A DNA stretch of 47,222 nt from Parafilimonas sp. (GTDB lineage: Bacteria; Bacteroidota; Bacteroidia; Chitinophagales; Chitinophagaceae). The notes beneath the pieces were generated by a model. It made no database searches, was not told where the DNA came from, and worked only from the letters and a program-made list of their open reading frames with translations. Position numbers and translations under genes: made by a program. The stretch lies in NCBI GenBank assembly GCA_019247895.1, contig JAFBAF010000065.1, forward strand, positions 1 to 47,222, written 5' to 3'. Of the stretch, positions 1-47,222 are shown piece after piece. Positions within the stretch are counted from its first letter, which is position 1; the number at the start of each line of letters is the position of its first letter.

Positions 1-600
1 TCCTTTTACAGGCGTACTGTTTTCCCTTTTGAGCGCTTTGTATGGAAGCGCAATATTGCTAAAGGTTTTGAATCCGGCTCTTCGCTGCACATGTGCTCGC
101 TTCTGCCCAAAAGTACACTTGATAAAGTGATACGATATTATAAACCAAAAACCTGGCTTGATGTGGGATGTGGTACAGGCAGCAGTTTAAAATATGTAAA
201 AAAGAAAGGTATAGAAATAATGGGGTTGGAAAATTCTTCGCTGGCGATCAAGGCTTCAAAACTGGGCAACCAAATAAAAAAATGTGATCTTACCATACCG
301 CTTGATCTTGATAGAAATTTTGATGTAGTTTGGTGTTATGAAGTAGCGGAACATTTGCCTGAAGAAAAGGCGGATATATTAGCAGATACATTGGTTAAAC
401 ATGGTAATATAATTGTTTTATCTGCAGCAACCCGCGGCCAGGGCGGTGATGGACACATAAATGAACAGCCTCATACATATTGGATTGAAAAAATGGCTAA
501 CCGGGGTTTCATTGTTGATAAAGAAATAACTGAAGAAATTCATGCACTTAATGAGCTTTATTCATGTAATGTTCATTGCTTTAAAAAGTTGTTGTTATAA
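1..600 (+). CDS. class I SAM-dependent methyltransferase, 5'-truncated by window edge
   Basis: Frame 1 is open from base 1 (SFYRRTVFPFERFVWKRNIAKGFESGSSLHM...), so the listed ATG at 91 is probably internal. SAM-binding motif LDVGCGTGSS followed by VVWCYEVAEHL. Confidence 0.8.
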   Translation, partial: SFYRRTVFPFERFVWKRNIAKGFESGSSLHMCSLLPKSTLDKVIRYYKPKTWLDVGCGTGSSLKYVKKKGIEIMGLENSSLAIKASKLGNQIKKCDLTIPLDLDRNFDVVWCYEVAEHLPEEKADILADTLVKHGNIIVLSAATRGQGGDGHINEQPHTYWIEKMANRGFIVDKEITEEIHALNELYSCNVHCFKKLLL

Positions 601-602
601 AG

Positions 603-1493
603 TTGCCGCACCAGTTTTCAATATGTTTTTGCTTAAATAATTTGGGTGCTCTCGGGCTTGGAGCAAGTCTTACCTCTTTAAATAAATATTGCTCCGATAC
701 ATCCATTCTTAAAATATATTTTTTATGTTCATCAGTTGATAAAGGAATAAAACAATATATTCTTGATTTATTAAATGATCAGAATTATAACGGAGCGTTT
801 GAATTTATTGACTTTGATGCACAAAAAGAGTTCGGAAAATACAGGTCGCTGCAAAATGACTGGACCACTTACGGGCGTTTATTAATGCCGGATCTGATCA
901 AAGAAAACAAAGCTCTTTACCTTGATACAGATTTAATAATAGAAACAGATGTATTGGATATTTTAAAAACAGATATGCAGGATTTTGCAATTGCCGCTGT
1001 ACCAACAAGTGCCCTATTATATGCGCTTGAACATGCGTTTTTCTGTGACATTTTGCATTTAAATCCGACCCTGACAGTTTTTAATGCCGGGGTTTTATTA
1101 ATGAATATTGAATTATGGAAACAAAATAATATAAAACATAAACTGTTGGAGATTGGCAATACATATCCGAATGAATTATTATCGGCAGACCAGGCCTTAT
1201 TAAATGCTTTTTTTGCTGGCAATTTTTTTCAGCTTCCCGCAAAATATAACGTTCACTGGTATGCTGCAAGCATTCCTGCTGCTGTTGCTGATGACGCAAT
1301 TTTTCATTTTGTAGGCTCTCCGAAGCCATGGGATGTTTTCGGAAAATATTTGCACTCGGGCTATGCCAGATGGAAAGAATTTGATGTACTGCACTGGAGT
1401 CGTCATATTTTAAAAACTAATAAAAAAGCTCAGCTAAAAAGAACCTGGTCAATAAGAGGGTCTTACGTCAAAAGACTTTTAAAGAAAGCATAG
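603..1493 (+). CDS. glycosyltransferase family 8-like protein (TTG start)
   Basis: GT8-like architecture: N-terminal SICFCLNNLGALGLGASLTSL, DxD-type motif ALYLDTDLII, FNAGVLLMNIELWK, HFVGSPKPW near the C-terminus. Confidence 0.8.
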   Translation: MPHQFSICFCLNNLGALGLGASLTSLNKYCSDTSILKIYFLCSSVDKGIKQYILDLLNDQNYNGAFEFIDFDAQKEFGKYRSLQNDWTTYGRLLMPDLIKENKALYLDTDLIIETDVLDILKTDMQDFAIAAVPTSALLYALEHAFFCDILHLNPTLTVFNAGVLLMNIELWKQNNIKHKLLEIGNTYPNELLSADQALLNAFFAGNFFQLPAKYNVHWYAASIPAAVADDAIFHFVGSPKPWDVFGKYLHSGYARWKEFDVLHWSRHILKTNKKAQLKRTWSIRGSYVKRLLKKA

Positions 1494-1500
1494 AAATAAA

Positions 1501-2622
1501 ATGAAAATCCTTCACATAGTTCCTTCCTATAAGCCCGCTTACATATATGGCGGAACGATCGAATCGGTTGCGAGGCTCTGTGAAGGATTGGCAAATGCGG
1601 GTGAAGAGGTTAAAGTATTTACTACTACAGCAAATGGTAAAGAGGAACTGGATATTACACCTAATACTGAATATGACGTGGATGGTGTTAGTGTAGTATA
1701 TTTCAAAAGAATATTTAAAGACCCTGTTTATATTTCTCCTGCTCTTTGGAAACGGTTATATAAAGAATGTGACCGGTACGATGTGGTTCACATTCATTCC
1801 TGGTGGAACTTTTTAGTAATAGTTGCTGCCTTTATTTGTAAACGAAAAAAAGTAAAAACGATTATATCGCCACATGGTATGATGAGCGATTATATATTAC
1901 ACAACTCAAATACTTTTTTTAAATCGATTAGTCATTTAAGTATAGGTAAGCGCTTGTTAACCTACTCGGCTTTTCATGCTACTTCAGATGCCGAAGTTGA
2001 AGAGTGTGTTAAGTTAATACCCGGCTGGAAGGGTTTTATGATTCCAAACATTGTTTGGCTGCCCCAACTGGAAATAAAGAAACCCGCACTTCCTGAGTTT
2101 ACTATTATTTTTTTATCGCGGATTCATCCTAAAAAAGGAATTGAACTGCTGATGGAAGCTATAAGTGCCATGCATGTAAAACCGGTACTTAAAATAGCTG
2201 GCATAGGAGAAGATAAGTACATTGATAAATTAAAGCAAAAAGCAAAGGACTTAAATATAGCTAATAATGTAAAATGGGAAGGATGGCAGGACAGGGACCA
2301 AAAATTCAAAGCATTTATGAGTGCCGATTTATTTGCTTTAACCTCTTATAACGAAAATTTTGGAAATGTAGTTATTGAAGCTTTACATGCAGGAACGCCG
2401 GTTTTAATTTCTGATAAAACGGGCCTTTATTCGTTTATAAAAAAATATAATCTTGGCTGGATTTGTAAAACCACTGTTGAAGATATTAAACTGAAATTGC
2501 AGGAAGCAATTAGCAATACTGCGCAAAGAAAATGGATAAGTAGCTGTGCTTCCCTGGTAATAAATGATTTTTTTACAGAAGAAAAGTTGATCCCGGAATA
2601 TATTAAACATTATCAGCAATAG
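1501..2622 (+). CDS. glycosyltransferase family 4 (GT-B), of the type found near Bacteroidota exosortases
   Basis: MKILHIVPSYKPAYIYGGTIESVARLCEGLA at N-terminus; C-terminal FLSRIHPKKGIELLMEA and SYNENFGNVVIEALHAGTPVLIS (E-x7-E-like) typical of GT4. Confidence 0.85.
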   Translation: MKILHIVPSYKPAYIYGGTIESVARLCEGLANAGEEVKVFTTTANGKEELDITPNTEYDVDGVSVVYFKRIFKDPVYISPALWKRLYKECDRYDVVHIHSWWNFLVIVAAFICKRKKVKTIISPHGMMSDYILHNSNTFFKSISHLSIGKRLLTYSAFHATSDAEVEECVKLIPGWKGFMIPNIVWLPQLEIKKPALPEFTIIFLSRIHPKKGIELLMEAISAMHVKPVLKIAGIGEDKYIDKLKQKAKDLNIANNVKWEGWQDRDQKFKAFMSADLFALTSYNENFGNVVIEALHAGTPVLISDKTGLYSFIKKYNLGWICKTTVEDIKLKLQEAISNTAQRKWISSCASLVINDFFTEEKLIPEYIKHYQQ

Positions 2623-3196
2623 CTTTCTTTTTCTTATCATATCTCATTACAAAGATCGTCATCATCCCGAGAATTATAACATATGTAAGCGTATCAAAAC
2701 TTGTATGTGCGTTGAAGTTTTGAAAATAGCTCCATTTATAATAATTACTCAACGCAATCATATCAATTCTAAAAATATTTATTGCGAATATTATGGCTGC
2801 GCCGATAGTAATCCACTTTAGTTTATACTTCAGGCGTATACGATGCGCTATAATGAATCCTAACCATAAACTTATAGCACCAATTCCTAAACATCCCCAT
2901 GCAATAGTTACCCCTTTACTTCCTGCTATTGTGATGTTGGCATTACCTAACTGATGCACTGAATAGCCGGAAATCTTCAGCAAAAAAGCCGATGTTTTTG
3001 AAACGAAAATTGTAAGCCACCCGGGAAAATTCGCATAACTGCCAAAAAAAGAAAAGTATAATTTTCCACCCGGTGTTGTAAAACCAACATATAAATAGAA
3101 CCCATACTTTAGTACAAAATACAATACAAGGAAAATGATAATATTAAAATCGGGTTTGCTCTTTAAATTTAATCTTCCTCTATGCATAACCTTCAT
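2603..3196 (-). CDS. exosortase/archaeosortase family protein (small, ~197 aa)
   Basis: Polytopic membrane protein with the exosortase Cys/Arg/His pattern in order: WGCLGIGAISLWLGF ... AINIFRIDMIAL ... NAHTSFDTLTYVIIL. Confidence 0.8.
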   Translation of the reverse strand: MKVMHRGRLNLKSKPDFNIIIFLVLYFVLKYGFYLYVGFTTPGGKLYFSFFGSYANFPGWLTIFVSKTSAFLLKISGYSVHQLGNANITIAGSKGVTIAWGCLGIGAISLWLGFIIAHRIRLKYKLKWITIGAAIIFAINIFRIDMIALSNYYKWSYFQNFNAHTSFDTLTYVIILGMMTIFVMRYDKKKKAIADNV

Positions 3197-3477
3197 TAAA
3201 CTAATTTAACGAACTCACTAATTCCTAACCAGGCACTAAGGCGCCATAAAAGTTTATCTCGCAAACTAAATATAATTTTGTACGTATATAACTCAATATT
3301 TTCTTTAGATTTTCGTTAGAACAAAATATATCAGCTTAGCAGCTCAGTTTGATAGTTTTAAGGGCCTGATGATAAATTAAATGACAAAAAAAAATCTCAA
3401 TCCGGAAAAATCACTATGTTTATAACATCATTACCTAATCAAGGGATTGAATTTTTATCCGTAATCCAAAACTGACT

Positions 3478-4131
3478 ATGCAATTTCAGAATCTAAAAAA
3501 TTTCAGGCTGCCTTCAAATTTTCGCGGCCGTTCAGCCTGGTACGTGCAAACCTGGTGGCTCGTTCAAATGCTTTTTTTCAAAACATCACCACAATTTATG
3601 TATGGTTGGAGAAGGTTTTTGTTAAGATGTTTTGGCGCCGAAATAGGGAAAAAAGTAATGATAAGGCCATCCGCCCATATTCAATTTCCATGGAAGTTGC
3701 ACATAGGTGAGTACAGTTGGGTTGGCGATAGTGTTGTTTTGTATAATCTTGACCATATTTATATAGGAAGCCATTCAGTTGTTTCACAACGATCTTATTT
3801 GTGCACGGGAAGCCATCATCATCTTTCTGAAAACTTTTCCATTTATATAAAGCCGGTAACAATTGAAAATCAATGCTGGCTGGCTGCAGATGTATTTGTG
3901 GCGCCCGGCGTAACTATCGGAGAGGGTACAGTGGTTGGCTCCCGCTCTTCCGTATTCAAACCATTGCCTTCCGGTAAAATTTGTTTTGGAACACCTGCGG
4001 TTGTTATTAAAGACAGGATTAAAGGTGATGCGGATGAATTACAAATTATTTTTGCGCCTTCATTCGAGCCTAAGCCTATCGAACTTTGGTCAGATTATTC
4101 AGGATCAAAAGCTCTATTTAGCGATATTTGA
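3478..4131 (+). CDS. putative colanic acid biosynthesis acetyltransferase WcaF-like (left-handed beta-helix hexapeptide repeat)
   Basis: FRGRSAWYVQTWWLVQMLFFKTSPQ N-terminus, hexapeptide repeats (IGEYSWVGDSVVLYNLDHIYIGSHSVVSQRSYLCTGSHH ... VTIGEGTVVGSRSSV). Confidence 0.85.
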   Translation: MQFQNLKNFRLPSNFRGRSAWYVQTWWLVQMLFFKTSPQFMYGWRRFLLRCFGAEIGKKVMIRPSAHIQFPWKLHIGEYSWVGDSVVLYNLDHIYIGSHSVVSQRSYLCTGSHHHLSENFSIYIKPVTIENQCWLAADVFVAPGVTIGEGTVVGSRSSVFKPLPSGKICFGTPAVVIKDRIKGDADELQIIFAPSFEPKPIELWSDYSGSKALFSDI

Positions 4132-4155
4132 TAAAGACATAAACTTATAATTTTT

Positions 4156-4182
4156 AAAAGGCTCGCTTAGCGAGCCTTTTTT
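4156..4182 (+). terminator. Rho-independent terminator
   Basis: aaaaGGCTCGC-TTA-GCGAGCCtttttt: 7-bp perfect GC-rich stem, 3-nt loop, T6 tract, 25 nt after the WcaF-like stop. Confidence 0.9.
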
Positions 4183-4276
4183 ATAAAGAAAATCCTTTAC
4201 GGATAATAAAATAACAAACTTTTTACCTGCAAATTTCAGGTTTAACTACCTTGTGCCTTATTCCAATATCCAGGCT

Positions 4277-6580
4277 ATGAAAATAAAACTTCAGGTTTTT
4301 AACAGCTGTTCTAAGACCTTACAAAGCAAGATTTTTTACTACTGTTTTATATGCTTCTTAATGGTCAATTTCACCGTTGATGCACAGGTCAACAATACCG
4401 GGGCATTGTATATAGCGGGTAACGCCGGTATGTATACCGATTTTACAAATGCAGCATCATCTTCTTATCAAAATGATGGCAATTTGTATATAACCGGTGA
4501 TTTTATAAATAACCAGCCCTCAATGGCAGAAGGCACAGGCACCACGCAGTTCACCGGCACAAGTCTTCAAAAAATCAGGGGAGTTCAATCATCTGTGTTT
4601 CACCACGTATATCTGAATAATGTAAATGGCGTACAAATGCAAAGAAATACTACGATGGGTGGAACTATTTCTACCGTAGCAGGAAGTCTTTATTTTAACG
4701 GGTATGCATTAACGATGGGCGGAAAAATAAATACCGCATATACCAATACCAGCGCATTTAATGTAACATCTTCATCAGACTTGAATATTACCGGCCCGGC
4801 GGGAACGGGCAATCCATTGTATTTTGCTCCATCAGGCAATACTTTACACAATCTTACAATAACATCCGGTGCAACCGGTATGTTGGGCAATGCATTGAAT
4901 ATTACTGCCGGAAGCGCTTTTGGAACTGTTACAAGCGACGGAACTTTTAATGCAAATAATTTTCTTACTATAAAATCCGATGCGAATGGTACTGCAAGGA
5001 TTGCTCAATCTTCCGGTACTATTACAAATTTTGTAACTGTTGAGAGGTATATACCTCCGCGCAGAGCCTGGCGATTTATGAGTGTACCTGTTGTAAATGA
5101 TACTTTGCACATACGAACTGCCTGGCAGGAAGGTGTAAATAATCCCAGCTTAAGTGTACGTTATGATCCGCATCCGGGATATGGCACCCATATAACCGGC
5201 GATAATAATACTTCAAACGGGTTTGATTATAATACCACCTATAATGCTTCCCTTAAAGTATGGGTGCAGGCAACAAACAGTTGGAGTAGCTATGCTCCAT
5301 CAACATTATACACATTAATTAATGATTATAATGGTTATTGTCTTTTTGTGCGTGGAAGCCGAGCAGTAGACCTTTCGCAAGCTACTAACGCAATACCTGA
5401 TGCAACCATTCTGCGGGTTACCGGTAATATTAATAATGGTTCATGGGCAAAACCTTATGCGGGTGTTAAGCTAAACGATTTATTATTGGTAGGTAATCCT
5501 TATGCGTCTTCTATCGATATAGCATCAATGCTTAATGCATCTTCAGGAATATATAGTAATAAGTTTTGGGTTTGGGATCCTGCACTTTCGGGTAGTTATG
5601 GAGTTGGCGGCTATGTTGTATATAACAATGGAATTATGGCTCCGTTAACTCAAAATTATCCTGCACCTACTACAATTATCCAGGCAGAACAGGCATTTTT
5701 GGTACAGTCAAATAATGTAGGCGCTACTATCAACTTAAAACAAGCTGATAAAACCTCCAGCGAGACAGGTATTTTTGCACGAAACAGTGCGCCTGCACAT
5801 CCGGCTGTTTATGTAAATCTGGTCGTTCCATCAAATAATTCATTTGTAGTGGAAGATGGTGTTGCAACAGGGTTTGGAAATCGTTTTTCAGCCAACGTTG
5901 ATACTGATGATGCTATGAAACTTTGGAATTTCTATGAAAACATTGCTTTGATAAGAAATGGAACGCCGTTATCTATAGAAATGAGGCCTATGCCTGTTAT
6001 AACTGACACCTTATTTTATAAAATGTATTTAAGACAACAGCCTTATGCGCTACAGGTATTTGCGCAGGATGCTGAAAAAATTAAGACAAAAGCTTGGTTA
6101 GTTGATAAATATCTCCATACAGAAACTGCGTTGGATCTATACGATACTACGATATATAATTTTACACCGAATCCGGATACTAATAGTTATCGTAATCGCT
6201 TTATGATAGTATTCAGGATTAAATTAAATGGTGATCCCGTGCCTGTAAGTAAAAGTGTTGACCAGTTAAATCCCGACGAAACAGGAAGTGCAAATAGTAT
6301 TGCTTCCTCAACAGGTTATATAACAGTATATCCAAATCCTGTTACAGGTAAAAGCTTTATCCTTAACCTGAATGATTTACCTGCAGGTAATTATAATCTC
6401 AATTTTTATTCATTAAAAGGTGCGTTATTATTTACTAAACAGGTTGATCACAAAAAGACTAATAGTAACTATACAATTAATCTGCCTTCAAACATTTCAG
6501 CCGGCGCGTTTACCCTGCAACTTGTAAATAAAACCGGTACTATAACTAAATCAATCTCTTTAATAATAGCCAGGCAATAA
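4277..6580 (+). CDS. secreted surface protein with T9SS type A C-terminal sorting domain
   Basis: ORF opens at 4253, but ATG at 4277 gives a signal peptide (MKIKLQVFN...FYYCFICFLMVNFTVDAQ). C-terminus VYPNPVTGKSFILNLNDLPAGNYNLNFYSLKGALLFTKQV...GAFTLQLVNKTGTITKSISLII matches the T9SS type A pattern. Confidence 0.85.
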   Translation: MKIKLQVFNSCSKTLQSKIFYYCFICFLMVNFTVDAQVNNTGALYIAGNAGMYTDFTNAASSSYQNDGNLYITGDFINNQPSMAEGTGTTQFTGTSLQKIRGVQSSVFHHVYLNNVNGVQMQRNTTMGGTISTVAGSLYFNGYALTMGGKINTAYTNTSAFNVTSSSDLNITGPAGTGNPLYFAPSGNTLHNLTITSGATGMLGNALNITAGSAFGTVTSDGTFNANNFLTIKSDANGTARIAQSSGTITNFVTVERYIPPRRAWRFMSVPVVNDTLHIRTAWQEGVNNPSLSVRYDPHPGYGTHITGDNNTSNGFDYNTTYNASLKVWVQATNSWSSYAPSTLYTLINDYNGYCLFVRGSRAVDLSQATNAIPDATILRVTGNINNGSWAKPYAGVKLNDLLLVGNPYASSIDIASMLNASSGIYSNKFWVWDPALSGSYGVGGYVVYNNGIMAPLTQNYPAPTTIIQAEQAFLVQSNNVGATINLKQADKTSSETGIFARNSAPAHPAVYVNLVVPSNNSFVVEDGVATGFGNRFSANVDTDDAMKLWNFYENIALIRNGTPLSIEMRPMPVITDTLFYKMYLRQQPYALQVFAQDAEKIKTKAWLVDKYLHTETALDLYDTTIYNFTPNPDTNSYRNRFMIVFRIKLNGDPVPVSKSVDQLNPDETGSANSIASSTGYITVYPNPVTGKSFILNLNDLPAGNYNLNFYSLKGALLFTKQVDHKKTNSNYTINLPSNISAGAFTLQLVNKTGTITKSISLIIARQ

Positions 6581-6784
6581 ATAAGGTGTGGTTATTAACT
6601 ATACCTGCAACCTCCTGCTTATCGGTTTTCAACCGGCTGCTGATTTGATTTTTACGGCAATAATATTTATCTTTTGCCGTTCAACATATTTTAAATACTT
6701 AACGTATATTAATATATTATCAGGCTTTTGCAAAAGACATTTAAATTGCAAATAATATCAGCAATAAAAACCTGGACAATTGAT

Positions 6785-7060
6785 ATGATAAGAAAACCTA
6801 TAATGCAGATGGTAATTGCGGCGGTGTTGATTTTAGGACTAACTACTCATATAAAAGCTCAGGGAGGCGGCCCTCCTGATGGTGATCCGGGAGATGACCC
6901 GGATAAAGTACCATTAGATCCCGGGTCATGGGTTTTAGTTGCAGCAGGCACAGGTTACGGACTTAAAAAGTTGCGGGATGCGCGGCGGTTTAACCAGAAA
7001 AACGGGCCAAACGCAACCGCTCAATATATTAGTAAACAAGAAACTCATAACAATGAGTAA
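6785..7060 (+). CDS. small secreted protein with PID-CTERM-like (exosortase substrate-like) C-terminus
   Basis: Signal peptide MIRKPIMQMVIAAVLILGLTTHIKAQ, acidic Gly/Pro linker GGGPPDGDPGDDPDK, then tripartite tail PLDPGSWVLVAAGTGYGLKKLRDARR. ORF track starts at TTG 6728; ATG 6785 is preferred. Confidence 0.65.
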   Translation: MIRKPIMQMVIAAVLILGLTTHIKAQGGGPPDGDPGDDPDKVPLDPGSWVLVAAGTGYGLKKLRDARRFNQKNGPNATAQYISKQETHNNE

Positions 7061-7087
7061 TATTTCTTAATTGACCAATTCGACCGC

Positions 7088-7921
7088 TTGAAACATTTGA
7101 TTTTTTCGTTTTGTTGCGTTGTAATGACTATAAACGCCTGTTACTCACAAGCTGAATGGTTTGTTAGTGCAGGTATCGGACCTATTAATTATGTGGGTGA
7201 TTTGCGGGATAAAAGATTTACAACAACCGGTATGAAATTGAATGGTTCGGTTGATTTGACGTATTCCACGCCTTATATATCCGGAACATTTTCATTAACG
7301 GCGGGCAAAATCGGAGCTACAGATGCTCAAAATGGGCCTAAGTGGAAATATCGGAATTTAAGTTTTCAATCTATGCTTTATGAAGCGGCAGTTCGCGGAG
7401 AACTTAATTTTAAAGATATTACTCAGCCTGAAAACGCTTTTAATAATGAGAATCCTGATAAATTTACACCGTACATATTTGCAGGAGTTGCCCTTTTTCA
7501 CTATAATCCTTATACGTTTGACCAATCGGGTAAAAAAGTTTATCTTCAACCACTTGGCACAGAGGGGGAAACCACCCCATACTCCTTATGGCAATTTGCA
7601 ATACCTTTTGGCATTGGTGTAAAGTATGCGCTTAATAGTACAACGCTTATTAGTGCAGAGTTTAATGTAAGAAAAACATTTACAGATTACATAGATGATG
7701 TTAGCCACTTTCATTACCTTGATACAGTAGCATTAGCAGCATCACATGGCCAGGAAGCGGCCTCTCTGTCCTATAGAGCAGACGAAATTCCCAACAATCT
7801 TTATAATTTTTATGACGGGTACAGAGGAAATCCTCATAAAAAAGATGGATATTATTCTGTAATGGTAAAAATTTCATTTCAACTTTTTACCAGCAGCCCC
7901 AAGTTTTACTACGGTTATTAA
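7088..7921 (+). CDS. outer-membrane beta-barrel protein, DUF6089-like (TTG start)
   Basis: Signal peptide ending CYSQAEW; AEWFVSAGIGPINYVGDL; alternating beta strands; PYIFAGVALFHYNPY; PFGIGVKYALNSTTLISAEFNVRKTFTDYIDDVS. Confidence 0.7.
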   Translation: MKHLIFSFCCVVMTINACYSQAEWFVSAGIGPINYVGDLRDKRFTTTGMKLNGSVDLTYSTPYISGTFSLTAGKIGATDAQNGPKWKYRNLSFQSMLYEAAVRGELNFKDITQPENAFNNENPDKFTPYIFAGVALFHYNPYTFDQSGKKVYLQPLGTEGETTPYSLWQFAIPFGIGVKYALNSTTLISAEFNVRKTFTDYIDDVSHFHYLDTVALAASHGQEAASLSYRADEIPNNLYNFYDGYRGNPHKKDGYYSVMVKISFQLFTSSPKFYYGY

Positions 7922-8024
7922 TAAAGGCAAGGCTCTTTAATAGCCACAATCTCGGGGCTAATTCTTATTATTAACAATAAGGAACGTTTAAGTGGATATT
8001 TCGTTCTTATTATCTAATACGCCA

Positions 8025-8054
8025 TTTGAATGTAAAATTGACACAATATATTTG
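8025..8054 (+). promoter_or_regulatory. predicted Bacteroidota promoter (-33 TTTG, -7 TAnnTTTG) upstream of the EPS glycosylphosphotransferase gene
   Basis: TTTG at 8025-8028, 18-nt spacer, TATATTTG at 8047-8054; start codon at 8099. Confidence 0.55.
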
Positions 8055-8098
8055 TACAGTCCATAACCTATAAATGTTGGCCCCTTAGCAGGTAATGT

Positions 8099-9442
8099 AT
8101 GTATCGACAACTGACATTATATAAAATTGCTTTTTTAAATATTCTTTTAACGGCATTAGTGTTTGTATTGCCTGATCCTGTTTTCCAAACTCCCGTAAAA
8201 ATTGGAGTTTGCATTATGAACGTTGGTTTTCTTGCGCTTGCTTTACACAACCTGCCTGCTTTTTTAAAACGCAATGATAGCAGATTATTAATAGGAAGAA
8301 AAAGAACACTCATTGTATTAAGCTGTAGTGTTTACATTTTTATTATTGCTTTTTCATTCTATTTTCGTTCCGGTAACAGGCAATTATTTATTGTTTATCT
8401 ACTGTGGACGATTGCAATGTCTGTTTTATATCTGTTTGCAAATCCTATCTCAGTTTTTTTGCACAAAATTTTTAAAAAAAGGCGAAGGGTTGCTGTTGTA
8501 GGTTATGATGATACAGCTCATAAACTTGTAGAAAAACTTAAAAGAAAAAGTAACAGTCATTTTATAAATCACTTGGATAATGGTGGCTTTGTGGCCAATT
8601 CAACCGATATAAGAGTATTATCAGAGTACCTGGAATATGCTAAACAAAATAACATAAACGAGTTATATATTTCAATGCCCGATTATGAAGAAGATAATAT
8701 TAGTGTGCTTACAGAAGAAGCAGAAAAGCATTGCATCCGTGTAAATTTTATAGCTCCTCAAAAAGACCTTGCTTCCGGTTTTTACCATGTTTCTTATATT
8801 GGTGGCCTGCCCGTATTACAAAGGTTTCGTGAACCTTTGAAACGTTTGCATAAGCAAATTATAAAAAGAATTTTTGATTTGTTTGTGAGCTCAATGGTTA
8901 TCATTTTTATACTTTCATGGTTAATACCACTGGTAAGTATATTAATAAAGCTTGAAAGTAAAGGACCTGTTTTTTTTAAGCAATTGCGTACAGGAAGGGA
9001 AAATAATGCTTTTATGTGCTTAAAGTTCAGAAGCATGTATGCTAATAACGAATCTGACATTTTACAGGCTTCAAAAAACGATAAAAGAATTACAAAGGTG
9101 GGATCTTTTTTGCGAAAGACCAGCCTTGATGAGTTTCCCCAGTTCTTAAATGTATTTATGGGGGATATGAGTATTGTAGGACCAAGACCACACATGCTGC
9201 ATCATACTCAACAATATAGTGGTAAGGTAAATCACTATATGGTAAGATTATACCTGAAGCCGGGCTTAACAGGCTGGGCACAGGTAAATGGGTATAGAGG
9301 CGAAATAAAAAATATTGAGCTAATGAAGAACAGGGTGGAGCATGATATATGGTATATGGAAAACTGGAGCTTGCTGTTTGATATAAAAATTATGTTTTTA
9401 ACATTACGAAACATTTTAAAGGGAGAAGAAAATGCTTATTAA
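8099..9442 (+). CDS. exopolysaccharide biosynthesis polyprenyl glycosylphosphotransferase (undecaprenyl-phosphate sugar-1-P transferase)
   Basis: N-terminal TM helices plus CoA-binding-like domain, then the sugar transferase core KRIFDLFVSS...KLESKGPVFFKQLRTGRENNAFMCLKFRSM...RKTSLDEFPQFLNVFMGDMSIVGPRPH...KPGLTGWAQVNGYRGE. Confidence 0.95.
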   Translation: MYRQLTLYKIAFLNILLTALVFVLPDPVFQTPVKIGVCIMNVGFLALALHNLPAFLKRNDSRLLIGRKRTLIVLSCSVYIFIIAFSFYFRSGNRQLFIVYLLWTIAMSVLYLFANPISVFLHKIFKKRRRVAVVGYDDTAHKLVEKLKRKSNSHFINHLDNGGFVANSTDIRVLSEYLEYAKQNNINELYISMPDYEEDNISVLTEEAEKHCIRVNFIAPQKDLASGFYHVSYIGGLPVLQRFREPLKRLHKQIIKRIFDLFVSSMVIIFILSWLIPLVSILIKLESKGPVFFKQLRTGRENNAFMCLKFRSMYANNESDILQASKNDKRITKVGSFLRKTSLDEFPQFLNVFMGDMSIVGPRPHMLHHTQQYSGKVNHYMVRLYLKPGLTGWAQVNGYRGEIKNIELMKNRVEHDIWYMENWSLLFDIKIMFLTLRNILKGEENAY

Positions 9443-9553
9443 CAGCACAATGTCAATTACTCACTTATATATTTGCAGCTTAAAAATTACCAGTAGTCTT
9501 TCCAAAATCAGTGCTATTATAATCTGAAAAATTCACTACTTAAAAACCATTTG

Positions 9554-10375
9554 ATGAAGATCAATTTCCGTGCTTTCTTATTATTATTCATAATCCCAGG
9601 TTTCGTAACATGTTTCACATCCTGTAATACTTATAAAAATGTTGCCTATTTTCAGGATTTTGCGGATACTGCAAAGCCTGTTCTCGTCAAAACCGTTCCC
9701 TTTTCTTCACCCGTTATACAAACAGACGACATACTATCTGTTACCATACAAACCATAGATAATGATGTTACTAATATGCTTAATAGTAACAGCAGCTTAA
9801 ATAACTCAACTACTGCAATGCCTGTTGTGGGTAGCAGCAGTGCCAGTACGCCACAAGGCATAAACGGTTATTTGGTTGATAAAGATGGGAACATTGAAGT
9901 GCCCTTTGTAGGCAAAGTACATGTTGCAGGATTAACAACGGCTGAAGCAAAAAATCTGATCTCCGGTGAAGTAAATAAATACTTTAATGATGCAATCGTA
10001 AATGTGCGGTACGCAAATTTTAAAATCACTGTTATTGGTGAAGTTTTAAAGCCTTCAACATATGTTATACCTAATGAAAAGATAAACATTTTTGATGCAT
10101 TGGCTTTGGCAGGAGATATGACAATCTATGGACAGAGAGAAAATGTTCTTTTGGTTCGCGATACATTAAATGATAAAAGGCTCGTTAGGCTTAATCTTAA
10201 TAACAAAGATATAATTAGCTCTCCCTATTTCTATCTGCAATCAAATGATATTGTATATGTGCAGCCGAATAAGCAAAAAGTAGCTGCAACCGATGCTTAT
10301 CGTAATCGCCTGTTTGCACTTGTTGCTGCCGTGCTTACTGTGGTGATTGTATCAGTTAATAAACTTGGTAAATAA
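9554..10375 (+). CDS. Wza-like polysaccharide export outer-membrane lipoprotein
   Basis: Lipobox-like GFVTCFTSCNTYKNVAYFQD; poly_export/SLBB-like GYLVDKDGNIEVPFVGKVHVAGLTTAEAKNLISGEVNKYF...VTVIGEVLKPSTYVIPNEKINIFDALALAGDMTIYGQRENVLLVR. ORF track begins at TTG 9551; ATG at 9554. Confidence 0.9.
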   Translation: MKINFRAFLLLFIIPGFVTCFTSCNTYKNVAYFQDFADTAKPVLVKTVPFSSPVIQTDDILSVTIQTIDNDVTNMLNSNSSLNNSTTAMPVVGSSSASTPQGINGYLVDKDGNIEVPFVGKVHVAGLTTAEAKNLISGEVNKYFNDAIVNVRYANFKITVIGEVLKPSTYVIPNEKINIFDALALAGDMTIYGQRENVLLVRDTLNDKRLVRLNLNNKDIISSPYFYLQSNDIVYVQPNKQKVAATDAYRNRLFALVAAVLTVVIVSVNKLGK

Positions 10376-10396
10376 TTAATAACCAGAAGCGAGATT

Positions 10397-12808
10397 ATGG
10401 ATAATAGTAATAATACAAACGGAGTAAGACCTTTAAAAAAAGACGAAGAATTTGACATAAAAAAAATTCTGCATAAATTTTTAGTGCAGTGGAAATTTTA
10501 TGTGGCAAGTTTGATAGTTATTGCATTTCTGACATTCATGTTTATCAGGTATTCAACACCTTTATATAAAGTGCATGCGCAGGTTTTAATTGAAGATAAC
10601 AGCAGTAAAGGCGGTTCTTCATCGTCATCATCATCTTTCGCCCAAACAAATATGCTTCAAGATTTCAGCGGTCTGTTTGATCTTCAAAATAATGTTTATA
10701 ACGAAATGTCAATCCTGCAATCAATAGACTTGCTGGAAAAAACAATTAATAACCTGCATTTAAACATTGCATATTATAAGAAAGGTGATATCAGGGATAT
10801 AGAAATGTTTAATAAAAGCCCGTTCAGAGTTGATTTCACCCCAACTTCAGATTCAATACTTTTAACTGAATTTGAACTGAGTTTTCCAGACAGTGGTCGT
10901 TCAGCAAAATATTCAATAAAAACAGCAGACAATTCCTTTAAGGCTACTGCGAATTTTGATGATACAATTCAGTCGCCTGTTGGCAAAATTTGCCTTGTTC
11001 GTACCGGGTTCCCGTTTACTGATAATGTTTACAGCTTTACGGTAACTTCCGTTGCTGCAACTATTGCAGACATTCAAAAAAATATGGTTATTTCTATTCC
11101 TGATGATCAAACCACTGTTATCCAGGTAGATTATAATACTAATGTGCCAAGAAAGGGAGAATCTGTGGTGGGACAATTGATTAATGAATACCTGAAAAGA
11201 AACCTGACCGAAAAAAATGAAATATCAGACAGTACAATTGCATTCATTAATAGCCGGATAGGATTGGTTTCAGGTGATCTTTCAGGTATTGAAACCGATA
11301 TAGAGCATTTTAAACAACAAAATAATTTAGCCGATATCAATGCGCAGTCTCAACTGCTCGTTCAAAATAGCTCCGTTTACTATCAAAAATTGAATGAGGC
11401 GGAAGTGCAGCTGAATGTTGTTAAAACAATGCTTGATTACTTGGCTGATGAAAAAAATACAAACAGACCGGTTCCTGCCTTGCTGACGGCAGACCCAACT
11501 TTCCTTGCCTTAATGCAGCAATATAACTCACTTGTATTGCAACGCGAGAGGCTGGCGCTGACAGTAAAGGAAAATAATCCAATTGCTTCTAATATCAATA
11601 CCCAAATTAAAAATGTTAGAAGCGATTTGGTGAAGAGTTTGCAAAGCCAGCAAAAAGCCTTGCAGATAAGTGAGAACAAACTGGCAGAACAAAACAAACA
11701 GGCAGCGGGTGCCATACAAAATGTTCCTGTTCAAGAAAGACAATATGTTGATTTATCAAGAGAGAAAGATATTAAACAGGCTTTGTATTTATACTTGCTT
11801 CAGAAAAAAGAGGAAACCGCAATTACACGTGCCTCTAACCTGCCAAATGCAAGTATAATAGAGGTACCAAGATCAGAATATCTCCCTTACTTCCCAAACA
11901 AATTACTTATCTGCTCTGCAGCAATTTTGCTTGCATTTATTTTGCCAACAGGTTGGATTATTGTAAAGCAATTGCTTTCTAATAAGATTGTTAACAGGGA
12001 AGATATTACTAACCAAACAACAGTGCCTATAATAGCGGAAATTGGCCATTATGATAAAGAAGGCGTGCTCAACATGCAAGAGGGCACCCGCACACCGGTT
12101 GCAGAACAGTTTAGGGTTTTTCGTACCAATATGGATTTTATTGTAAAACAAAAAACCTGCCCTGTTATATTAATAACTTCAACGATTTCAGGTGAAGGAA
12201 AATCTTTTATCAGTTCGGGCTTAGCTGCAGTTTATGCATATAGCGGCAAAAAAATACTGTTGATGGAAATGGATCTTCGCAAACCGAAACTTTCATCAAT
12301 GTTAGGCGTTTCAAATGAAACAGGCTTTACTTCCTATATTATCGGTAACAGGCCTGCAATGGAATATATAAAACCACTTAAAGGATTACCAAACGTTTTT
12401 CTTTTAAGCTCAGGATTAATACCGCCAAATCCTCCGGAATTAATGATGACTGAAAGAATGGATGATTTCTTTACTGAAGTTAAGGATCAATTCGATACTA
12501 TTATTATGGATACTGCACCAATTGGTGCAGTTACCGATGCACAAATCCTCGCAAAGTATTCTGATGTGAATTTGTATGTAATGCGCCAGGAGTACAGTTT
12601 TAAAAATAGCGTGGAATTTTTAAATGAACTTTTGGAAGCAGACAGGATAAGCAAAATGTATCTTGTTGTGAATGACGTTAAAAAGAGTACGAGCTACAGA
12701 TACGGTTACGGATATGGTTATGGCTATGGTTATGGGTATGTGGATAATGGTAAAAAGGGATTATTTGCGAAGAAGTCTAAATCGAGAAAAAGACAACCAG
12801 TGCGGTAA
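10397..12808 (+). CDS. Wzc-like polysaccharide chain-length determinant / bacterial tyrosine autokinase fusion
   Basis: Wzz-type N-terminal domain with TM helix; long coiled-coil; kinase Walker A STISGEGKSFISSGLA, Walker A' ILLMEMDLRKPKL, Walker B FDTIIMDTAPIG; tyrosine-rich tail SYRYGYGYGYGYGYGYV. Confidence 0.95.
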   Translation: MDNSNNTNGVRPLKKDEEFDIKKILHKFLVQWKFYVASLIVIAFLTFMFIRYSTPLYKVHAQVLIEDNSSKGGSSSSSSSFAQTNMLQDFSGLFDLQNNVYNEMSILQSIDLLEKTINNLHLNIAYYKKGDIRDIEMFNKSPFRVDFTPTSDSILLTEFELSFPDSGRSAKYSIKTADNSFKATANFDDTIQSPVGKICLVRTGFPFTDNVYSFTVTSVAATIADIQKNMVISIPDDQTTVIQVDYNTNVPRKGESVVGQLINEYLKRNLTEKNEISDSTIAFINSRIGLVSGDLSGIETDIEHFKQQNNLADINAQSQLLVQNSSVYYQKLNEAEVQLNVVKTMLDYLADEKNTNRPVPALLTADPTFLALMQQYNSLVLQRERLALTVKENNPIASNINTQIKNVRSDLVKSLQSQQKALQISENKLAEQNKQAAGAIQNVPVQERQYVDLSREKDIKQALYLYLLQKKEETAITRASNLPNASIIEVPRSEYLPYFPNKLLICSAAILLAFILPTGWIIVKQLLSNKIVNREDITNQTTVPIIAEIGHYDKEGVLNMQEGTRTPVAEQFRVFRTNMDFIVKQKTCPVILITSTISGEGKSFISSGLAAVYAYSGKKILLMEMDLRKPKLSSMLGVSNETGFTSYIIGNRPAMEYIKPLKGLPNVFLLSSGLIPPNPPELMMTERMDDFFTEVKDQFDTIIMDTAPIGAVTDAQILAKYSDVNLYVMRQEYSFKNSVEFLNELLEADRISKMYLVVNDVKKSTSYRYGYGYGYGYGYGYVDNGKKGLFAKKSKSRKRQPVR

Positions 12809-12844
12809 ATACCTGAAACGAATATAGAGAGTTAAAAAATTTTC

Positions 12845-14254
12845 ATGCCTAAGGGTTTAAAAAATTGTTTGAAAGCGGCTTTTTACATGCTTATGTCTTT
12901 TTTGCCATTAAGCTGGATTTCCATTACACACGTTTCAAGCAATGTGAAATATGATGACTCTAATTTTAAACTTTTCCATTTATCACTTGTGCCATTATTA
13001 ATGGCATGTTTATATAGTTCTTACAGACTTAAGGTTGCGGCATTTGTAAAAAAATACAGGCTTTTAATTGGCAGTTTTCTTCTATTAATGATTATGAATT
13101 TTATATCTACCGGTGTAAATGAAACCGTTTCGCCGCTGGCTGCCATGTATATAGTGAAAAACCTTATCTACTTTACTTTTTTTATTCTTTTTGCAGGAAT
13201 GTGCTTAATGCTGTTTGAATTAGATGAAAAAATCAAAATTATAAGTAGCGGCGCGTTTTTATCTGTTTGTGTATTTATAGTGGTTACAACCTTTACTTAT
13301 AAAGATGGAATCTATATAGTTGAGCTGGTTAAAAATTTTGCTACCGGAAATATAATGGGATTACGTTATGGATTGTTTAAAAACCTATACAATGGCGGAG
13401 CACTTGAAAGGGATTCTGATTTTGCAACTGCATTAATAAATACTATAACCGGCTCCTTCATTTTTGCCCATTTCCTTGCACTTTACGCATACTATAATTC
13501 ACCTTCGCGTTTTTATAAAATCTTAAATATTATTACACTTATATTTTCATTCTTCTTTGTTATTTCAAGTATAAGCAGGTCCAATATCATAGCAATTGTA
13601 TTTGGATATTTTTGTTATTGGGGCCTTGAAATAGTGTTCAATAAAAACATGAAAATTGTTTTTTCGTTGTTGGGCGGATTTATAGTATTAACCTTGATAA
13701 CTATTTTAATATTGTCAAGCAGCGGAGCGCAGCAGGCTCTTTCCGGTACTTCGGCTATGTACCAGCAAAGATTTGGTGATTTAGATGAGAATGTAAGATG
13801 GCAAATGAACAGCCAGGCATTACAAATCGTTTTTTCAAATCCTAAATCTCTGTTTTTCGGGTTAGGCTCAGGAGCCTTGTTATATAGCAATCAATATTCT
13901 TTTATATCTAATGATAAATCTATCCATAACTTTATAATAGGCTCCACTTACCAGGCGGGCATTTTTGGTTTGGTATTAAGTTGCATGTTTTATTTTACAC
14001 AGCTATTTTGTTTAATAAAATATGCACCCATCTTGTCAAGGTATAAAAAGGTTTTTGTTATTACCGGTGTAATGTCTGTACCGTTAATCCGGCAAATGGA
14101 ATCAGGAAATAGCGGTTCACTCACATTGCAGGAATGGTTTTGCCTGGCATTCTTTTTAGGGTTTGTTTTAAGTACGTTAAACATTTCATCTGAAAAGCGC
14201 TCTATCAGGTTAACCAGTAATGGTTTTGTTGCTAAAAGTTTGCTGCAAACTTAG
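12845..14254 (+). CDS. Wzy-like polysaccharide polymerase / O-antigen ligase family membrane protein
   Basis: Polytopic membrane protein; large central loop followed by RWQMNSQALQIVFSNPKSLFFGLGSGALLY...SIHNFIIGSTYQAGIFGLVLS, typical of the Wzy_C/O-antigen ligase fold; sits directly after the Wzc-like gene. Confidence 0.75.
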   Translation: MPKGLKNCLKAAFYMLMSFLPLSWISITHVSSNVKYDDSNFKLFHLSLVPLLMACLYSSYRLKVAAFVKKYRLLIGSFLLLMIMNFISTGVNETVSPLAAMYIVKNLIYFTFFILFAGMCLMLFELDEKIKIISSGAFLSVCVFIVVTTFTYKDGIYIVELVKNFATGNIMGLRYGLFKNLYNGGALERDSDFATALINTITGSFIFAHFLALYAYYNSPSRFYKILNIITLIFSFFFVISSISRSNIIAIVFGYFCYWGLEIVFNKNMKIVFSLLGGFIVLTLITILILSSSGAQQALSGTSAMYQQRFGDLDENVRWQMNSQALQIVFSNPKSLFFGLGSGALLYSNQYSFISNDKSIHNFIIGSTYQAGIFGLVLSCMFYFTQLFCLIKYAPILSRYKKVFVITGVMSVPLIRQMESGNSGSLTLQEWFCLAFFLGFVLSTLNISSEKRSIRLTSNGFVAKSLLQT

Positions 14255-14306
14255 TTATGGCAAAAATGGGAATTGTATTTGCAATAGATGTTTAAATTTT
14301 TTAAGT

Positions 14307-16172
14307 ATGCTTTCAAAAAGCAGTTTTGTTTTTATTTCAGTTTTACTGTCATTTATCGAATGTGGTAACGATACAACCAGGCAATTTTCTGGCAGCAATT
14401 CAAAAGGTTCTTCATTCAAAGTTACAGAATCAGGATTCGTAAGCTTTTTAGAAAATTTTAAAGGTTCATCTGCCGTAAATATTAATAATAGCCCGCGAGG
14501 CGGGAATTTTAAATTAGTTAGTGATAATAAATTGCAAGACGATTATGGAATAACATTTCCTGCAACTGCTAAAGGCAGTAATTGGCACTGGGTTAGGCAA
14601 TATGAAAATGATGAACCTGTAAATATTAAATGGTTTGGAGCTAAAGGTATAGGATTAGCAGGTTACAAGGATGATAGCGCGGCCATAGTAAAGGCCGTAC
14701 ATTCCCTCGAATCAAAAGGTGGCGGCAAATTATATTTTCCTGCAACAAAATCTTTTTATGGATTTAACGGCGATGGTATTTTATTACCGGATAATATAGA
14801 AATATATGGTGATGGCCCGCAATCGGTGATCACACATGTAAATCCTGAAAATGCAGACTATTATAAAGGGGTAATATTTTATACTACAACTTATGGCCCT
14901 GTTGATGCCCAAAGCATTTTCCAGGAACCAATGTTTGAAATAGAAGATGCCAAAAAAGGCGACAATTTTATTGTTTTAAAAACAAAGCCTGATTCATTAA
15001 AATTAAACGATGGAAAACTTATCGGTTTAGGAGGCGGTTTATTTAATAAAAGAGGCCAGTCGAACAAATCACGATTTACACAATTTGAAATAAATGAAAT
15101 TACAAAAGTTGACGGGAATAAGGTGTACCTCAAATATCCGCTTTCTGTGCCTTTGAAAACAATGACAAATAAATCACAGGAAACCGGTAATGCCACTTCG
15201 GTTCCCGTATTGGTAGATATAAACGGAAACCATTCTTTCAATAAAAAATTAAATGCATACGATAGAATCTCAAAGAACATTTATATACATGACCTGACAC
15301 TTGCGCAGGAAGATCACAATTCAATTGCAAATACTCCTTACAACAGCGAAAAGGCTCCTTCAAGTATAATTGGATTGGGCGGCACATTTGAAAGTAAATT
15401 TCAAAATCTTACGCTTGAAGGTTATAATAGCTTTCTTGGTAATCTCTGGAACAGGTGCGACATATCAAATCTTAAAATTTATGCCGTAAGAAAATTTACG
15501 GATTTTGGCTATGGTTCGGCCAATACCAAAATGCATGATATAACCTGGGTTTACAAAGCAAGTAAAATAAGAGAAACAGTGGCTAAGGCTATTGAACCCG
15601 GTGAAAGAAATAAAGATATACAAAGCTTTATTTACATTAATGATGGTACACACGATATAGAAATATATAATGTTAAGGCTTCAGGTAATTGGGATGGTGA
15701 AAATATTTTTCAAATTGCAGGTGGTGCACACCACATCAATATTCATGATGTAGAAATTAATTTACCACAGTTTAATAATGTAAAGGGCGAGGCAGTGAAT
15801 ATAAGAGATGACAATGCAGTTACGTTCTCTCACGATATAAACTTTAAGAACGTAACATTAACATTAGGGAATATTAAGCAATTCGTAACCATAAGAGGAA
15901 CCAACCAGGTGGTTGATGATAAACTTATTCAGTTTGATAATGTAAGTTTTAATGGAAGGCCTTTAAACAAAAATTCGGTTAACATCGCTAATTCTACAGG
16001 TGTTATATTGAATAAAGTATCTGTTTCTAATGGCAATATTTTACTTGATAATTCGGCAGACGCCAAAATAACTAACCTAAATGCGCCAAATTCTGATATT
16101 ATTGATCAAAATAACAGAGGGAAAAAATCTGAAGTTATTGCTTCCAAATACAGGGCTATGCGGAAAATGTAA
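14307..16172 (+). CDS. right-handed beta-helix lipoprotein (pectate lyase superfamily/GH28-related), possible EPS lyase or epimerase
   Basis: NIKWFGAKGIGLAGYKDDSAAIVKAVHSLESKGGGKLYFPATKSFYGFNGDGILLPDNIEIYGDG is a classic pectate-lyase-superfamily N-terminus; C-terminal repeating beta-helix turns. Internal ATG 14307 gives MLSKSSFVFISVLLSFIECGN (signal/lipobox); ORF track starts at 14220. Confidence 0.75.
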   Translation: MLSKSSFVFISVLLSFIECGNDTTRQFSGSNSKGSSFKVTESGFVSFLENFKGSSAVNINNSPRGGNFKLVSDNKLQDDYGITFPATAKGSNWHWVRQYENDEPVNIKWFGAKGIGLAGYKDDSAAIVKAVHSLESKGGGKLYFPATKSFYGFNGDGILLPDNIEIYGDGPQSVITHVNPENADYYKGVIFYTTTYGPVDAQSIFQEPMFEIEDAKKGDNFIVLKTKPDSLKLNDGKLIGLGGGLFNKRGQSNKSRFTQFEINEITKVDGNKVYLKYPLSVPLKTMTNKSQETGNATSVPVLVDINGNHSFNKKLNAYDRISKNIYIHDLTLAQEDHNSIANTPYNSEKAPSSIIGLGGTFESKFQNLTLEGYNSFLGNLWNRCDISNLKIYAVRKFTDFGYGSANTKMHDITWVYKASKIRETVAKAIEPGERNKDIQSFIYINDGTHDIEIYNVKASGNWDGENIFQIAGGAHHINIHDVEINLPQFNNVKGEAVNIRDDNAVTFSHDINFKNVTLTLGNIKQFVTIRGTNQVVDDKLIQFDNVSFNGRPLNKNSVNIANSTGVILNKVSVSNGNILLDNSADAKITNLNAPNSDIIDQNNRGKKSEVIASKYRAMRKM

Positions 16173-16219
16173 TTAATATTTCAGGCCGTAATGCAAACTG
16201 CTGAAATAAAATTGAAAGA

Positions 16220-16993
16220 ATGTTTATAAGTGACAAGTTGATTTATCTTGCTTTACACAAGACTGGCTGTACTCATGTGCTTAAACTTTTAACTTCAACA
16301 CCAGAATTAAATGGCAAAATAATCGGTAAGCATAACACTATATACGATGTTACAAAACAAGATTTGGGCGATCTTAATTCTAAAATAAAAGCAGGCAATA
16401 TCCGAAATCCGTGGGATTGGTATGTATCGCTTTGGGCATTTGGCAGTATGGGTAAAGGTGGTTTGTATGATCAGATTGTAAAGAAAAGTTTTTATCGGAA
16501 ACTAAATTACCCTGTTTCTTTTTTTACACCGGTTGAAGAATGGAAGCACGCTTATTCAAATGCAGAAGATCCCCAGCTTTTTAAAAAGTGGCTTAAGCTG
16601 CTGCTTGTTTCAAGAAGAAAAGATTTGATCGGTTATGGCCAAGGCCGCGCCGGAAGCATAATGGGATTGCTTACTTACAGGTATCTCGGGCTTTATTCAT
16701 ATAATTTTAAAAAACAAAGAAAAGTAATCAGCTCTTATCAGGAAGTATTTGAATTTGATAAACAAAATAATTTTCTTGATTTCTACATTAGAAATGAAAA
16801 TCTTGAAAGCGATTTTAGTTTGCTAATGAACAAACTGGGAATCGAAACCGGGTTTGCGCAACAAATTTCAAACATTCCTAAAACCAATAGTTCTGTTCGA
16901 AAAAATTATAAGGAATATTACGATCAAGAATTAATGGAACTGGTTAATGAAAAGGAAAGATTAATAATAGAAAAGCATAACTATAAATTTTAA
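16220..16993 (+). CDS. sulfotransferase family protein
   Basis: 5'-PSB-like YLALHKTGCTHVLKLL at the N-terminus; 3'-PB-like GNIRNPWDWYVSLWAF. Confidence 0.7.
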   Translation: MFISDKLIYLALHKTGCTHVLKLLTSTPELNGKIIGKHNTIYDVTKQDLGDLNSKIKAGNIRNPWDWYVSLWAFGSMGKGGLYDQIVKKSFYRKLNYPVSFFTPVEEWKHAYSNAEDPQLFKKWLKLLLVSRRKDLIGYGQGRAGSIMGLLTYRYLGLYSYNFKKQRKVISSYQEVFEFDKQNNFLDFYIRNENLESDFSLLMNKLGIETGFAQQISNIPKTNSSVRKNYKEYYDQELMELVNEKERLIIEKHNYKF

Positions 16994-17031
16994 ATGGCGC
17001 AAATATAATTTGCACTTCATCAATAAACTTA

Positions 17032-18351
17032 ATGGCAGCATTCATTTCAAAATTCAAAAAGCTAAGCAAGAAAGAAGAAAACAAGGAACTGATAAAACAT
17101 TCATTTGCCGCATTAATCGCGAGGATTGGTGGCGCCATTGCAGCATTTTTGATGAACCTGGTTGTTGCAAGATATTTAGGAGCAAGCGAGGCGGGTTATT
17201 TTTTTTTAGCAGTTACAATTACAACGTTGATTTCAACAATCGGCCGCATTGGCGCAGACCAAACTATACTCAGGTTTGTAGGTATTTACAGCTCCGCGTC
17301 TGATTGGAATAAGGTGCATGGTGTTTTACGCAAAATTATAAACTGGTCTAACTTAACAACTATTCCGTTAACTGCAATTATCTGCGTTTTTTCTAAACAA
17401 ATTTCTGTATATATTTTTCATAAAGAAGAACTTCAATGGCCGTTGTTTTGGACATCATTATCTATTCCCTTTTTTACCCTGTATAATATATATGGCATGG
17501 CATTGCAGGGAAGAAAAAAAGTTTTACTATCGGTAACCGGCTTAAAGGTTTTAACGCCCGTATTTCTTATCATACTCATTTTAATATTTGCATTTAATGA
17601 TGGAAAATGGGCATCTATAGGTTATACAATTGCCTGTTTTATCAACTTGATTTTTGCTTATTACTGGTGGAGAAAAAAGCTTCCACCTGAATCTGCAAGA
17701 GAAGCAATAGATTCTTCTGCCTTGTGGAAAAGTTGTGGGCCCTTATGGATCGTAGCTATTATGAACGTAATAACTACCTGGGGCGGCCAATTTATAGCAG
17801 GCATTTTTAATAACTCAAAGGAACTGGCACAACTTGCTGTAACCAGAAACACCACTATACTTGTTTCTTTTGTGCTTACCGCTGTAAATAATGTGAGTGC
17901 CCCCAGATTTGCAGTAATGTATAGCGAAGGGAAAATGAATCAATTAAAAAATTACGCAAGAAATACAACCTTATTAATGACGTTAGTTGCTCTACCTATC
18001 ACACTTTTTTTATGGTTTTTCCCCGAATTTATTTTATCCTTTTTTGGAAAGGATTTTAAAGATGGCGCATGGCTTTTAAGAATTTTTTCTATTGGCCAAT
18101 TTGTAAGTGTGATTAGCGGGTCTGTTGGATATTTATTAAACATGACCGGCCATGAAAAAGATATGCGAAATGTAATGGTAATTAATGCAGCACTTTCAAT
18201 AGTGCTGGCGCTGATTTTAAATCCCATCTATGGAATTATAGGATCAGCCTTAGCATCGGCTATAAGTATTGCAAGTACAAATCTTATGGCAGTTGGGTAC
18301 GTAAAAAAGCGATTAGGGTTTAGTACAATAAGCATCTTTGGTTTTAAATAA
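17032..18351 (+). CDS. oligosaccharide flippase (Wzx-like, MATE/MOP superfamily)
   Basis: LIKHSFAALIARIGGAIAAFLMNLVVARYLGASEAGYFFLAVTITTLISTIGRIGADQTILRFV; polytopic ~12 TM; C-terminal polysaccharide-synthesis-type repeats. Confidence 0.9.
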   Translation: MAAFISKFKKLSKKEENKELIKHSFAALIARIGGAIAAFLMNLVVARYLGASEAGYFFLAVTITTLISTIGRIGADQTILRFVGIYSSASDWNKVHGVLRKIINWSNLTTIPLTAIICVFSKQISVYIFHKEELQWPLFWTSLSIPFFTLYNIYGMALQGRKKVLLSVTGLKVLTPVFLIILILIFAFNDGKWASIGYTIACFINLIFAYYWWRKKLPPESAREAIDSSALWKSCGPLWIVAIMNVITTWGGQFIAGIFNNSKELAQLAVTRNTTILVSFVLTAVNNVSAPRFAVMYSEGKMNQLKNYARNTTLLMTLVALPITLFLWFFPEFILSFFGKDFKDGAWLLRIFSIGQFVSVISGSVGYLLNMTGHEKDMRNVMVINAALSIVLALILNPIYGIIGSALASAISIASTNLMAVGYVKKRLGFSTISIFGFK

Positions 18352-18510
18352 CTGCATATTATTTATTTCACTTTGATGCTTACCTCATTTGTAACAGAAC
18401 GTTTGAATATGGCAGAAATTAGTTTTGATTTGCAACTTTATTACATAAAATGCAGGCTTTATATGTATTTGTTCCAAAAGTTTTAAATGCGTAATCCTGC
18501 TTAAATTTTC

Positions 18511-19398
18511 ATGGTGAAAAGTTTTATTAAAAATACACAAAGACGGTTTCAGAATAAGGTCCAGAAAGAAGGTTCAGTATGGTTAAAGCCTTACCTTTTT
18601 CTGCTTGCCTTTTTACGGCCTGTATATTTCAATAAAGAATTTTTGTTGTTAAACGGATTAAGGCGAGAACCGAAATCCGGGCAGCAAAGTTTTATTTTTT
18701 TTACAGTACATAAAAGCGCATCAACATTCATTAAAAATACCATCATAAAACTCATTGGGCCAAGCCATATTACCGCTGTAGAGTTAAGTGGTTATCTAAG
18801 CAGGAAAAGGCAGGAAAAATATTATAACAATCCCGCTTTTATGAAAAAAGTATTATATAAAACAGGATACTTTTTTGGTGCTTTTCGTGCTTTTTATCCT
18901 TTTCCGGATTTGGATAAGTTTAAAATACTCCTGGTTTTGAGGGACCCGAGAGATGTGTTAACCTCTTTTTACTTTTCAACATTATACAATCATCCTTTAA
19001 GTACAAAAACTGTTTACGAAGAACGCAAAAAATATGAAACATATACAATCGACGAGTATGTATTGGAAACAGCGCCGGCGATGCAAAAAAAATATGCGGC
19101 TTATTGTAAAAATCTTTTAAATAGAAGTAATGTTCTTTTTTTAAAGTATGAGGATATGATAAGTGATTTCAGCAACTGGTTGCATACATTAAATTCTTTT
19201 CTTGAACTAAAAGATAATGAAGAGCAATTGCAGGAAATAATTGCAGCAACAACATTTAAAGTTGATAAAGAAGATCCAAAATCTTTTATTCGCAATATAA
19301 AGTCAGGTGACCATTTGAATAAATTAAAAACCGAAACCATTAATAAGCTAAACGAACTATTTTTTAATGAACTAAAAATGTTAGGATATAAAATATAA
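18511..19398 (+). CDS. sulfotransferase domain protein
   Basis: 5'-PSB-like FIFFTVHKSASTFIKNTI; 3'-PB-like KILLVLRDPRDVLTSFYFS; VLFLKYEDMISDF. Confidence 0.85.
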   Translation: MVKSFIKNTQRRFQNKVQKEGSVWLKPYLFLLAFLRPVYFNKEFLLLNGLRREPKSGQQSFIFFTVHKSASTFIKNTIIKLIGPSHITAVELSGYLSRKRQEKYYNNPAFMKKVLYKTGYFFGAFRAFYPFPDLDKFKILLVLRDPRDVLTSFYFSTLYNHPLSTKTVYEERKKYETYTIDEYVLETAPAMQKKYAAYCKNLLNRSNVLFLKYEDMISDFSNWLHTLNSFLELKDNEEQLQEIIAATTFKVDKEDPKSFIRNIKSGDHLNKLKTETINKLNELFFNELKMLGYKI

Positions 19399-19411
19399 AT
19401 AAGAAGCTGCA

Positions 19412-20314
19412 ATGGAGCCGAAAATTGACTTAGTAATTGCTGGTGCCCAAAAAGCAGGCACTACATCTCTGAATAAATATCTTGCGCAACATCCGAATAT
19501 ATACACACACTTTACGCAGGAATTTGGCATGTTTGCCAGTAATGAAGATTTTGATAAAGGATTACAAAAAAACATCCGGGAAAATGTAGAAAAACAATTG
19601 TTAATACAACCTGGTAAAAACGTATTTATTGCAAAGAGAGTAGGTGTGATGTATAACAAAGAAATGATGCAAAAGATTTATCAATCTTATTCTGATTGCA
19701 AAATGGTAGTGATTTTAAGAAACCCTGTTGACAGAGCTTTTTCTGCATTCAACTATTGCAGAATGGCAGGCATGGAGCCTTATAAGAAATTTGAAGACGC
19801 ACTTTATATAAACGATCCGGCAAGGTTCACCAATCCGAATTTTAAAAGAAACTGCGATTATATTTATCGAAGCAATTATCTTGCCCCTCTTCAAAATATG
19901 CAACTTATTTTCCCTGCAGAAAATATTAAGGTGTATATATTTGAAGAAATCGTAAAAAACTTAAAAGCGCCTCTAAATGAAATGGTGGATTCTCTTAACT
20001 TACCGCCTTTCGAATTTGATACGAAGAAGAATTATAATGAAGGAAGTGCATCGAGGTTTGATACAGTTTCAAAATTAACAGCGCCGGGAAACTTTAATAT
20101 TTTAAAAAAAGTTTTTACTGTACAGCAACGGGTAAAAATGAAAGAGTATTTAAAAAAATTAAATTCAAAAAAGAATGCTTCTGCAAAAGAAACGTTATCT
20201 GAAAATACCCGTAAATATTTAGTTGGTATATTTCGTCAAGAAGTACAGGAACTTGAACAATTTTTAAAGCTTCCGGTTAAAAGATACTGGCCTGAATTTT
20301 TTACTACATCATGA
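19412..20314 (+). CDS. sulfotransferase
   Basis: Canonical IDLVIAGAQKAGTTSLNKYLAQHPNIY and KMVVILRNPVDRAFSAFNY. Confidence 0.95.
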   Translation: MEPKIDLVIAGAQKAGTTSLNKYLAQHPNIYTHFTQEFGMFASNEDFDKGLQKNIRENVEKQLLIQPGKNVFIAKRVGVMYNKEMMQKIYQSYSDCKMVVILRNPVDRAFSAFNYCRMAGMEPYKKFEDALYINDPARFTNPNFKRNCDYIYRSNYLAPLQNMQLIFPAENIKVYIFEEIVKNLKAPLNEMVDSLNLPPFEFDTKKNYNEGSASRFDTVSKLTAPGNFNILKKVFTVQQRVKMKEYLKKLNSKKNASAKETLSENTRKYLVGIFRQEVQELEQFLKLPVKRYWPEFFTTS

Positions 20315-21015
20315 GCAATTATTTTTTTAATTTAAAATATAAGGTTGCTAACAAGGTATCCAACTATCCGGGCTTATATAAAATGATAAGTAAGGGTTTA
20401 ACCGGCCGTGATTGTTATACAACAAAAGATAGTGATATAGTTATTGACGGGCATCCGCGATCTGCAAATACTTATGCCACCTATGCTTTTAAAATCGCCC
20501 AAACCAAAGATTTAATAATTGCCAATCATATACATAAAAAATCGCAGTTTTTAACTGCAGAAAAGTACGGTATACCTGCAATTTTACTTATAAGAGAACC
20601 GATGGATTGTATTGCTTCAATGCTTATTCGTCAGCCAAAATACGATCCAACGGTATTGTTTGATGGTTACTATTTTTTGTACAACGGATTAAAAGACTCC
20701 AATGCGTTTGTTGTGGGCGAATTTAATGAAGTAATAAATAATTACGCTGAAGTTATTAAGCGTGTAAATAAAAGGTTTGACAAAAATTTTGATCTGTATT
20801 ACAAAACAGAAGAAAATGAAAAACTGGTAAAACATATAGTGCAAACACAGGATGAATTAAAAGGCGCCAGCGATTATGATCAAAGGGTTGCTTATCCAAA
20901 CGAAACAAGAAAAAAGGTAATGAATGATGTGAAAAAAAGGCTTCAGCAGGAAATATATAAAACTGACTACAGTAAATGTAAAAAGATATATGATCACTTC
21001 ATGAACAAACAATAA
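20311..21015 (+). CDS. sulfotransferase domain protein
   Basis: IVIDGHPRSANTYATYAF (5'-PSB-like) and AILLIREPMDCIASML (3'-PB-like); start overlaps previous stop (ATGA). Confidence 0.8.
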   Translation: MSNYFFNLKYKVANKVSNYPGLYKMISKGLTGRDCYTTKDSDIVIDGHPRSANTYATYAFKIAQTKDLIIANHIHKKSQFLTAEKYGIPAILLIREPMDCIASMLIRQPKYDPTVLFDGYYFLYNGLKDSNAFVVGEFNEVINNYAEVIKRVNKRFDKNFDLYYKTEENEKLVKHIVQTQDELKGASDYDQRVAYPNETRKKVMNDVKKRLQQEIYKTDYSKCKKIYDHFMNKQ

Positions 21016-21042
21016 GGTTTAACAGATCTGCAAAAACTGATA

Positions 21043-22185
21043 ATGAAAAGCTCAAGAAAAATATTTATAAATACGTTACCTACAATTCAAACTTCTGGCG
21101 GCATACTTACATTTTTATTGGAATTATTATATGCGCTGGCTGATAACAACAACTCTCAACTGAATTACTGTCTCATTTGCTCCGAGATAAATGAACATCT
21201 TTTCATACCTTTTAAAAAATACAGCAATTTTTCAGTTAAAGTAGTAAAGGTTGATAACAGCAATCCGATAAAACGTATTTTTTATGAGCAATTTGTTCTG
21301 CCCAAATTTTTAAATACCCAAAAAAATGCGGTGGTTTTAAATATTTGTAATGTAGCCATGCTGCGGTGCAAAATTCCACAGATAACAATTATACAGGCGC
21401 AATTAAGTATTGCCAAATTAAGGAAAACCTTGCCTAAAGATGTTGTTTGCATAACTACTTTGCATAAAATTTATTATGATACATTCTTAGAAAGATCGAT
21501 TCGAAAATCAACAAAAACAATTGCTATTTCAAATTACATGGTTCAGTTTCTTAAAAAATATGAGGATAAACTGGCTGTTATACATGAAGGGGTGAATTTT
21601 AACTTTTTTGCAAATCCTGATAAAAATATAAAACAAAATTCAAGGCCATATATTCTCTCCTTAAGCACTTTATTCCCGCATAAAAATATGAACAGGGTTA
21701 TTGAAGCCTTCAGCATATTTATTAAAAGCACAAACCTTGATTTTGATTTGCTTATTGTGGGAAAAGATCCTGATGGCAGGCAAATGCCAAAGCTAAAAGA
21801 ACTTGCCGAAAAGCTTGGTATAGCCAACAGGGTTATATTTAAAGGATGGATAGCTACCGATGAAATACCGGGTATTTACGCTAATGCAACAATATTTCTT
21901 TATTTATCAAGTATGGAATTTTTCGGATTGCCTGTTTTGGAGGCTATGGCTGCTGAAGTGCCTGTAATTGCAGCTAACAAAATGTCAATACCGGAAGTAG
22001 TGAATAATGCCGGCATTTTAGTGGAACCGGATGATGTAGAAAATGTATCAAGACATATTGAGCATATTGTAAAAAATGAACAGTATAAAAAAAACCTCGT
22101 TGCGGCGGGCAGGGAAAATATTAAAAATTTTGATTGGCATTTCACTGCTAAAAAATTTGAAACATTGTTTTTAAACGCTAACTAA
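21043..22185 (+). CDS. glycosyltransferase family 4
   Basis: TSGGILTFLLELLYAL N-terminus; LSTLFPHKNMNRVIEAFSIF; DLLIVGKDPDGR; SSMEFFGLPVLEAMAAEVPVIAANKMSIPEVVNNAGILVEPDD. Confidence 0.95.
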   Translation: MKSSRKIFINTLPTIQTSGGILTFLLELLYALADNNNSQLNYCLICSEINEHLFIPFKKYSNFSVKVVKVDNSNPIKRIFYEQFVLPKFLNTQKNAVVLNICNVAMLRCKIPQITIIQAQLSIAKLRKTLPKDVVCITTLHKIYYDTFLERSIRKSTKTIAISNYMVQFLKKYEDKLAVIHEGVNFNFFANPDKNIKQNSRPYILSLSTLFPHKNMNRVIEAFSIFIKSTNLDFDLLIVGKDPDGRQMPKLKELAEKLGIANRVIFKGWIATDEIPGIYANATIFLYLSSMEFFGLPVLEAMAAEVPVIAANKMSIPEVVNNAGILVEPDDVENVSRHIEHIVKNEQYKKNLVAAGRENIKNFDWHFTAKKFETLFLNAN

Positions 22186-22195
22186 GTATTGATGT

Positions 22196-22927
22196 ATGGT
22201 TATTTCTGACGAGCATAAGTATGTGTTTATAGAAATGATTCGCACCGGCTCAACTGCTATTAGTGCTGAACTATGTGAGTACTACGGCGGAAGAAAAATA
22301 TTGAATAAGCATTCATATTACCATGAATTTTTAAAAATTGCTAATAAAGAACAAAAAGAATATTTTGTTTTTGTAGGGTGCCGAAACCCGCTGGATATGG
22401 CTGTAAGCGGATACATAAAATACAAGAGCGATCACCTTGGCCGGTATTCTGATCCTAAGCAATGGAGGAGGAATGGAGGAACGATAACGGATAAAAATCT
22501 GAAGATTTATAATGACATCCAGAAAAATAATTTAAGTTTTAACCAGTACCTGAAAAAGTATTACAGGTTGCCGTACAGCAATACATCGGTTATAAATAAT
22601 GAAGACGCGGATTTTGTAATCCGGTTTGAAAATATACAGGAGGATTTTAAAAAAGTATTGGGTTTGCTTAATCTAAAACAAATACGTGACATACCTATTA
22701 AAAATAAAACCGCAGCAAAAGATAATTTTTTAAGTTATTATACAAAAGATATTCAGCCTTATGCATTATTTATTTTTGGGCCTATAATGAAAAAATTTGG
22801 ATACGGGTTTCCTGCAGATTGGCCAAAGCAAAAATTTGAGTTTATATCCAATACTATTTTTGAGTTATATACGATTGCCAAAAAAATTTACTGGCGAAGC
22901 ACAAAAAGTAATTCAATGCCAGATTAA
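22196..22927 (+). CDS. sulfotransferase family 2-like protein
   Basis: YVFIEMIRTGSTAISAELCEYYGG...KHSYYHEF; 3'-PB-like FVFVGCRNPLDMAVSGYIKYKSD; later DFVIRFENIQEDF. Confidence 0.8.
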   Translation: MVISDEHKYVFIEMIRTGSTAISAELCEYYGGRKILNKHSYYHEFLKIANKEQKEYFVFVGCRNPLDMAVSGYIKYKSDHLGRYSDPKQWRRNGGTITDKNLKIYNDIQKNNLSFNQYLKKYYRLPYSNTSVINNEDADFVIRFENIQEDFKKVLGLLNLKQIRDIPIKNKTAAKDNFLSYYTKDIQPYALFIFGPIMKKFGYGFPADWPKQKFEFISNTIFELYTIAKKIYWRSTKSNSMPD

Positions 22928-22966
22928 GCAATCATCTAATATATTGCACATGTATATTTGCTGAAC

Positions 22967-23710
22967 ATGGAACACCGCGATACACTTAAAATTCTTGGGA
23001 TTGATTTTATAAATACGTCAACGCAGCAGGTAGTTAACATTTTAAAGAATGGTGGCCTTTTGGTTGTTCCGGCGGCACCTGCACTTATCAATATAAAAAA
23101 AGACCCTGCTTATTACAGCGCTTTGCAAACTGCGGATGTTGTAATACCCGATAGCGGTTACATGGCCTTATTATGGAATTTTTTTCATCACAATAAAATT
23201 AAAAGAATATCAGGCCTTGAATTTCTTAACAGTTTTTTCAAAGATGAAGATGTAAAAAAAACTTCAGCTTTATTTTTAGTCGATCCCAGGCCAACTGAAG
23301 CGCAGCATAACCTGAATTATTTAAAAAAATCAGGCTTTAAAATAGCTGATGATATGTCTTACCTGGCGCCAATGTATAAGAAAGATAAAGTAGAGGATCC
23401 CGAATTATTAAACATCATCGAACAGAAAAAACCGAAATATGTAATTATAAATTTAGGCGGTGGTACGCAGGAAAAATTAGGGGCGTATTTAAAAAATAAT
23501 TTAAGTTATAAACCAGCTATCATTTGTACAGGAGCAGCTATCGCATTTTTAACAGGCCAACAGGCAAGCATACCCACATGGGGAGATAAACTATTTTTAG
23601 GCTGGTTATTCCGGTGCATCCAAAATCCGAAATTGTATGTACCACGATATTTTAAAGCTTTTCAATTAGCAATATTTATGTTTCGTTACGGACAGCAGCA
23701 GCCTCTTTAA
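22967..23710 (+). CDS. WecG/TagA/CpsF family glycosyltransferase
   Basis: ILGIDFINTSTQQVVNIL...PALINIKKDPAYYSALQTADVVIPDSGYMALLWNF...RISGLEFL...IINLGGGTQEKLGAYLKNNLSYKPAIICTGAAIAFLTGQ. ATG 22967 preferred over TTG 22958. Confidence 0.9.
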   Translation: MEHRDTLKILGIDFINTSTQQVVNILKNGGLLVVPAAPALINIKKDPAYYSALQTADVVIPDSGYMALLWNFFHHNKIKRISGLEFLNSFFKDEDVKKTSALFLVDPRPTEAQHNLNYLKKSGFKIADDMSYLAPMYKKDKVEDPELLNIIEQKKPKYVIINLGGGTQEKLGAYLKNNLSYKPAIICTGAAIAFLTGQQASIPTWGDKLFLGWLFRCIQNPKLYVPRYFKAFQLAIFMFRYGQQQPL

Positions 23711-23753
23711 ACTTATTACGTATAAATAAAATAAGAAAAAAATCAATTTAGTT

Positions 23754-24752
23754 ATGCAGAAAAAAGCTCTCGTTTGTGGTGCCGGTGGTTTTATTGGCGG
23801 GCACCTGGTTAACCGGTTGAAATCGGAAGGTTATTGGGTTCGCGGAGTTGATTTAAAAGAAAATGAATATGGCAACGGCAATTCAGATGAATTTATAGTT
23901 GGTGATTTGCGCGATCCGAAATTAGTTGAGGAAGTTGTTTCAGAGGATTTGGAGGAGATTTACCAGTTGGCTGCAGATATGGGCGGCGCGGGTTTTGTTT
24001 TCACAGGCGAAAATGATGCAGCCATCATGCACAACAGCGCCTTAATAAATTTGAATGTGTTGGAGGAAGCAAAAAATAAAGGCATTAAAAAAATATTTTA
24101 TTCTTCATCTGCCTGCATGTATCCGGAATATAACCAGCTTGATCCTGACAATCCGAAATGTTCTGAGGATTCTGCTTATCCTGCAGCGCCGGATAGTGAA
24201 TATGGCTGGGAAAAATTATTTAGCGAAAGATTGTATTTAACCTATCACCGTAATCATGGGCTTGAGGTGCGTGTGGCAAGGTTTCATAACATTTTTGGCC
24301 CGCAGGGAACCTGGGAAGGCGGCCGCGAAAAAGCACCTGCCGCAGTTTGCAGAAAAGTAGCATTAGCACCAGAAGGTGGCGTAATAGAAATTTGGGGTGA
24401 TGGTAAGCAAACACGTTCATTTCTTATCGTTCACGAATGTGTTGAGGGTATAAGAAGATTAATGGAAAGCGATTTTATCGGCCCGGTAAATATTGGCTCA
24501 GAAGAAATGATTTCGATAAATGACTTTGCGAAAATGGTAACAAATATTTCAGGCAAAAATCTTTCAGTAAAAAATATAAAAGGGCCAACTGGTGTACGGG
24601 GAAGAAATTCTGATAACGCACTTATAAAAGAAAAATTAGGTTGGGCACCTTCGCAACCTTTAAAAGTTGGTGTTGAAGAAACATATAATTGGATAGTTGA
24701 ACAAATAGCAAAAAAGCAAAAGCTTGAGTCAAAAACTTTGTCAATCGCTTAG
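23754..24752 (+). CDS. NAD-dependent epimerase/dehydratase, GDP-mannose 3,5-epimerase-like
   Basis: Rossmann GAGGFIGGHLVNRL; AADMGGAGFVFTGENDAAIMHNSALINLNVLEEA; SSSACMYPEYNQLDP; SEYGWEKLFSERLY (YxxxK); HNIFGPQGTWEGGREKAPAAVCRKVA. Closely resembles plant-type GME. Confidence 0.85.
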   Translation: MQKKALVCGAGGFIGGHLVNRLKSEGYWVRGVDLKENEYGNGNSDEFIVGDLRDPKLVEEVVSEDLEEIYQLAADMGGAGFVFTGENDAAIMHNSALINLNVLEEAKNKGIKKIFYSSSACMYPEYNQLDPDNPKCSEDSAYPAAPDSEYGWEKLFSERLYLTYHRNHGLEVRVARFHNIFGPQGTWEGGREKAPAAVCRKVALAPEGGVIEIWGDGKQTRSFLIVHECVEGIRRLMESDFIGPVNIGSEEMISINDFAKMVTNISGKNLSVKNIKGPTGVRGRNSDNALIKEKLGWAPSQPLKVGVEETYNWIVEQIAKKQKLESKTLSIA

Positions 24753-25071
24753 CGATATTAAGCCGGTTCCTACTGTACATAATTTAGGCGAGAAATTTGT
24801 TTTTTTAAAAAACGAAGACACTCCAACCGCTGTTACACAATTTGCTTTTGGTAAATTAATGCCTGGCGAAGATGTTGAGTCGCATCTTCATCCAACAATG
24901 GAGGAATGTTTTTATTTTCTTAGTGGTGCGGGAGAATATACGGTTGATAATTTTGCATATATGGTAAAACCGGAAACTTTTCTCAGAATTCCTGCCAACA
25001 CATTACACAGTTTAAAAGTAACGAGTATAACGCCTTTAACTTTCGTTTATTTCGGCGTTGCGGTTGATTAA
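24724..25071 (+). CDS. cupin-domain protein (TTG start, overlaps the epimerase by 29 nt)
   Basis: Cupin motif 1-like PGEDVESHLHPTMEECFYFLSGAGEYTV and motif 2-like FLRIPANTLHSLKV. Confidence 0.8.
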   Translation: MSQKLCQSLSDIKPVPTVHNLGEKFVFLKNEDTPTAVTQFAFGKLMPGEDVESHLHPTMEECFYFLSGAGEYTVDNFAYMVKPETFLRIPANTLHSLKVTSITPLTFVYFGVAVD

Positions 25072-25172
25072 TTTTACATGCTGATTTCTTGCTTAAAGAA
25101 ACTTCAAAACTTGTTGTATCATTTCGTCAAAATATTTGTATTATTTTTACTTCAAGCAAATCATCCACTTTA

Positions 25173-26780
25173 ATGAGCTTTAAAAAATATGCCCATAAGC
25201 TGAACCTGCGTTTTTTATTTTGCTCTTTAATACTTCTTTTATTTATTATTCATTTGAATGCACAAGCCCCTGTATTAAATGTAACCAACAGCTATACACA
25301 ACAATCGGTTTTATATAACAGCGATACGTTTGCGCATACCGCCTGGAAACCTGTTGTATATACAAACTCAGCTTATCAAAAAGCTGATCGTTCATGGTTA
25401 CACCGTAAATTTTTTGAAGAACATTTATTGCAGGTGCAGCAACCGGGGTTTAATATTTTTGGCGACTTTGTATTTGATGAAGATGCAGGTGCAACAAAAC
25501 GTGCAGTGCCTACAATATCCTCTTCAAATCAAAACCACGATGGCACTACAAAATTTAATTACATTAATACAAGAGGTTATTTTTTTGGTGGCAATGTCGG
25601 CGATAAATTTTATTTCGAAACAGATTTTTACGAGAACCAGGCAAGCTTCGCCGGTTATGTTGACAGCTTTATAAGAAAGACCGGCGTTATTCCGTTTCAA
25701 AACAGTTATAAAAATTTAAAAGCAAAAGGTTTTGATTACAGCTACTCAACCGCAAAATTGGTTTATACTCCAAACAAATATTTGCTGTTCAATCTCGGTT
25801 ATGGAACAAATTTCATCGGCGACGGTTACCGCTCCTTGTTATTGAGTGATTACAATACGCCTTATCCGTATTTCCGCACTTCAATAAATATTGGAAGTGT
25901 GCAGTACTCGGTAATGTATTCACAATATATATCGAATGAAAACTCTTTTACATATGCAGAAGGCTATCCAAGAAAATGGGGGCAAACATATTTGGTCGAT
26001 TGGCATGCAACCAAAAATTTTAATATCGGGATTTTTGATGCTGTTGTTTCTTCAATTGAAAATGTTGATCATGAGAAGGATTTTGGTGTAACACATTTTA
26101 GCCCGGTTATTTTTTTACATAGTTCCAAATCTCCATCAGGTTTAAAAAATAATGATGTGCTCGGATTGAATTTAAAATATACAATCATTCCGGCAGTTGA
26201 TTTTTATGCACAAGTGATGTTGGATAATTCAGGCAGTGAAGATTGGGAAAAACGCTATGGTTACCAGATCGGTATTCGGGCAGGTAATTTATTTAAAATA
26301 GATGGATTAAACGCACAAGCGGAATTTAACACAGTAAGGCCTTACAGTTATGCTTCAGATACTATAACAACTGTTTATGCGCATGATGGACAATCGCTGG
26401 CGCATCCGCTTGGCGCAAATTTTAAAGAAGGTGTTTTTGTTGCAGATTATAGTTATAAAAGATGGTGGTTTAGAGCAGAAGCAATGGCAGCAAGATATGG
26501 CAATGATTCATCATCTGCTGCAGAAAACTTTGGTCGTGATATTTTTAAGCCATTATATACACACAGTAAAACAAATAATGTTTCAACAGACCAGGGTTTA
26601 CTTACAAAATTGTATTACGGCGATATTAGAATTGCTTATATACTAAACAGGAAAACAAACATGCGGGTTGAAACCGGCGCTGTATTCAGAAGTGAAAAAA
26701 ACAAACTGGATAACTATAAGGACGTGCAATTTTATATTGGTATCAGAATGAGTTTCAGAAAACTGATTTATGATTTTTAA
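25173..26780 (+). CDS. Wzi-like capsule assembly outer-membrane beta-barrel protein (copy 1)
   Basis: Signal peptide from ATG 25173 (MSFKKYAHKLNLRFLFCSLILLLFIIHLNAQ); FNLGYGTNFIGDGYRSLLLSDYNTPYPYFRTS; C-terminal strand ending IRMSFRKLIYDF. Confidence 0.8.
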   Translation: MSFKKYAHKLNLRFLFCSLILLLFIIHLNAQAPVLNVTNSYTQQSVLYNSDTFAHTAWKPVVYTNSAYQKADRSWLHRKFFEEHLLQVQQPGFNIFGDFVFDEDAGATKRAVPTISSSNQNHDGTTKFNYINTRGYFFGGNVGDKFYFETDFYENQASFAGYVDSFIRKTGVIPFQNSYKNLKAKGFDYSYSTAKLVYTPNKYLLFNLGYGTNFIGDGYRSLLLSDYNTPYPYFRTSINIGSVQYSVMYSQYISNENSFTYAEGYPRKWGQTYLVDWHATKNFNIGIFDAVVSSIENVDHEKDFGVTHFSPVIFLHSSKSPSGLKNNDVLGLNLKYTIIPAVDFYAQVMLDNSGSEDWEKRYGYQIGIRAGNLFKIDGLNAQAEFNTVRPYSYASDTITTVYAHDGQSLAHPLGANFKEGVFVADYSYKRWWFRAEAMAARYGNDSSSAAENFGRDIFKPLYTHSKTNNVSTDQGLLTKLYYGDIRIAYILNRKTNMRVETGAVFRSEKNKLDNYKDVQFYIGIRMSFRKLIYDF

Positions 26781-28425
26781 AATCAAAAATTTGAAGAATA
26801 ATAAGTATATAAAATTATCTTTTTTAGCTGCGTTTGTATTTGCTACAAGCCTTGTTCATGCACAACAAATTCCTTTAAACCAGGTAGTGCAAAACAGGTT
26901 TAGTGAAATGTTGTTGAATGCAGATTCATCTGTGTTTACAGGCTTCAGAGCACAGAACTGGCTTGAGTTGGAGCAATTAAACATTCTGCATAAAACCGAA
27001 TTGCAGGATAGTGTTTTTGGTTTAAGCAATTCTTTAAACAGTAATATAACCCACACCAATTTTATTAGAGGCATTGGAAGAAATAGCGTGTTTACACTTG
27101 ATCCATATGTTGATGCCGCAGTTGGAAAATCGAATGATAAAAGCGATGTGCTTACAAATTTTTCTGCAGGTATAAATATGCAGGCGCAATTCAATGAAAA
27201 ATTTTCTTTTAATCTTGGTGTAACTACCAACGTTAATCAATACCCGAAATATTTAGACAGCGCTATTTTTTCTAAATATGATCGTTTCAATATTGCTTCA
27301 AACAAATACATTATTCCCGGCGAAAATGCAGGCACGCTGCATAACAATAACAGGTTCACGTATACAAATTTCAATTTTAATTTAACTTATACACCGAGTA
27401 AATATTTTTTAATTGCAGCAGGCTACGGGAAAAATTTTTTAGGCGATGGATACAGAAGTTTATTGTTGAGTGATAACAGCAATAATTATCCTTATTTGCG
27501 TTTGCAGGCAAGATTATGGAAGCTAACGTATAATGTTTTATATAATCGTTACACCAATAATTTTTGGTATGAAGTAAACGGAGCTGCGCAGCCAAAATAC
27601 AGCACGATTCATTATCTCGGTTTTAATACAAAAAAGTTCCAGGTTGGTTTGTTTGATGAAGTAACGTGGCTTGCAAAAGATACCAATTTTACAAGAGGCT
27701 TCGATGTTCAATATTTAAATCCTTTGATCTTTACAAGACCATTAGAGTTTACAGTTGGCTCGCCTGATAATGCAATGATTGGTTTCAATCTTAAATACAA
27801 AATTTATAAAAAAGGATTCGTTTATGGCCAGCTTGCATTGGATGATTTAAATCTTAAAACATCGAAAGAACATCATTCGCAGTTTTATGGAAATAAATAT
27901 GCATTACAGTTAGGCGTTTGGAATAATGATATTTTCGGTGTGAAAAATTTATCGTGGCGGCTTGAATGGAATGGTGTTCGTCCATATACTTATGGCCATG
28001 GTGTGGGCGGAAATATTAGCTTGAACTATACCAATTATTATCAATCGCTCACAGATCCTTTCGGTGCGAACTTTAATGAGTTCATATCGGTATTTGATTA
28101 TTCAAACAATCGCTGGTATGCAGTGCTTGAAAATTTATATACAATACGCGGCGAAAATCCCGGTGTTGCATATAACAATGGGGAAGATTTGTGGGGCGGT
28201 GAAAATAATATTCCGCAGTTTGGCGTAAAAACAATGCAGGGAATAAAAACAAAATATTCTTATAACCAGTTAACATTAGGCTATCTTATTAATCCTTCAA
28301 ACCGTTTAGGTATTGAAGCTAACGCAGCTTACCGCAGCAGGAAATCTTCTGCTGTGAATGAATCTGAATTTTATTTCAGCTTTGGTATAAAAACAAGTCT
28401 TTACAATTTATACCACGATTTTTAA
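26770..28425 (+). CDS. Wzi-like capsule assembly outer-membrane beta-barrel protein (copy 2)
   Basis: Signal peptide ...FVFATSLVHAQQ; AAGYGKNFLGDGYRSLLLSDNSNNYPYLRLQ; ends FGIKTSLYNLYHDF. Paralogous to the preceding gene. Confidence 0.8.
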   Translation: MIFKIKNLKNNKYIKLSFLAAFVFATSLVHAQQIPLNQVVQNRFSEMLLNADSSVFTGFRAQNWLELEQLNILHKTELQDSVFGLSNSLNSNITHTNFIRGIGRNSVFTLDPYVDAAVGKSNDKSDVLTNFSAGINMQAQFNEKFSFNLGVTTNVNQYPKYLDSAIFSKYDRFNIASNKYIIPGENAGTLHNNNRFTYTNFNFNLTYTPSKYFLIAAGYGKNFLGDGYRSLLLSDNSNNYPYLRLQARLWKLTYNVLYNRYTNNFWYEVNGAAQPKYSTIHYLGFNTKKFQVGLFDEVTWLAKDTNFTRGFDVQYLNPLIFTRPLEFTVGSPDNAMIGFNLKYKIYKKGFVYGQLALDDLNLKTSKEHHSQFYGNKYALQLGVWNNDIFGVKNLSWRLEWNGVRPYTYGHGVGGNISLNYTNYYQSLTDPFGANFNEFISVFDYSNNRWYAVLENLYTIRGENPGVAYNNGEDLWGGENNIPQFGVKTMQGIKTKYSYNQLTLGYLINPSNRLGIEANAAYRSRKSSAVNESEFYFSFGIKTSLYNLYHDF

Positions 28426-28440
28426 AAGCCCCTATCATAA

Positions 28441-28920
28441 ATGCATTTTAGTTTTTCTTACAATAAAAAAAAGGTATTGCAGGCCTTGCGCTATCATTTT
28501 ATTGCGCAAAGGGAAATTCAGGTTTTGTTTATTGTTGTTTTATTGTTTGATGTTGTTTCTGCAGTTTTTTATTTCACCGGCAAAATAAGACCTGAGCCGT
28601 TTTTGTTAGGTGCTGTTATTTGGTTCTGTTTTTTAATTGCATTTTGGTATTTTATGCCAAATGCGGTGTATAAGCGTTCACAAACTTTTAGAGAAAGATT
28701 TACTATCTATTTTCAGCCAACTTATATAGCACTTGAAAATACTAAAGGCAGAGTAGAATGGCAATGGAGCAGGTTTGCAAATTATTTTGAAACGCCTTAT
28801 TTTTTCCACTTATATTTTTCAACAAAATCTTTTTTTATTGTACCAAAAGATGAGCTTTCAAAAGAAGATCAGCAACAAATAAGAAACTTGCTAAATGAGC
28901 ATATAAAAAGAAGGAAATGA
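28441..28920 (+). CDS. YcxB-like membrane protein
   Basis: FSFSYNKKKVLQALRYHF, two TM helices, then FTIYFQPTYIALENTKGRVEWQWSRFANYFETPYFFHLYFSTKSFFIVPKDEL. Confidence 0.65.
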   Translation: MHFSFSYNKKKVLQALRYHFIAQREIQVLFIVVLLFDVVSAVFYFTGKIRPEPFLLGAVIWFCFLIAFWYFMPNAVYKRSQTFRERFTIYFQPTYIALENTKGRVEWQWSRFANYFETPYFFHLYFSTKSFFIVPKDELSKEDQQQIRNLLNEHIKRRK

Positions 28921-29349
28921 TTACAATTCTTTTTCCATAATAAAATGGGGTATAGTTACTTCTTCAAATTCCTTACTTGTTATTTTATAACCTAATTTTT
29001 CATAAAAACCGGTTGCCGTTTTTCGTGCATGCATTACTATCTTCTTAAATTTTCTGTCTCTTGCAATATTTTCCGCAAACTGTAATAAAACTTTTCCAAT
29101 CCCTTTTCCCTGCAGGCCGGAAACAACAGCCATTTGCCGTAAGCGTAAAGTGTCAGGAGATGTTTGTGTAAGCAGGCAGCAACCTTCTAATTTATCATCA
29201 TCAAAACAACCTATTAAAATATCGTCTTTTTCTTCCTGCAATTCATCATCATTAAAAGATAATCCCAGTGGTTTTCTTAACAGGTTTTGCCTTAAAGAAA
29301 TCATTAAGTCGTAATCTTTTGAACCATGGTCAATGAGTTTTACAGCCAT
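28921..29349 (-). CDS. GNAT family N-acetyltransferase
   Basis: LRLRQMAVVSGLQGKGIGKVLLQFAENIARDRKFKKIVMHARKTATGFYEKLGYKI: acetyl-CoA binding Q/R-x-x-G-x-G/A pattern. Confidence 0.9.
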   Translation of the reverse strand: MAVKLIDHGSKDYDLMISLRQNLLRKPLGLSFNDDELQEEKDDILIGCFDDDKLEGCCLLTQTSPDTLRLRQMAVVSGLQGKGIGKVLLQFAENIARDRKFKKIVMHARKTATGFYEKLGYKITSKEFEEVTIPHFIMEKEL

Positions 29350-29477
29350 ACGGAGGAATTTTCAGGGCGAGAAAATTACATAAAATTTTTAAAGAAAATA
29401 TTCATCTGTAACAAAACTTTGGCGGAATAAAAGTGAAACAAAAACAATTGAAAAAGTTTATTTTTAAGTAAAAATTA

Positions 29478-29485
29478 TATTTTTG
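29478..29485 (+). promoter_or_regulatory. candidate Bacteroidota -7 box (TATTTTTG) upstream of acyl carrier protein gene
   Basis: TAnnTTTG match 23 nt upstream of the ATG at 29508; -33 element is only weakly matched (GTTT). Confidence 0.35.
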
Positions 29486-29507
29486 CCGCGTAACAAAACT
29501 TTTAAAA

Positions 29508-29744
29508 ATGTCAGACATAGCTACAAGAGTTAAAAAGATCATAGTTGATAAATTGGGTGTAGAAGAAGCAGAAGTAACAAATGAGGCTTCATTTACAAAT
29601 GATCTTGGCGCCGATTCTCTTGATACAGTAGAATTAATCATGGAATTTGAAAAAGAATTTAATATTTCTATTCCTGATGAACAGGCTGAAACCATTACCA
29701 CTGTTGGTCAGGCAGTAACGTACCTTGAAGAGCACGCAAAATAA
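29508..29744 (+). CDS. acpP: acyl carrier protein
   Basis: [63 protein letters not shown], with the DSL phosphopantetheine site. Confidence 0.98.
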
Positions 29745-29768
29745 TTTTTAGCCTTAAGAAAGAATTTT

Positions 29769-29805
29769 AAATCCGCCTGTGGTATTATACTTTCAGGCGG
29801 ATTTT
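29769..29805 (+). terminator. hairpin terminator-like element between acpP and fabF
   Basis: AAATCCGCCTG - TGGTATTATACTTT - CAGGCGGATTTT: ~10-bp stem with a short T tract, 14-nt loop. Confidence 0.55.
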
Positions 29806-29821
29806 CGCGTAAACCTTTTAT

Positions 29822-31078
29822 ATGTCAAAATACGACCGTGTTGTTGTTACCGGGATGGGCGGCTTAACGTCGATTGGTAATAACATTAATGATTATTGGC
29901 AATCGTTAATTAACGGCGTTTCTGGTGCCGACTATATTAAAAGCTTTGACGCATCAAAATTTAAAACCCGGTTTGCCTGCGCTATAAAAAATTTTGATCC
30001 CTTGAATTATATTGACAGGAAGGATTTAAAGAAAATGGACCCTTATGTTCAATTTGCGATAGCAGCTTCAGATGAGGCTATAACCAATGCAGGCTTTTCA
30101 AGTGGTAATTATGATCCTGATAGATTTGGTGTGATTTTCAGCAGCGGCATCGGAGGATTTTTAAGTTTTCAGGAAGAATGCGTTAGCTATGGCATAAGCG
30201 GCAGAAATCCCCGTTTCTCACCTTTCTTTATTCCAAAAATAATTTCTGATATTGGTGCGGGCTATATTTCAATGCGCCACAATTTAAGAGGACCGAATTT
30301 TGCCGCAGTCAGTGCATGCGCTTCCAGCAACAATGCAATTATTGAAGCTTTATATCACCTGCGGTTAAATAAAGCAGACATGATTCTGTGCGGCGGAGCT
30401 GAAATGAGTATTTGCGAAGCTGGCTTAGGCGGTTTCAGTTCTATGAAAGCACTGAGCGAAAGAAATGACGATCCAAAAACTGCAAGCAGGCCTTATGATA
30501 AAAACAGGGATGGATTTGTAATAGGCGATGGCGCAGGTGTTTTGATTTTAGAAAGGCTTGATCATGCTTTACAAAGAAATGCTCATATTTATGCGGAAGT
30601 TGCCGGTGGCGGTGCATCCGGTGATGCATACCACATTACAGCGCCACATCCCGAGGGAACGGGGGCTAAAAAAGCAATGCTGGCCGCATTAGACGATGCT
30701 TCTATGCACGCATCGGATATAGACTACATTAATACGCACGGCACATCAACACCATTAGGCGATATGGCTGAAATAAAAGCGATAAAAGATGTGTTTGCAG
30801 ATCATATAAAAAATATAAATATCAGTTCTACAAAATCGATGACAGGTCATTGTCTTGGTGCTGCCGGCGCTGTAGAAGCAATAGCTTGTATTAAAAGTAT
30901 AAATGAAGGTATCGTACCGCCTACTATAAACCATTTTACCGATGATGAAGAATTTGATGCAGATTTAAATTTCACATTTAATAAGGCGCAGCACAGAAAA
31001 GTAAGATCTGCGCTTAGTAACAGCTTTGGTTTTGGAGGCCACAATGCATCACTTATTTTCAAAGAATATATTGCATAA
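29822..31078 (+). CDS. fabF: beta-ketoacyl-ACP synthase II
   Basis: RVVVTGMGGLTSIGNNINDYWQSLINGVSG; active-site SACASSNNAI; HGTSTPLGD; KSMTGHCLGAAGAVEAI; SNSFGFGGHNASLIF. Confidence 0.97.
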   Translation: MSKYDRVVVTGMGGLTSIGNNINDYWQSLINGVSGADYIKSFDASKFKTRFACAIKNFDPLNYIDRKDLKKMDPYVQFAIAASDEAITNAGFSSGNYDPDRFGVIFSSGIGGFLSFQEECVSYGISGRNPRFSPFFIPKIISDIGAGYISMRHNLRGPNFAAVSACASSNNAIIEALYHLRLNKADMILCGGAEMSICEAGLGGFSSMKALSERNDDPKTASRPYDKNRDGFVIGDGAGVLILERLDHALQRNAHIYAEVAGGGASGDAYHITAPHPEGTGAKKAMLAALDDASMHASDIDYINTHGTSTPLGDMAEIKAIKDVFADHIKNINISSTKSMTGHCLGAAGAVEAIACIKSINEGIVPPTINHFTDDEEFDADLNFTFNKAQHRKVRSALSNSFGFGGHNASLIFKEYIA

Positions 31079-31087
31079 ATTTCTTGC

Positions 31088-31789
31088 TTGACACAACTTT
31101 GGCTTAAATCAAGAAGCGATAGGGAGCTGGAAAAGCAGCTTAAGAACGTACTGGGAATAAAACCCGGTAACTACTCTTTATATTATACTGCACTAAGTCA
31201 CCGTTCATTTAAAGAGAATGCAGATGAAAATAATGAGCGTCTTGAATATTTGGGAGATGCTGTATTAAGTACCGTTATTGCTGATTATTTATTTAAACGT
31301 TATCCGTACAAGGGTGAAGGATTTTTAACCGAGATGAGGAGTAAGATGGTAAATCGCCAGCAGCTTAACGAAATCGCTCTTAAAATGGGCGTGAAGAAAT
31401 TAACTCTCTATAATAAATTCGATAATTTTTTAAAAGGAAGCCAAATATTTGGTAATACGCTTGAGGCACTTGTAGGAGCTGTTTACCTTGACAAGGGATA
31501 CAAAAAAACACAAAGATGGATAGTCCGCCAAATTATATTACCGTATGTATTTGTTGACGATCTTGAACAAATAGATATCAATTTAAAAAACAGGTTAATT
31601 GGATGGGCGAGTAAGAATGGTAAAAAACTTGAATTTGAAACAATCCACGAAAAACTGGAAGGCAATAGAAGAATATTTACAATAGCAGTTGTATTGGAAG
31701 GAAATATTTTAGCGCAAGGTAAAGGATACAATAAAAAAGATGCGAGCCAGGTAGCTGCACAATCCGCGATCGAGATACTGGGACTTTAA
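31088..31789 (+). CDS. rnc: ribonuclease III (TTG start)
   Basis: ALSHRSFKENADENNERLEYLGDAVLSTVIADYLFKRYP signature (NERLEfLGDAVL), C-terminal dsRBD ending GYNKKDASQVAAQSAIEIL. Confidence 0.96.
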   Translation: MTQLWLKSRSDRELEKQLKNVLGIKPGNYSLYYTALSHRSFKENADENNERLEYLGDAVLSTVIADYLFKRYPYKGEGFLTEMRSKMVNRQQLNEIALKMGVKKLTLYNKFDNFLKGSQIFGNTLEALVGAVYLDKGYKKTQRWIVRQIILPYVFVDDLEQIDINLKNRLIGWASKNGKKLEFETIHEKLEGNRRIFTIAVVLEGNILAQGKGYNKKDASQVAAQSAIEILGL

Positions 31790-31827
31790 CTGTTTGAACA
31801 ACTTAAAATAATTATTAAGCAAATTCG

Positions 31828-32853
31828 ATGGATATGAAGATTGGAAAATTTTCTCTTACAACTACATTGTTGGTGTTGCTTTTTATTAATTGTTCAAAAG
31901 AAAATAACCCTGCTAAACTTAAATCATCTTCCGCAGGTAACTCTGTTGTTTCCCAGTCAGACATAACATTAATTCCGTTAAATGATCTTGGAAAAAATAC
32001 TTATAAAGATTCTGTTGGGGGGTTATACCCTGGAGGTAAAAACAGCCCGTCTGGCACCTATGCCAACGATTTATTAAAAACAAGTAACAGCATTGCACCA
32101 ATTGATTCTTTTGGTAATCCACATAAGCATGGCAGAATTGTATTTATTTCTTTAGGGGGAAGCACAGGTGGTCATAATATGACACAATTGAAGAAACAAA
32201 CCAAAAACAACCCGCTCACTAATTCCAATCTTGTTTTATTAGATTGCAATAACGGTTATGGAGATGCCTCATTAAACAGCATTATGAATCCAAACGATTC
32301 TTATTGGGACCATGTAACTCAGATCATCCAGGGAGCTTATTCAAGCTACAGGCAAGTGCAAATAATTTATTTAGAAACTGATGATTCATCAATGCAAAAG
32401 TATTGGCCAAACAGACCCAACCTCGTTAAAAATGAATTAGAAAGTTGCCTGCGTGTTTTTAAACAAAAATTTCCTAACATAAAGATGGTTTACGTTTTAG
32501 GCAGAACAAGAACATTTGGCAATGAGGAACTCTGGAACAGAGAACCGTCTCCTTATTATTTTGGATGGGCTTGCAAGTGGGCAATTCAAGATCAGATTAA
32601 TGGAGTGCCGGGCACACAATATAAAGGTAAAAAGGCTGTTGCACCAATGATAACCTGGGGTTGGTACCAATGGGCAGATACTACTCCCCGCAAGACTGAT
32701 GGTTTTTATTGGCTGCAAAGTGAAACTTCTGATGGCTTGCACGCTACACCTGAAGGGCAGGATACATTAGCAACACGTTTTCAAAATTTCTTACTTACAG
32801 ATAAGTTTGCAAAAATCTGGTACGCTGCACAACCAACTGGTTTTTCAAAATAA
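31828..32853 (+). CDS. putative lipoprotein with SGNH-hydrolase-like features
   Basis: Lipobox LLFINCSKEN; FISLGGSTGGHN; C-terminal DGLHATPEGQDTLA (DxxH-like). Family assignment is tentative. Confidence 0.45.
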   Translation: MDMKIGKFSLTTTLLVLLFINCSKENNPAKLKSSSAGNSVVSQSDITLIPLNDLGKNTYKDSVGGLYPGGKNSPSGTYANDLLKTSNSIAPIDSFGNPHKHGRIVFISLGGSTGGHNMTQLKKQTKNNPLTNSNLVLLDCNNGYGDASLNSIMNPNDSYWDHVTQIIQGAYSSYRQVQIIYLETDDSSMQKYWPNRPNLVKNELESCLRVFKQKFPNIKMVYVLGRTRTFGNEELWNREPSPYYFGWACKWAIQDQINGVPGTQYKGKKAVAPMITWGWYQWADTTPRKTDGFYWLQSETSDGLHATPEGQDTLATRFQNFLLTDKFAKIWYAAQPTGFSK

Positions 32854-32860
32854 ATTATTC

Positions 32861-33271
32861 TTATGTGTCAGCTTTAATTTCCTGGCAAAGCTCAACCAGC
32901 ACACCATTTGATGATTTAGGATGTAAAAAACATATTAATTTATTATCAGCTCCTTTTTTTGGAATTTCATTTAATAGGGCAAAGCCCGCTTCTTTTAATC
33001 TCGATATTTCATCATAAATGTTTTCAACTTCAAAAGCAATATGATGAATTCCCTCTCCTTTCTTTTCAATGTACTTATTAATAACTCCATTATTATTTTC
33101 ATCCTGTATTAATTCAATTTTTGTTTCACCGGTCTTAAGAAAGGCAGTTATTACGCTTTCACCATTAACCGACTCTTTTTTATAACATGAAGTATTTAGT
33201 AATTTTTCAAATAGCAAAACGGAGGCGTCAATGTTCTTTACAGCTATTCCAATGTGATCAATATTTTTCAT
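32861..33271 (-). CDS. mce: methylmalonyl-CoA epimerase (VOC superfamily)
   Basis: MKNIDHIGIAVKNIDASVLLFEKLL...TKIELIQD...KKGEGIHHIAFEVENIYDEISRLKEAGFALLNEIPKKGADNKLICFLHPKSSNGVLVELCQ. Confidence 0.92.
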   Translation of the reverse strand: MKNIDHIGIAVKNIDASVLLFEKLLNTSCYKKESVNGESVITAFLKTGETKIELIQDENNNGVINKYIEKKGEGIHHIAFEVENIYDEISRLKEAGFALLNEIPKKGADNKLICFLHPKSSNGVLVELCQEIKADT

Positions 33272-33330
33272 TTAATGAATTTAAAAATAAACATAAAGAA
33301 ATCCTCACATTAGTTTTACAAATGGAAGTT

Positions 33331-33338
33331 TATCTTTG
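33331..33338 (+). promoter_or_regulatory. candidate Bacteroidota -7 box (TATCTTTG) upstream of IscA-like gene
   Basis: Exact TAnnTTTG, 20 nt before ATG 33359; upstream GTTTTA at the approximate -33 position. Confidence 0.4.
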
Positions 33339-33358
33339 CAAAGTATTTAATTTAAAAT

Positions 33359-33706
33359 ATGGAAACGCTAACAGAAGGAATTACGGCAAGTGAAAAGGCA
33401 CAGCTAAAAGCAATTGAGCTAATGAAACAGGCAGGTATTGAAAATGCTTCATACTTTCTTCGTGTTTCTGTAGTTGGTGGCGGGTGTTCCGGGTTAAGTT
33501 ATAAGCTTGATTTTGATAATGAGTTGAAAAATGCTGATCAGGTGTTTGAAACCAACCACTTAAAAATTGTAACGGATATTAAAAGTCTTCTTTATCTTCT
33601 CAATACAGAACTTGATTACTCTGATGGATTGAATGGTAAAGGATTTTTCTTTAAGAACCCAAACGCTTCACGCACATGCGGTTGCGGCGAAAGCTTTGCC
33701 GTATAA
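33359..33706 (+). CDS. iron-sulfur cluster assembly accessory protein (IscA/SufA/ErpA family)
   Basis: LRVSVVGGGCSGLSYKLDF...DYSDGLNGKGFFFKNPNASRTCGCGESFAV: conserved C-x~64-CGC cysteines. Confidence 0.96.
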   Translation: METLTEGITASEKAQLKAIELMKQAGIENASYFLRVSVVGGGCSGLSYKLDFDNELKNADQVFETNHLKIVTDIKSLLYLLNTELDYSDGLNGKGFFFKNPNASRTCGCGESFAV

Positions 33707-33875
33707 TAGCTGATAATTAATTACAAGTATTTTATAAATCAAGCAGCCTTTACAAAAATGATTATGTCTTGATAATGCAGATGTTAAAATTTTTTTTAAC
33801 AAATGTGTAATTATTACACTCCTGCAATATATATTTACATGTTTATTGTTTTTTAAATTAAAAACTGCTTGTATT

Positions 33876-36800
33876 ATGACATCAAACCGATTGCTCAAAG
33901 CATTCATTTTATGCCCGATATTGTTATTATTTACATATATCGTTCAGGCGCAGAAGACAGTTACTGGAAAAATTACCGATGAAAAAGGCGGTGCCATTGT
34001 TGGTGCCTCAGTTGTAGTAAAAGGCGGTAAGTCCGGCACTACAACCGATGCGGCTGGTGCTTTTAAGCTTACTGTACCATCATCAACTACTACTTTAAGT
34101 GTAACATTCGTAGGCTATGAATCTCAGGATGTGGATATTTCATCTGCATCAGATATTACTGTTAGTTTAAAACCAGGCAATTCAAGTCTTACCGACGTAG
34201 TTGTAATAGGTTATGGAACTGCTCAGAAAAAAGACGTGACAGGTTCGGTCGTTTCGTTAAAAGCAAAGGATTTTAACCAAGGTGTCGTTAACGCACCCGA
34301 TCAATTGTTGCAAAATAAAATCCCTGGGGTAGAAGTTACCAATAATAATGGTATGCCCGGAAGTGCCACCACTATCAAGATAAGAGGTAATAACTCTATT
34401 CGCGCAGTAAATAATCCTCTTTATGTTGTGGACGGGGTACCTCTCGACGGCAGAACAGCGAGGCCAAGTGTAAACTTGGGTACAGGCGGTTTTGGTACCA
34501 CTCCGGACGATAACCCACTTCTATATATAAATCCTTATGATATTGCACAGATAGACGTATTAAAAGACGCATCTGCTGCGGCTATTTACGGGTCAAGAGG
34601 CGCAAATGGTGTTATCGCTATAACAACAAAAAAATCAACCATCCAGGGAACAAGATTAAGTGTGGGAACACAATTTGGATTTAATGCTGGTTATATGAAA
34701 AGGTTTGAGGTCCTTGATGCCGGCCAATTCAGAGACGCTTTACACAAATACTCATTAGACACGTTAAGCAACTCATTAGATCATGGCTCTTCTGTTGACG
34801 CCCTTGATGCAATAACGCAAAACACTTTATCTCAAACTTACAGTTTGGCTTTAAGTGGCGGAAATGAAGATGCACACTACCGGGCTTCATTTTTGGGATC
34901 TGGTTTGCAAGGCTTTATTAAAAATTCAGAACTTGATAAATACATAGGAACATTTTCGGGTGGGTACAAGTTTTTGGATAGAAGACTTAGCATTGACTTT
35001 AGCTTAATAGCAGGTCATATTACAGAAAACACTCCCTTGGTTTCTAACACTGCGGGATCACAGGGTAATTTAATTAGCTCTGCATTACAATGGAACCCCA
35101 CAACTGATTTTAAGGATGCTAATGGTCAATATAACTTTCCTACAAATGGATCTGGAAACCCACTTGCGCTTTTGGAGGGATATTCTGATTTAGCTAATAC
35201 AAACACTTATCTTGGGAACATATCAGCCAGTTATAAAATATTAAAAAATCTACAGTATAAATTTTTATATGCAATAAATCATTCTACTGGATCTAGAGCC
35301 ACAAATATTGATGGATGGTTGCAAGGTATTAGTCCAATTACAGGAGCTGGCTTTGGAGTTACTTCAACTGCCGTGTTAACCTCGCAGGATTTTCAGCATA
35401 CTCTCTCATACAACGCAAATTTAACCAGCAATGTAAAGTTGGATGCTGTAGCCGGCTTTGAATATTGGAAAACTAATTACCGAAATGCAAATTTCTCTGC
35501 ATTAGGTTTTAATTTCAATTTGGATCAAAATAGCCTCGTTGGAGTGAATTACACCGATGTTCTGCAGAACGGAAAAACCCAGAATCTTCCGGGAATTTTT
35601 GTAGAACCCACAACCGAAATTCAGTCAGTATTTGGCAGGGTAAACTTAAACTTTCTTGACAGGTTCTTTATAACTGCAACATTAAGAGCCGATGGTTCAA
35701 GCAAATTTGGTGCGAACAATAAGTATGGATATTTCCCGTCTGTAGGTGGCAAGTGGCTGATCACTAATGAAGATTTTATGAAGAATAGTACTGTATTTTC
35801 TTCATTAGCCCTTAGAGCTTCATGGGGTATTACAGGTAACCAGGAGTTTCCGGCTGGTGCATCGCAGGAGCAATTTTCTTTCTCAGCATATAACACTGCC
35901 GGCCAGGTTAATGTTGCTAATCCAAATTTAAAATGGGAAAAAACTAATTCCTATAATTTCGGATTAGATTATAGTATTCTTAATAACAGAGTTTTTGGAA
36001 GTCTGGATTACTATAACAAGAATACCAGTGATATTTTATTTCAAAGCACTGCTATTCAACCAGCACCAGCATCTGTTTATTATATAAATCTTCCCGCCAA
36101 TCTAATTAACAAAGGGTTTGAATTCTCAGTGGGTGCAACTATTGTTAATAAGAAAGAATTTAGCTGGGATTTAGGTTTTAATATAGCTACGAACGATAAC
36201 AAGCTTACTAATTTCTATGCTCCGGGCACTAATACACCACTTCAGATCTTAACTGGCCAAATAAACGGACAAGGCGTATCCGGAACATTATCACAAATCA
36301 TCACAAATGGCCAACCGGTAAATGAGTTTTACTTAAAACCATTTGGTGGATTTGATAAGAACGGAAACCAGGTAGGTCTCGACTCAATGCCATTGACCAG
36401 CGAAACACCAATTTTTGCAGGTGATCCAAACCCGCACACAATTTATGGTTTCAGCACTACGTTAAGGTTTAACAAACTTTCGTTGGTGGTAAATGCAGGA
36501 GGTGCCGGCGGCTATGTAATTTATAATAATACTGCAACGGATGTCACAAATATATCAGGTATAGTAGGTGGCAGAAACATTGATCAGGCTGCTTATAACT
36601 CTGCAGAGCGCCCAAGCAGCAGTGTTGGTGCATCAACAAGATTTTTGGAAAGCGGAAATTATTTTAAATTAAGAAATGCAACATTGAGATATGATGTGGG
36701 TAATGTTGGAAATTATATTCATGAATTAAACTTTTTCGTATCTGGAACAAACCTTTTTGTAATTACGAAATTTACAGGATTTGATCCGGAGGTAAATATT

Positions 36801-36896
36801 GATAAAAGTAATAATGGTTATCCATCAAGATCAATTGAATATATTCCTTACCCCACACCAAGAATTATAACTTTTGGTCTTAATTTTTCATTATAA
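33876..36896 (+). CDS. SusC/RagA family TonB-linked outer-membrane protein
   Basis: Signal peptide ...FTYIVQAQ, CarboxypepD_reg-like VTGKITDEKGGAIVGASVVVKGGKSGTTTDAAGAFKLTV, DVVVIGYGTAQKKDVTGSV, plug YVVDGVPL...INPYDIAQIDVLKDASAAAIYGSRGANGVIAITTKK, C-terminal TPRIITFGLNFSL. ATG 33876 preferred. Confidence 0.97.
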   Translation: MTSNRLLKAFILCPILLLFTYIVQAQKTVTGKITDEKGGAIVGASVVVKGGKSGTTTDAAGAFKLTVPSSTTTLSVTFVGYESQDVDISSASDITVSLKPGNSSLTDVVVIGYGTAQKKDVTGSVVSLKAKDFNQGVVNAPDQLLQNKIPGVEVTNNNGMPGSATTIKIRGNNSIRAVNNPLYVVDGVPLDGRTARPSVNLGTGGFGTTPDDNPLLYINPYDIAQIDVLKDASAAAIYGSRGANGVIAITTKKSTIQGTRLSVGTQFGFNAGYMKRFEVLDAGQFRDALHKYSLDTLSNSLDHGSSVDALDAITQNTLSQTYSLALSGGNEDAHYRASFLGSGLQGFIKNSELDKYIGTFSGGYKFLDRRLSIDFSLIAGHITENTPLVSNTAGSQGNLISSALQWNPTTDFKDANGQYNFPTNGSGNPLALLEGYSDLANTNTYLGNISASYKILKNLQYKFLYAINHSTGSRATNIDGWLQGISPITGAGFGVTSTAVLTSQDFQHTLSYNANLTSNVKLDAVAGFEYWKTNYRNANFSALGFNFNLDQNSLVGVNYTDVLQNGKTQNLPGIFVEPTTEIQSVFGRVNLNFLDRFFITATLRADGSSKFGANNKYGYFPSVGGKWLITNEDFMKNSTVFSSLALRASWGITGNQEFPAGASQEQFSFSAYNTAGQVNVANPNLKWEKTNSYNFGLDYSILNNRVFGSLDYYNKNTSDILFQSTAIQPAPASVYYINLPANLINKGFEFSVGATIVNKKEFSWDLGFNIATNDNKLTNFYAPGTNTPLQILTGQINGQGVSGTLSQIITNGQPVNEFYLKPFGGFDKNGNQVGLDSMPLTSETPIFAGDPNPHTIYGFSTTLRFNKLSLVVNAGGAGGYVIYNNTATDVTNISGIVGGRNIDQAAYNSAERPSSSVGASTRFLESGNYFKLRNATLRYDVGNVGNYIHELNFFVSGTNLFVITKFTGFDPEVNIDKSNNGYPSRSIEYIPYPTPRIITFGLNFSL

Positions 36897-36911
36897 TAAC
36901 AAACTAGTCAT

Positions 36912-38555
36912 ATGTTAAACAAGAATACGGCAATTTTTTTCTCTTTTGTACTACTGGCTTGCGGTTGCACAAAATTGAATGAAAATTTAGGTAATAATTT
37001 TACCAATCAACAAACTTCAACAGGCTTAGGTGCTGCCGGTACAGGATTAATCTTACAAGGCGCTTACGCGGATCTGGCTACACCTTTTAATAACCAGGAC
37101 AGAGTTTTTTCACTTGAAGAAAATTCTACAGACGAGTCGTTAGTTCCTACAAGAGGTGGAGACTGGGATGATAACGGTGTTTGGAGGGTGATTCATAACC
37201 ATACATGGAATGCAGACCATGACCAGCTTCTTCAAACATTTAATTTGCTGAATAAATTAAATTTTGATGCAACTAACGTACTTGCATTTAATCCCAATAA
37301 AGAACAGGCCGCAGAAGCGAGATTTTTAAGAGCTTATTCTTTATATTACCTTTTGGATCTGTTCGGTCAATATCCGTTTAGAAATCCCGGAGATAATCTA
37401 TTAAATGCGCCAAAAGTATATTCAGGTGATAGCGCTGTTCAATTTATTATAAGTGAACTTACTGCCATACTGCCAGACTTGGACAGTAAAAATGATATGA
37501 CAAAGGCAAACCCCGATGCCGCAAAAGCGCTTTTAATGAGATGCTACTTGAATCGCGGAGCTTTCAACAACCGTCAAAGCCCAACCTTTGATGCCGGGGA
37601 CCTGCAACAAGTTATAACCTTGGGCAATGATATTATTAGCAGCGGTAAGTATTCATATATGTCTGAATATTTTGATAACTTCACTGCCGGCATTCAATCC
37701 ACTGAAGGAATATTTGCATATCCAAATCATTCCGGTGTTAGCGCAAATAATAGTGGTATTGATGCACGCTGGATGATGACCTTTCATTATAATGAATATC
37801 GTAAGCAGGCACCAAATGCAGGCTGGAACGGGTTTTCAACTGTGAGTGATTTTTATAAAACATTTGGCGCAACAACGCCTGCTACTTTAACTCAGGCAGC
37901 AGATTCGTTTTTAGACGGACGTATTGGAATAAGATATAATAAAAATTCTACTCCATATTCAGGTATTCGTCCCGGAATGTTAATAGGCCAGCAATATGAC
38001 GAAAGTGGAAAGCCATTGAAAGATAGAAAGGGTAATCCACTGGCATTTGATCCAAATATCTCTCCAGACATGATCGAAACAGGCTCTAATCTTGAAGTTA
38101 CAGGTATAAGAGTAGCTAAATATGTTCCTGATTTTTCAGATCGTCCAGACACTTCAACAGTTGGCGCTTATTATTCATCTAACTCCGGTAACTGGTTGAT
38201 GTTGATCAGGTATCCTGAAGTTGTGCTTATGGTTGCGGAAGCAAAAATGAGATCAGGCGATAATGCAGGTGCGTTAAGTATGGTAAATGCACTTAGAGTT
38301 GCCAGGCACGCAGCGCCATTACCTTCCATGACCTTGGTAAATACAGGTAATGTTGACGATCCAACTACTTTATTGGCTGAGACAGGCAGGGAGTTATATT
38401 GGGAATCTCTTAGAAGAACCAATTTAATTCGCTTTGGAGTATTCAATGTTTTGTGGCAATACAAACCATCAGATGATCCAAAGTATTTGCTGTTCCCAAT
38501 TCCAAATCAGGCATTAGCAGCAAACCCAAATCTTAAACAAAATCCTGGATATTAA
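36912..38555 (+). CDS. RagB/SusD family nutrient uptake outer-membrane lipoprotein
   Basis: Lipobox LLACGCTKLNEN; EARFLRAYSLYYLLDLFGQYPF; YPEVVLMVAEAKMRSGDNAGALSMVNALRVARHA; RELYWESLRRTNLIRFG; FPIPNQALAANPNLKQNPGY. Confidence 0.97.
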   Translation: MLNKNTAIFFSFVLLACGCTKLNENLGNNFTNQQTSTGLGAAGTGLILQGAYADLATPFNNQDRVFSLEENSTDESLVPTRGGDWDDNGVWRVIHNHTWNADHDQLLQTFNLLNKLNFDATNVLAFNPNKEQAAEARFLRAYSLYYLLDLFGQYPFRNPGDNLLNAPKVYSGDSAVQFIISELTAILPDLDSKNDMTKANPDAAKALLMRCYLNRGAFNNRQSPTFDAGDLQQVITLGNDIISSGKYSYMSEYFDNFTAGIQSTEGIFAYPNHSGVSANNSGIDARWMMTFHYNEYRKQAPNAGWNGFSTVSDFYKTFGATTPATLTQAADSFLDGRIGIRYNKNSTPYSGIRPGMLIGQQYDESGKPLKDRKGNPLAFDPNISPDMIETGSNLEVTGIRVAKYVPDFSDRPDTSTVGAYYSSNSGNWLMLIRYPEVVLMVAEAKMRSGDNAGALSMVNALRVARHAAPLPSMTLVNTGNVDDPTTLLAETGRELYWESLRRTNLIRFGVFNVLWQYKPSDDPKYLLFPIPNQALAANPNLKQNPGY

Positions 38556-38573
38556 ATCTAATTTGTTAAGCTT

Positions 38574-38607
38574 AAAAAAAGGTCATTTAAATGCATGACC
38601 TTTTTTT
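38574..38607 (+). terminator. Rho-independent terminator after susD
   Basis: aaaaaaaGGTCAT-ttaaatgc-ATGACCttttttt; stem extended by A/T tracts on both sides. Confidence 0.8.
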
Positions 38608-38626
38608 ATTTTGTGACCATTAAGAT

Positions 38627-41600
38627 ATGCGTATTTTACTGTTATATGTTCTGCTTGGCTTATTTTTTATTTCGTGCCATTCAAAACAACAAATAACACT
38701 ATTTACTTTACAGGAAAATACGGGAATAGATTTTAATAACAAGGTTACAGATGGCCAGCTCGAAAATGGTTTTACTTACCGTAATTATTACAATGGCGGC
38801 GGCGTTGCAACTGGTGATCTGAATAATGATGGTTTGCCCGATGTATTTTTTACATCAAACATGGGCGAAAACAAATTATACCTGAATAAAGGCAATTTTA
38901 AGTTTAGCGATATCACTTCAGCATCGGGCATTAAGCAAGACAATATGTGGAGCACAGGTGTTGTTATGGTTGATATAAATCATGACGGCTGGCTCGATAT
39001 TTATGTTTGCAATGCCGGACACATGAAAGACCACAATCGCAGGAATAAATTATACATCAACAACCATAACCTTACTTTTACTGAAGAAGGCGCTAAGTAC
39101 GGATTGGATATTTCTGCGTATACAACACAGGTTGCTTTTTTTGATTATGATCATGATGGCGACCTTGATTGTTTTATGATCGATAATAGTCCGATGCCGA
39201 TTAATGATCTTGGCTATGTGAATCGGCGCGACCTTCCTGATAAAGACTGGCCAATTGCAGATTTTTTAAAGGGCGGCGGCGATCATTTATACAGAAATGA
39301 TAACGGTCATTTTACTGAAATAACACAGCAGGCAGGCATTCATGGCGGCTTAATAAGTTTTGGTTTAGGTATTTCCATCGGCGATATCAATAACGATGGC
39401 TGGCCTGACATCTATGTCTCTAATGATTCTTATGAGCGTGATTACTGTTACATCAATCAAAAAGATGGAACATTTAAGGACGACTTTGAAAGTTGCTTTT
39501 CGCACACAAGCCTTTCGTCAATGGGCTCTGATATGGCAGATATCAACAACGATGGATATCCTGAAATTTTTACAACAGACATGTTGCCTGGTGATGATTA
39601 TCGTTTGAAGACATTAGGCTCATTTGAAAATATTGATCTTTTACGCAAAAAAGTAAAGCAGGATTTTTATTATCAATACATGAAGAATTGTTTGCAACTG
39701 AACAATAAGAATGGAACGTTTTCTGACGTGGCAAACCTTTGCGGAGTGTCAGCAACAGACTGGAGTTGGGGTGCTTTGCTATTTGATGCAGATAATGATG
39801 GCCTGAATGATATTTATGTCTGCAATGGTGTAAATCGTGATGTGACTGATCTTGATTTTACCGACTTTTTTGCAAACGAAGAAGTGCAGAAGCTGGTATT
39901 ATCCAATAATCAGAAAAATGTTGATCAAGTATTAAAGCATCTTCCGCAAAACCCCTTAATTAATAAAGCTTTTAAAAACAAAGGCAATTTAATGTTTGAA
40001 GCTGTTGGTAAAAGCTGGGGCTTTACACAAACCTCTTTTTCAAACGGCGCTGCTTATGCTGACTTAGATAATGATGGCGATCTTGATCTCATCATCAATA
40101 ACGAGAACGGACCTGCATTTGTTTATAAGAACAATGCAAGGCAGCTTAATAAAAACCATTACGTTGCTGTAAAACTTAAAGGCGAAAAAGAAAACACCTT
40201 TGCTATCGGAAGCGTAATAAAGTTGTATGCAGGCAACCAGATTTTAAGTCGTGAAGTTATGCCCAGTCGTGGCTTTCAATCATCAGTAGATTATAAACAG
40301 ATCATCGGTTTGGGAGATCTTGCTAAAATAGATTCGATGATCATTGTGTGGCCAAATCTTTCTTATTCAAAATTTATTCATCCTTCAATTGATACAACTT
40401 ATTTTATTCAGCAACCGGATTCATCGAACGCTTACAGTGAACCAATGCTTTCAACAAATGTTTTAATTGATTCCGTTAATTCAAATTTTGAAAAGCATGT
40501 TGAAGATGATTATGTAGATTTTTATTATGAGCGAAATGTGCCTGAAATGCTTTCGCGTGAAGGTCCGAAAGCTGCAACCGGCGATGTAAATGGCGATGGC
40601 TTAACAGATGTTTATATCGGCGGAACGCAAAATCATCCCGGGCAGATCTATCTGCAAACAAAGGATGGAGAATTTGTAAAAAAAGATGAACCTGCATTCA
40701 GGCAGTTTTCAGATTTTGAAGATGATGCAGTTTTGTTTTTTGATGCAGATGGAGGTGGCGATCTTGATTTGTTTGTTGGTCCGGGCGGCAATAACAACCC
40801 GCCATACAGCAGGCAAATGCAGATAAGATTTTTTAAAAATGACGGCAAAGGGAATTTTACATTGGATGCGGCTGCATTTCCAAATAATGGTGTTGATATT
40901 TCAGTTGCAGAGGCATACGATTTTGATCATGATGGTGATTTAGACTTGTTTGTTGGTGGAAGAAATGAACCGCGTAATTATGGTGTTAATCCGCGCAGCT
41001 ATATTTTTAAAAACGATGGCAAAGGCCATTTCACCGATGTTACAAGTACAATTGCGCCCGATATTGAAAATATCGGAATGGTTACAAGCGCTGCATGGGC
41101 AGATGTTACAGGCAACAGGGATAAAGAATTAATTATTTGCGGTGAATGGATGACGCCGGCCATCTTTCAATACAGCAACAATCATTTCGAAGAAATAAAA
41201 ACAAATCTTTCTGATATGTTTGGCTGGTGGCTCAGTGTAAGCGTTGCTGATGTAAATGGTGATGGCAAACAGGATTTGATATTAGGCAACATTGGTGAAA
41301 ATTTTTATCTCAATCCAAACAAACAAGATCCTGTTAAGCTTTGGGTGAATGATTTTAATCAGAACGGAAACACAGATAAAATTCTCACACGCACAGTTGG
41401 TGGGAAAGACGTTCCTGTTTTTCTGAAGCATGATATGCAGGATGAAGTTCCATTAATTAAAAAACAAAATTTGCAACACGCGGATTATGCAAAAAAATCT
41501 ATCCAGGATCTGTTTCCTGCTAACCTTTTAAGTAAAAGCTTGATTAAGCAATTCAATTATACAAACTCATGTGTTGCTATCAACAATGGTAATGGAAACT

Positions 41601-41932
41601 TTAGGGTTGAAAAATTACCGGTGCTGGCGCAGATATCTTCTATCAATGCAATTAATTGCACTGATATAAATAATGATGGTAAGATTGATTTAATAATTGG
41701 CGGGAATGAAGATAATTTCTTTCCGCAGTTTGGAAGATTAGATGCAAGCTTTGGAAATCTTTTGATAAATGATGGCAAGGGAAATTTCACTTGCATGGAT
41801 TGCACAAAATCAGGCCTTTCAATCCGCGGCCAAATAAAAGACATTAAAGAAATTGATTCAGGTAACAAAAAATATTTGTTGTTTCTCAGAAATAATGATT
41901 TTCCTGTACTATATAAAATTCATAACAATTAA
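38627..41932 (+). CDS. giant VCBS/FG-GAP repeat lipoprotein with ASPIC/UnbV-like domain (copy 1)
   Basis: Lipobox LGLFFISCHSKQ; ~12 Ca-binding loops of the form DxNxDGxxDI/LY/F (DLNNDGLPDVFF, DINHDGWLDIYV, DYDHDGDLDCFM...); ASPIC/UnbV-like VAVKLKGEKENTFAIGSVIKLYAGNQILSREVMPSRGFQSSVDYKQIIGLG. Confidence 0.92.
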   Translation: MRILLLYVLLGLFFISCHSKQQITLFTLQENTGIDFNNKVTDGQLENGFTYRNYYNGGGVATGDLNNDGLPDVFFTSNMGENKLYLNKGNFKFSDITSASGIKQDNMWSTGVVMVDINHDGWLDIYVCNAGHMKDHNRRNKLYINNHNLTFTEEGAKYGLDISAYTTQVAFFDYDHDGDLDCFMIDNSPMPINDLGYVNRRDLPDKDWPIADFLKGGGDHLYRNDNGHFTEITQQAGIHGGLISFGLGISIGDINNDGWPDIYVSNDSYERDYCYINQKDGTFKDDFESCFSHTSLSSMGSDMADINNDGYPEIFTTDMLPGDDYRLKTLGSFENIDLLRKKVKQDFYYQYMKNCLQLNNKNGTFSDVANLCGVSATDWSWGALLFDADNDGLNDIYVCNGVNRDVTDLDFTDFFANEEVQKLVLSNNQKNVDQVLKHLPQNPLINKAFKNKGNLMFEAVGKSWGFTQTSFSNGAAYADLDNDGDLDLIINNENGPAFVYKNNARQLNKNHYVAVKLKGEKENTFAIGSVIKLYAGNQILSREVMPSRGFQSSVDYKQIIGLGDLAKIDSMIIVWPNLSYSKFIHPSIDTTYFIQQPDSSNAYSEPMLSTNVLIDSVNSNFEKHVEDDYVDFYYERNVPEMLSREGPKAATGDVNGDGLTDVYIGGTQNHPGQIYLQTKDGEFVKKDEPAFRQFSDFEDDAVLFFDADGGGDLDLFVGPGGNNNPPYSRQMQIRFFKNDGKGNFTLDAAAFPNNGVDISVAEAYDFDHDGDLDLFVGGRNEPRNYGVNPRSYIFKNDGKGHFTDVTSTIAPDIENIGMVTSAAWADVTGNRDKELIICGEWMTPAIFQYSNNHFEEIKTNLSDMFGWWLSVSVADVNGDGKQDLILGNIGENFYLNPNKQDPVKLWVNDFNQNGNTDKILTRTVGGKDVPVFLKHDMQDEVPLIKKQNLQHADYAKKSIQDLFPANLLSKSLIKQFNYTNSCVAINNGNGNFRVEKLPVLAQISSINAINCTDINNDGKIDLIIGGNEDNFFPQFGRLDASFGNLLINDGKGNFTCMDCTKSGLSIRGQIKDIKEIDSGNKKYLLFLRNNDFPVLYKIHNN

Positions 41933-41964
41933 ATAATAAAGCTCATTCGCAATTGCTATAACTT

Positions 41965-44900
41965 ATGATACAGTGTAAAAAATATGAGCTTTATGTTTTA
42001 TTATACTTTGTATTATGCGCTGCCTGTTCATCCAAAAAAAATCTACCTGTATTTGAAGTACTCAATGCCAAACAAACAGGCCTTGATTTCGTAAACAAAC
42101 TCACGCCAACAAACGATTTTAATGTTTTTCACTACATGTACTTTTATAATGGCGCCGGCGTTGCTGCAGGTGATTTTAATAACGATGGATTGATCGATCT
42201 CTTTTTTGCTTCAAACCAGGGACAGAATAAATTATATCTCAACACCGGCAATATGCATTTTAAAGATGTAACTGCCGAAGCGCATATTCCCAATGATGGC
42301 GGATGGAGTACAGGTGTTTCTGTTGTTGATATAAATAATGATGGCTTACTTGATTTGTATGTTTGCCGCGTTGGGAAATATGAAACGCTGAACAGTCATA
42401 ACGAATTTCTCATCTGCAAGGGCATTGATAAAAATGGTGTGCCTTATTATGAAGATGAAGCAAAACAATTAGGCGTTGATTTTTCAGGCTTCAGTACACA
42501 GGCTGCTTTTTTTGATTACGATGGCGATGGTGATCTTGACATGTATTTGTTGAATCATTCTATTCATCAGAATGGAACATTCGGTTTGCGTTCATTGCTT
42601 ATCAACACAAAGAGCGATGTTTCAGGTGATCATTTTTATAGAAATGATAACGGACATTTTACTGATATAACAAAAGACATCGGGATCAACAGTTCTGTGT
42701 TGGGTTATGGCCTCGGGCTTTCTATTGCAGATATAAACATGGATGGCTGGCCTGATATTTACGTTGGCAACGATTTTCATGAGAAGGATTATTTGTACAT
42801 CAACGATCACGACGGAAGTTTTAAAGAAGAAGATTCAACAAGCTTCATGCATACAAGTCAATACACAATGGGTGTTGATGTTGCTGATGTGAACAATGAT
42901 GCCCTTCCCGAAATTGTAAGCATGGATATGTTGCCTTCTGATCCTTACATTTTAAAACGATCATTGGGTGAAGATGAAAACGATTTGTTCAAACAAAAAA
43001 TAAAATATGGCTATAGTTATCAATTTACACGTAATAATCTTCAATACAATCGCGGCAACGGCACGTTCAGTGAAGTTGGATTATATGCAGGCATTGCTGC
43101 AACAGATTGGAGCTGGTCTCCTCTGTGGGTTGATTTTGATAATGATGGTTTGAAAGATCTTTTTATTTCAAACGGAATTCCTAAACGCCTTAACGACATT
43201 GATTACGTGAATTACGTTTCAAACGACCAGGTACAAATGGATATACGATTAAATAATGCTGAGACAAAGGACATGTCGTTGATAGATAAATTCCCTGAAA
43301 TTAAAATTCCGAATAAGTTTTACAAGAATGATGGTTTGCTTGAATTTACAGATATTGCTTCGTCCATAAAAAATGATCAGTCAACATTTTCAAACGGTGC
43401 ACTGGCTGCGGATTTAGATGGCGATGGTGATTTGGATATTGTTGTTAATAATATTGATGCGCCTGCGATGATCTATGAAAATAAATCGAACGATAACAAG
43501 CAAAAAGATTTTATTGAATTTAAACTAAAAGGTACGCCGCAAAATATAAATGCTGTTGGTTCAAAAATTATTGTGTTTGCAAAGAATGATATCAGAACAT
43601 ATGAAAAGTTTCCGCTGCATGGTTTTTTATCAAGCGCAGAAATTCCAATACACATTGGTTTTAAAAATGCAAGCGTAGATTCTGTTGTGCTTATCTGGCC
43701 TGATAATTCTTATCAAAAAATAAACTGGCAAAGCGATACAGGAAAAATTGTTCGTGTCAATTATGCGGCGGGTCTTCCTAAGTTTGATTATGATGAGCTG
43801 AAAAAGTATGCCGTTAATCCTTCAAAACCCGTTGAAGATATTACTCATCAGGTAGACTTTAATTATAAACATGAAGAAAATGATTTCCCGGAGTTTGATC
43901 GTGAGCCATTGATACCGCACATGAACTCAACGGAAGGCCCTGCATTGGCAGTTGGCGATATCAATCATGATGGATTAGATGATGTATTTATCGGCGCTTC
44001 AAAATTGTATAAACCTGCTGTCTTTATTCAAACCTTATCTGGAAAATTTGCTAAAGCAAATGAGCCTGCTTTGGACAGGGATAGTGTTTATGAAGATGTG
44101 GATGCATGTTGGGCTGATGTAAACGGTGATGCTAATGCGGATCTTATTATTGCAAGTGGGGGCAATGAATATTTTGGAACGGATTCTAATTTATTGCCGC
44201 GTGTTTATCTGAATGATGGCAAGGGAAATCTTACACGAAAGTTCGATGCTTTCTCTAACATTTATACAACGCAGGCCTGTGTGGTGCCTTATGATTTTAA
44301 TCATGATGGGCATGTTGATTTGTTCATCGGAAGCAGGGTTGTTCAATTTCATTACGGAGATACTCCGCAATCGTATTTATTAATGAATGATGGAACAGGG
44401 AAGTTTAAAGACGTAACGAATCAGTATGCAAAAGAGCTTATGAATGTTGGAATGATAACGAATGCGGTTTGGTGTGATATAGATAAAGATGGCAATAAAG
44501 ATCTGATACTATCACTTGATTGGGGAGGCATTGTTGCATTCATGAATGATAATGGACACTTCACTAAAAAAGTTTTAACTGACAAACATGGCTGGTGGAA
44601 TTTTGTTTATCCATGCGATGTAGATAATGATGGTGATGTCGATCTGGTTGCGGGCAACCTTGGTTTGAATAGCCGGTTAAAAGCAAACGATGCACAACCT
44701 GTGCGTTTATACATCAATGATTTTGATGATAACGGCAACAAAGAACAAATACTTACTTACTATCTTAACAACAAAGAAATCCCGTTTGCGAATAAAGATG
44801 AATTGCAAAAACAGATGCCTTCACTTAAAAAGAAATACTTATATGCCGGTGATTTCGCAAAAGCATCTTTGAGTGATATTTTTACGCAAAGCAAATTAAA

Positions 44901-45306
44901 ATCGTCAACTACATTAACTGCAAACTGGTTTGCTAATACCATTTTTATAAACAATGGAAAAATGAATTTTAAGGCAGTACCAATGCCGGTGCAGGCGCAG
45001 CTTTCATCATACAGAACCGCGACTGTTGTTGATGCAAATGGCGATAACCTTCCCGATATTTTGTTAGGCGGAAATTATTACGATAATAATATTCAAATGG
45101 GAAGATATGATGCTGATTATGGAACTATATTAATAAATAAGGGCAATGACAATTTTGTTGCTACGTCATTAAATGGCTTAACTGTAAAAGGGCAGGTGCG
45201 TTCAATAAAACCGATTAAACTCATCAATAGCAAACAAGCCTTTGTGTTTGCGCGAAATAACGACAGCACTCTGATGATTGATTTTAAAAGCCAGCCGTTA
45301 CACTAA
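41965..45306 (+). CDS. giant VCBS/FG-GAP repeat lipoprotein with ASPIC/UnbV-like domain (copy 2)
   Basis: Lipobox YFVLCAACSSKK; repeated DxNxDGxxDL/IF loops (DFNNDGLIDLFF, DINNDGLLDLYV, DYDGDGDLDMYL...); FKLKGTPQNINAVGSKIIVFAKNDIRTYEKFPLHGFLSSAEIPIHIGFK. Colinear paralog of the preceding gene. Confidence 0.92.
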   Translation: MIQCKKYELYVLLYFVLCAACSSKKNLPVFEVLNAKQTGLDFVNKLTPTNDFNVFHYMYFYNGAGVAAGDFNNDGLIDLFFASNQGQNKLYLNTGNMHFKDVTAEAHIPNDGGWSTGVSVVDINNDGLLDLYVCRVGKYETLNSHNEFLICKGIDKNGVPYYEDEAKQLGVDFSGFSTQAAFFDYDGDGDLDMYLLNHSIHQNGTFGLRSLLINTKSDVSGDHFYRNDNGHFTDITKDIGINSSVLGYGLGLSIADINMDGWPDIYVGNDFHEKDYLYINDHDGSFKEEDSTSFMHTSQYTMGVDVADVNNDALPEIVSMDMLPSDPYILKRSLGEDENDLFKQKIKYGYSYQFTRNNLQYNRGNGTFSEVGLYAGIAATDWSWSPLWVDFDNDGLKDLFISNGIPKRLNDIDYVNYVSNDQVQMDIRLNNAETKDMSLIDKFPEIKIPNKFYKNDGLLEFTDIASSIKNDQSTFSNGALAADLDGDGDLDIVVNNIDAPAMIYENKSNDNKQKDFIEFKLKGTPQNINAVGSKIIVFAKNDIRTYEKFPLHGFLSSAEIPIHIGFKNASVDSVVLIWPDNSYQKINWQSDTGKIVRVNYAAGLPKFDYDELKKYAVNPSKPVEDITHQVDFNYKHEENDFPEFDREPLIPHMNSTEGPALAVGDINHDGLDDVFIGASKLYKPAVFIQTLSGKFAKANEPALDRDSVYEDVDACWADVNGDANADLIIASGGNEYFGTDSNLLPRVYLNDGKGNLTRKFDAFSNIYTTQACVVPYDFNHDGHVDLFIGSRVVQFHYGDTPQSYLLMNDGTGKFKDVTNQYAKELMNVGMITNAVWCDIDKDGNKDLILSLDWGGIVAFMNDNGHFTKKVLTDKHGWWNFVYPCDVDNDGDVDLVAGNLGLNSRLKANDAQPVRLYINDFDDNGNKEQILTYYLNNKEIPFANKDELQKQMPSLKKKYLYAGDFAKASLSDIFTQSKLKSSTTLTANWFANTIFINNGKMNFKAVPMPVQAQLSSYRTATVVDANGDNLPDILLGGNYYDNNIQMGRYDADYGTILINKGNDNFVATSLNGLTVKGQVRSIKPIKLINSKQAFVFARNNDSTLMIDFKSQPLH

Positions 45307-45311
45307 ACCAG

Positions 45312-47222
45312 TTACTTCAATAAATTTTTTATTTCGTTCAATCTCATTAATGCTTCAACTGGAGTTAAGCGGTTAATGTCGGTATTTTCAAGCAATTCTC
45401 TTATTGATGCAAAAGTTGCAGAGTGCTCATCAAATATAGAAAGCTGCAATTGATGCGATGCAATTTTTTTGATGTTGATGTTATGACTGCCACTTTGCTT
45501 TGATTCCAACTGTTTTAAAACATCATTAGCGCGATCAATTAATTGTGGCGGCATGCCGGCCATTTTCGCAACATGAATACCGAAGCTATGTGTGCTTCCG
45601 CCTGGCGCGAGTTTGCGTAAGAAAATAATTTTATTGCCAACTTCTTTATTAGTTATATGAAAGTTTTTTATGCGTGGAAATGTATTTTCCAGTTCGTTCA
45701 ACTCATGATAATGTGTAGCAAATAAAGTTTTGGGAACGCACGATGAATTATGCAAAAACTCCGCAATGCTCCAGGCAATGGAAATGCCATCATATGTTGA
45801 AGTACCGCGGCCAATTTCATCAAGCAATATTAAACTGCGTGATGAAATATTATTGATGATACTTGCAGTTTCATTCATTTCTACCATGAATGTACTTTCG
45901 CCACCACTTAAATTATCACTCGCGCCAACGCGTGTAAAAATTTTATCTGTTAATGGAACTTTTGCTTCATCTGCCGAAACAAAACTGCCCATGTGTGCAA
46001 GTAAAGTAATTAATGCGGTTTGTCGTAACAAAGCGCTTTTGCCGCTCATGTTGGGGCCGGTAAGAATAATGATTTGTTGTGATGATGGATCAAGCAAAAT
46101 ATCATTTGAAATATATTGCTCGCCTGGTGCTAAATTTTTTTCAATAACTGGATGCCGGCTTGCTTTTAAATGTAATTCATTGCCGTCATGCAATTGAGGC
46201 TTTTTATAATTATATTGAATTGCATTTTGCGCGAAACAACATAAACAATCAAGAATCGCCAGCACACTTCCGTTGTTTTGAATCGGCGCAATAAAATCTT
46301 GCAATTCTGTTAATAGTTTATCATACAACTCCGTTTCAAGTTGTAAAATTTTATCTTCTGCGCCTGTAATCTTTTCTTCATATTCTTTAAGTTCAGCTGT
46401 TATATAACGTTCCGCATTTGCCAAGGTTTGCTTGCGCATCCATGTTGCAGGCACTTTGGTTTTATGTGAATTGGTTACTTCTAAAAAATATCCGAACACA
46501 TTATTAAAACCAATCTTCAATGTTGTTATGCCTGTTATTTCTGCTTCGCGTTGTTGAATGTTGATGAGATATTGTTTGCCACCATTTGCAATTTCTTTTA
46601 GTTCATCCAAATCTTTATTAACACCTTTTTTTATAGCGCCGCCTTTATTTACAGCAACCGGCGGCACTTCTGTTATTTCATTGAATATTTTTTCTGAAAT
46701 ATAATTGCAAGCATTTATCGAAGCTGCTAATCTTTTTAAATATTCGTTGTTTGATGCGCTGCATACAGTTTTTATTTGTTCGGTGTATTGCAAGCCTTTT
46801 GCAAGCTGCATTACATCTCTTGGGTTAATTTTTTTTGTTGGGATCTTACTCACCAATCTTTCAATATCGCCGCATTGTTTTGTTAGTTGCTGAATTTGTT
46901 TTCTAAGATCAGTTTGCAAGATGAGGTATTCAACAGCGTTTAATCTTTCATTAATCTTCTTAGCATCTTTCAAAGGCAAGAGCAGCCAGCGTTTCAGCAA
47001 ACGAGCCCCCATAGGGCTTACGGTATTATCCAACACTTTTAATAAACTTAACTGTTGATCATTACCTGTATTTACTAACTCCAGATTGCGAATGGTAAAA
47101 CGATCCATCCACAAATAATCTTCTTTCTCTAACCGTTGAATGTTTGTGATGTGCTGAAGATTGGGATGCTCGGTTTCTTTTAAATAATGCAACACTGCGC
47201 CGGCAGCAATAATGCCGCATTG
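45312..47222 (-). CDS. mutS: DNA mismatch repair protein MutS, 5' end truncated by window edge
   Basis: Walker A ILTGPNMSGKSALLRQTALI, SRSLILLDEIGRGTSTYDGISIAWSIAEFL, LFATHYHEL. Frame stays open to the window end (QCGIIAAGAVLHYLKE...), so the GTG 'start' at 47195 is internal. Confidence 0.98.
   Translation of the reverse strand, partial: QCGIIAAGAVLHYLKETEHPNLQHITNIQRLEKEDYLWMDRFTIRNLELVNTGNDQQLSLLKVLDNTVSPMGARLLKRWLLLPLKDAKKINERLNAVEYLILQTDLRKQIQQLTKQCGDIERLVSKIPTKKINPRDVMQLAKGLQYTEQIKTVCSASNNEYLKRLAASINACNYISEKIFNEITEVPPVAVNKGGAIKKGVNKDLDELKEIANGGKQYLINIQQREAEITGITTLKIGFNNVFGYFLEVTNSHKTKVPATWMRKQTLANAERYITAELKEYEEKITGAEDKILQLETELYDKLLTELQDFIAPIQNNGSVLAILDCLCCFAQNAIQYNYKKPQLHDGNELHLKASRHPVIEKNLAPGEQYISNDILLDPSSQQIIILTGPNMSGKSALLRQTALITLLAHMGSFVSADEAKVPLTDKIFTRVGASDNLSGGESTFMVEMNETASIINNISSRSLILLDEIGRGTSTYDGISIAWSIAEFLHNSSCVPKTLFATHYHELNELENTFPRIKNFHITNKEVGNKIIFLRKLAPGGSTHSFGIHVAKMAGMPPQLIDRANDVLKQLESKQSGSHNINIKKIASHQLQLSIFDEHSATFASIRELLENTDINRLTPVEALMRLNEIKNLLK

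Follow-up and report, generated by a model that had tools for sequence, protein, structure and literature searches.

The systems closest to the locus described here come from exosortase and from type IX secretion (T9SS) work, two forms of surface export that have so far been treated separately. The PEP-CTERM/EpsH system (exosortase XrtA; PMC1569441) combines a tripartite C-terminal signal with an integral membrane Cys/Arg/His enzyme, and is frequently accompanied by EPS genes; the first of the processing steps considered below follow those proposed there for exosortases and summarised in PMC7468200. NCBIfam already names XrtX, XrtY, PID_CTERM and an XrtY-associated glycosyltransferase (NF046083, NF046081, NF046080, NF046085 for XYAG1, and NF046082), so that the pairing of an exosortase with PID-CTERM proteins is not in itself new. 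Among exosortases of Bacteroidota, xrtF of F. johnsoniae emerged together with T9SS genes from one surface-colonization screen, and XrtF has no known substrates (PMC10936215). PMC7468200 and PMC10994853 describe the attachment of T9SS cargo to A-LPS as a PorU-dependent event at the outer membrane that takes place without an exosortase.

The stretch of DNA analysed here (the window, 47 222 nucleotides) is a complete contig of a Parafilimonas sp. (Chitinophagaceae) genome (3.76 Mb, 366 contigs, 94% complete), and its features are collected in table 1. With respect to the NCBIfam description of XrtY/PID_CTERM systems, the window meets the PID_CTERM and XYAG1 cut-offs and differs in an exosortase that scores about half of the XrtY cut-off, in a PLDPG[ST]W rather than PIDGG[LI]S motif, and in the long polar tail of the substrate; the T9SS cargo link, undescribed in the literature searched, is added here. 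With respect to PEP-CTERM/EpsH, both the enzyme subfamily and the motif are different, with a single miniature substrate that usually lies beside a T9SS cargo gene. The start codon of the PID-CTERM gene was chosen by comparison with congeneric homologues, and the cargo reading frame stays open upstream of its assigned start, back to a GTG at 4253. The genes for the exosortase and XYAG1 are convergent and overlap by 20 nt at the 3' end of the former. Further along, at 33762-45303, inspection by eye suggested a SusC/SusD-like pair and, behind it, two large proteins with repeats of 'GGGVATGDLNNDG'-type sequence.

Table 1. Position of the features of the locus in the window, with the evidence for each assignment.
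Feature	Coordinates	Strand	Evidence
GT8 glycosyltransferase, left end of window	603-1493		
XYAG1 glycosyltransferase (XrtY-associated)	1501..2622	+	NF046085 435.9 bits, cut-off 400
Exosortase, XrtY clade, 197 aa	2603..3196	-	TIGR04178 and PF09721 above cut-off; alignment; tree
WcaF-family acetyltransferase	3478..4131	+	NF007797 270.5 bits, cut-off 192
Surface adhesin-like cargo protein, T9SS type A, 767 aa	4277..6580	+	PF18962 30.9, TIGR04183 24.5
T9DOM, approx. 130-aa pre-CTD domain of cargo protein	5834..6226	+	own profile
Type A T9SS sorting domain of cargo	6326..6556	+	hmmscan, residues 692-768 from GTG 4253
PID-CTERM mini-protein precursor, 91 aa, ATG 6785	6785..7060	+	NF046080 28.8 bits, cut-off 26
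Predicted Sec signal peptide MIRKPIMQMVIAAVLILGLTTHIKA	6785..6859	+	sequence; simple cleavage rule
Mature segment (predicted), 17 aa, QGGGPPDGDPGDDPDKV, ahead of sorting motif	6860..6910	+	cleavage rule
Sorting signal: PLDPG, hydrophobic stretch, KKLRDARR	6911..6988	+	NF046080 profile
Polar C-terminal extension, 23 aa, past basic cluster	6989..7057	+	sequence
PorG-like/DUF6089 protein	7088..7921	+	PF19573 46.9 vs 23.2; NF052316 108.8 vs 130
WcaJ-type initiating sugar-phosphate transferase	8099..9442	+	TIGR03025 380 bits, cut-off 295.55
Wza-type polysaccharide export protein	9551..10375	+	PF02563 56.4 bits
Wzc-type chain-length regulator/tyrosine kinase	10397..12808	+	reading of the translation
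Wzy/O-antigen-ligase-like polymerase	12845..14254	+	PF04932 26.9, below cut-off 31.7
Sulfotransferase-domain genes, three, in EPS locus	18505-19395, 19403-20311, 22193-22924		

That the window encodes an exosortase-family protein with the Cys, Arg and His residues named in the initial annotation was confirmed by TIGR04178 (score 44, cut-off 23) and PF09721 (32.4, cut-off 25.7), and by the invariance of Cys102, Arg143 and His164 in an alignment of 22 sequences. The curated models of the named types are all missed, XrtY (NF046083) with 84.5 bits for a cut-off of 160, XrtX with 74.9 for 170 and XrtF with 36.2 for 90. A tree of 90 exosortases separates two groups with support values of 100/99, and places the protein inside a 39-row clade that also holds the sole above-cut-off XrtY of the 200 Chitinophagaceae genomes surveyed (L070/G180); the class-level exosortases that pass the XrtX cut-off fall on the opposite side of the tree. 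The XrtY cut-off is thus reached in 1 of 200 genomes of the family, nearly all of whose XrtY-clade proteins miss it. Because the tree placement is that of XrtY and the 160-bit cut-off is missed, the label 'XrtY clade' is used rather than NCBI XrtY and, with respect to the families named by NCBI, the window (Parafilimonas) is a divergent member. XrtX, XrtF and other named types were also considered, and are ruled out by the tree and the scores taken together. Relatives were found in Parafilimonas terrae DSM 28286, in a Parafilimonas metagenome-assembled genome (MAG) and in two further Bacteroidota MAGs; a contig search with the genus alignment led to four loci, and one with the single protein as the query to no match. 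Exosortases usually carry a D-H-H sequence preceding T-x-F, which is [ND]-A-H in Parafilimonas. The AlphaFold model of the enzyme (mean pLDDT 61, from 5 sequences) is too poor for use, and its profile, when searched against the sequences of solved structures, gave chance-level matches only (best E, 0.05).

The 91-residue protein matches the PID_CTERM model with an E value of 7.6e-7 and is the only protein of the genome to do so above threshold, the runner-up being at E 1.5; its score is nevertheless lower than that of most relatives. The N-terminus is clearly hydrophobic, and a simple rule finds a plausible site for signal peptidase there; in the tail, motif, hydrophobic stretch and basic cluster can all be recognised. 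The length and the PID-CTERM type previously given for it were correct; the protein does not end at the tripartite tail, as had been thought, since 23 polar residues (FNQKNGPNATAQYISKQETHNNE) follow after ...RDARR. As measured from the first basic residue, the tail comprises 31 residues versus a median of 13, and long C-terminal tails are also present in two of the three sister Parafilimonas genomes. The PLDPG[ST]W sequence is common to the window and two Parafilimonas relatives, the third having PIDSN; among 105 distinct PID-CTERM proteins the +3 and +4 positions of the motif are nearly always GG. A chance match of the tail is ruled out by its being unique in the genome, by the score above cut-off and by the presence of the motif in two sister genomes.

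PID-CTERM precursors are miniature proteins with a median length of 72 residues. Between the predicted site of signal peptidase cleavage and the motif lies a Pro-, Gly- and Asp-rich segment with a median length of 17 residues (IQR 12-22; 17 in the window), values that are approximate because cleavage was placed by a simple rule of our own. These dimensions suggest that PID-CTERM products may be peptides rather than surface proteins. Outside Chitinophagaceae (loci L177-L203) a conserved CWPPPC is common at the end of the segment, right before PIDGG, and is possibly a disulfide or metal site. A separate observation, limited to Parafilimonas, is that the change from D-H-H to [ND]-A-H in the exosortase accompanies that from PIDGG to PLDPG or PIDSN in the substrate; it may possibly reflect co-variation of specificity, with the caveat that a single evolutionary event is involved.

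The distribution of the two families is also consistent with a relation of enzyme to substrate. Among 200 Chitinophagaceae genomes, 60 contain both PID-CTERM and an XrtX/Y-like exosortase, 9 only the former, 5 only the latter and 126 neither; the corresponding figures for 247 Bacteroidia genomes are 105, 2, 47 and 93. Thus, the co-occurrence of the two families anticipated in the initial annotation is found in 60/69 and 105/107 PID genomes, respectively. Of the nine PID-only Chitinophagaceae, three depend on matches that are weak (E above 1e-3) and several of the remainder are incomplete genomes, the two PID-only Bacteroidia are fragmentary (80-85% complete), and the 16 Chitinophagaceae genomes with solely other exosortase types have no PID-CTERM protein. 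The further expectation, that neither family should be found alone, holds for PID-CTERM, which almost never lacks the enzyme, and fails in the opposite direction, an exosortase without PID being present in 47 of 152 Bacteroidia exosortase genomes, some of which are probably counted for exosortases that act on other kinds of substrate. The genomes are related, and not independent, so that P values, among them the Fisher values for co-occurrence, overstate the association, although the pattern still recurs across many genera. Each of the four Parafilimonas genomes surveyed has a single PID gene and a single XrtY-clade exosortase, and a genome-wide count for the organism of the window gave one protein with the tail and one exosortase, both of them above the curated superfamily and PID_CTERM cut-offs. 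The 91-residue protein is, by sequence criteria, the only recognizable substrate of the exosortase in this genome, and we regard it as very probable that it is indeed the substrate of this XrtY-clade enzyme.

Gene neighbourhood led to a different partner from that originally envisaged. The two genes had been described as lying within 3.6 kb of each other, with a single adjacent substrate. The distance is correct and the substrate is single; adjacency is not supported, for the genes are on opposite strands with the WcaF-like and T9SS cargo genes between them, and in three sister Parafilimonas genomes they are on different contigs. What keeps the same arrangement in all four Parafilimonas genomes is the trio formed by the T9SS cargo, PID-CTERM and PorG-like genes (the last named 'PorG-like' only, because the DUF6089 cut-off is met and that of NF052316 missed). 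Since in the sister genomes the PID gene stays with this trio and away from the exosortase, the genes upstream of PID genes were surveyed, at loci chosen by PID score and not by gene context. With a CTD model that was itself trained on cargo proteins from PID loci, a T9SS-CTD gene was found immediately before the PID gene, in the same orientation, in 20 of the 25 family loci that extend far enough and in 16 of 30 class-level loci, to be compared with a background rate of 29/917 genes (3.2%). A same-strand T9SS gene was never found downstream, where an exosortase is present in 17 cases. Nine class-level upstream proteins were compared with Pfam: the T9SS tail is above cut-off in four, weak in four and without a match in one. 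The order and strand of the cargo and PID genes are fixed across approximately ten families besides Chitinophagaceae, in which PKD- and SprB-repeat proteins are among the upstream proteins. Two loci (L084 and L091) were seen to contain tandem repeats of the cargo/PID-CTERM pair adjoining an exosortase. Cargo stop and PID start are separated by a median of 41.5 nt, with two pairs overlapping by 4 nt; the gap in the window, 204 nt, is longer than usual and includes an unusually stable RNA fold (6581-6700, z -3.28), possibly a terminator, an attenuator or a processing site. Scans for sigma-70-type promoters and terminators between 2500 and 8200 returned matches at chance level only.

The cargo protein of the window carries a C-terminal tail above the cut-offs of both PF18962 (Por_Secre_tail, 27) and TIGR04183 (23). 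An alignment of PID-linked cargo proteins revealed a common, unnamed domain of approximately 130 residues on the N-terminal side of the sorting domain (here T9DOM), with no Pfam match in the window protein. At E about 1e-6, the T9DOM profile picks up RemZ and RemA of F. johnsoniae. With respect to the T9SS cargo of PMC7468200 and PMC10994853, RemA/RemZ adhesins included, the likeness lies in the type A sorting domain and in the pre-CTD domain, which is related to RemA/RemZ. T9DOM is present in 74 of 200 Chitinophagaceae genomes, of which 60 have the exosortase and 61 have PID; for Bacteroidia the figure is 62 of 247 genomes, 59 of them with the exosortase. The profile was derived from neighbours of PID genes, and this may bias the counts towards PID genomes, although the search covered entire genomes. 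Eight Chitinophagaceae genomes have T9DOM and neither exosortase nor PID; exosortase and PID without T9DOM are found in some others (e.g. G036, G043, G131, G135 and G196). PID and T9DOM copy numbers correlate moderately (rho 0.41, 61 genomes) and the pairing is not one to one, given that the genome of the window has eight T9DOM matches and one PID gene. An AlphaFold model of T9DOM with the sorting domain (mean pLDDT 47, from 2 sequences) was too poor for use.

From these data a mechanism can be proposed. The PID-CTERM precursor would be exported by Sec, and its short hydrophobic tail would keep it in the inner membrane; the Cys/Arg/His exosortase would then cut it at the P-[IL]-D-x-G motif and the new C-terminus would be passed to an acceptor. 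The released product would be a Pro/Gly/Asp-rich peptide of approximately 17 residues rather than a folded surface protein, and it may serve as the dedicated partner or anchor of the large T9SS-exported adhesin encoded directly upstream. If so, the exosortase and T9SS would act on one surface complex. That the exosortase processes a mini-peptide which partners or anchors a T9SS adhesin is the reading that we favour and hold to be reasonably probable; a functional coupling of PID-CTERM/exosortase to T9SS cargo, as deduced from gene order and distribution, appears slightly favoured on balance. The eight T9DOM matches for one PID gene are left unexplained by this mechanism. SprB is a T9SS adhesin encoded beside a dedicated partner, SprF, which sits in the outer membrane and serves type B cargo. 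The likeness lies in the combination of adhesin and partner; here, the partner would be an exosortase-substrate peptide encoded beside a type A cargo. Neither a mini-peptide partner for T9SS cargo nor the cargo/PID-CTERM gene pairing is described in what was searched of the literature on exosortases and type IX secretion. Curators had the enzyme-substrate pairing on record through the NCBIfam names, but PID-CTERM and exosortase XrtX go unmentioned in the literature searched, which excludes most subscription papers. What is provisionally new here is the miniature nature of PID-CTERM precursors and the T9SS cargo gene directly upstream.

Co-regulation alone would offer another account of the gene pairs: the mini-protein would be an independent product of the exosortase, needed in the same growth state as the adhesins, with no partnership between them. 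The operon-like gap is compatible with it, as are the only moderate copy-number correlation and the few genomes with PID and without T9DOM. However, a gene order and strand preserved in so many families, as well as pairs repeated in tandem within single loci, exceed what co-regulation needs, and we consider it rather unlikely.

The same neighbourhood data bear on the initial proposal that the small protein, once processed, becomes linked to the EPS of the locus or couples it, its T9SS neighbour being incidental. The EPS setting originally stated is confirmed: genes for WcaJ, Wza, Wzc, a Wzy-like protein and glycosyltransferases surround both genes, and the three sulfotransferase-domain genes indicate that the polysaccharide is probably sulfated. 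XYAG1 is the convergent neighbour of the exosortase in two congeneric genomes as well, XYAG1 or WcaF adjoining the enzyme in two sister genomes, and, elsewhere, EPS genes accompany exosortase systems (PMC1569441). However, among 37 XrtY-clade loci of at least 8 kb, only a minority have EPS markers nearby (Wza 6, Wzc 5, WcaF 5, XYAG1-like 6 and WcaJ 1), a strong XYAG1 match is present in just 14/200 Chitinophagaceae genomes, and XYAG1 is also found in genomes of the family without a detected XrtX/Y exosortase (e.g. G007, G061, G107 and G109). The scarcity of EPS genes at XrtY-clade loci and the occurrence of XYAG1 without exosortase make the EPS linkage local rather than defining; as a defining context it is ruled out by the marker counts. 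Furthermore, the PID gene keeps to T9SS genes in the three sister genomes, where the exosortase is on another contig, and a 17-residue product would be too small for a folded polysaccharide-binding domain. Anchoring to the EPS of the locus is therefore not upheld, the constant neighbour of PID genes being a T9SS cargo gene, and we judge it improbable. That the small protein stays unprocessed in the inner membrane or is secreted, its tail merely resembling a sorting signal weakened by PLDPG and the long extension, is very improbable, for the low score, non-canonical motif and long tail that would speak for it in Parafilimonas are outweighed by a curated cut-off that is passed, by the one-to-one presence of PID gene and XrtY-clade exosortase in 4/4 Parafilimonas genomes, by the genus-specific exosortase His-motif change that accompanies the PLDPG variant and by the presence-absence coupling of the two families.

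Returning to the favoured reading, in which the mini-peptide is the partner or anchor of the adhesin, a broader version can be put forward as a tentative suggestion: XrtX/XrtY-PID-CTERM systems across Bacteroidia might be an arm of type IX secretion, in which the last gene of an adhesin operon encodes a miniature exosortase substrate and the peptide processed from it, on a lipid or glycan acceptor, would anchor or assemble the adhesin on the surface, providing a second attachment route beside PorU and A-LPS. In the literature searched, XrtF of F. johnsoniae is the one Bacteroidota exosortase with a published phenotype; as to the role of these enzymes, the conserved order of T9SS cargo, PID-CTERM and exosortase genes gives a concrete candidate substrate and a concrete partner, with Parafilimonas terrae DSM 28286 as a named strain. 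If PID-CTERM products are peptides, this would change what to look for and, if the proposal is true, it would join two surface-export systems.

Follow-up and report, generated by a model that had tools for sequence, protein, structure and literature searches.

Sulfated exopolysaccharide (EPS) clusters are already known from bacteria. A 2021 statement held that, among bacteria, sulfated polysaccharides are exclusively cyanobacterial (PMC8205485). In Synechocystis PCC 6803, the xss cluster for synechan encodes a Wzx/Wzy pathway for EPS and two sulfotransferases, of distinct subfamilies, alongside eight glycosyltransferases. The sulfate content of synechan has been demonstrated, and disruption of one of its two sulfotransferases, xssE, left bloom formation and EPS accumulation without substantial change (PMC8205485). 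The CPS cluster of Vibrio sp. KMM 8419 likewise combines sulfotransferases with PAPS genes, and its sulfated polymer was solved by NMR; sulfotransferase content differs among strains (PMC11641403). A sulfated, glycosaminoglycan (GAG)-like EPS with putative sulfotransferases has also been reported for Pontiella (PMC7356697). Furthermore, a plasmid of Pseudosulfitobacter pseudonitzschiae H46 (NZ_CP054603.1, 46-56 kb) has five annotated sulfotransferases in about 10 kb, among EPS genes.

Here, we investigated positions 1 to 47,222 (forward strand) of contig JAFBAF010000065.1 from Parafilimonas sp. (Bacteroidota; GCA_019247895.1), a stretch of 47,222 nucleotides referred to as the window. Its core operon has five sulfotransferases, ST1 to ST5, per about three glycosyltransferases. 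Unlike the synechan producer, the host belongs to the Bacteroidota rather than the cyanobacteria, and none of the xss regulators was seen here. The Vibrio locus differs in spreading three sulfotransferases across 80 genes of ABC-transporter type with its own cysCND (PMC11641403), and the Pontiella polymer in being reported as mainly N-sulfated, with one sulfotransferase only in the cited cluster (PMC7356697). The H46 plasmid is alphaproteobacterial, carries an IS element, and has mostly Sulfotransfer_2-type genes, one of the five being a relative of ST2 (32%). Given these sulfated clusters and the five sulfotransferases of the H46 plasmid, the Parafilimonas locus is a rich variant and not a new kind of system.

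The exopolysaccharide operon

By its predicted gene content, the window carries a complete Wzx/Wzy exopolysaccharide (or capsule) operon. The initiating transferase, Wzx, Wzy, Wzc, and Wza are all in the cluster (Wzy below the Pfam cut-off), in agreement with the EPS cluster proposed in the initial annotation, which also correctly placed the sulfotransferase genes as interleaved with Wzx and a GT4 gene. The features are as follows.

8099..9442, +, polyprenyl-phosphate sugar phosphotransferase, chain initiation (PF02397, E 2.4e-66; TIGR03025 over cut-off)
9551..10375, +, Wza-like export protein (PF02563, E 3.5e-15)
10397..12808, +, Wzc-like co-polymerase/tyrosine autokinase (PF02706, PF13807; TIGR01007 over cut-off)
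12845..14254, +, Wzy-like polymerase (PF04932, E 4.8e-6, below cut-off; position, length, and a 40% homolog in congener G537)
14220..16172, +, secreted beta-helix-type protein (weak mannuronan C5-epimerase match; phage tail/tailspike families)
16220..16993, +, ST1, divergent Sulfotransfer_2/Gal3ST-like sulfotransferase (PHROG 3347; relatives over PF03567; profile A2)
17032..18351, +, Wzx flippase (PF01943, E 6e-16)
18511..19398, +, ST2, Sulfotransfer_1 sulfotransferase (PF00685, E 2.7e-18)
19412..20314, +, ST3, Sulfotransfer_1 sulfotransferase, distantly heparan-sulfate 3-O-sulfotransferase-like (PF00685, E 1.6e-10)
20311..21015, +, ST4, PAPS-sulfotransferase-fold family without a Pfam/NCBIfam model (motifs, predicted fold, context)
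21043..22185, +, GT4 glycosyltransferase (PF00534, E 6.6e-36)
22196..22927, +, ST5, Sulfotransfer_2-like sulfotransferase (PF03567, E 4.4e-6)
22958..23710, +, WecG/TagA/CpsF (GT26-type) glycosyltransferase (PF03808, E 1.9e-25)
23754..24752, +, NAD-dependent sugar epimerase/dehydratase (PF01370, E 1.3e-41; 88-92% in congeners)
25089..26780, +, Wzi-like outer-membrane protein, first of a tandem pair (PF14052, E 2.4e-5, below cut-off)
26770..28425, +, second Wzi-like member and anchor for locus comparison (about 33% to its neighbor; 69-78% in congeners)

The ST3 and ST4 reading frames overlap by 4 bp, and the neighboring genes are closely packed on one strand. The beta-helix-type protein, which probably starts near 14298, is matched by a homolog (47%) at the corresponding position in G537; its family matches make an EPS epimerase or depolymerase possible.

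Identity of the five sulfotransferases

All five sulfotransferase reading frames run from ATG to stop and contain exactly the motif pairs quoted initially: HKTGCT and RNPWDWYVS in ST1, HKSAST and RDPRDVLTS in ST2, QKAGTT and RNPVDRAFS in ST3, PRSANT and REPMDCIAS in ST4, and IRTGST and RNPLDMAVS in ST5. In each, a 5'-PSB loop with a basic residue and Ser/Thr follows the first strand, and the Arg and Ser of the 3'-PB motif lie 8 residues apart across a strand-helix. A scan for the motif pair returned exactly ST1 to ST5 among the 33 window ORFs of at least 150 aa and none of 66,000 composition-shuffled proteins; as the pattern was fitted to these five beforehand, the scan measures rarity and is not a blind discovery. 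Pairwise comparison confirmed their mutual divergence. Only ST1 and ST5 are detectably alike (27.5% identity, z 7.8), with z no higher than 2.0 for the remaining pairs, which rules out recent duplication of one sulfotransferase.

ST1 to ST5 are best explained as PAPS-dependent sulfotransferases, an identity supported by curated models, intermediates, or fold. Two outcomes that the initial annotation had named as counting against it, lack of a PAPS-binding fold in most of the five and lack of PAPS synthesis in the genome, did not occur. The curated Pfam cut-offs were passed by ST2, ST3, and ST5. Structure prediction covered ST1 and ST4; the predicted fold supports ST4, and the ST1 model is too poor to judge a fold. 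Neither ST1 nor ST4 itself matched a curated Pfam or NCBIfam model.

ST2 has orthologs in G537 (55%) and Ekhidna lutea (41%), and an obvious conserved catalytic His was not found in it. The best solved relative of ST3 is PDB 3rnl (E 3e-16), an entry titled only "Sulfotransferase." ST5 scores 27.4 bits on PF03567 against a cut-off of 22, and the corresponding locus of congener G110 encodes a homolog of it (39%). ST1 appears from its sequence to be a divergent Sulfotransfer_2/Gal3ST-like protein linked via intermediates: it matches PHROG 3347, Galactose-3-O-sulfotransferase (E 1.8e-6), its aligned relatives L044, L148, and L153 pass the PF03567 cut-off, and profile A2 matches solved sulfotransferases in register. 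The AlphaFold2 model of ST1 is poor (pLDDT 55), probably because the alignment was not deep enough, and its Foldseek matches were not significant. Residues R62 and S70 of the 3'-PB motif are invariant across the ST1/ST5 sequence set. The joint ST1/ST5 alignment was too diverse for use as a scan query.

The AlphaFold2 model of ST4 is confident (pLDDT 94), and all 50 of its top 50 PDB matches are PAPS sulfotransferases, on which it superposes partially (TM about 0.4). The 5'-PSB loop lies between strand 43-47 and helix 53-63, with arginine at the position of the classical PSB lysine. Residues R50, R95, and S103, the last two from the 3'-PB motif, are invariant in 88 ST4 sequences, and most ST4-family loci checked contain glycan genes. 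When ST4 was used for a profile search of the PDB, most matches were to de novo helical proteins and hemagglutinin stems, read as chance matches from the helical C-terminal half; two entries of the StaL sulfotransferase appeared only at E 0.39. The assignment of ST4 therefore depends on its motifs, its predicted fold, and its context, and ST4 is best explained as a member of a widespread, putative PAPS-sulfotransferase-fold family missed by standard models. A viral scan with the single ST4 protein found nothing, whereas the ST4 alignment did give matches.

PAPS supply and a model for sulfation

A search of the same genome for PAPS supply found adjacent Sat and CysC genes on contig C156. CysH carries the CC...CxxC cysteines typical of APS reductases, so the PAPS is probably made for sulfation. 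A CysQ-type phosphatase gene lies on contig C29, beside another sulfotransferase gene. Contamination (6% for this MAG) is ruled out as the origin of the locus or the PAPS genes by congener conservation, as CysC shares 78-91% identity with its counterparts in six congeners and the locus anchor is similarly retained. CysC also occurs in congeners without sulfotransferases at this site and is therefore not tied to this locus, which rules out a strict link between the two.

Taken together, the locus is very probably a Wzx/Wzy operon in which five distinct PAPS-dependent sulfotransferases, all cytoplasmic, sulfate the repeat unit. PAPS would be made by Sat and CysC, and a short lipid-linked repeat would be built by the sugar phosphotransferase, the WecG-type transferase, and GT4. 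Ahead of flipping by Wzx, ST1 to ST5 would each sulfate a different sugar or position of the repeat unit, with PAPS as the sulfuryl donor; Wzy, Wzc, and Wza would polymerize and export the sulfated polymer, and CysQ would remove the by-product PAP. The computation shows the gene identities, the motifs, the predicted ST4 fold, the genes of the PAPS pathway, the context of the operon, and the conservation of the cassette. Catalytic activity is inferred, as are the acceptor (the repeat unit of the EPS), the assignment of a single position to each enzyme, and the timing of sulfation ahead of flipping.

Some of the five, while true sulfotransferases, could instead have lipids, small molecules, or a different surface glycan as their targets, leaving only the others to act on this EPS. 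Six further sulfotransferase-like genes elsewhere in the genome, acceptors that cannot be read from sequence, and the mild xssE phenotype (PMC8205485) are consistent with this. However, a single operon contains all five genes between chain initiation and export, and the same site in two congeners also carries five, so we regard such a division of labor as rather unlikely. It is improbable that ST1 and/or ST4 keeps the sulfotransferase fold without sulfate transfer, being degenerate or using another nucleotide. Their failure to match curated models and the arginine in the ST4 PSB loop would fit, but the invariant ST4 residues and the glycan genes around ST4 homologs argue against it.

The initial annotation had also likened the locus to eukaryotic glycosaminoglycan-style decoration, and this comparison was not upheld. 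Heparan-sulfate 3-O-sulfotransferase similarity is detectable only in ST3, which aligns with HS3ST5 at E 1.3e-9 including the conserved Glu, and its best solved match, 3rnl, is not a heparan enzyme. The relatives found for ST1, ST2, ST4, and ST5 are bacterial or viral, and clusters with multiple sulfotransferases occur in other bacteria. No GAG polymerase (hexosamine/uronic-acid or galactose disaccharide backbone) was recognized in the scanned genes, and no uronic-acid/hexosamine backbone genes in the cluster, which uses Wzx/Wzy. Thus, despite the Pontiella precedent (PMC7356697) and a UDP-sugar dehydrogenase gene on C29, a GAG-like polymer from eukaryotic-type enzymes is highly improbable, and sulfation of a Wzx/Wzy repeat unit remains our preferred reading.

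Variation among congeners and in Ekhidna lutea

Congeners G537 and G110 keep the flanks of the locus and each have five sulfotransferases there, in largely different sets. Because the same cluster carries such different sets in two relatives, the sulfation of the coat appears to follow a pattern that changes quickly. We tentatively suggest, at somewhat less than even confidence, that what varies within the genus, as the "serotype" part of a capsule/EPS locus, is the sulfotransferase set, with outer genes conserved, the five sulfotransferases mostly replaced, and the surface diversified at least as much by re-coding sulfation as by changing the sugar chain, and that ST4 founds an unrecognized polysaccharide sulfotransferase family.

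Few bacterial polysaccharide sulfotransferases have been characterized, and this locus offers five candidates in one operon, in a host far from cyanobacteria, where they outnumber the recognized glycosyltransferases of the core operon. With their different sets, the three congeneric loci form a natural experiment tying enzyme to sulfation position; together with the five candidates and the widespread, overlooked ST4 family, they make enzyme-to-position assignment testable.

A related cassette is present in Ekhidna lutea (NZ_FZPD01000001.1, locus L157), whose EPS cluster also has Wzx, ST3-, ST2-, and ST4-like genes and GT4 side by side. It differs in holding cysCDN and cysQ inside the cluster, in lacking ST1, and in its Sulfotransfer_2 gene. 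There, the cassette adjoins cysC-cysD-cysN-cysQ, after which come an export gene, Wzc-like, Wzy, Wzx, the ST3-like, ST2-like, and ST4-like genes, GT4, an acyltransferase, and a Sulfotransfer_2 protein, all in one run.

Five sulfotransferase-like genes in an exopolysaccharide operon

The initial annotation had placed five sulfotransferase-like ORFs (ST1 to ST5) in the exopolysaccharide (EPS) cluster, and all five positions proved exact.

Features of the EPS region
603-2622, GT8 and GT4 genes close to the window's left edge, which may or may not belong to the operon
14220-16172, secreted beta-helix-type protein
16220-16993, + strand, ST1
18511-19398, + strand, ST2
19412-20314, + strand, ST3
20311-21015, + strand, ST4
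22196-22927, + strand, ST5
25089-28425, tandem Wzi-like paralogs, about 33% identical to each other

Each ORF carries, as had been claimed, a PSB-like loop and a PB-like motif, both PAPS-binding. A scan with a pattern fitted to ST1 to ST5 covered the 33 window ORFs of 150 aa or more and found the pair in these five only; none of 66,000 shuffled proteins has it. Pairwise alignments agree that the five are not close copies, with real similarity for the ST1/ST5 pair only. The close spacing of these + strand genes, with a 13-bp gap between ST2 and ST3 and a 4-bp overlap of the ST3 and ST4 reading frames, fits a single operon.

The surrounding genes encode an initiating sugar phosphotransferase, Wza, Wzc, a Wzy-like protein, Wzx, GT4, a WecG-type transferase, a sugar epimerase, and the two Wzi-like proteins, a pair kept across the genus, also where EPS genes are missing. 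Sulfotransferases are at least as numerous as glycosyltransferases, since three sugar transferases are recognized in the core operon (the initiating enzyme, GT4, and the WecG-type enzyme), plus perhaps the GT8 and GT4 genes. The beta-helix protein has no Pfam match and weakly resembles both mannuronan C5-epimerases and proteins of phage tails. Its homologs lie at the same position in congener G537 and adjoining an ST1 homolog in G101. It could epimerize or cut the EPS. A Por-secretion-tail protein lies at 4253-6580, and its relatives at this locus in congener G541 include a 4871-aa protein. Judged by gene content, of which the Por secretion tail domain is an example, the genome probably belongs to Bacteroidota.

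The locus is a rich form of an already known cluster type, as several precedents exist. The synechan cluster pairs two sulfotransferases with eight glycosyltransferases, and its product was shown to contain sulfate; three sulfotransferases are known from Vibrio KMM 8419, together with PAPS genes and a solved polymer structure; Pontiella is a reported maker of sulfated GAG-like EPS; and a Pseudosulfitobacter plasmid carries five annotated sulfotransferases within about 10 kb. As far as our searches show, the new elements are an ST4 family without a model, a cassette of neighboring ST2/ST3/ST4-type genes kept in two Bacteroidota, and turnover among congeners.

Enzyme identity and PAPS supply

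ST2 and ST3 pass the Pfam cut-off for Sulfotransfer_1, and ST5 passes that for Sulfotransfer_2. ST1 has no direct Pfam match, and the quality of its AF2 model is too low to be informative. Relatives aligned with ST1 do pass Sulfotransfer_2 (L044, E 6.5e-18; L148, E 4.4e-12), ST1 matches PHROG 3347 (Galactose-3-O-sulfotransferase), and the ST1/ST5 group profile matches solved sulfotransferases in the correct register. ST1-like genes also occur on viral-collection contigs (L144-L153). The solved sulfotransferases to which ST3 can be aligned include heparan-sulfate 3-O-sulfotransferase 5; one Glu of ST3 falls opposite the Glu that we take to be the catalytic base of the heparan enzymes. Heparan sulfotransferases use a catalytic Glu (PMC11625862). 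The EPS repeat unit is the proposed acceptor of ST1 to ST5, each of which may sulfate a different position.

Contig C281, which makes up the window, belongs to a metagenome-assembled genome of 3.76 Mb, and the PAPS-supply genes sought there were found on contig C156, where Sat (ATP sulfurylase, named from sequence by eye) adjoins CysC (APS kinase, E 6.6e-69). The sat-cysC pair is convergent with three more sulfotransferase-like genes (L023:8340-12656), two of them below the Pfam cut-off; no sulfotransferase was seen beside sat-cysC in the short congener stretches. CysC occurs in 7 of 8 searched genomes of the genus, at 78-91% identity in six congeners; the genome with no match is 67% complete. 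The sole strong CysH has the CC and CxxC cysteines of APS reductases, so cysteine synthesis probably bypasses PAPS. On contig C29, a CysQ-type phosphatase has a sulfotransferase, a GT4, and a UDP-sugar dehydrogenase as neighbors (CysQ and dehydrogenase named by eye). The genome holds 11 sulfotransferase-like genes (window 5, C29 1, C235 2, C156 3). The C235 pair (L025) is directly 3' of an apparent MBOAT acyltransferase and an AlgJ/DltD-like protein; a second glycan, acylated and sulfated, is possible there.

Variation among congeners

In G537, the left flank (initiator, Wza, Wzc) is 77-84% identical and the right flank (WecG-type, epimerase, Wzi) 81-92%. The middle contains five sulfotransferases, with a clear ortholog for ST2 only (55%), together with Wzy (40%), the beta-helix protein (47%), and Wzx (55%). 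Congener G110 has five other sulfotransferases, an ST5 homolog (39%) being the sole one in common; Pfam verified the sulfotransferases of both genomes. None was present at this site in the examined stretches of G008, G541, and G539 (the last genome 66% complete). The sulfotransferases may thus be the variable part of the locus, a lead only because few genomes were sampled; Wzy and GT4 also vary.

The ST4 family and its cassette

Among 50 aligned ST4 members, one reached Sulfotransfer_3 (E 0.0065) and none had a sensible NCBIfam match; by these profile searches the family is outside all curated models. A genome scan confirmed 226 relatives across many phyla. R50, H75, R95, and S103 are invariant across 88 aligned sequences, which share the loop E/D-G-F/Y-P-R-S-A/G-N-T/S. 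AF2 gives a confident model (pLDDT 93.9, pTM 0.91), and each of the top 50 PDB matches to it is a PAPS sulfotransferase (best E 4.1e-4, TM about 0.4). A GT4 or Wzx homolog accompanies the ST4 relative at 55 of 80 loci (stretches up to 6 kb each side); none occurs at the 15 unrelated control loci, which are mostly shorter. On a Sagittula plasmid, an ST4 homolog annotated "hypothetical protein" lies amid EPS genes and close to an annotated family 2 sulfotransferase gene.

A gene run in Ekhidna lutea encodes a UDP-sugar dehydrogenase, CysC, CysD, CysN, CysQ (cys genes named from sequence), an export protein, a Wzc-like protein, Wzy, and Wzx, then ST3-like (34%), ST2-like (41%), and ST4-like (35%) proteins, GT4 (29%), an acyltransferase, and a Sulfotransfer_2 protein (E 7e-14). 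This run is the strongest sign that the ST2/ST3/ST4 cassette would work with PAPS on a polysaccharide.

ST4-like genes were also seen on viral-collection contigs (L136-L142), and phages possibly carry sulfotransferases of the ST4-like and ST1-like types.
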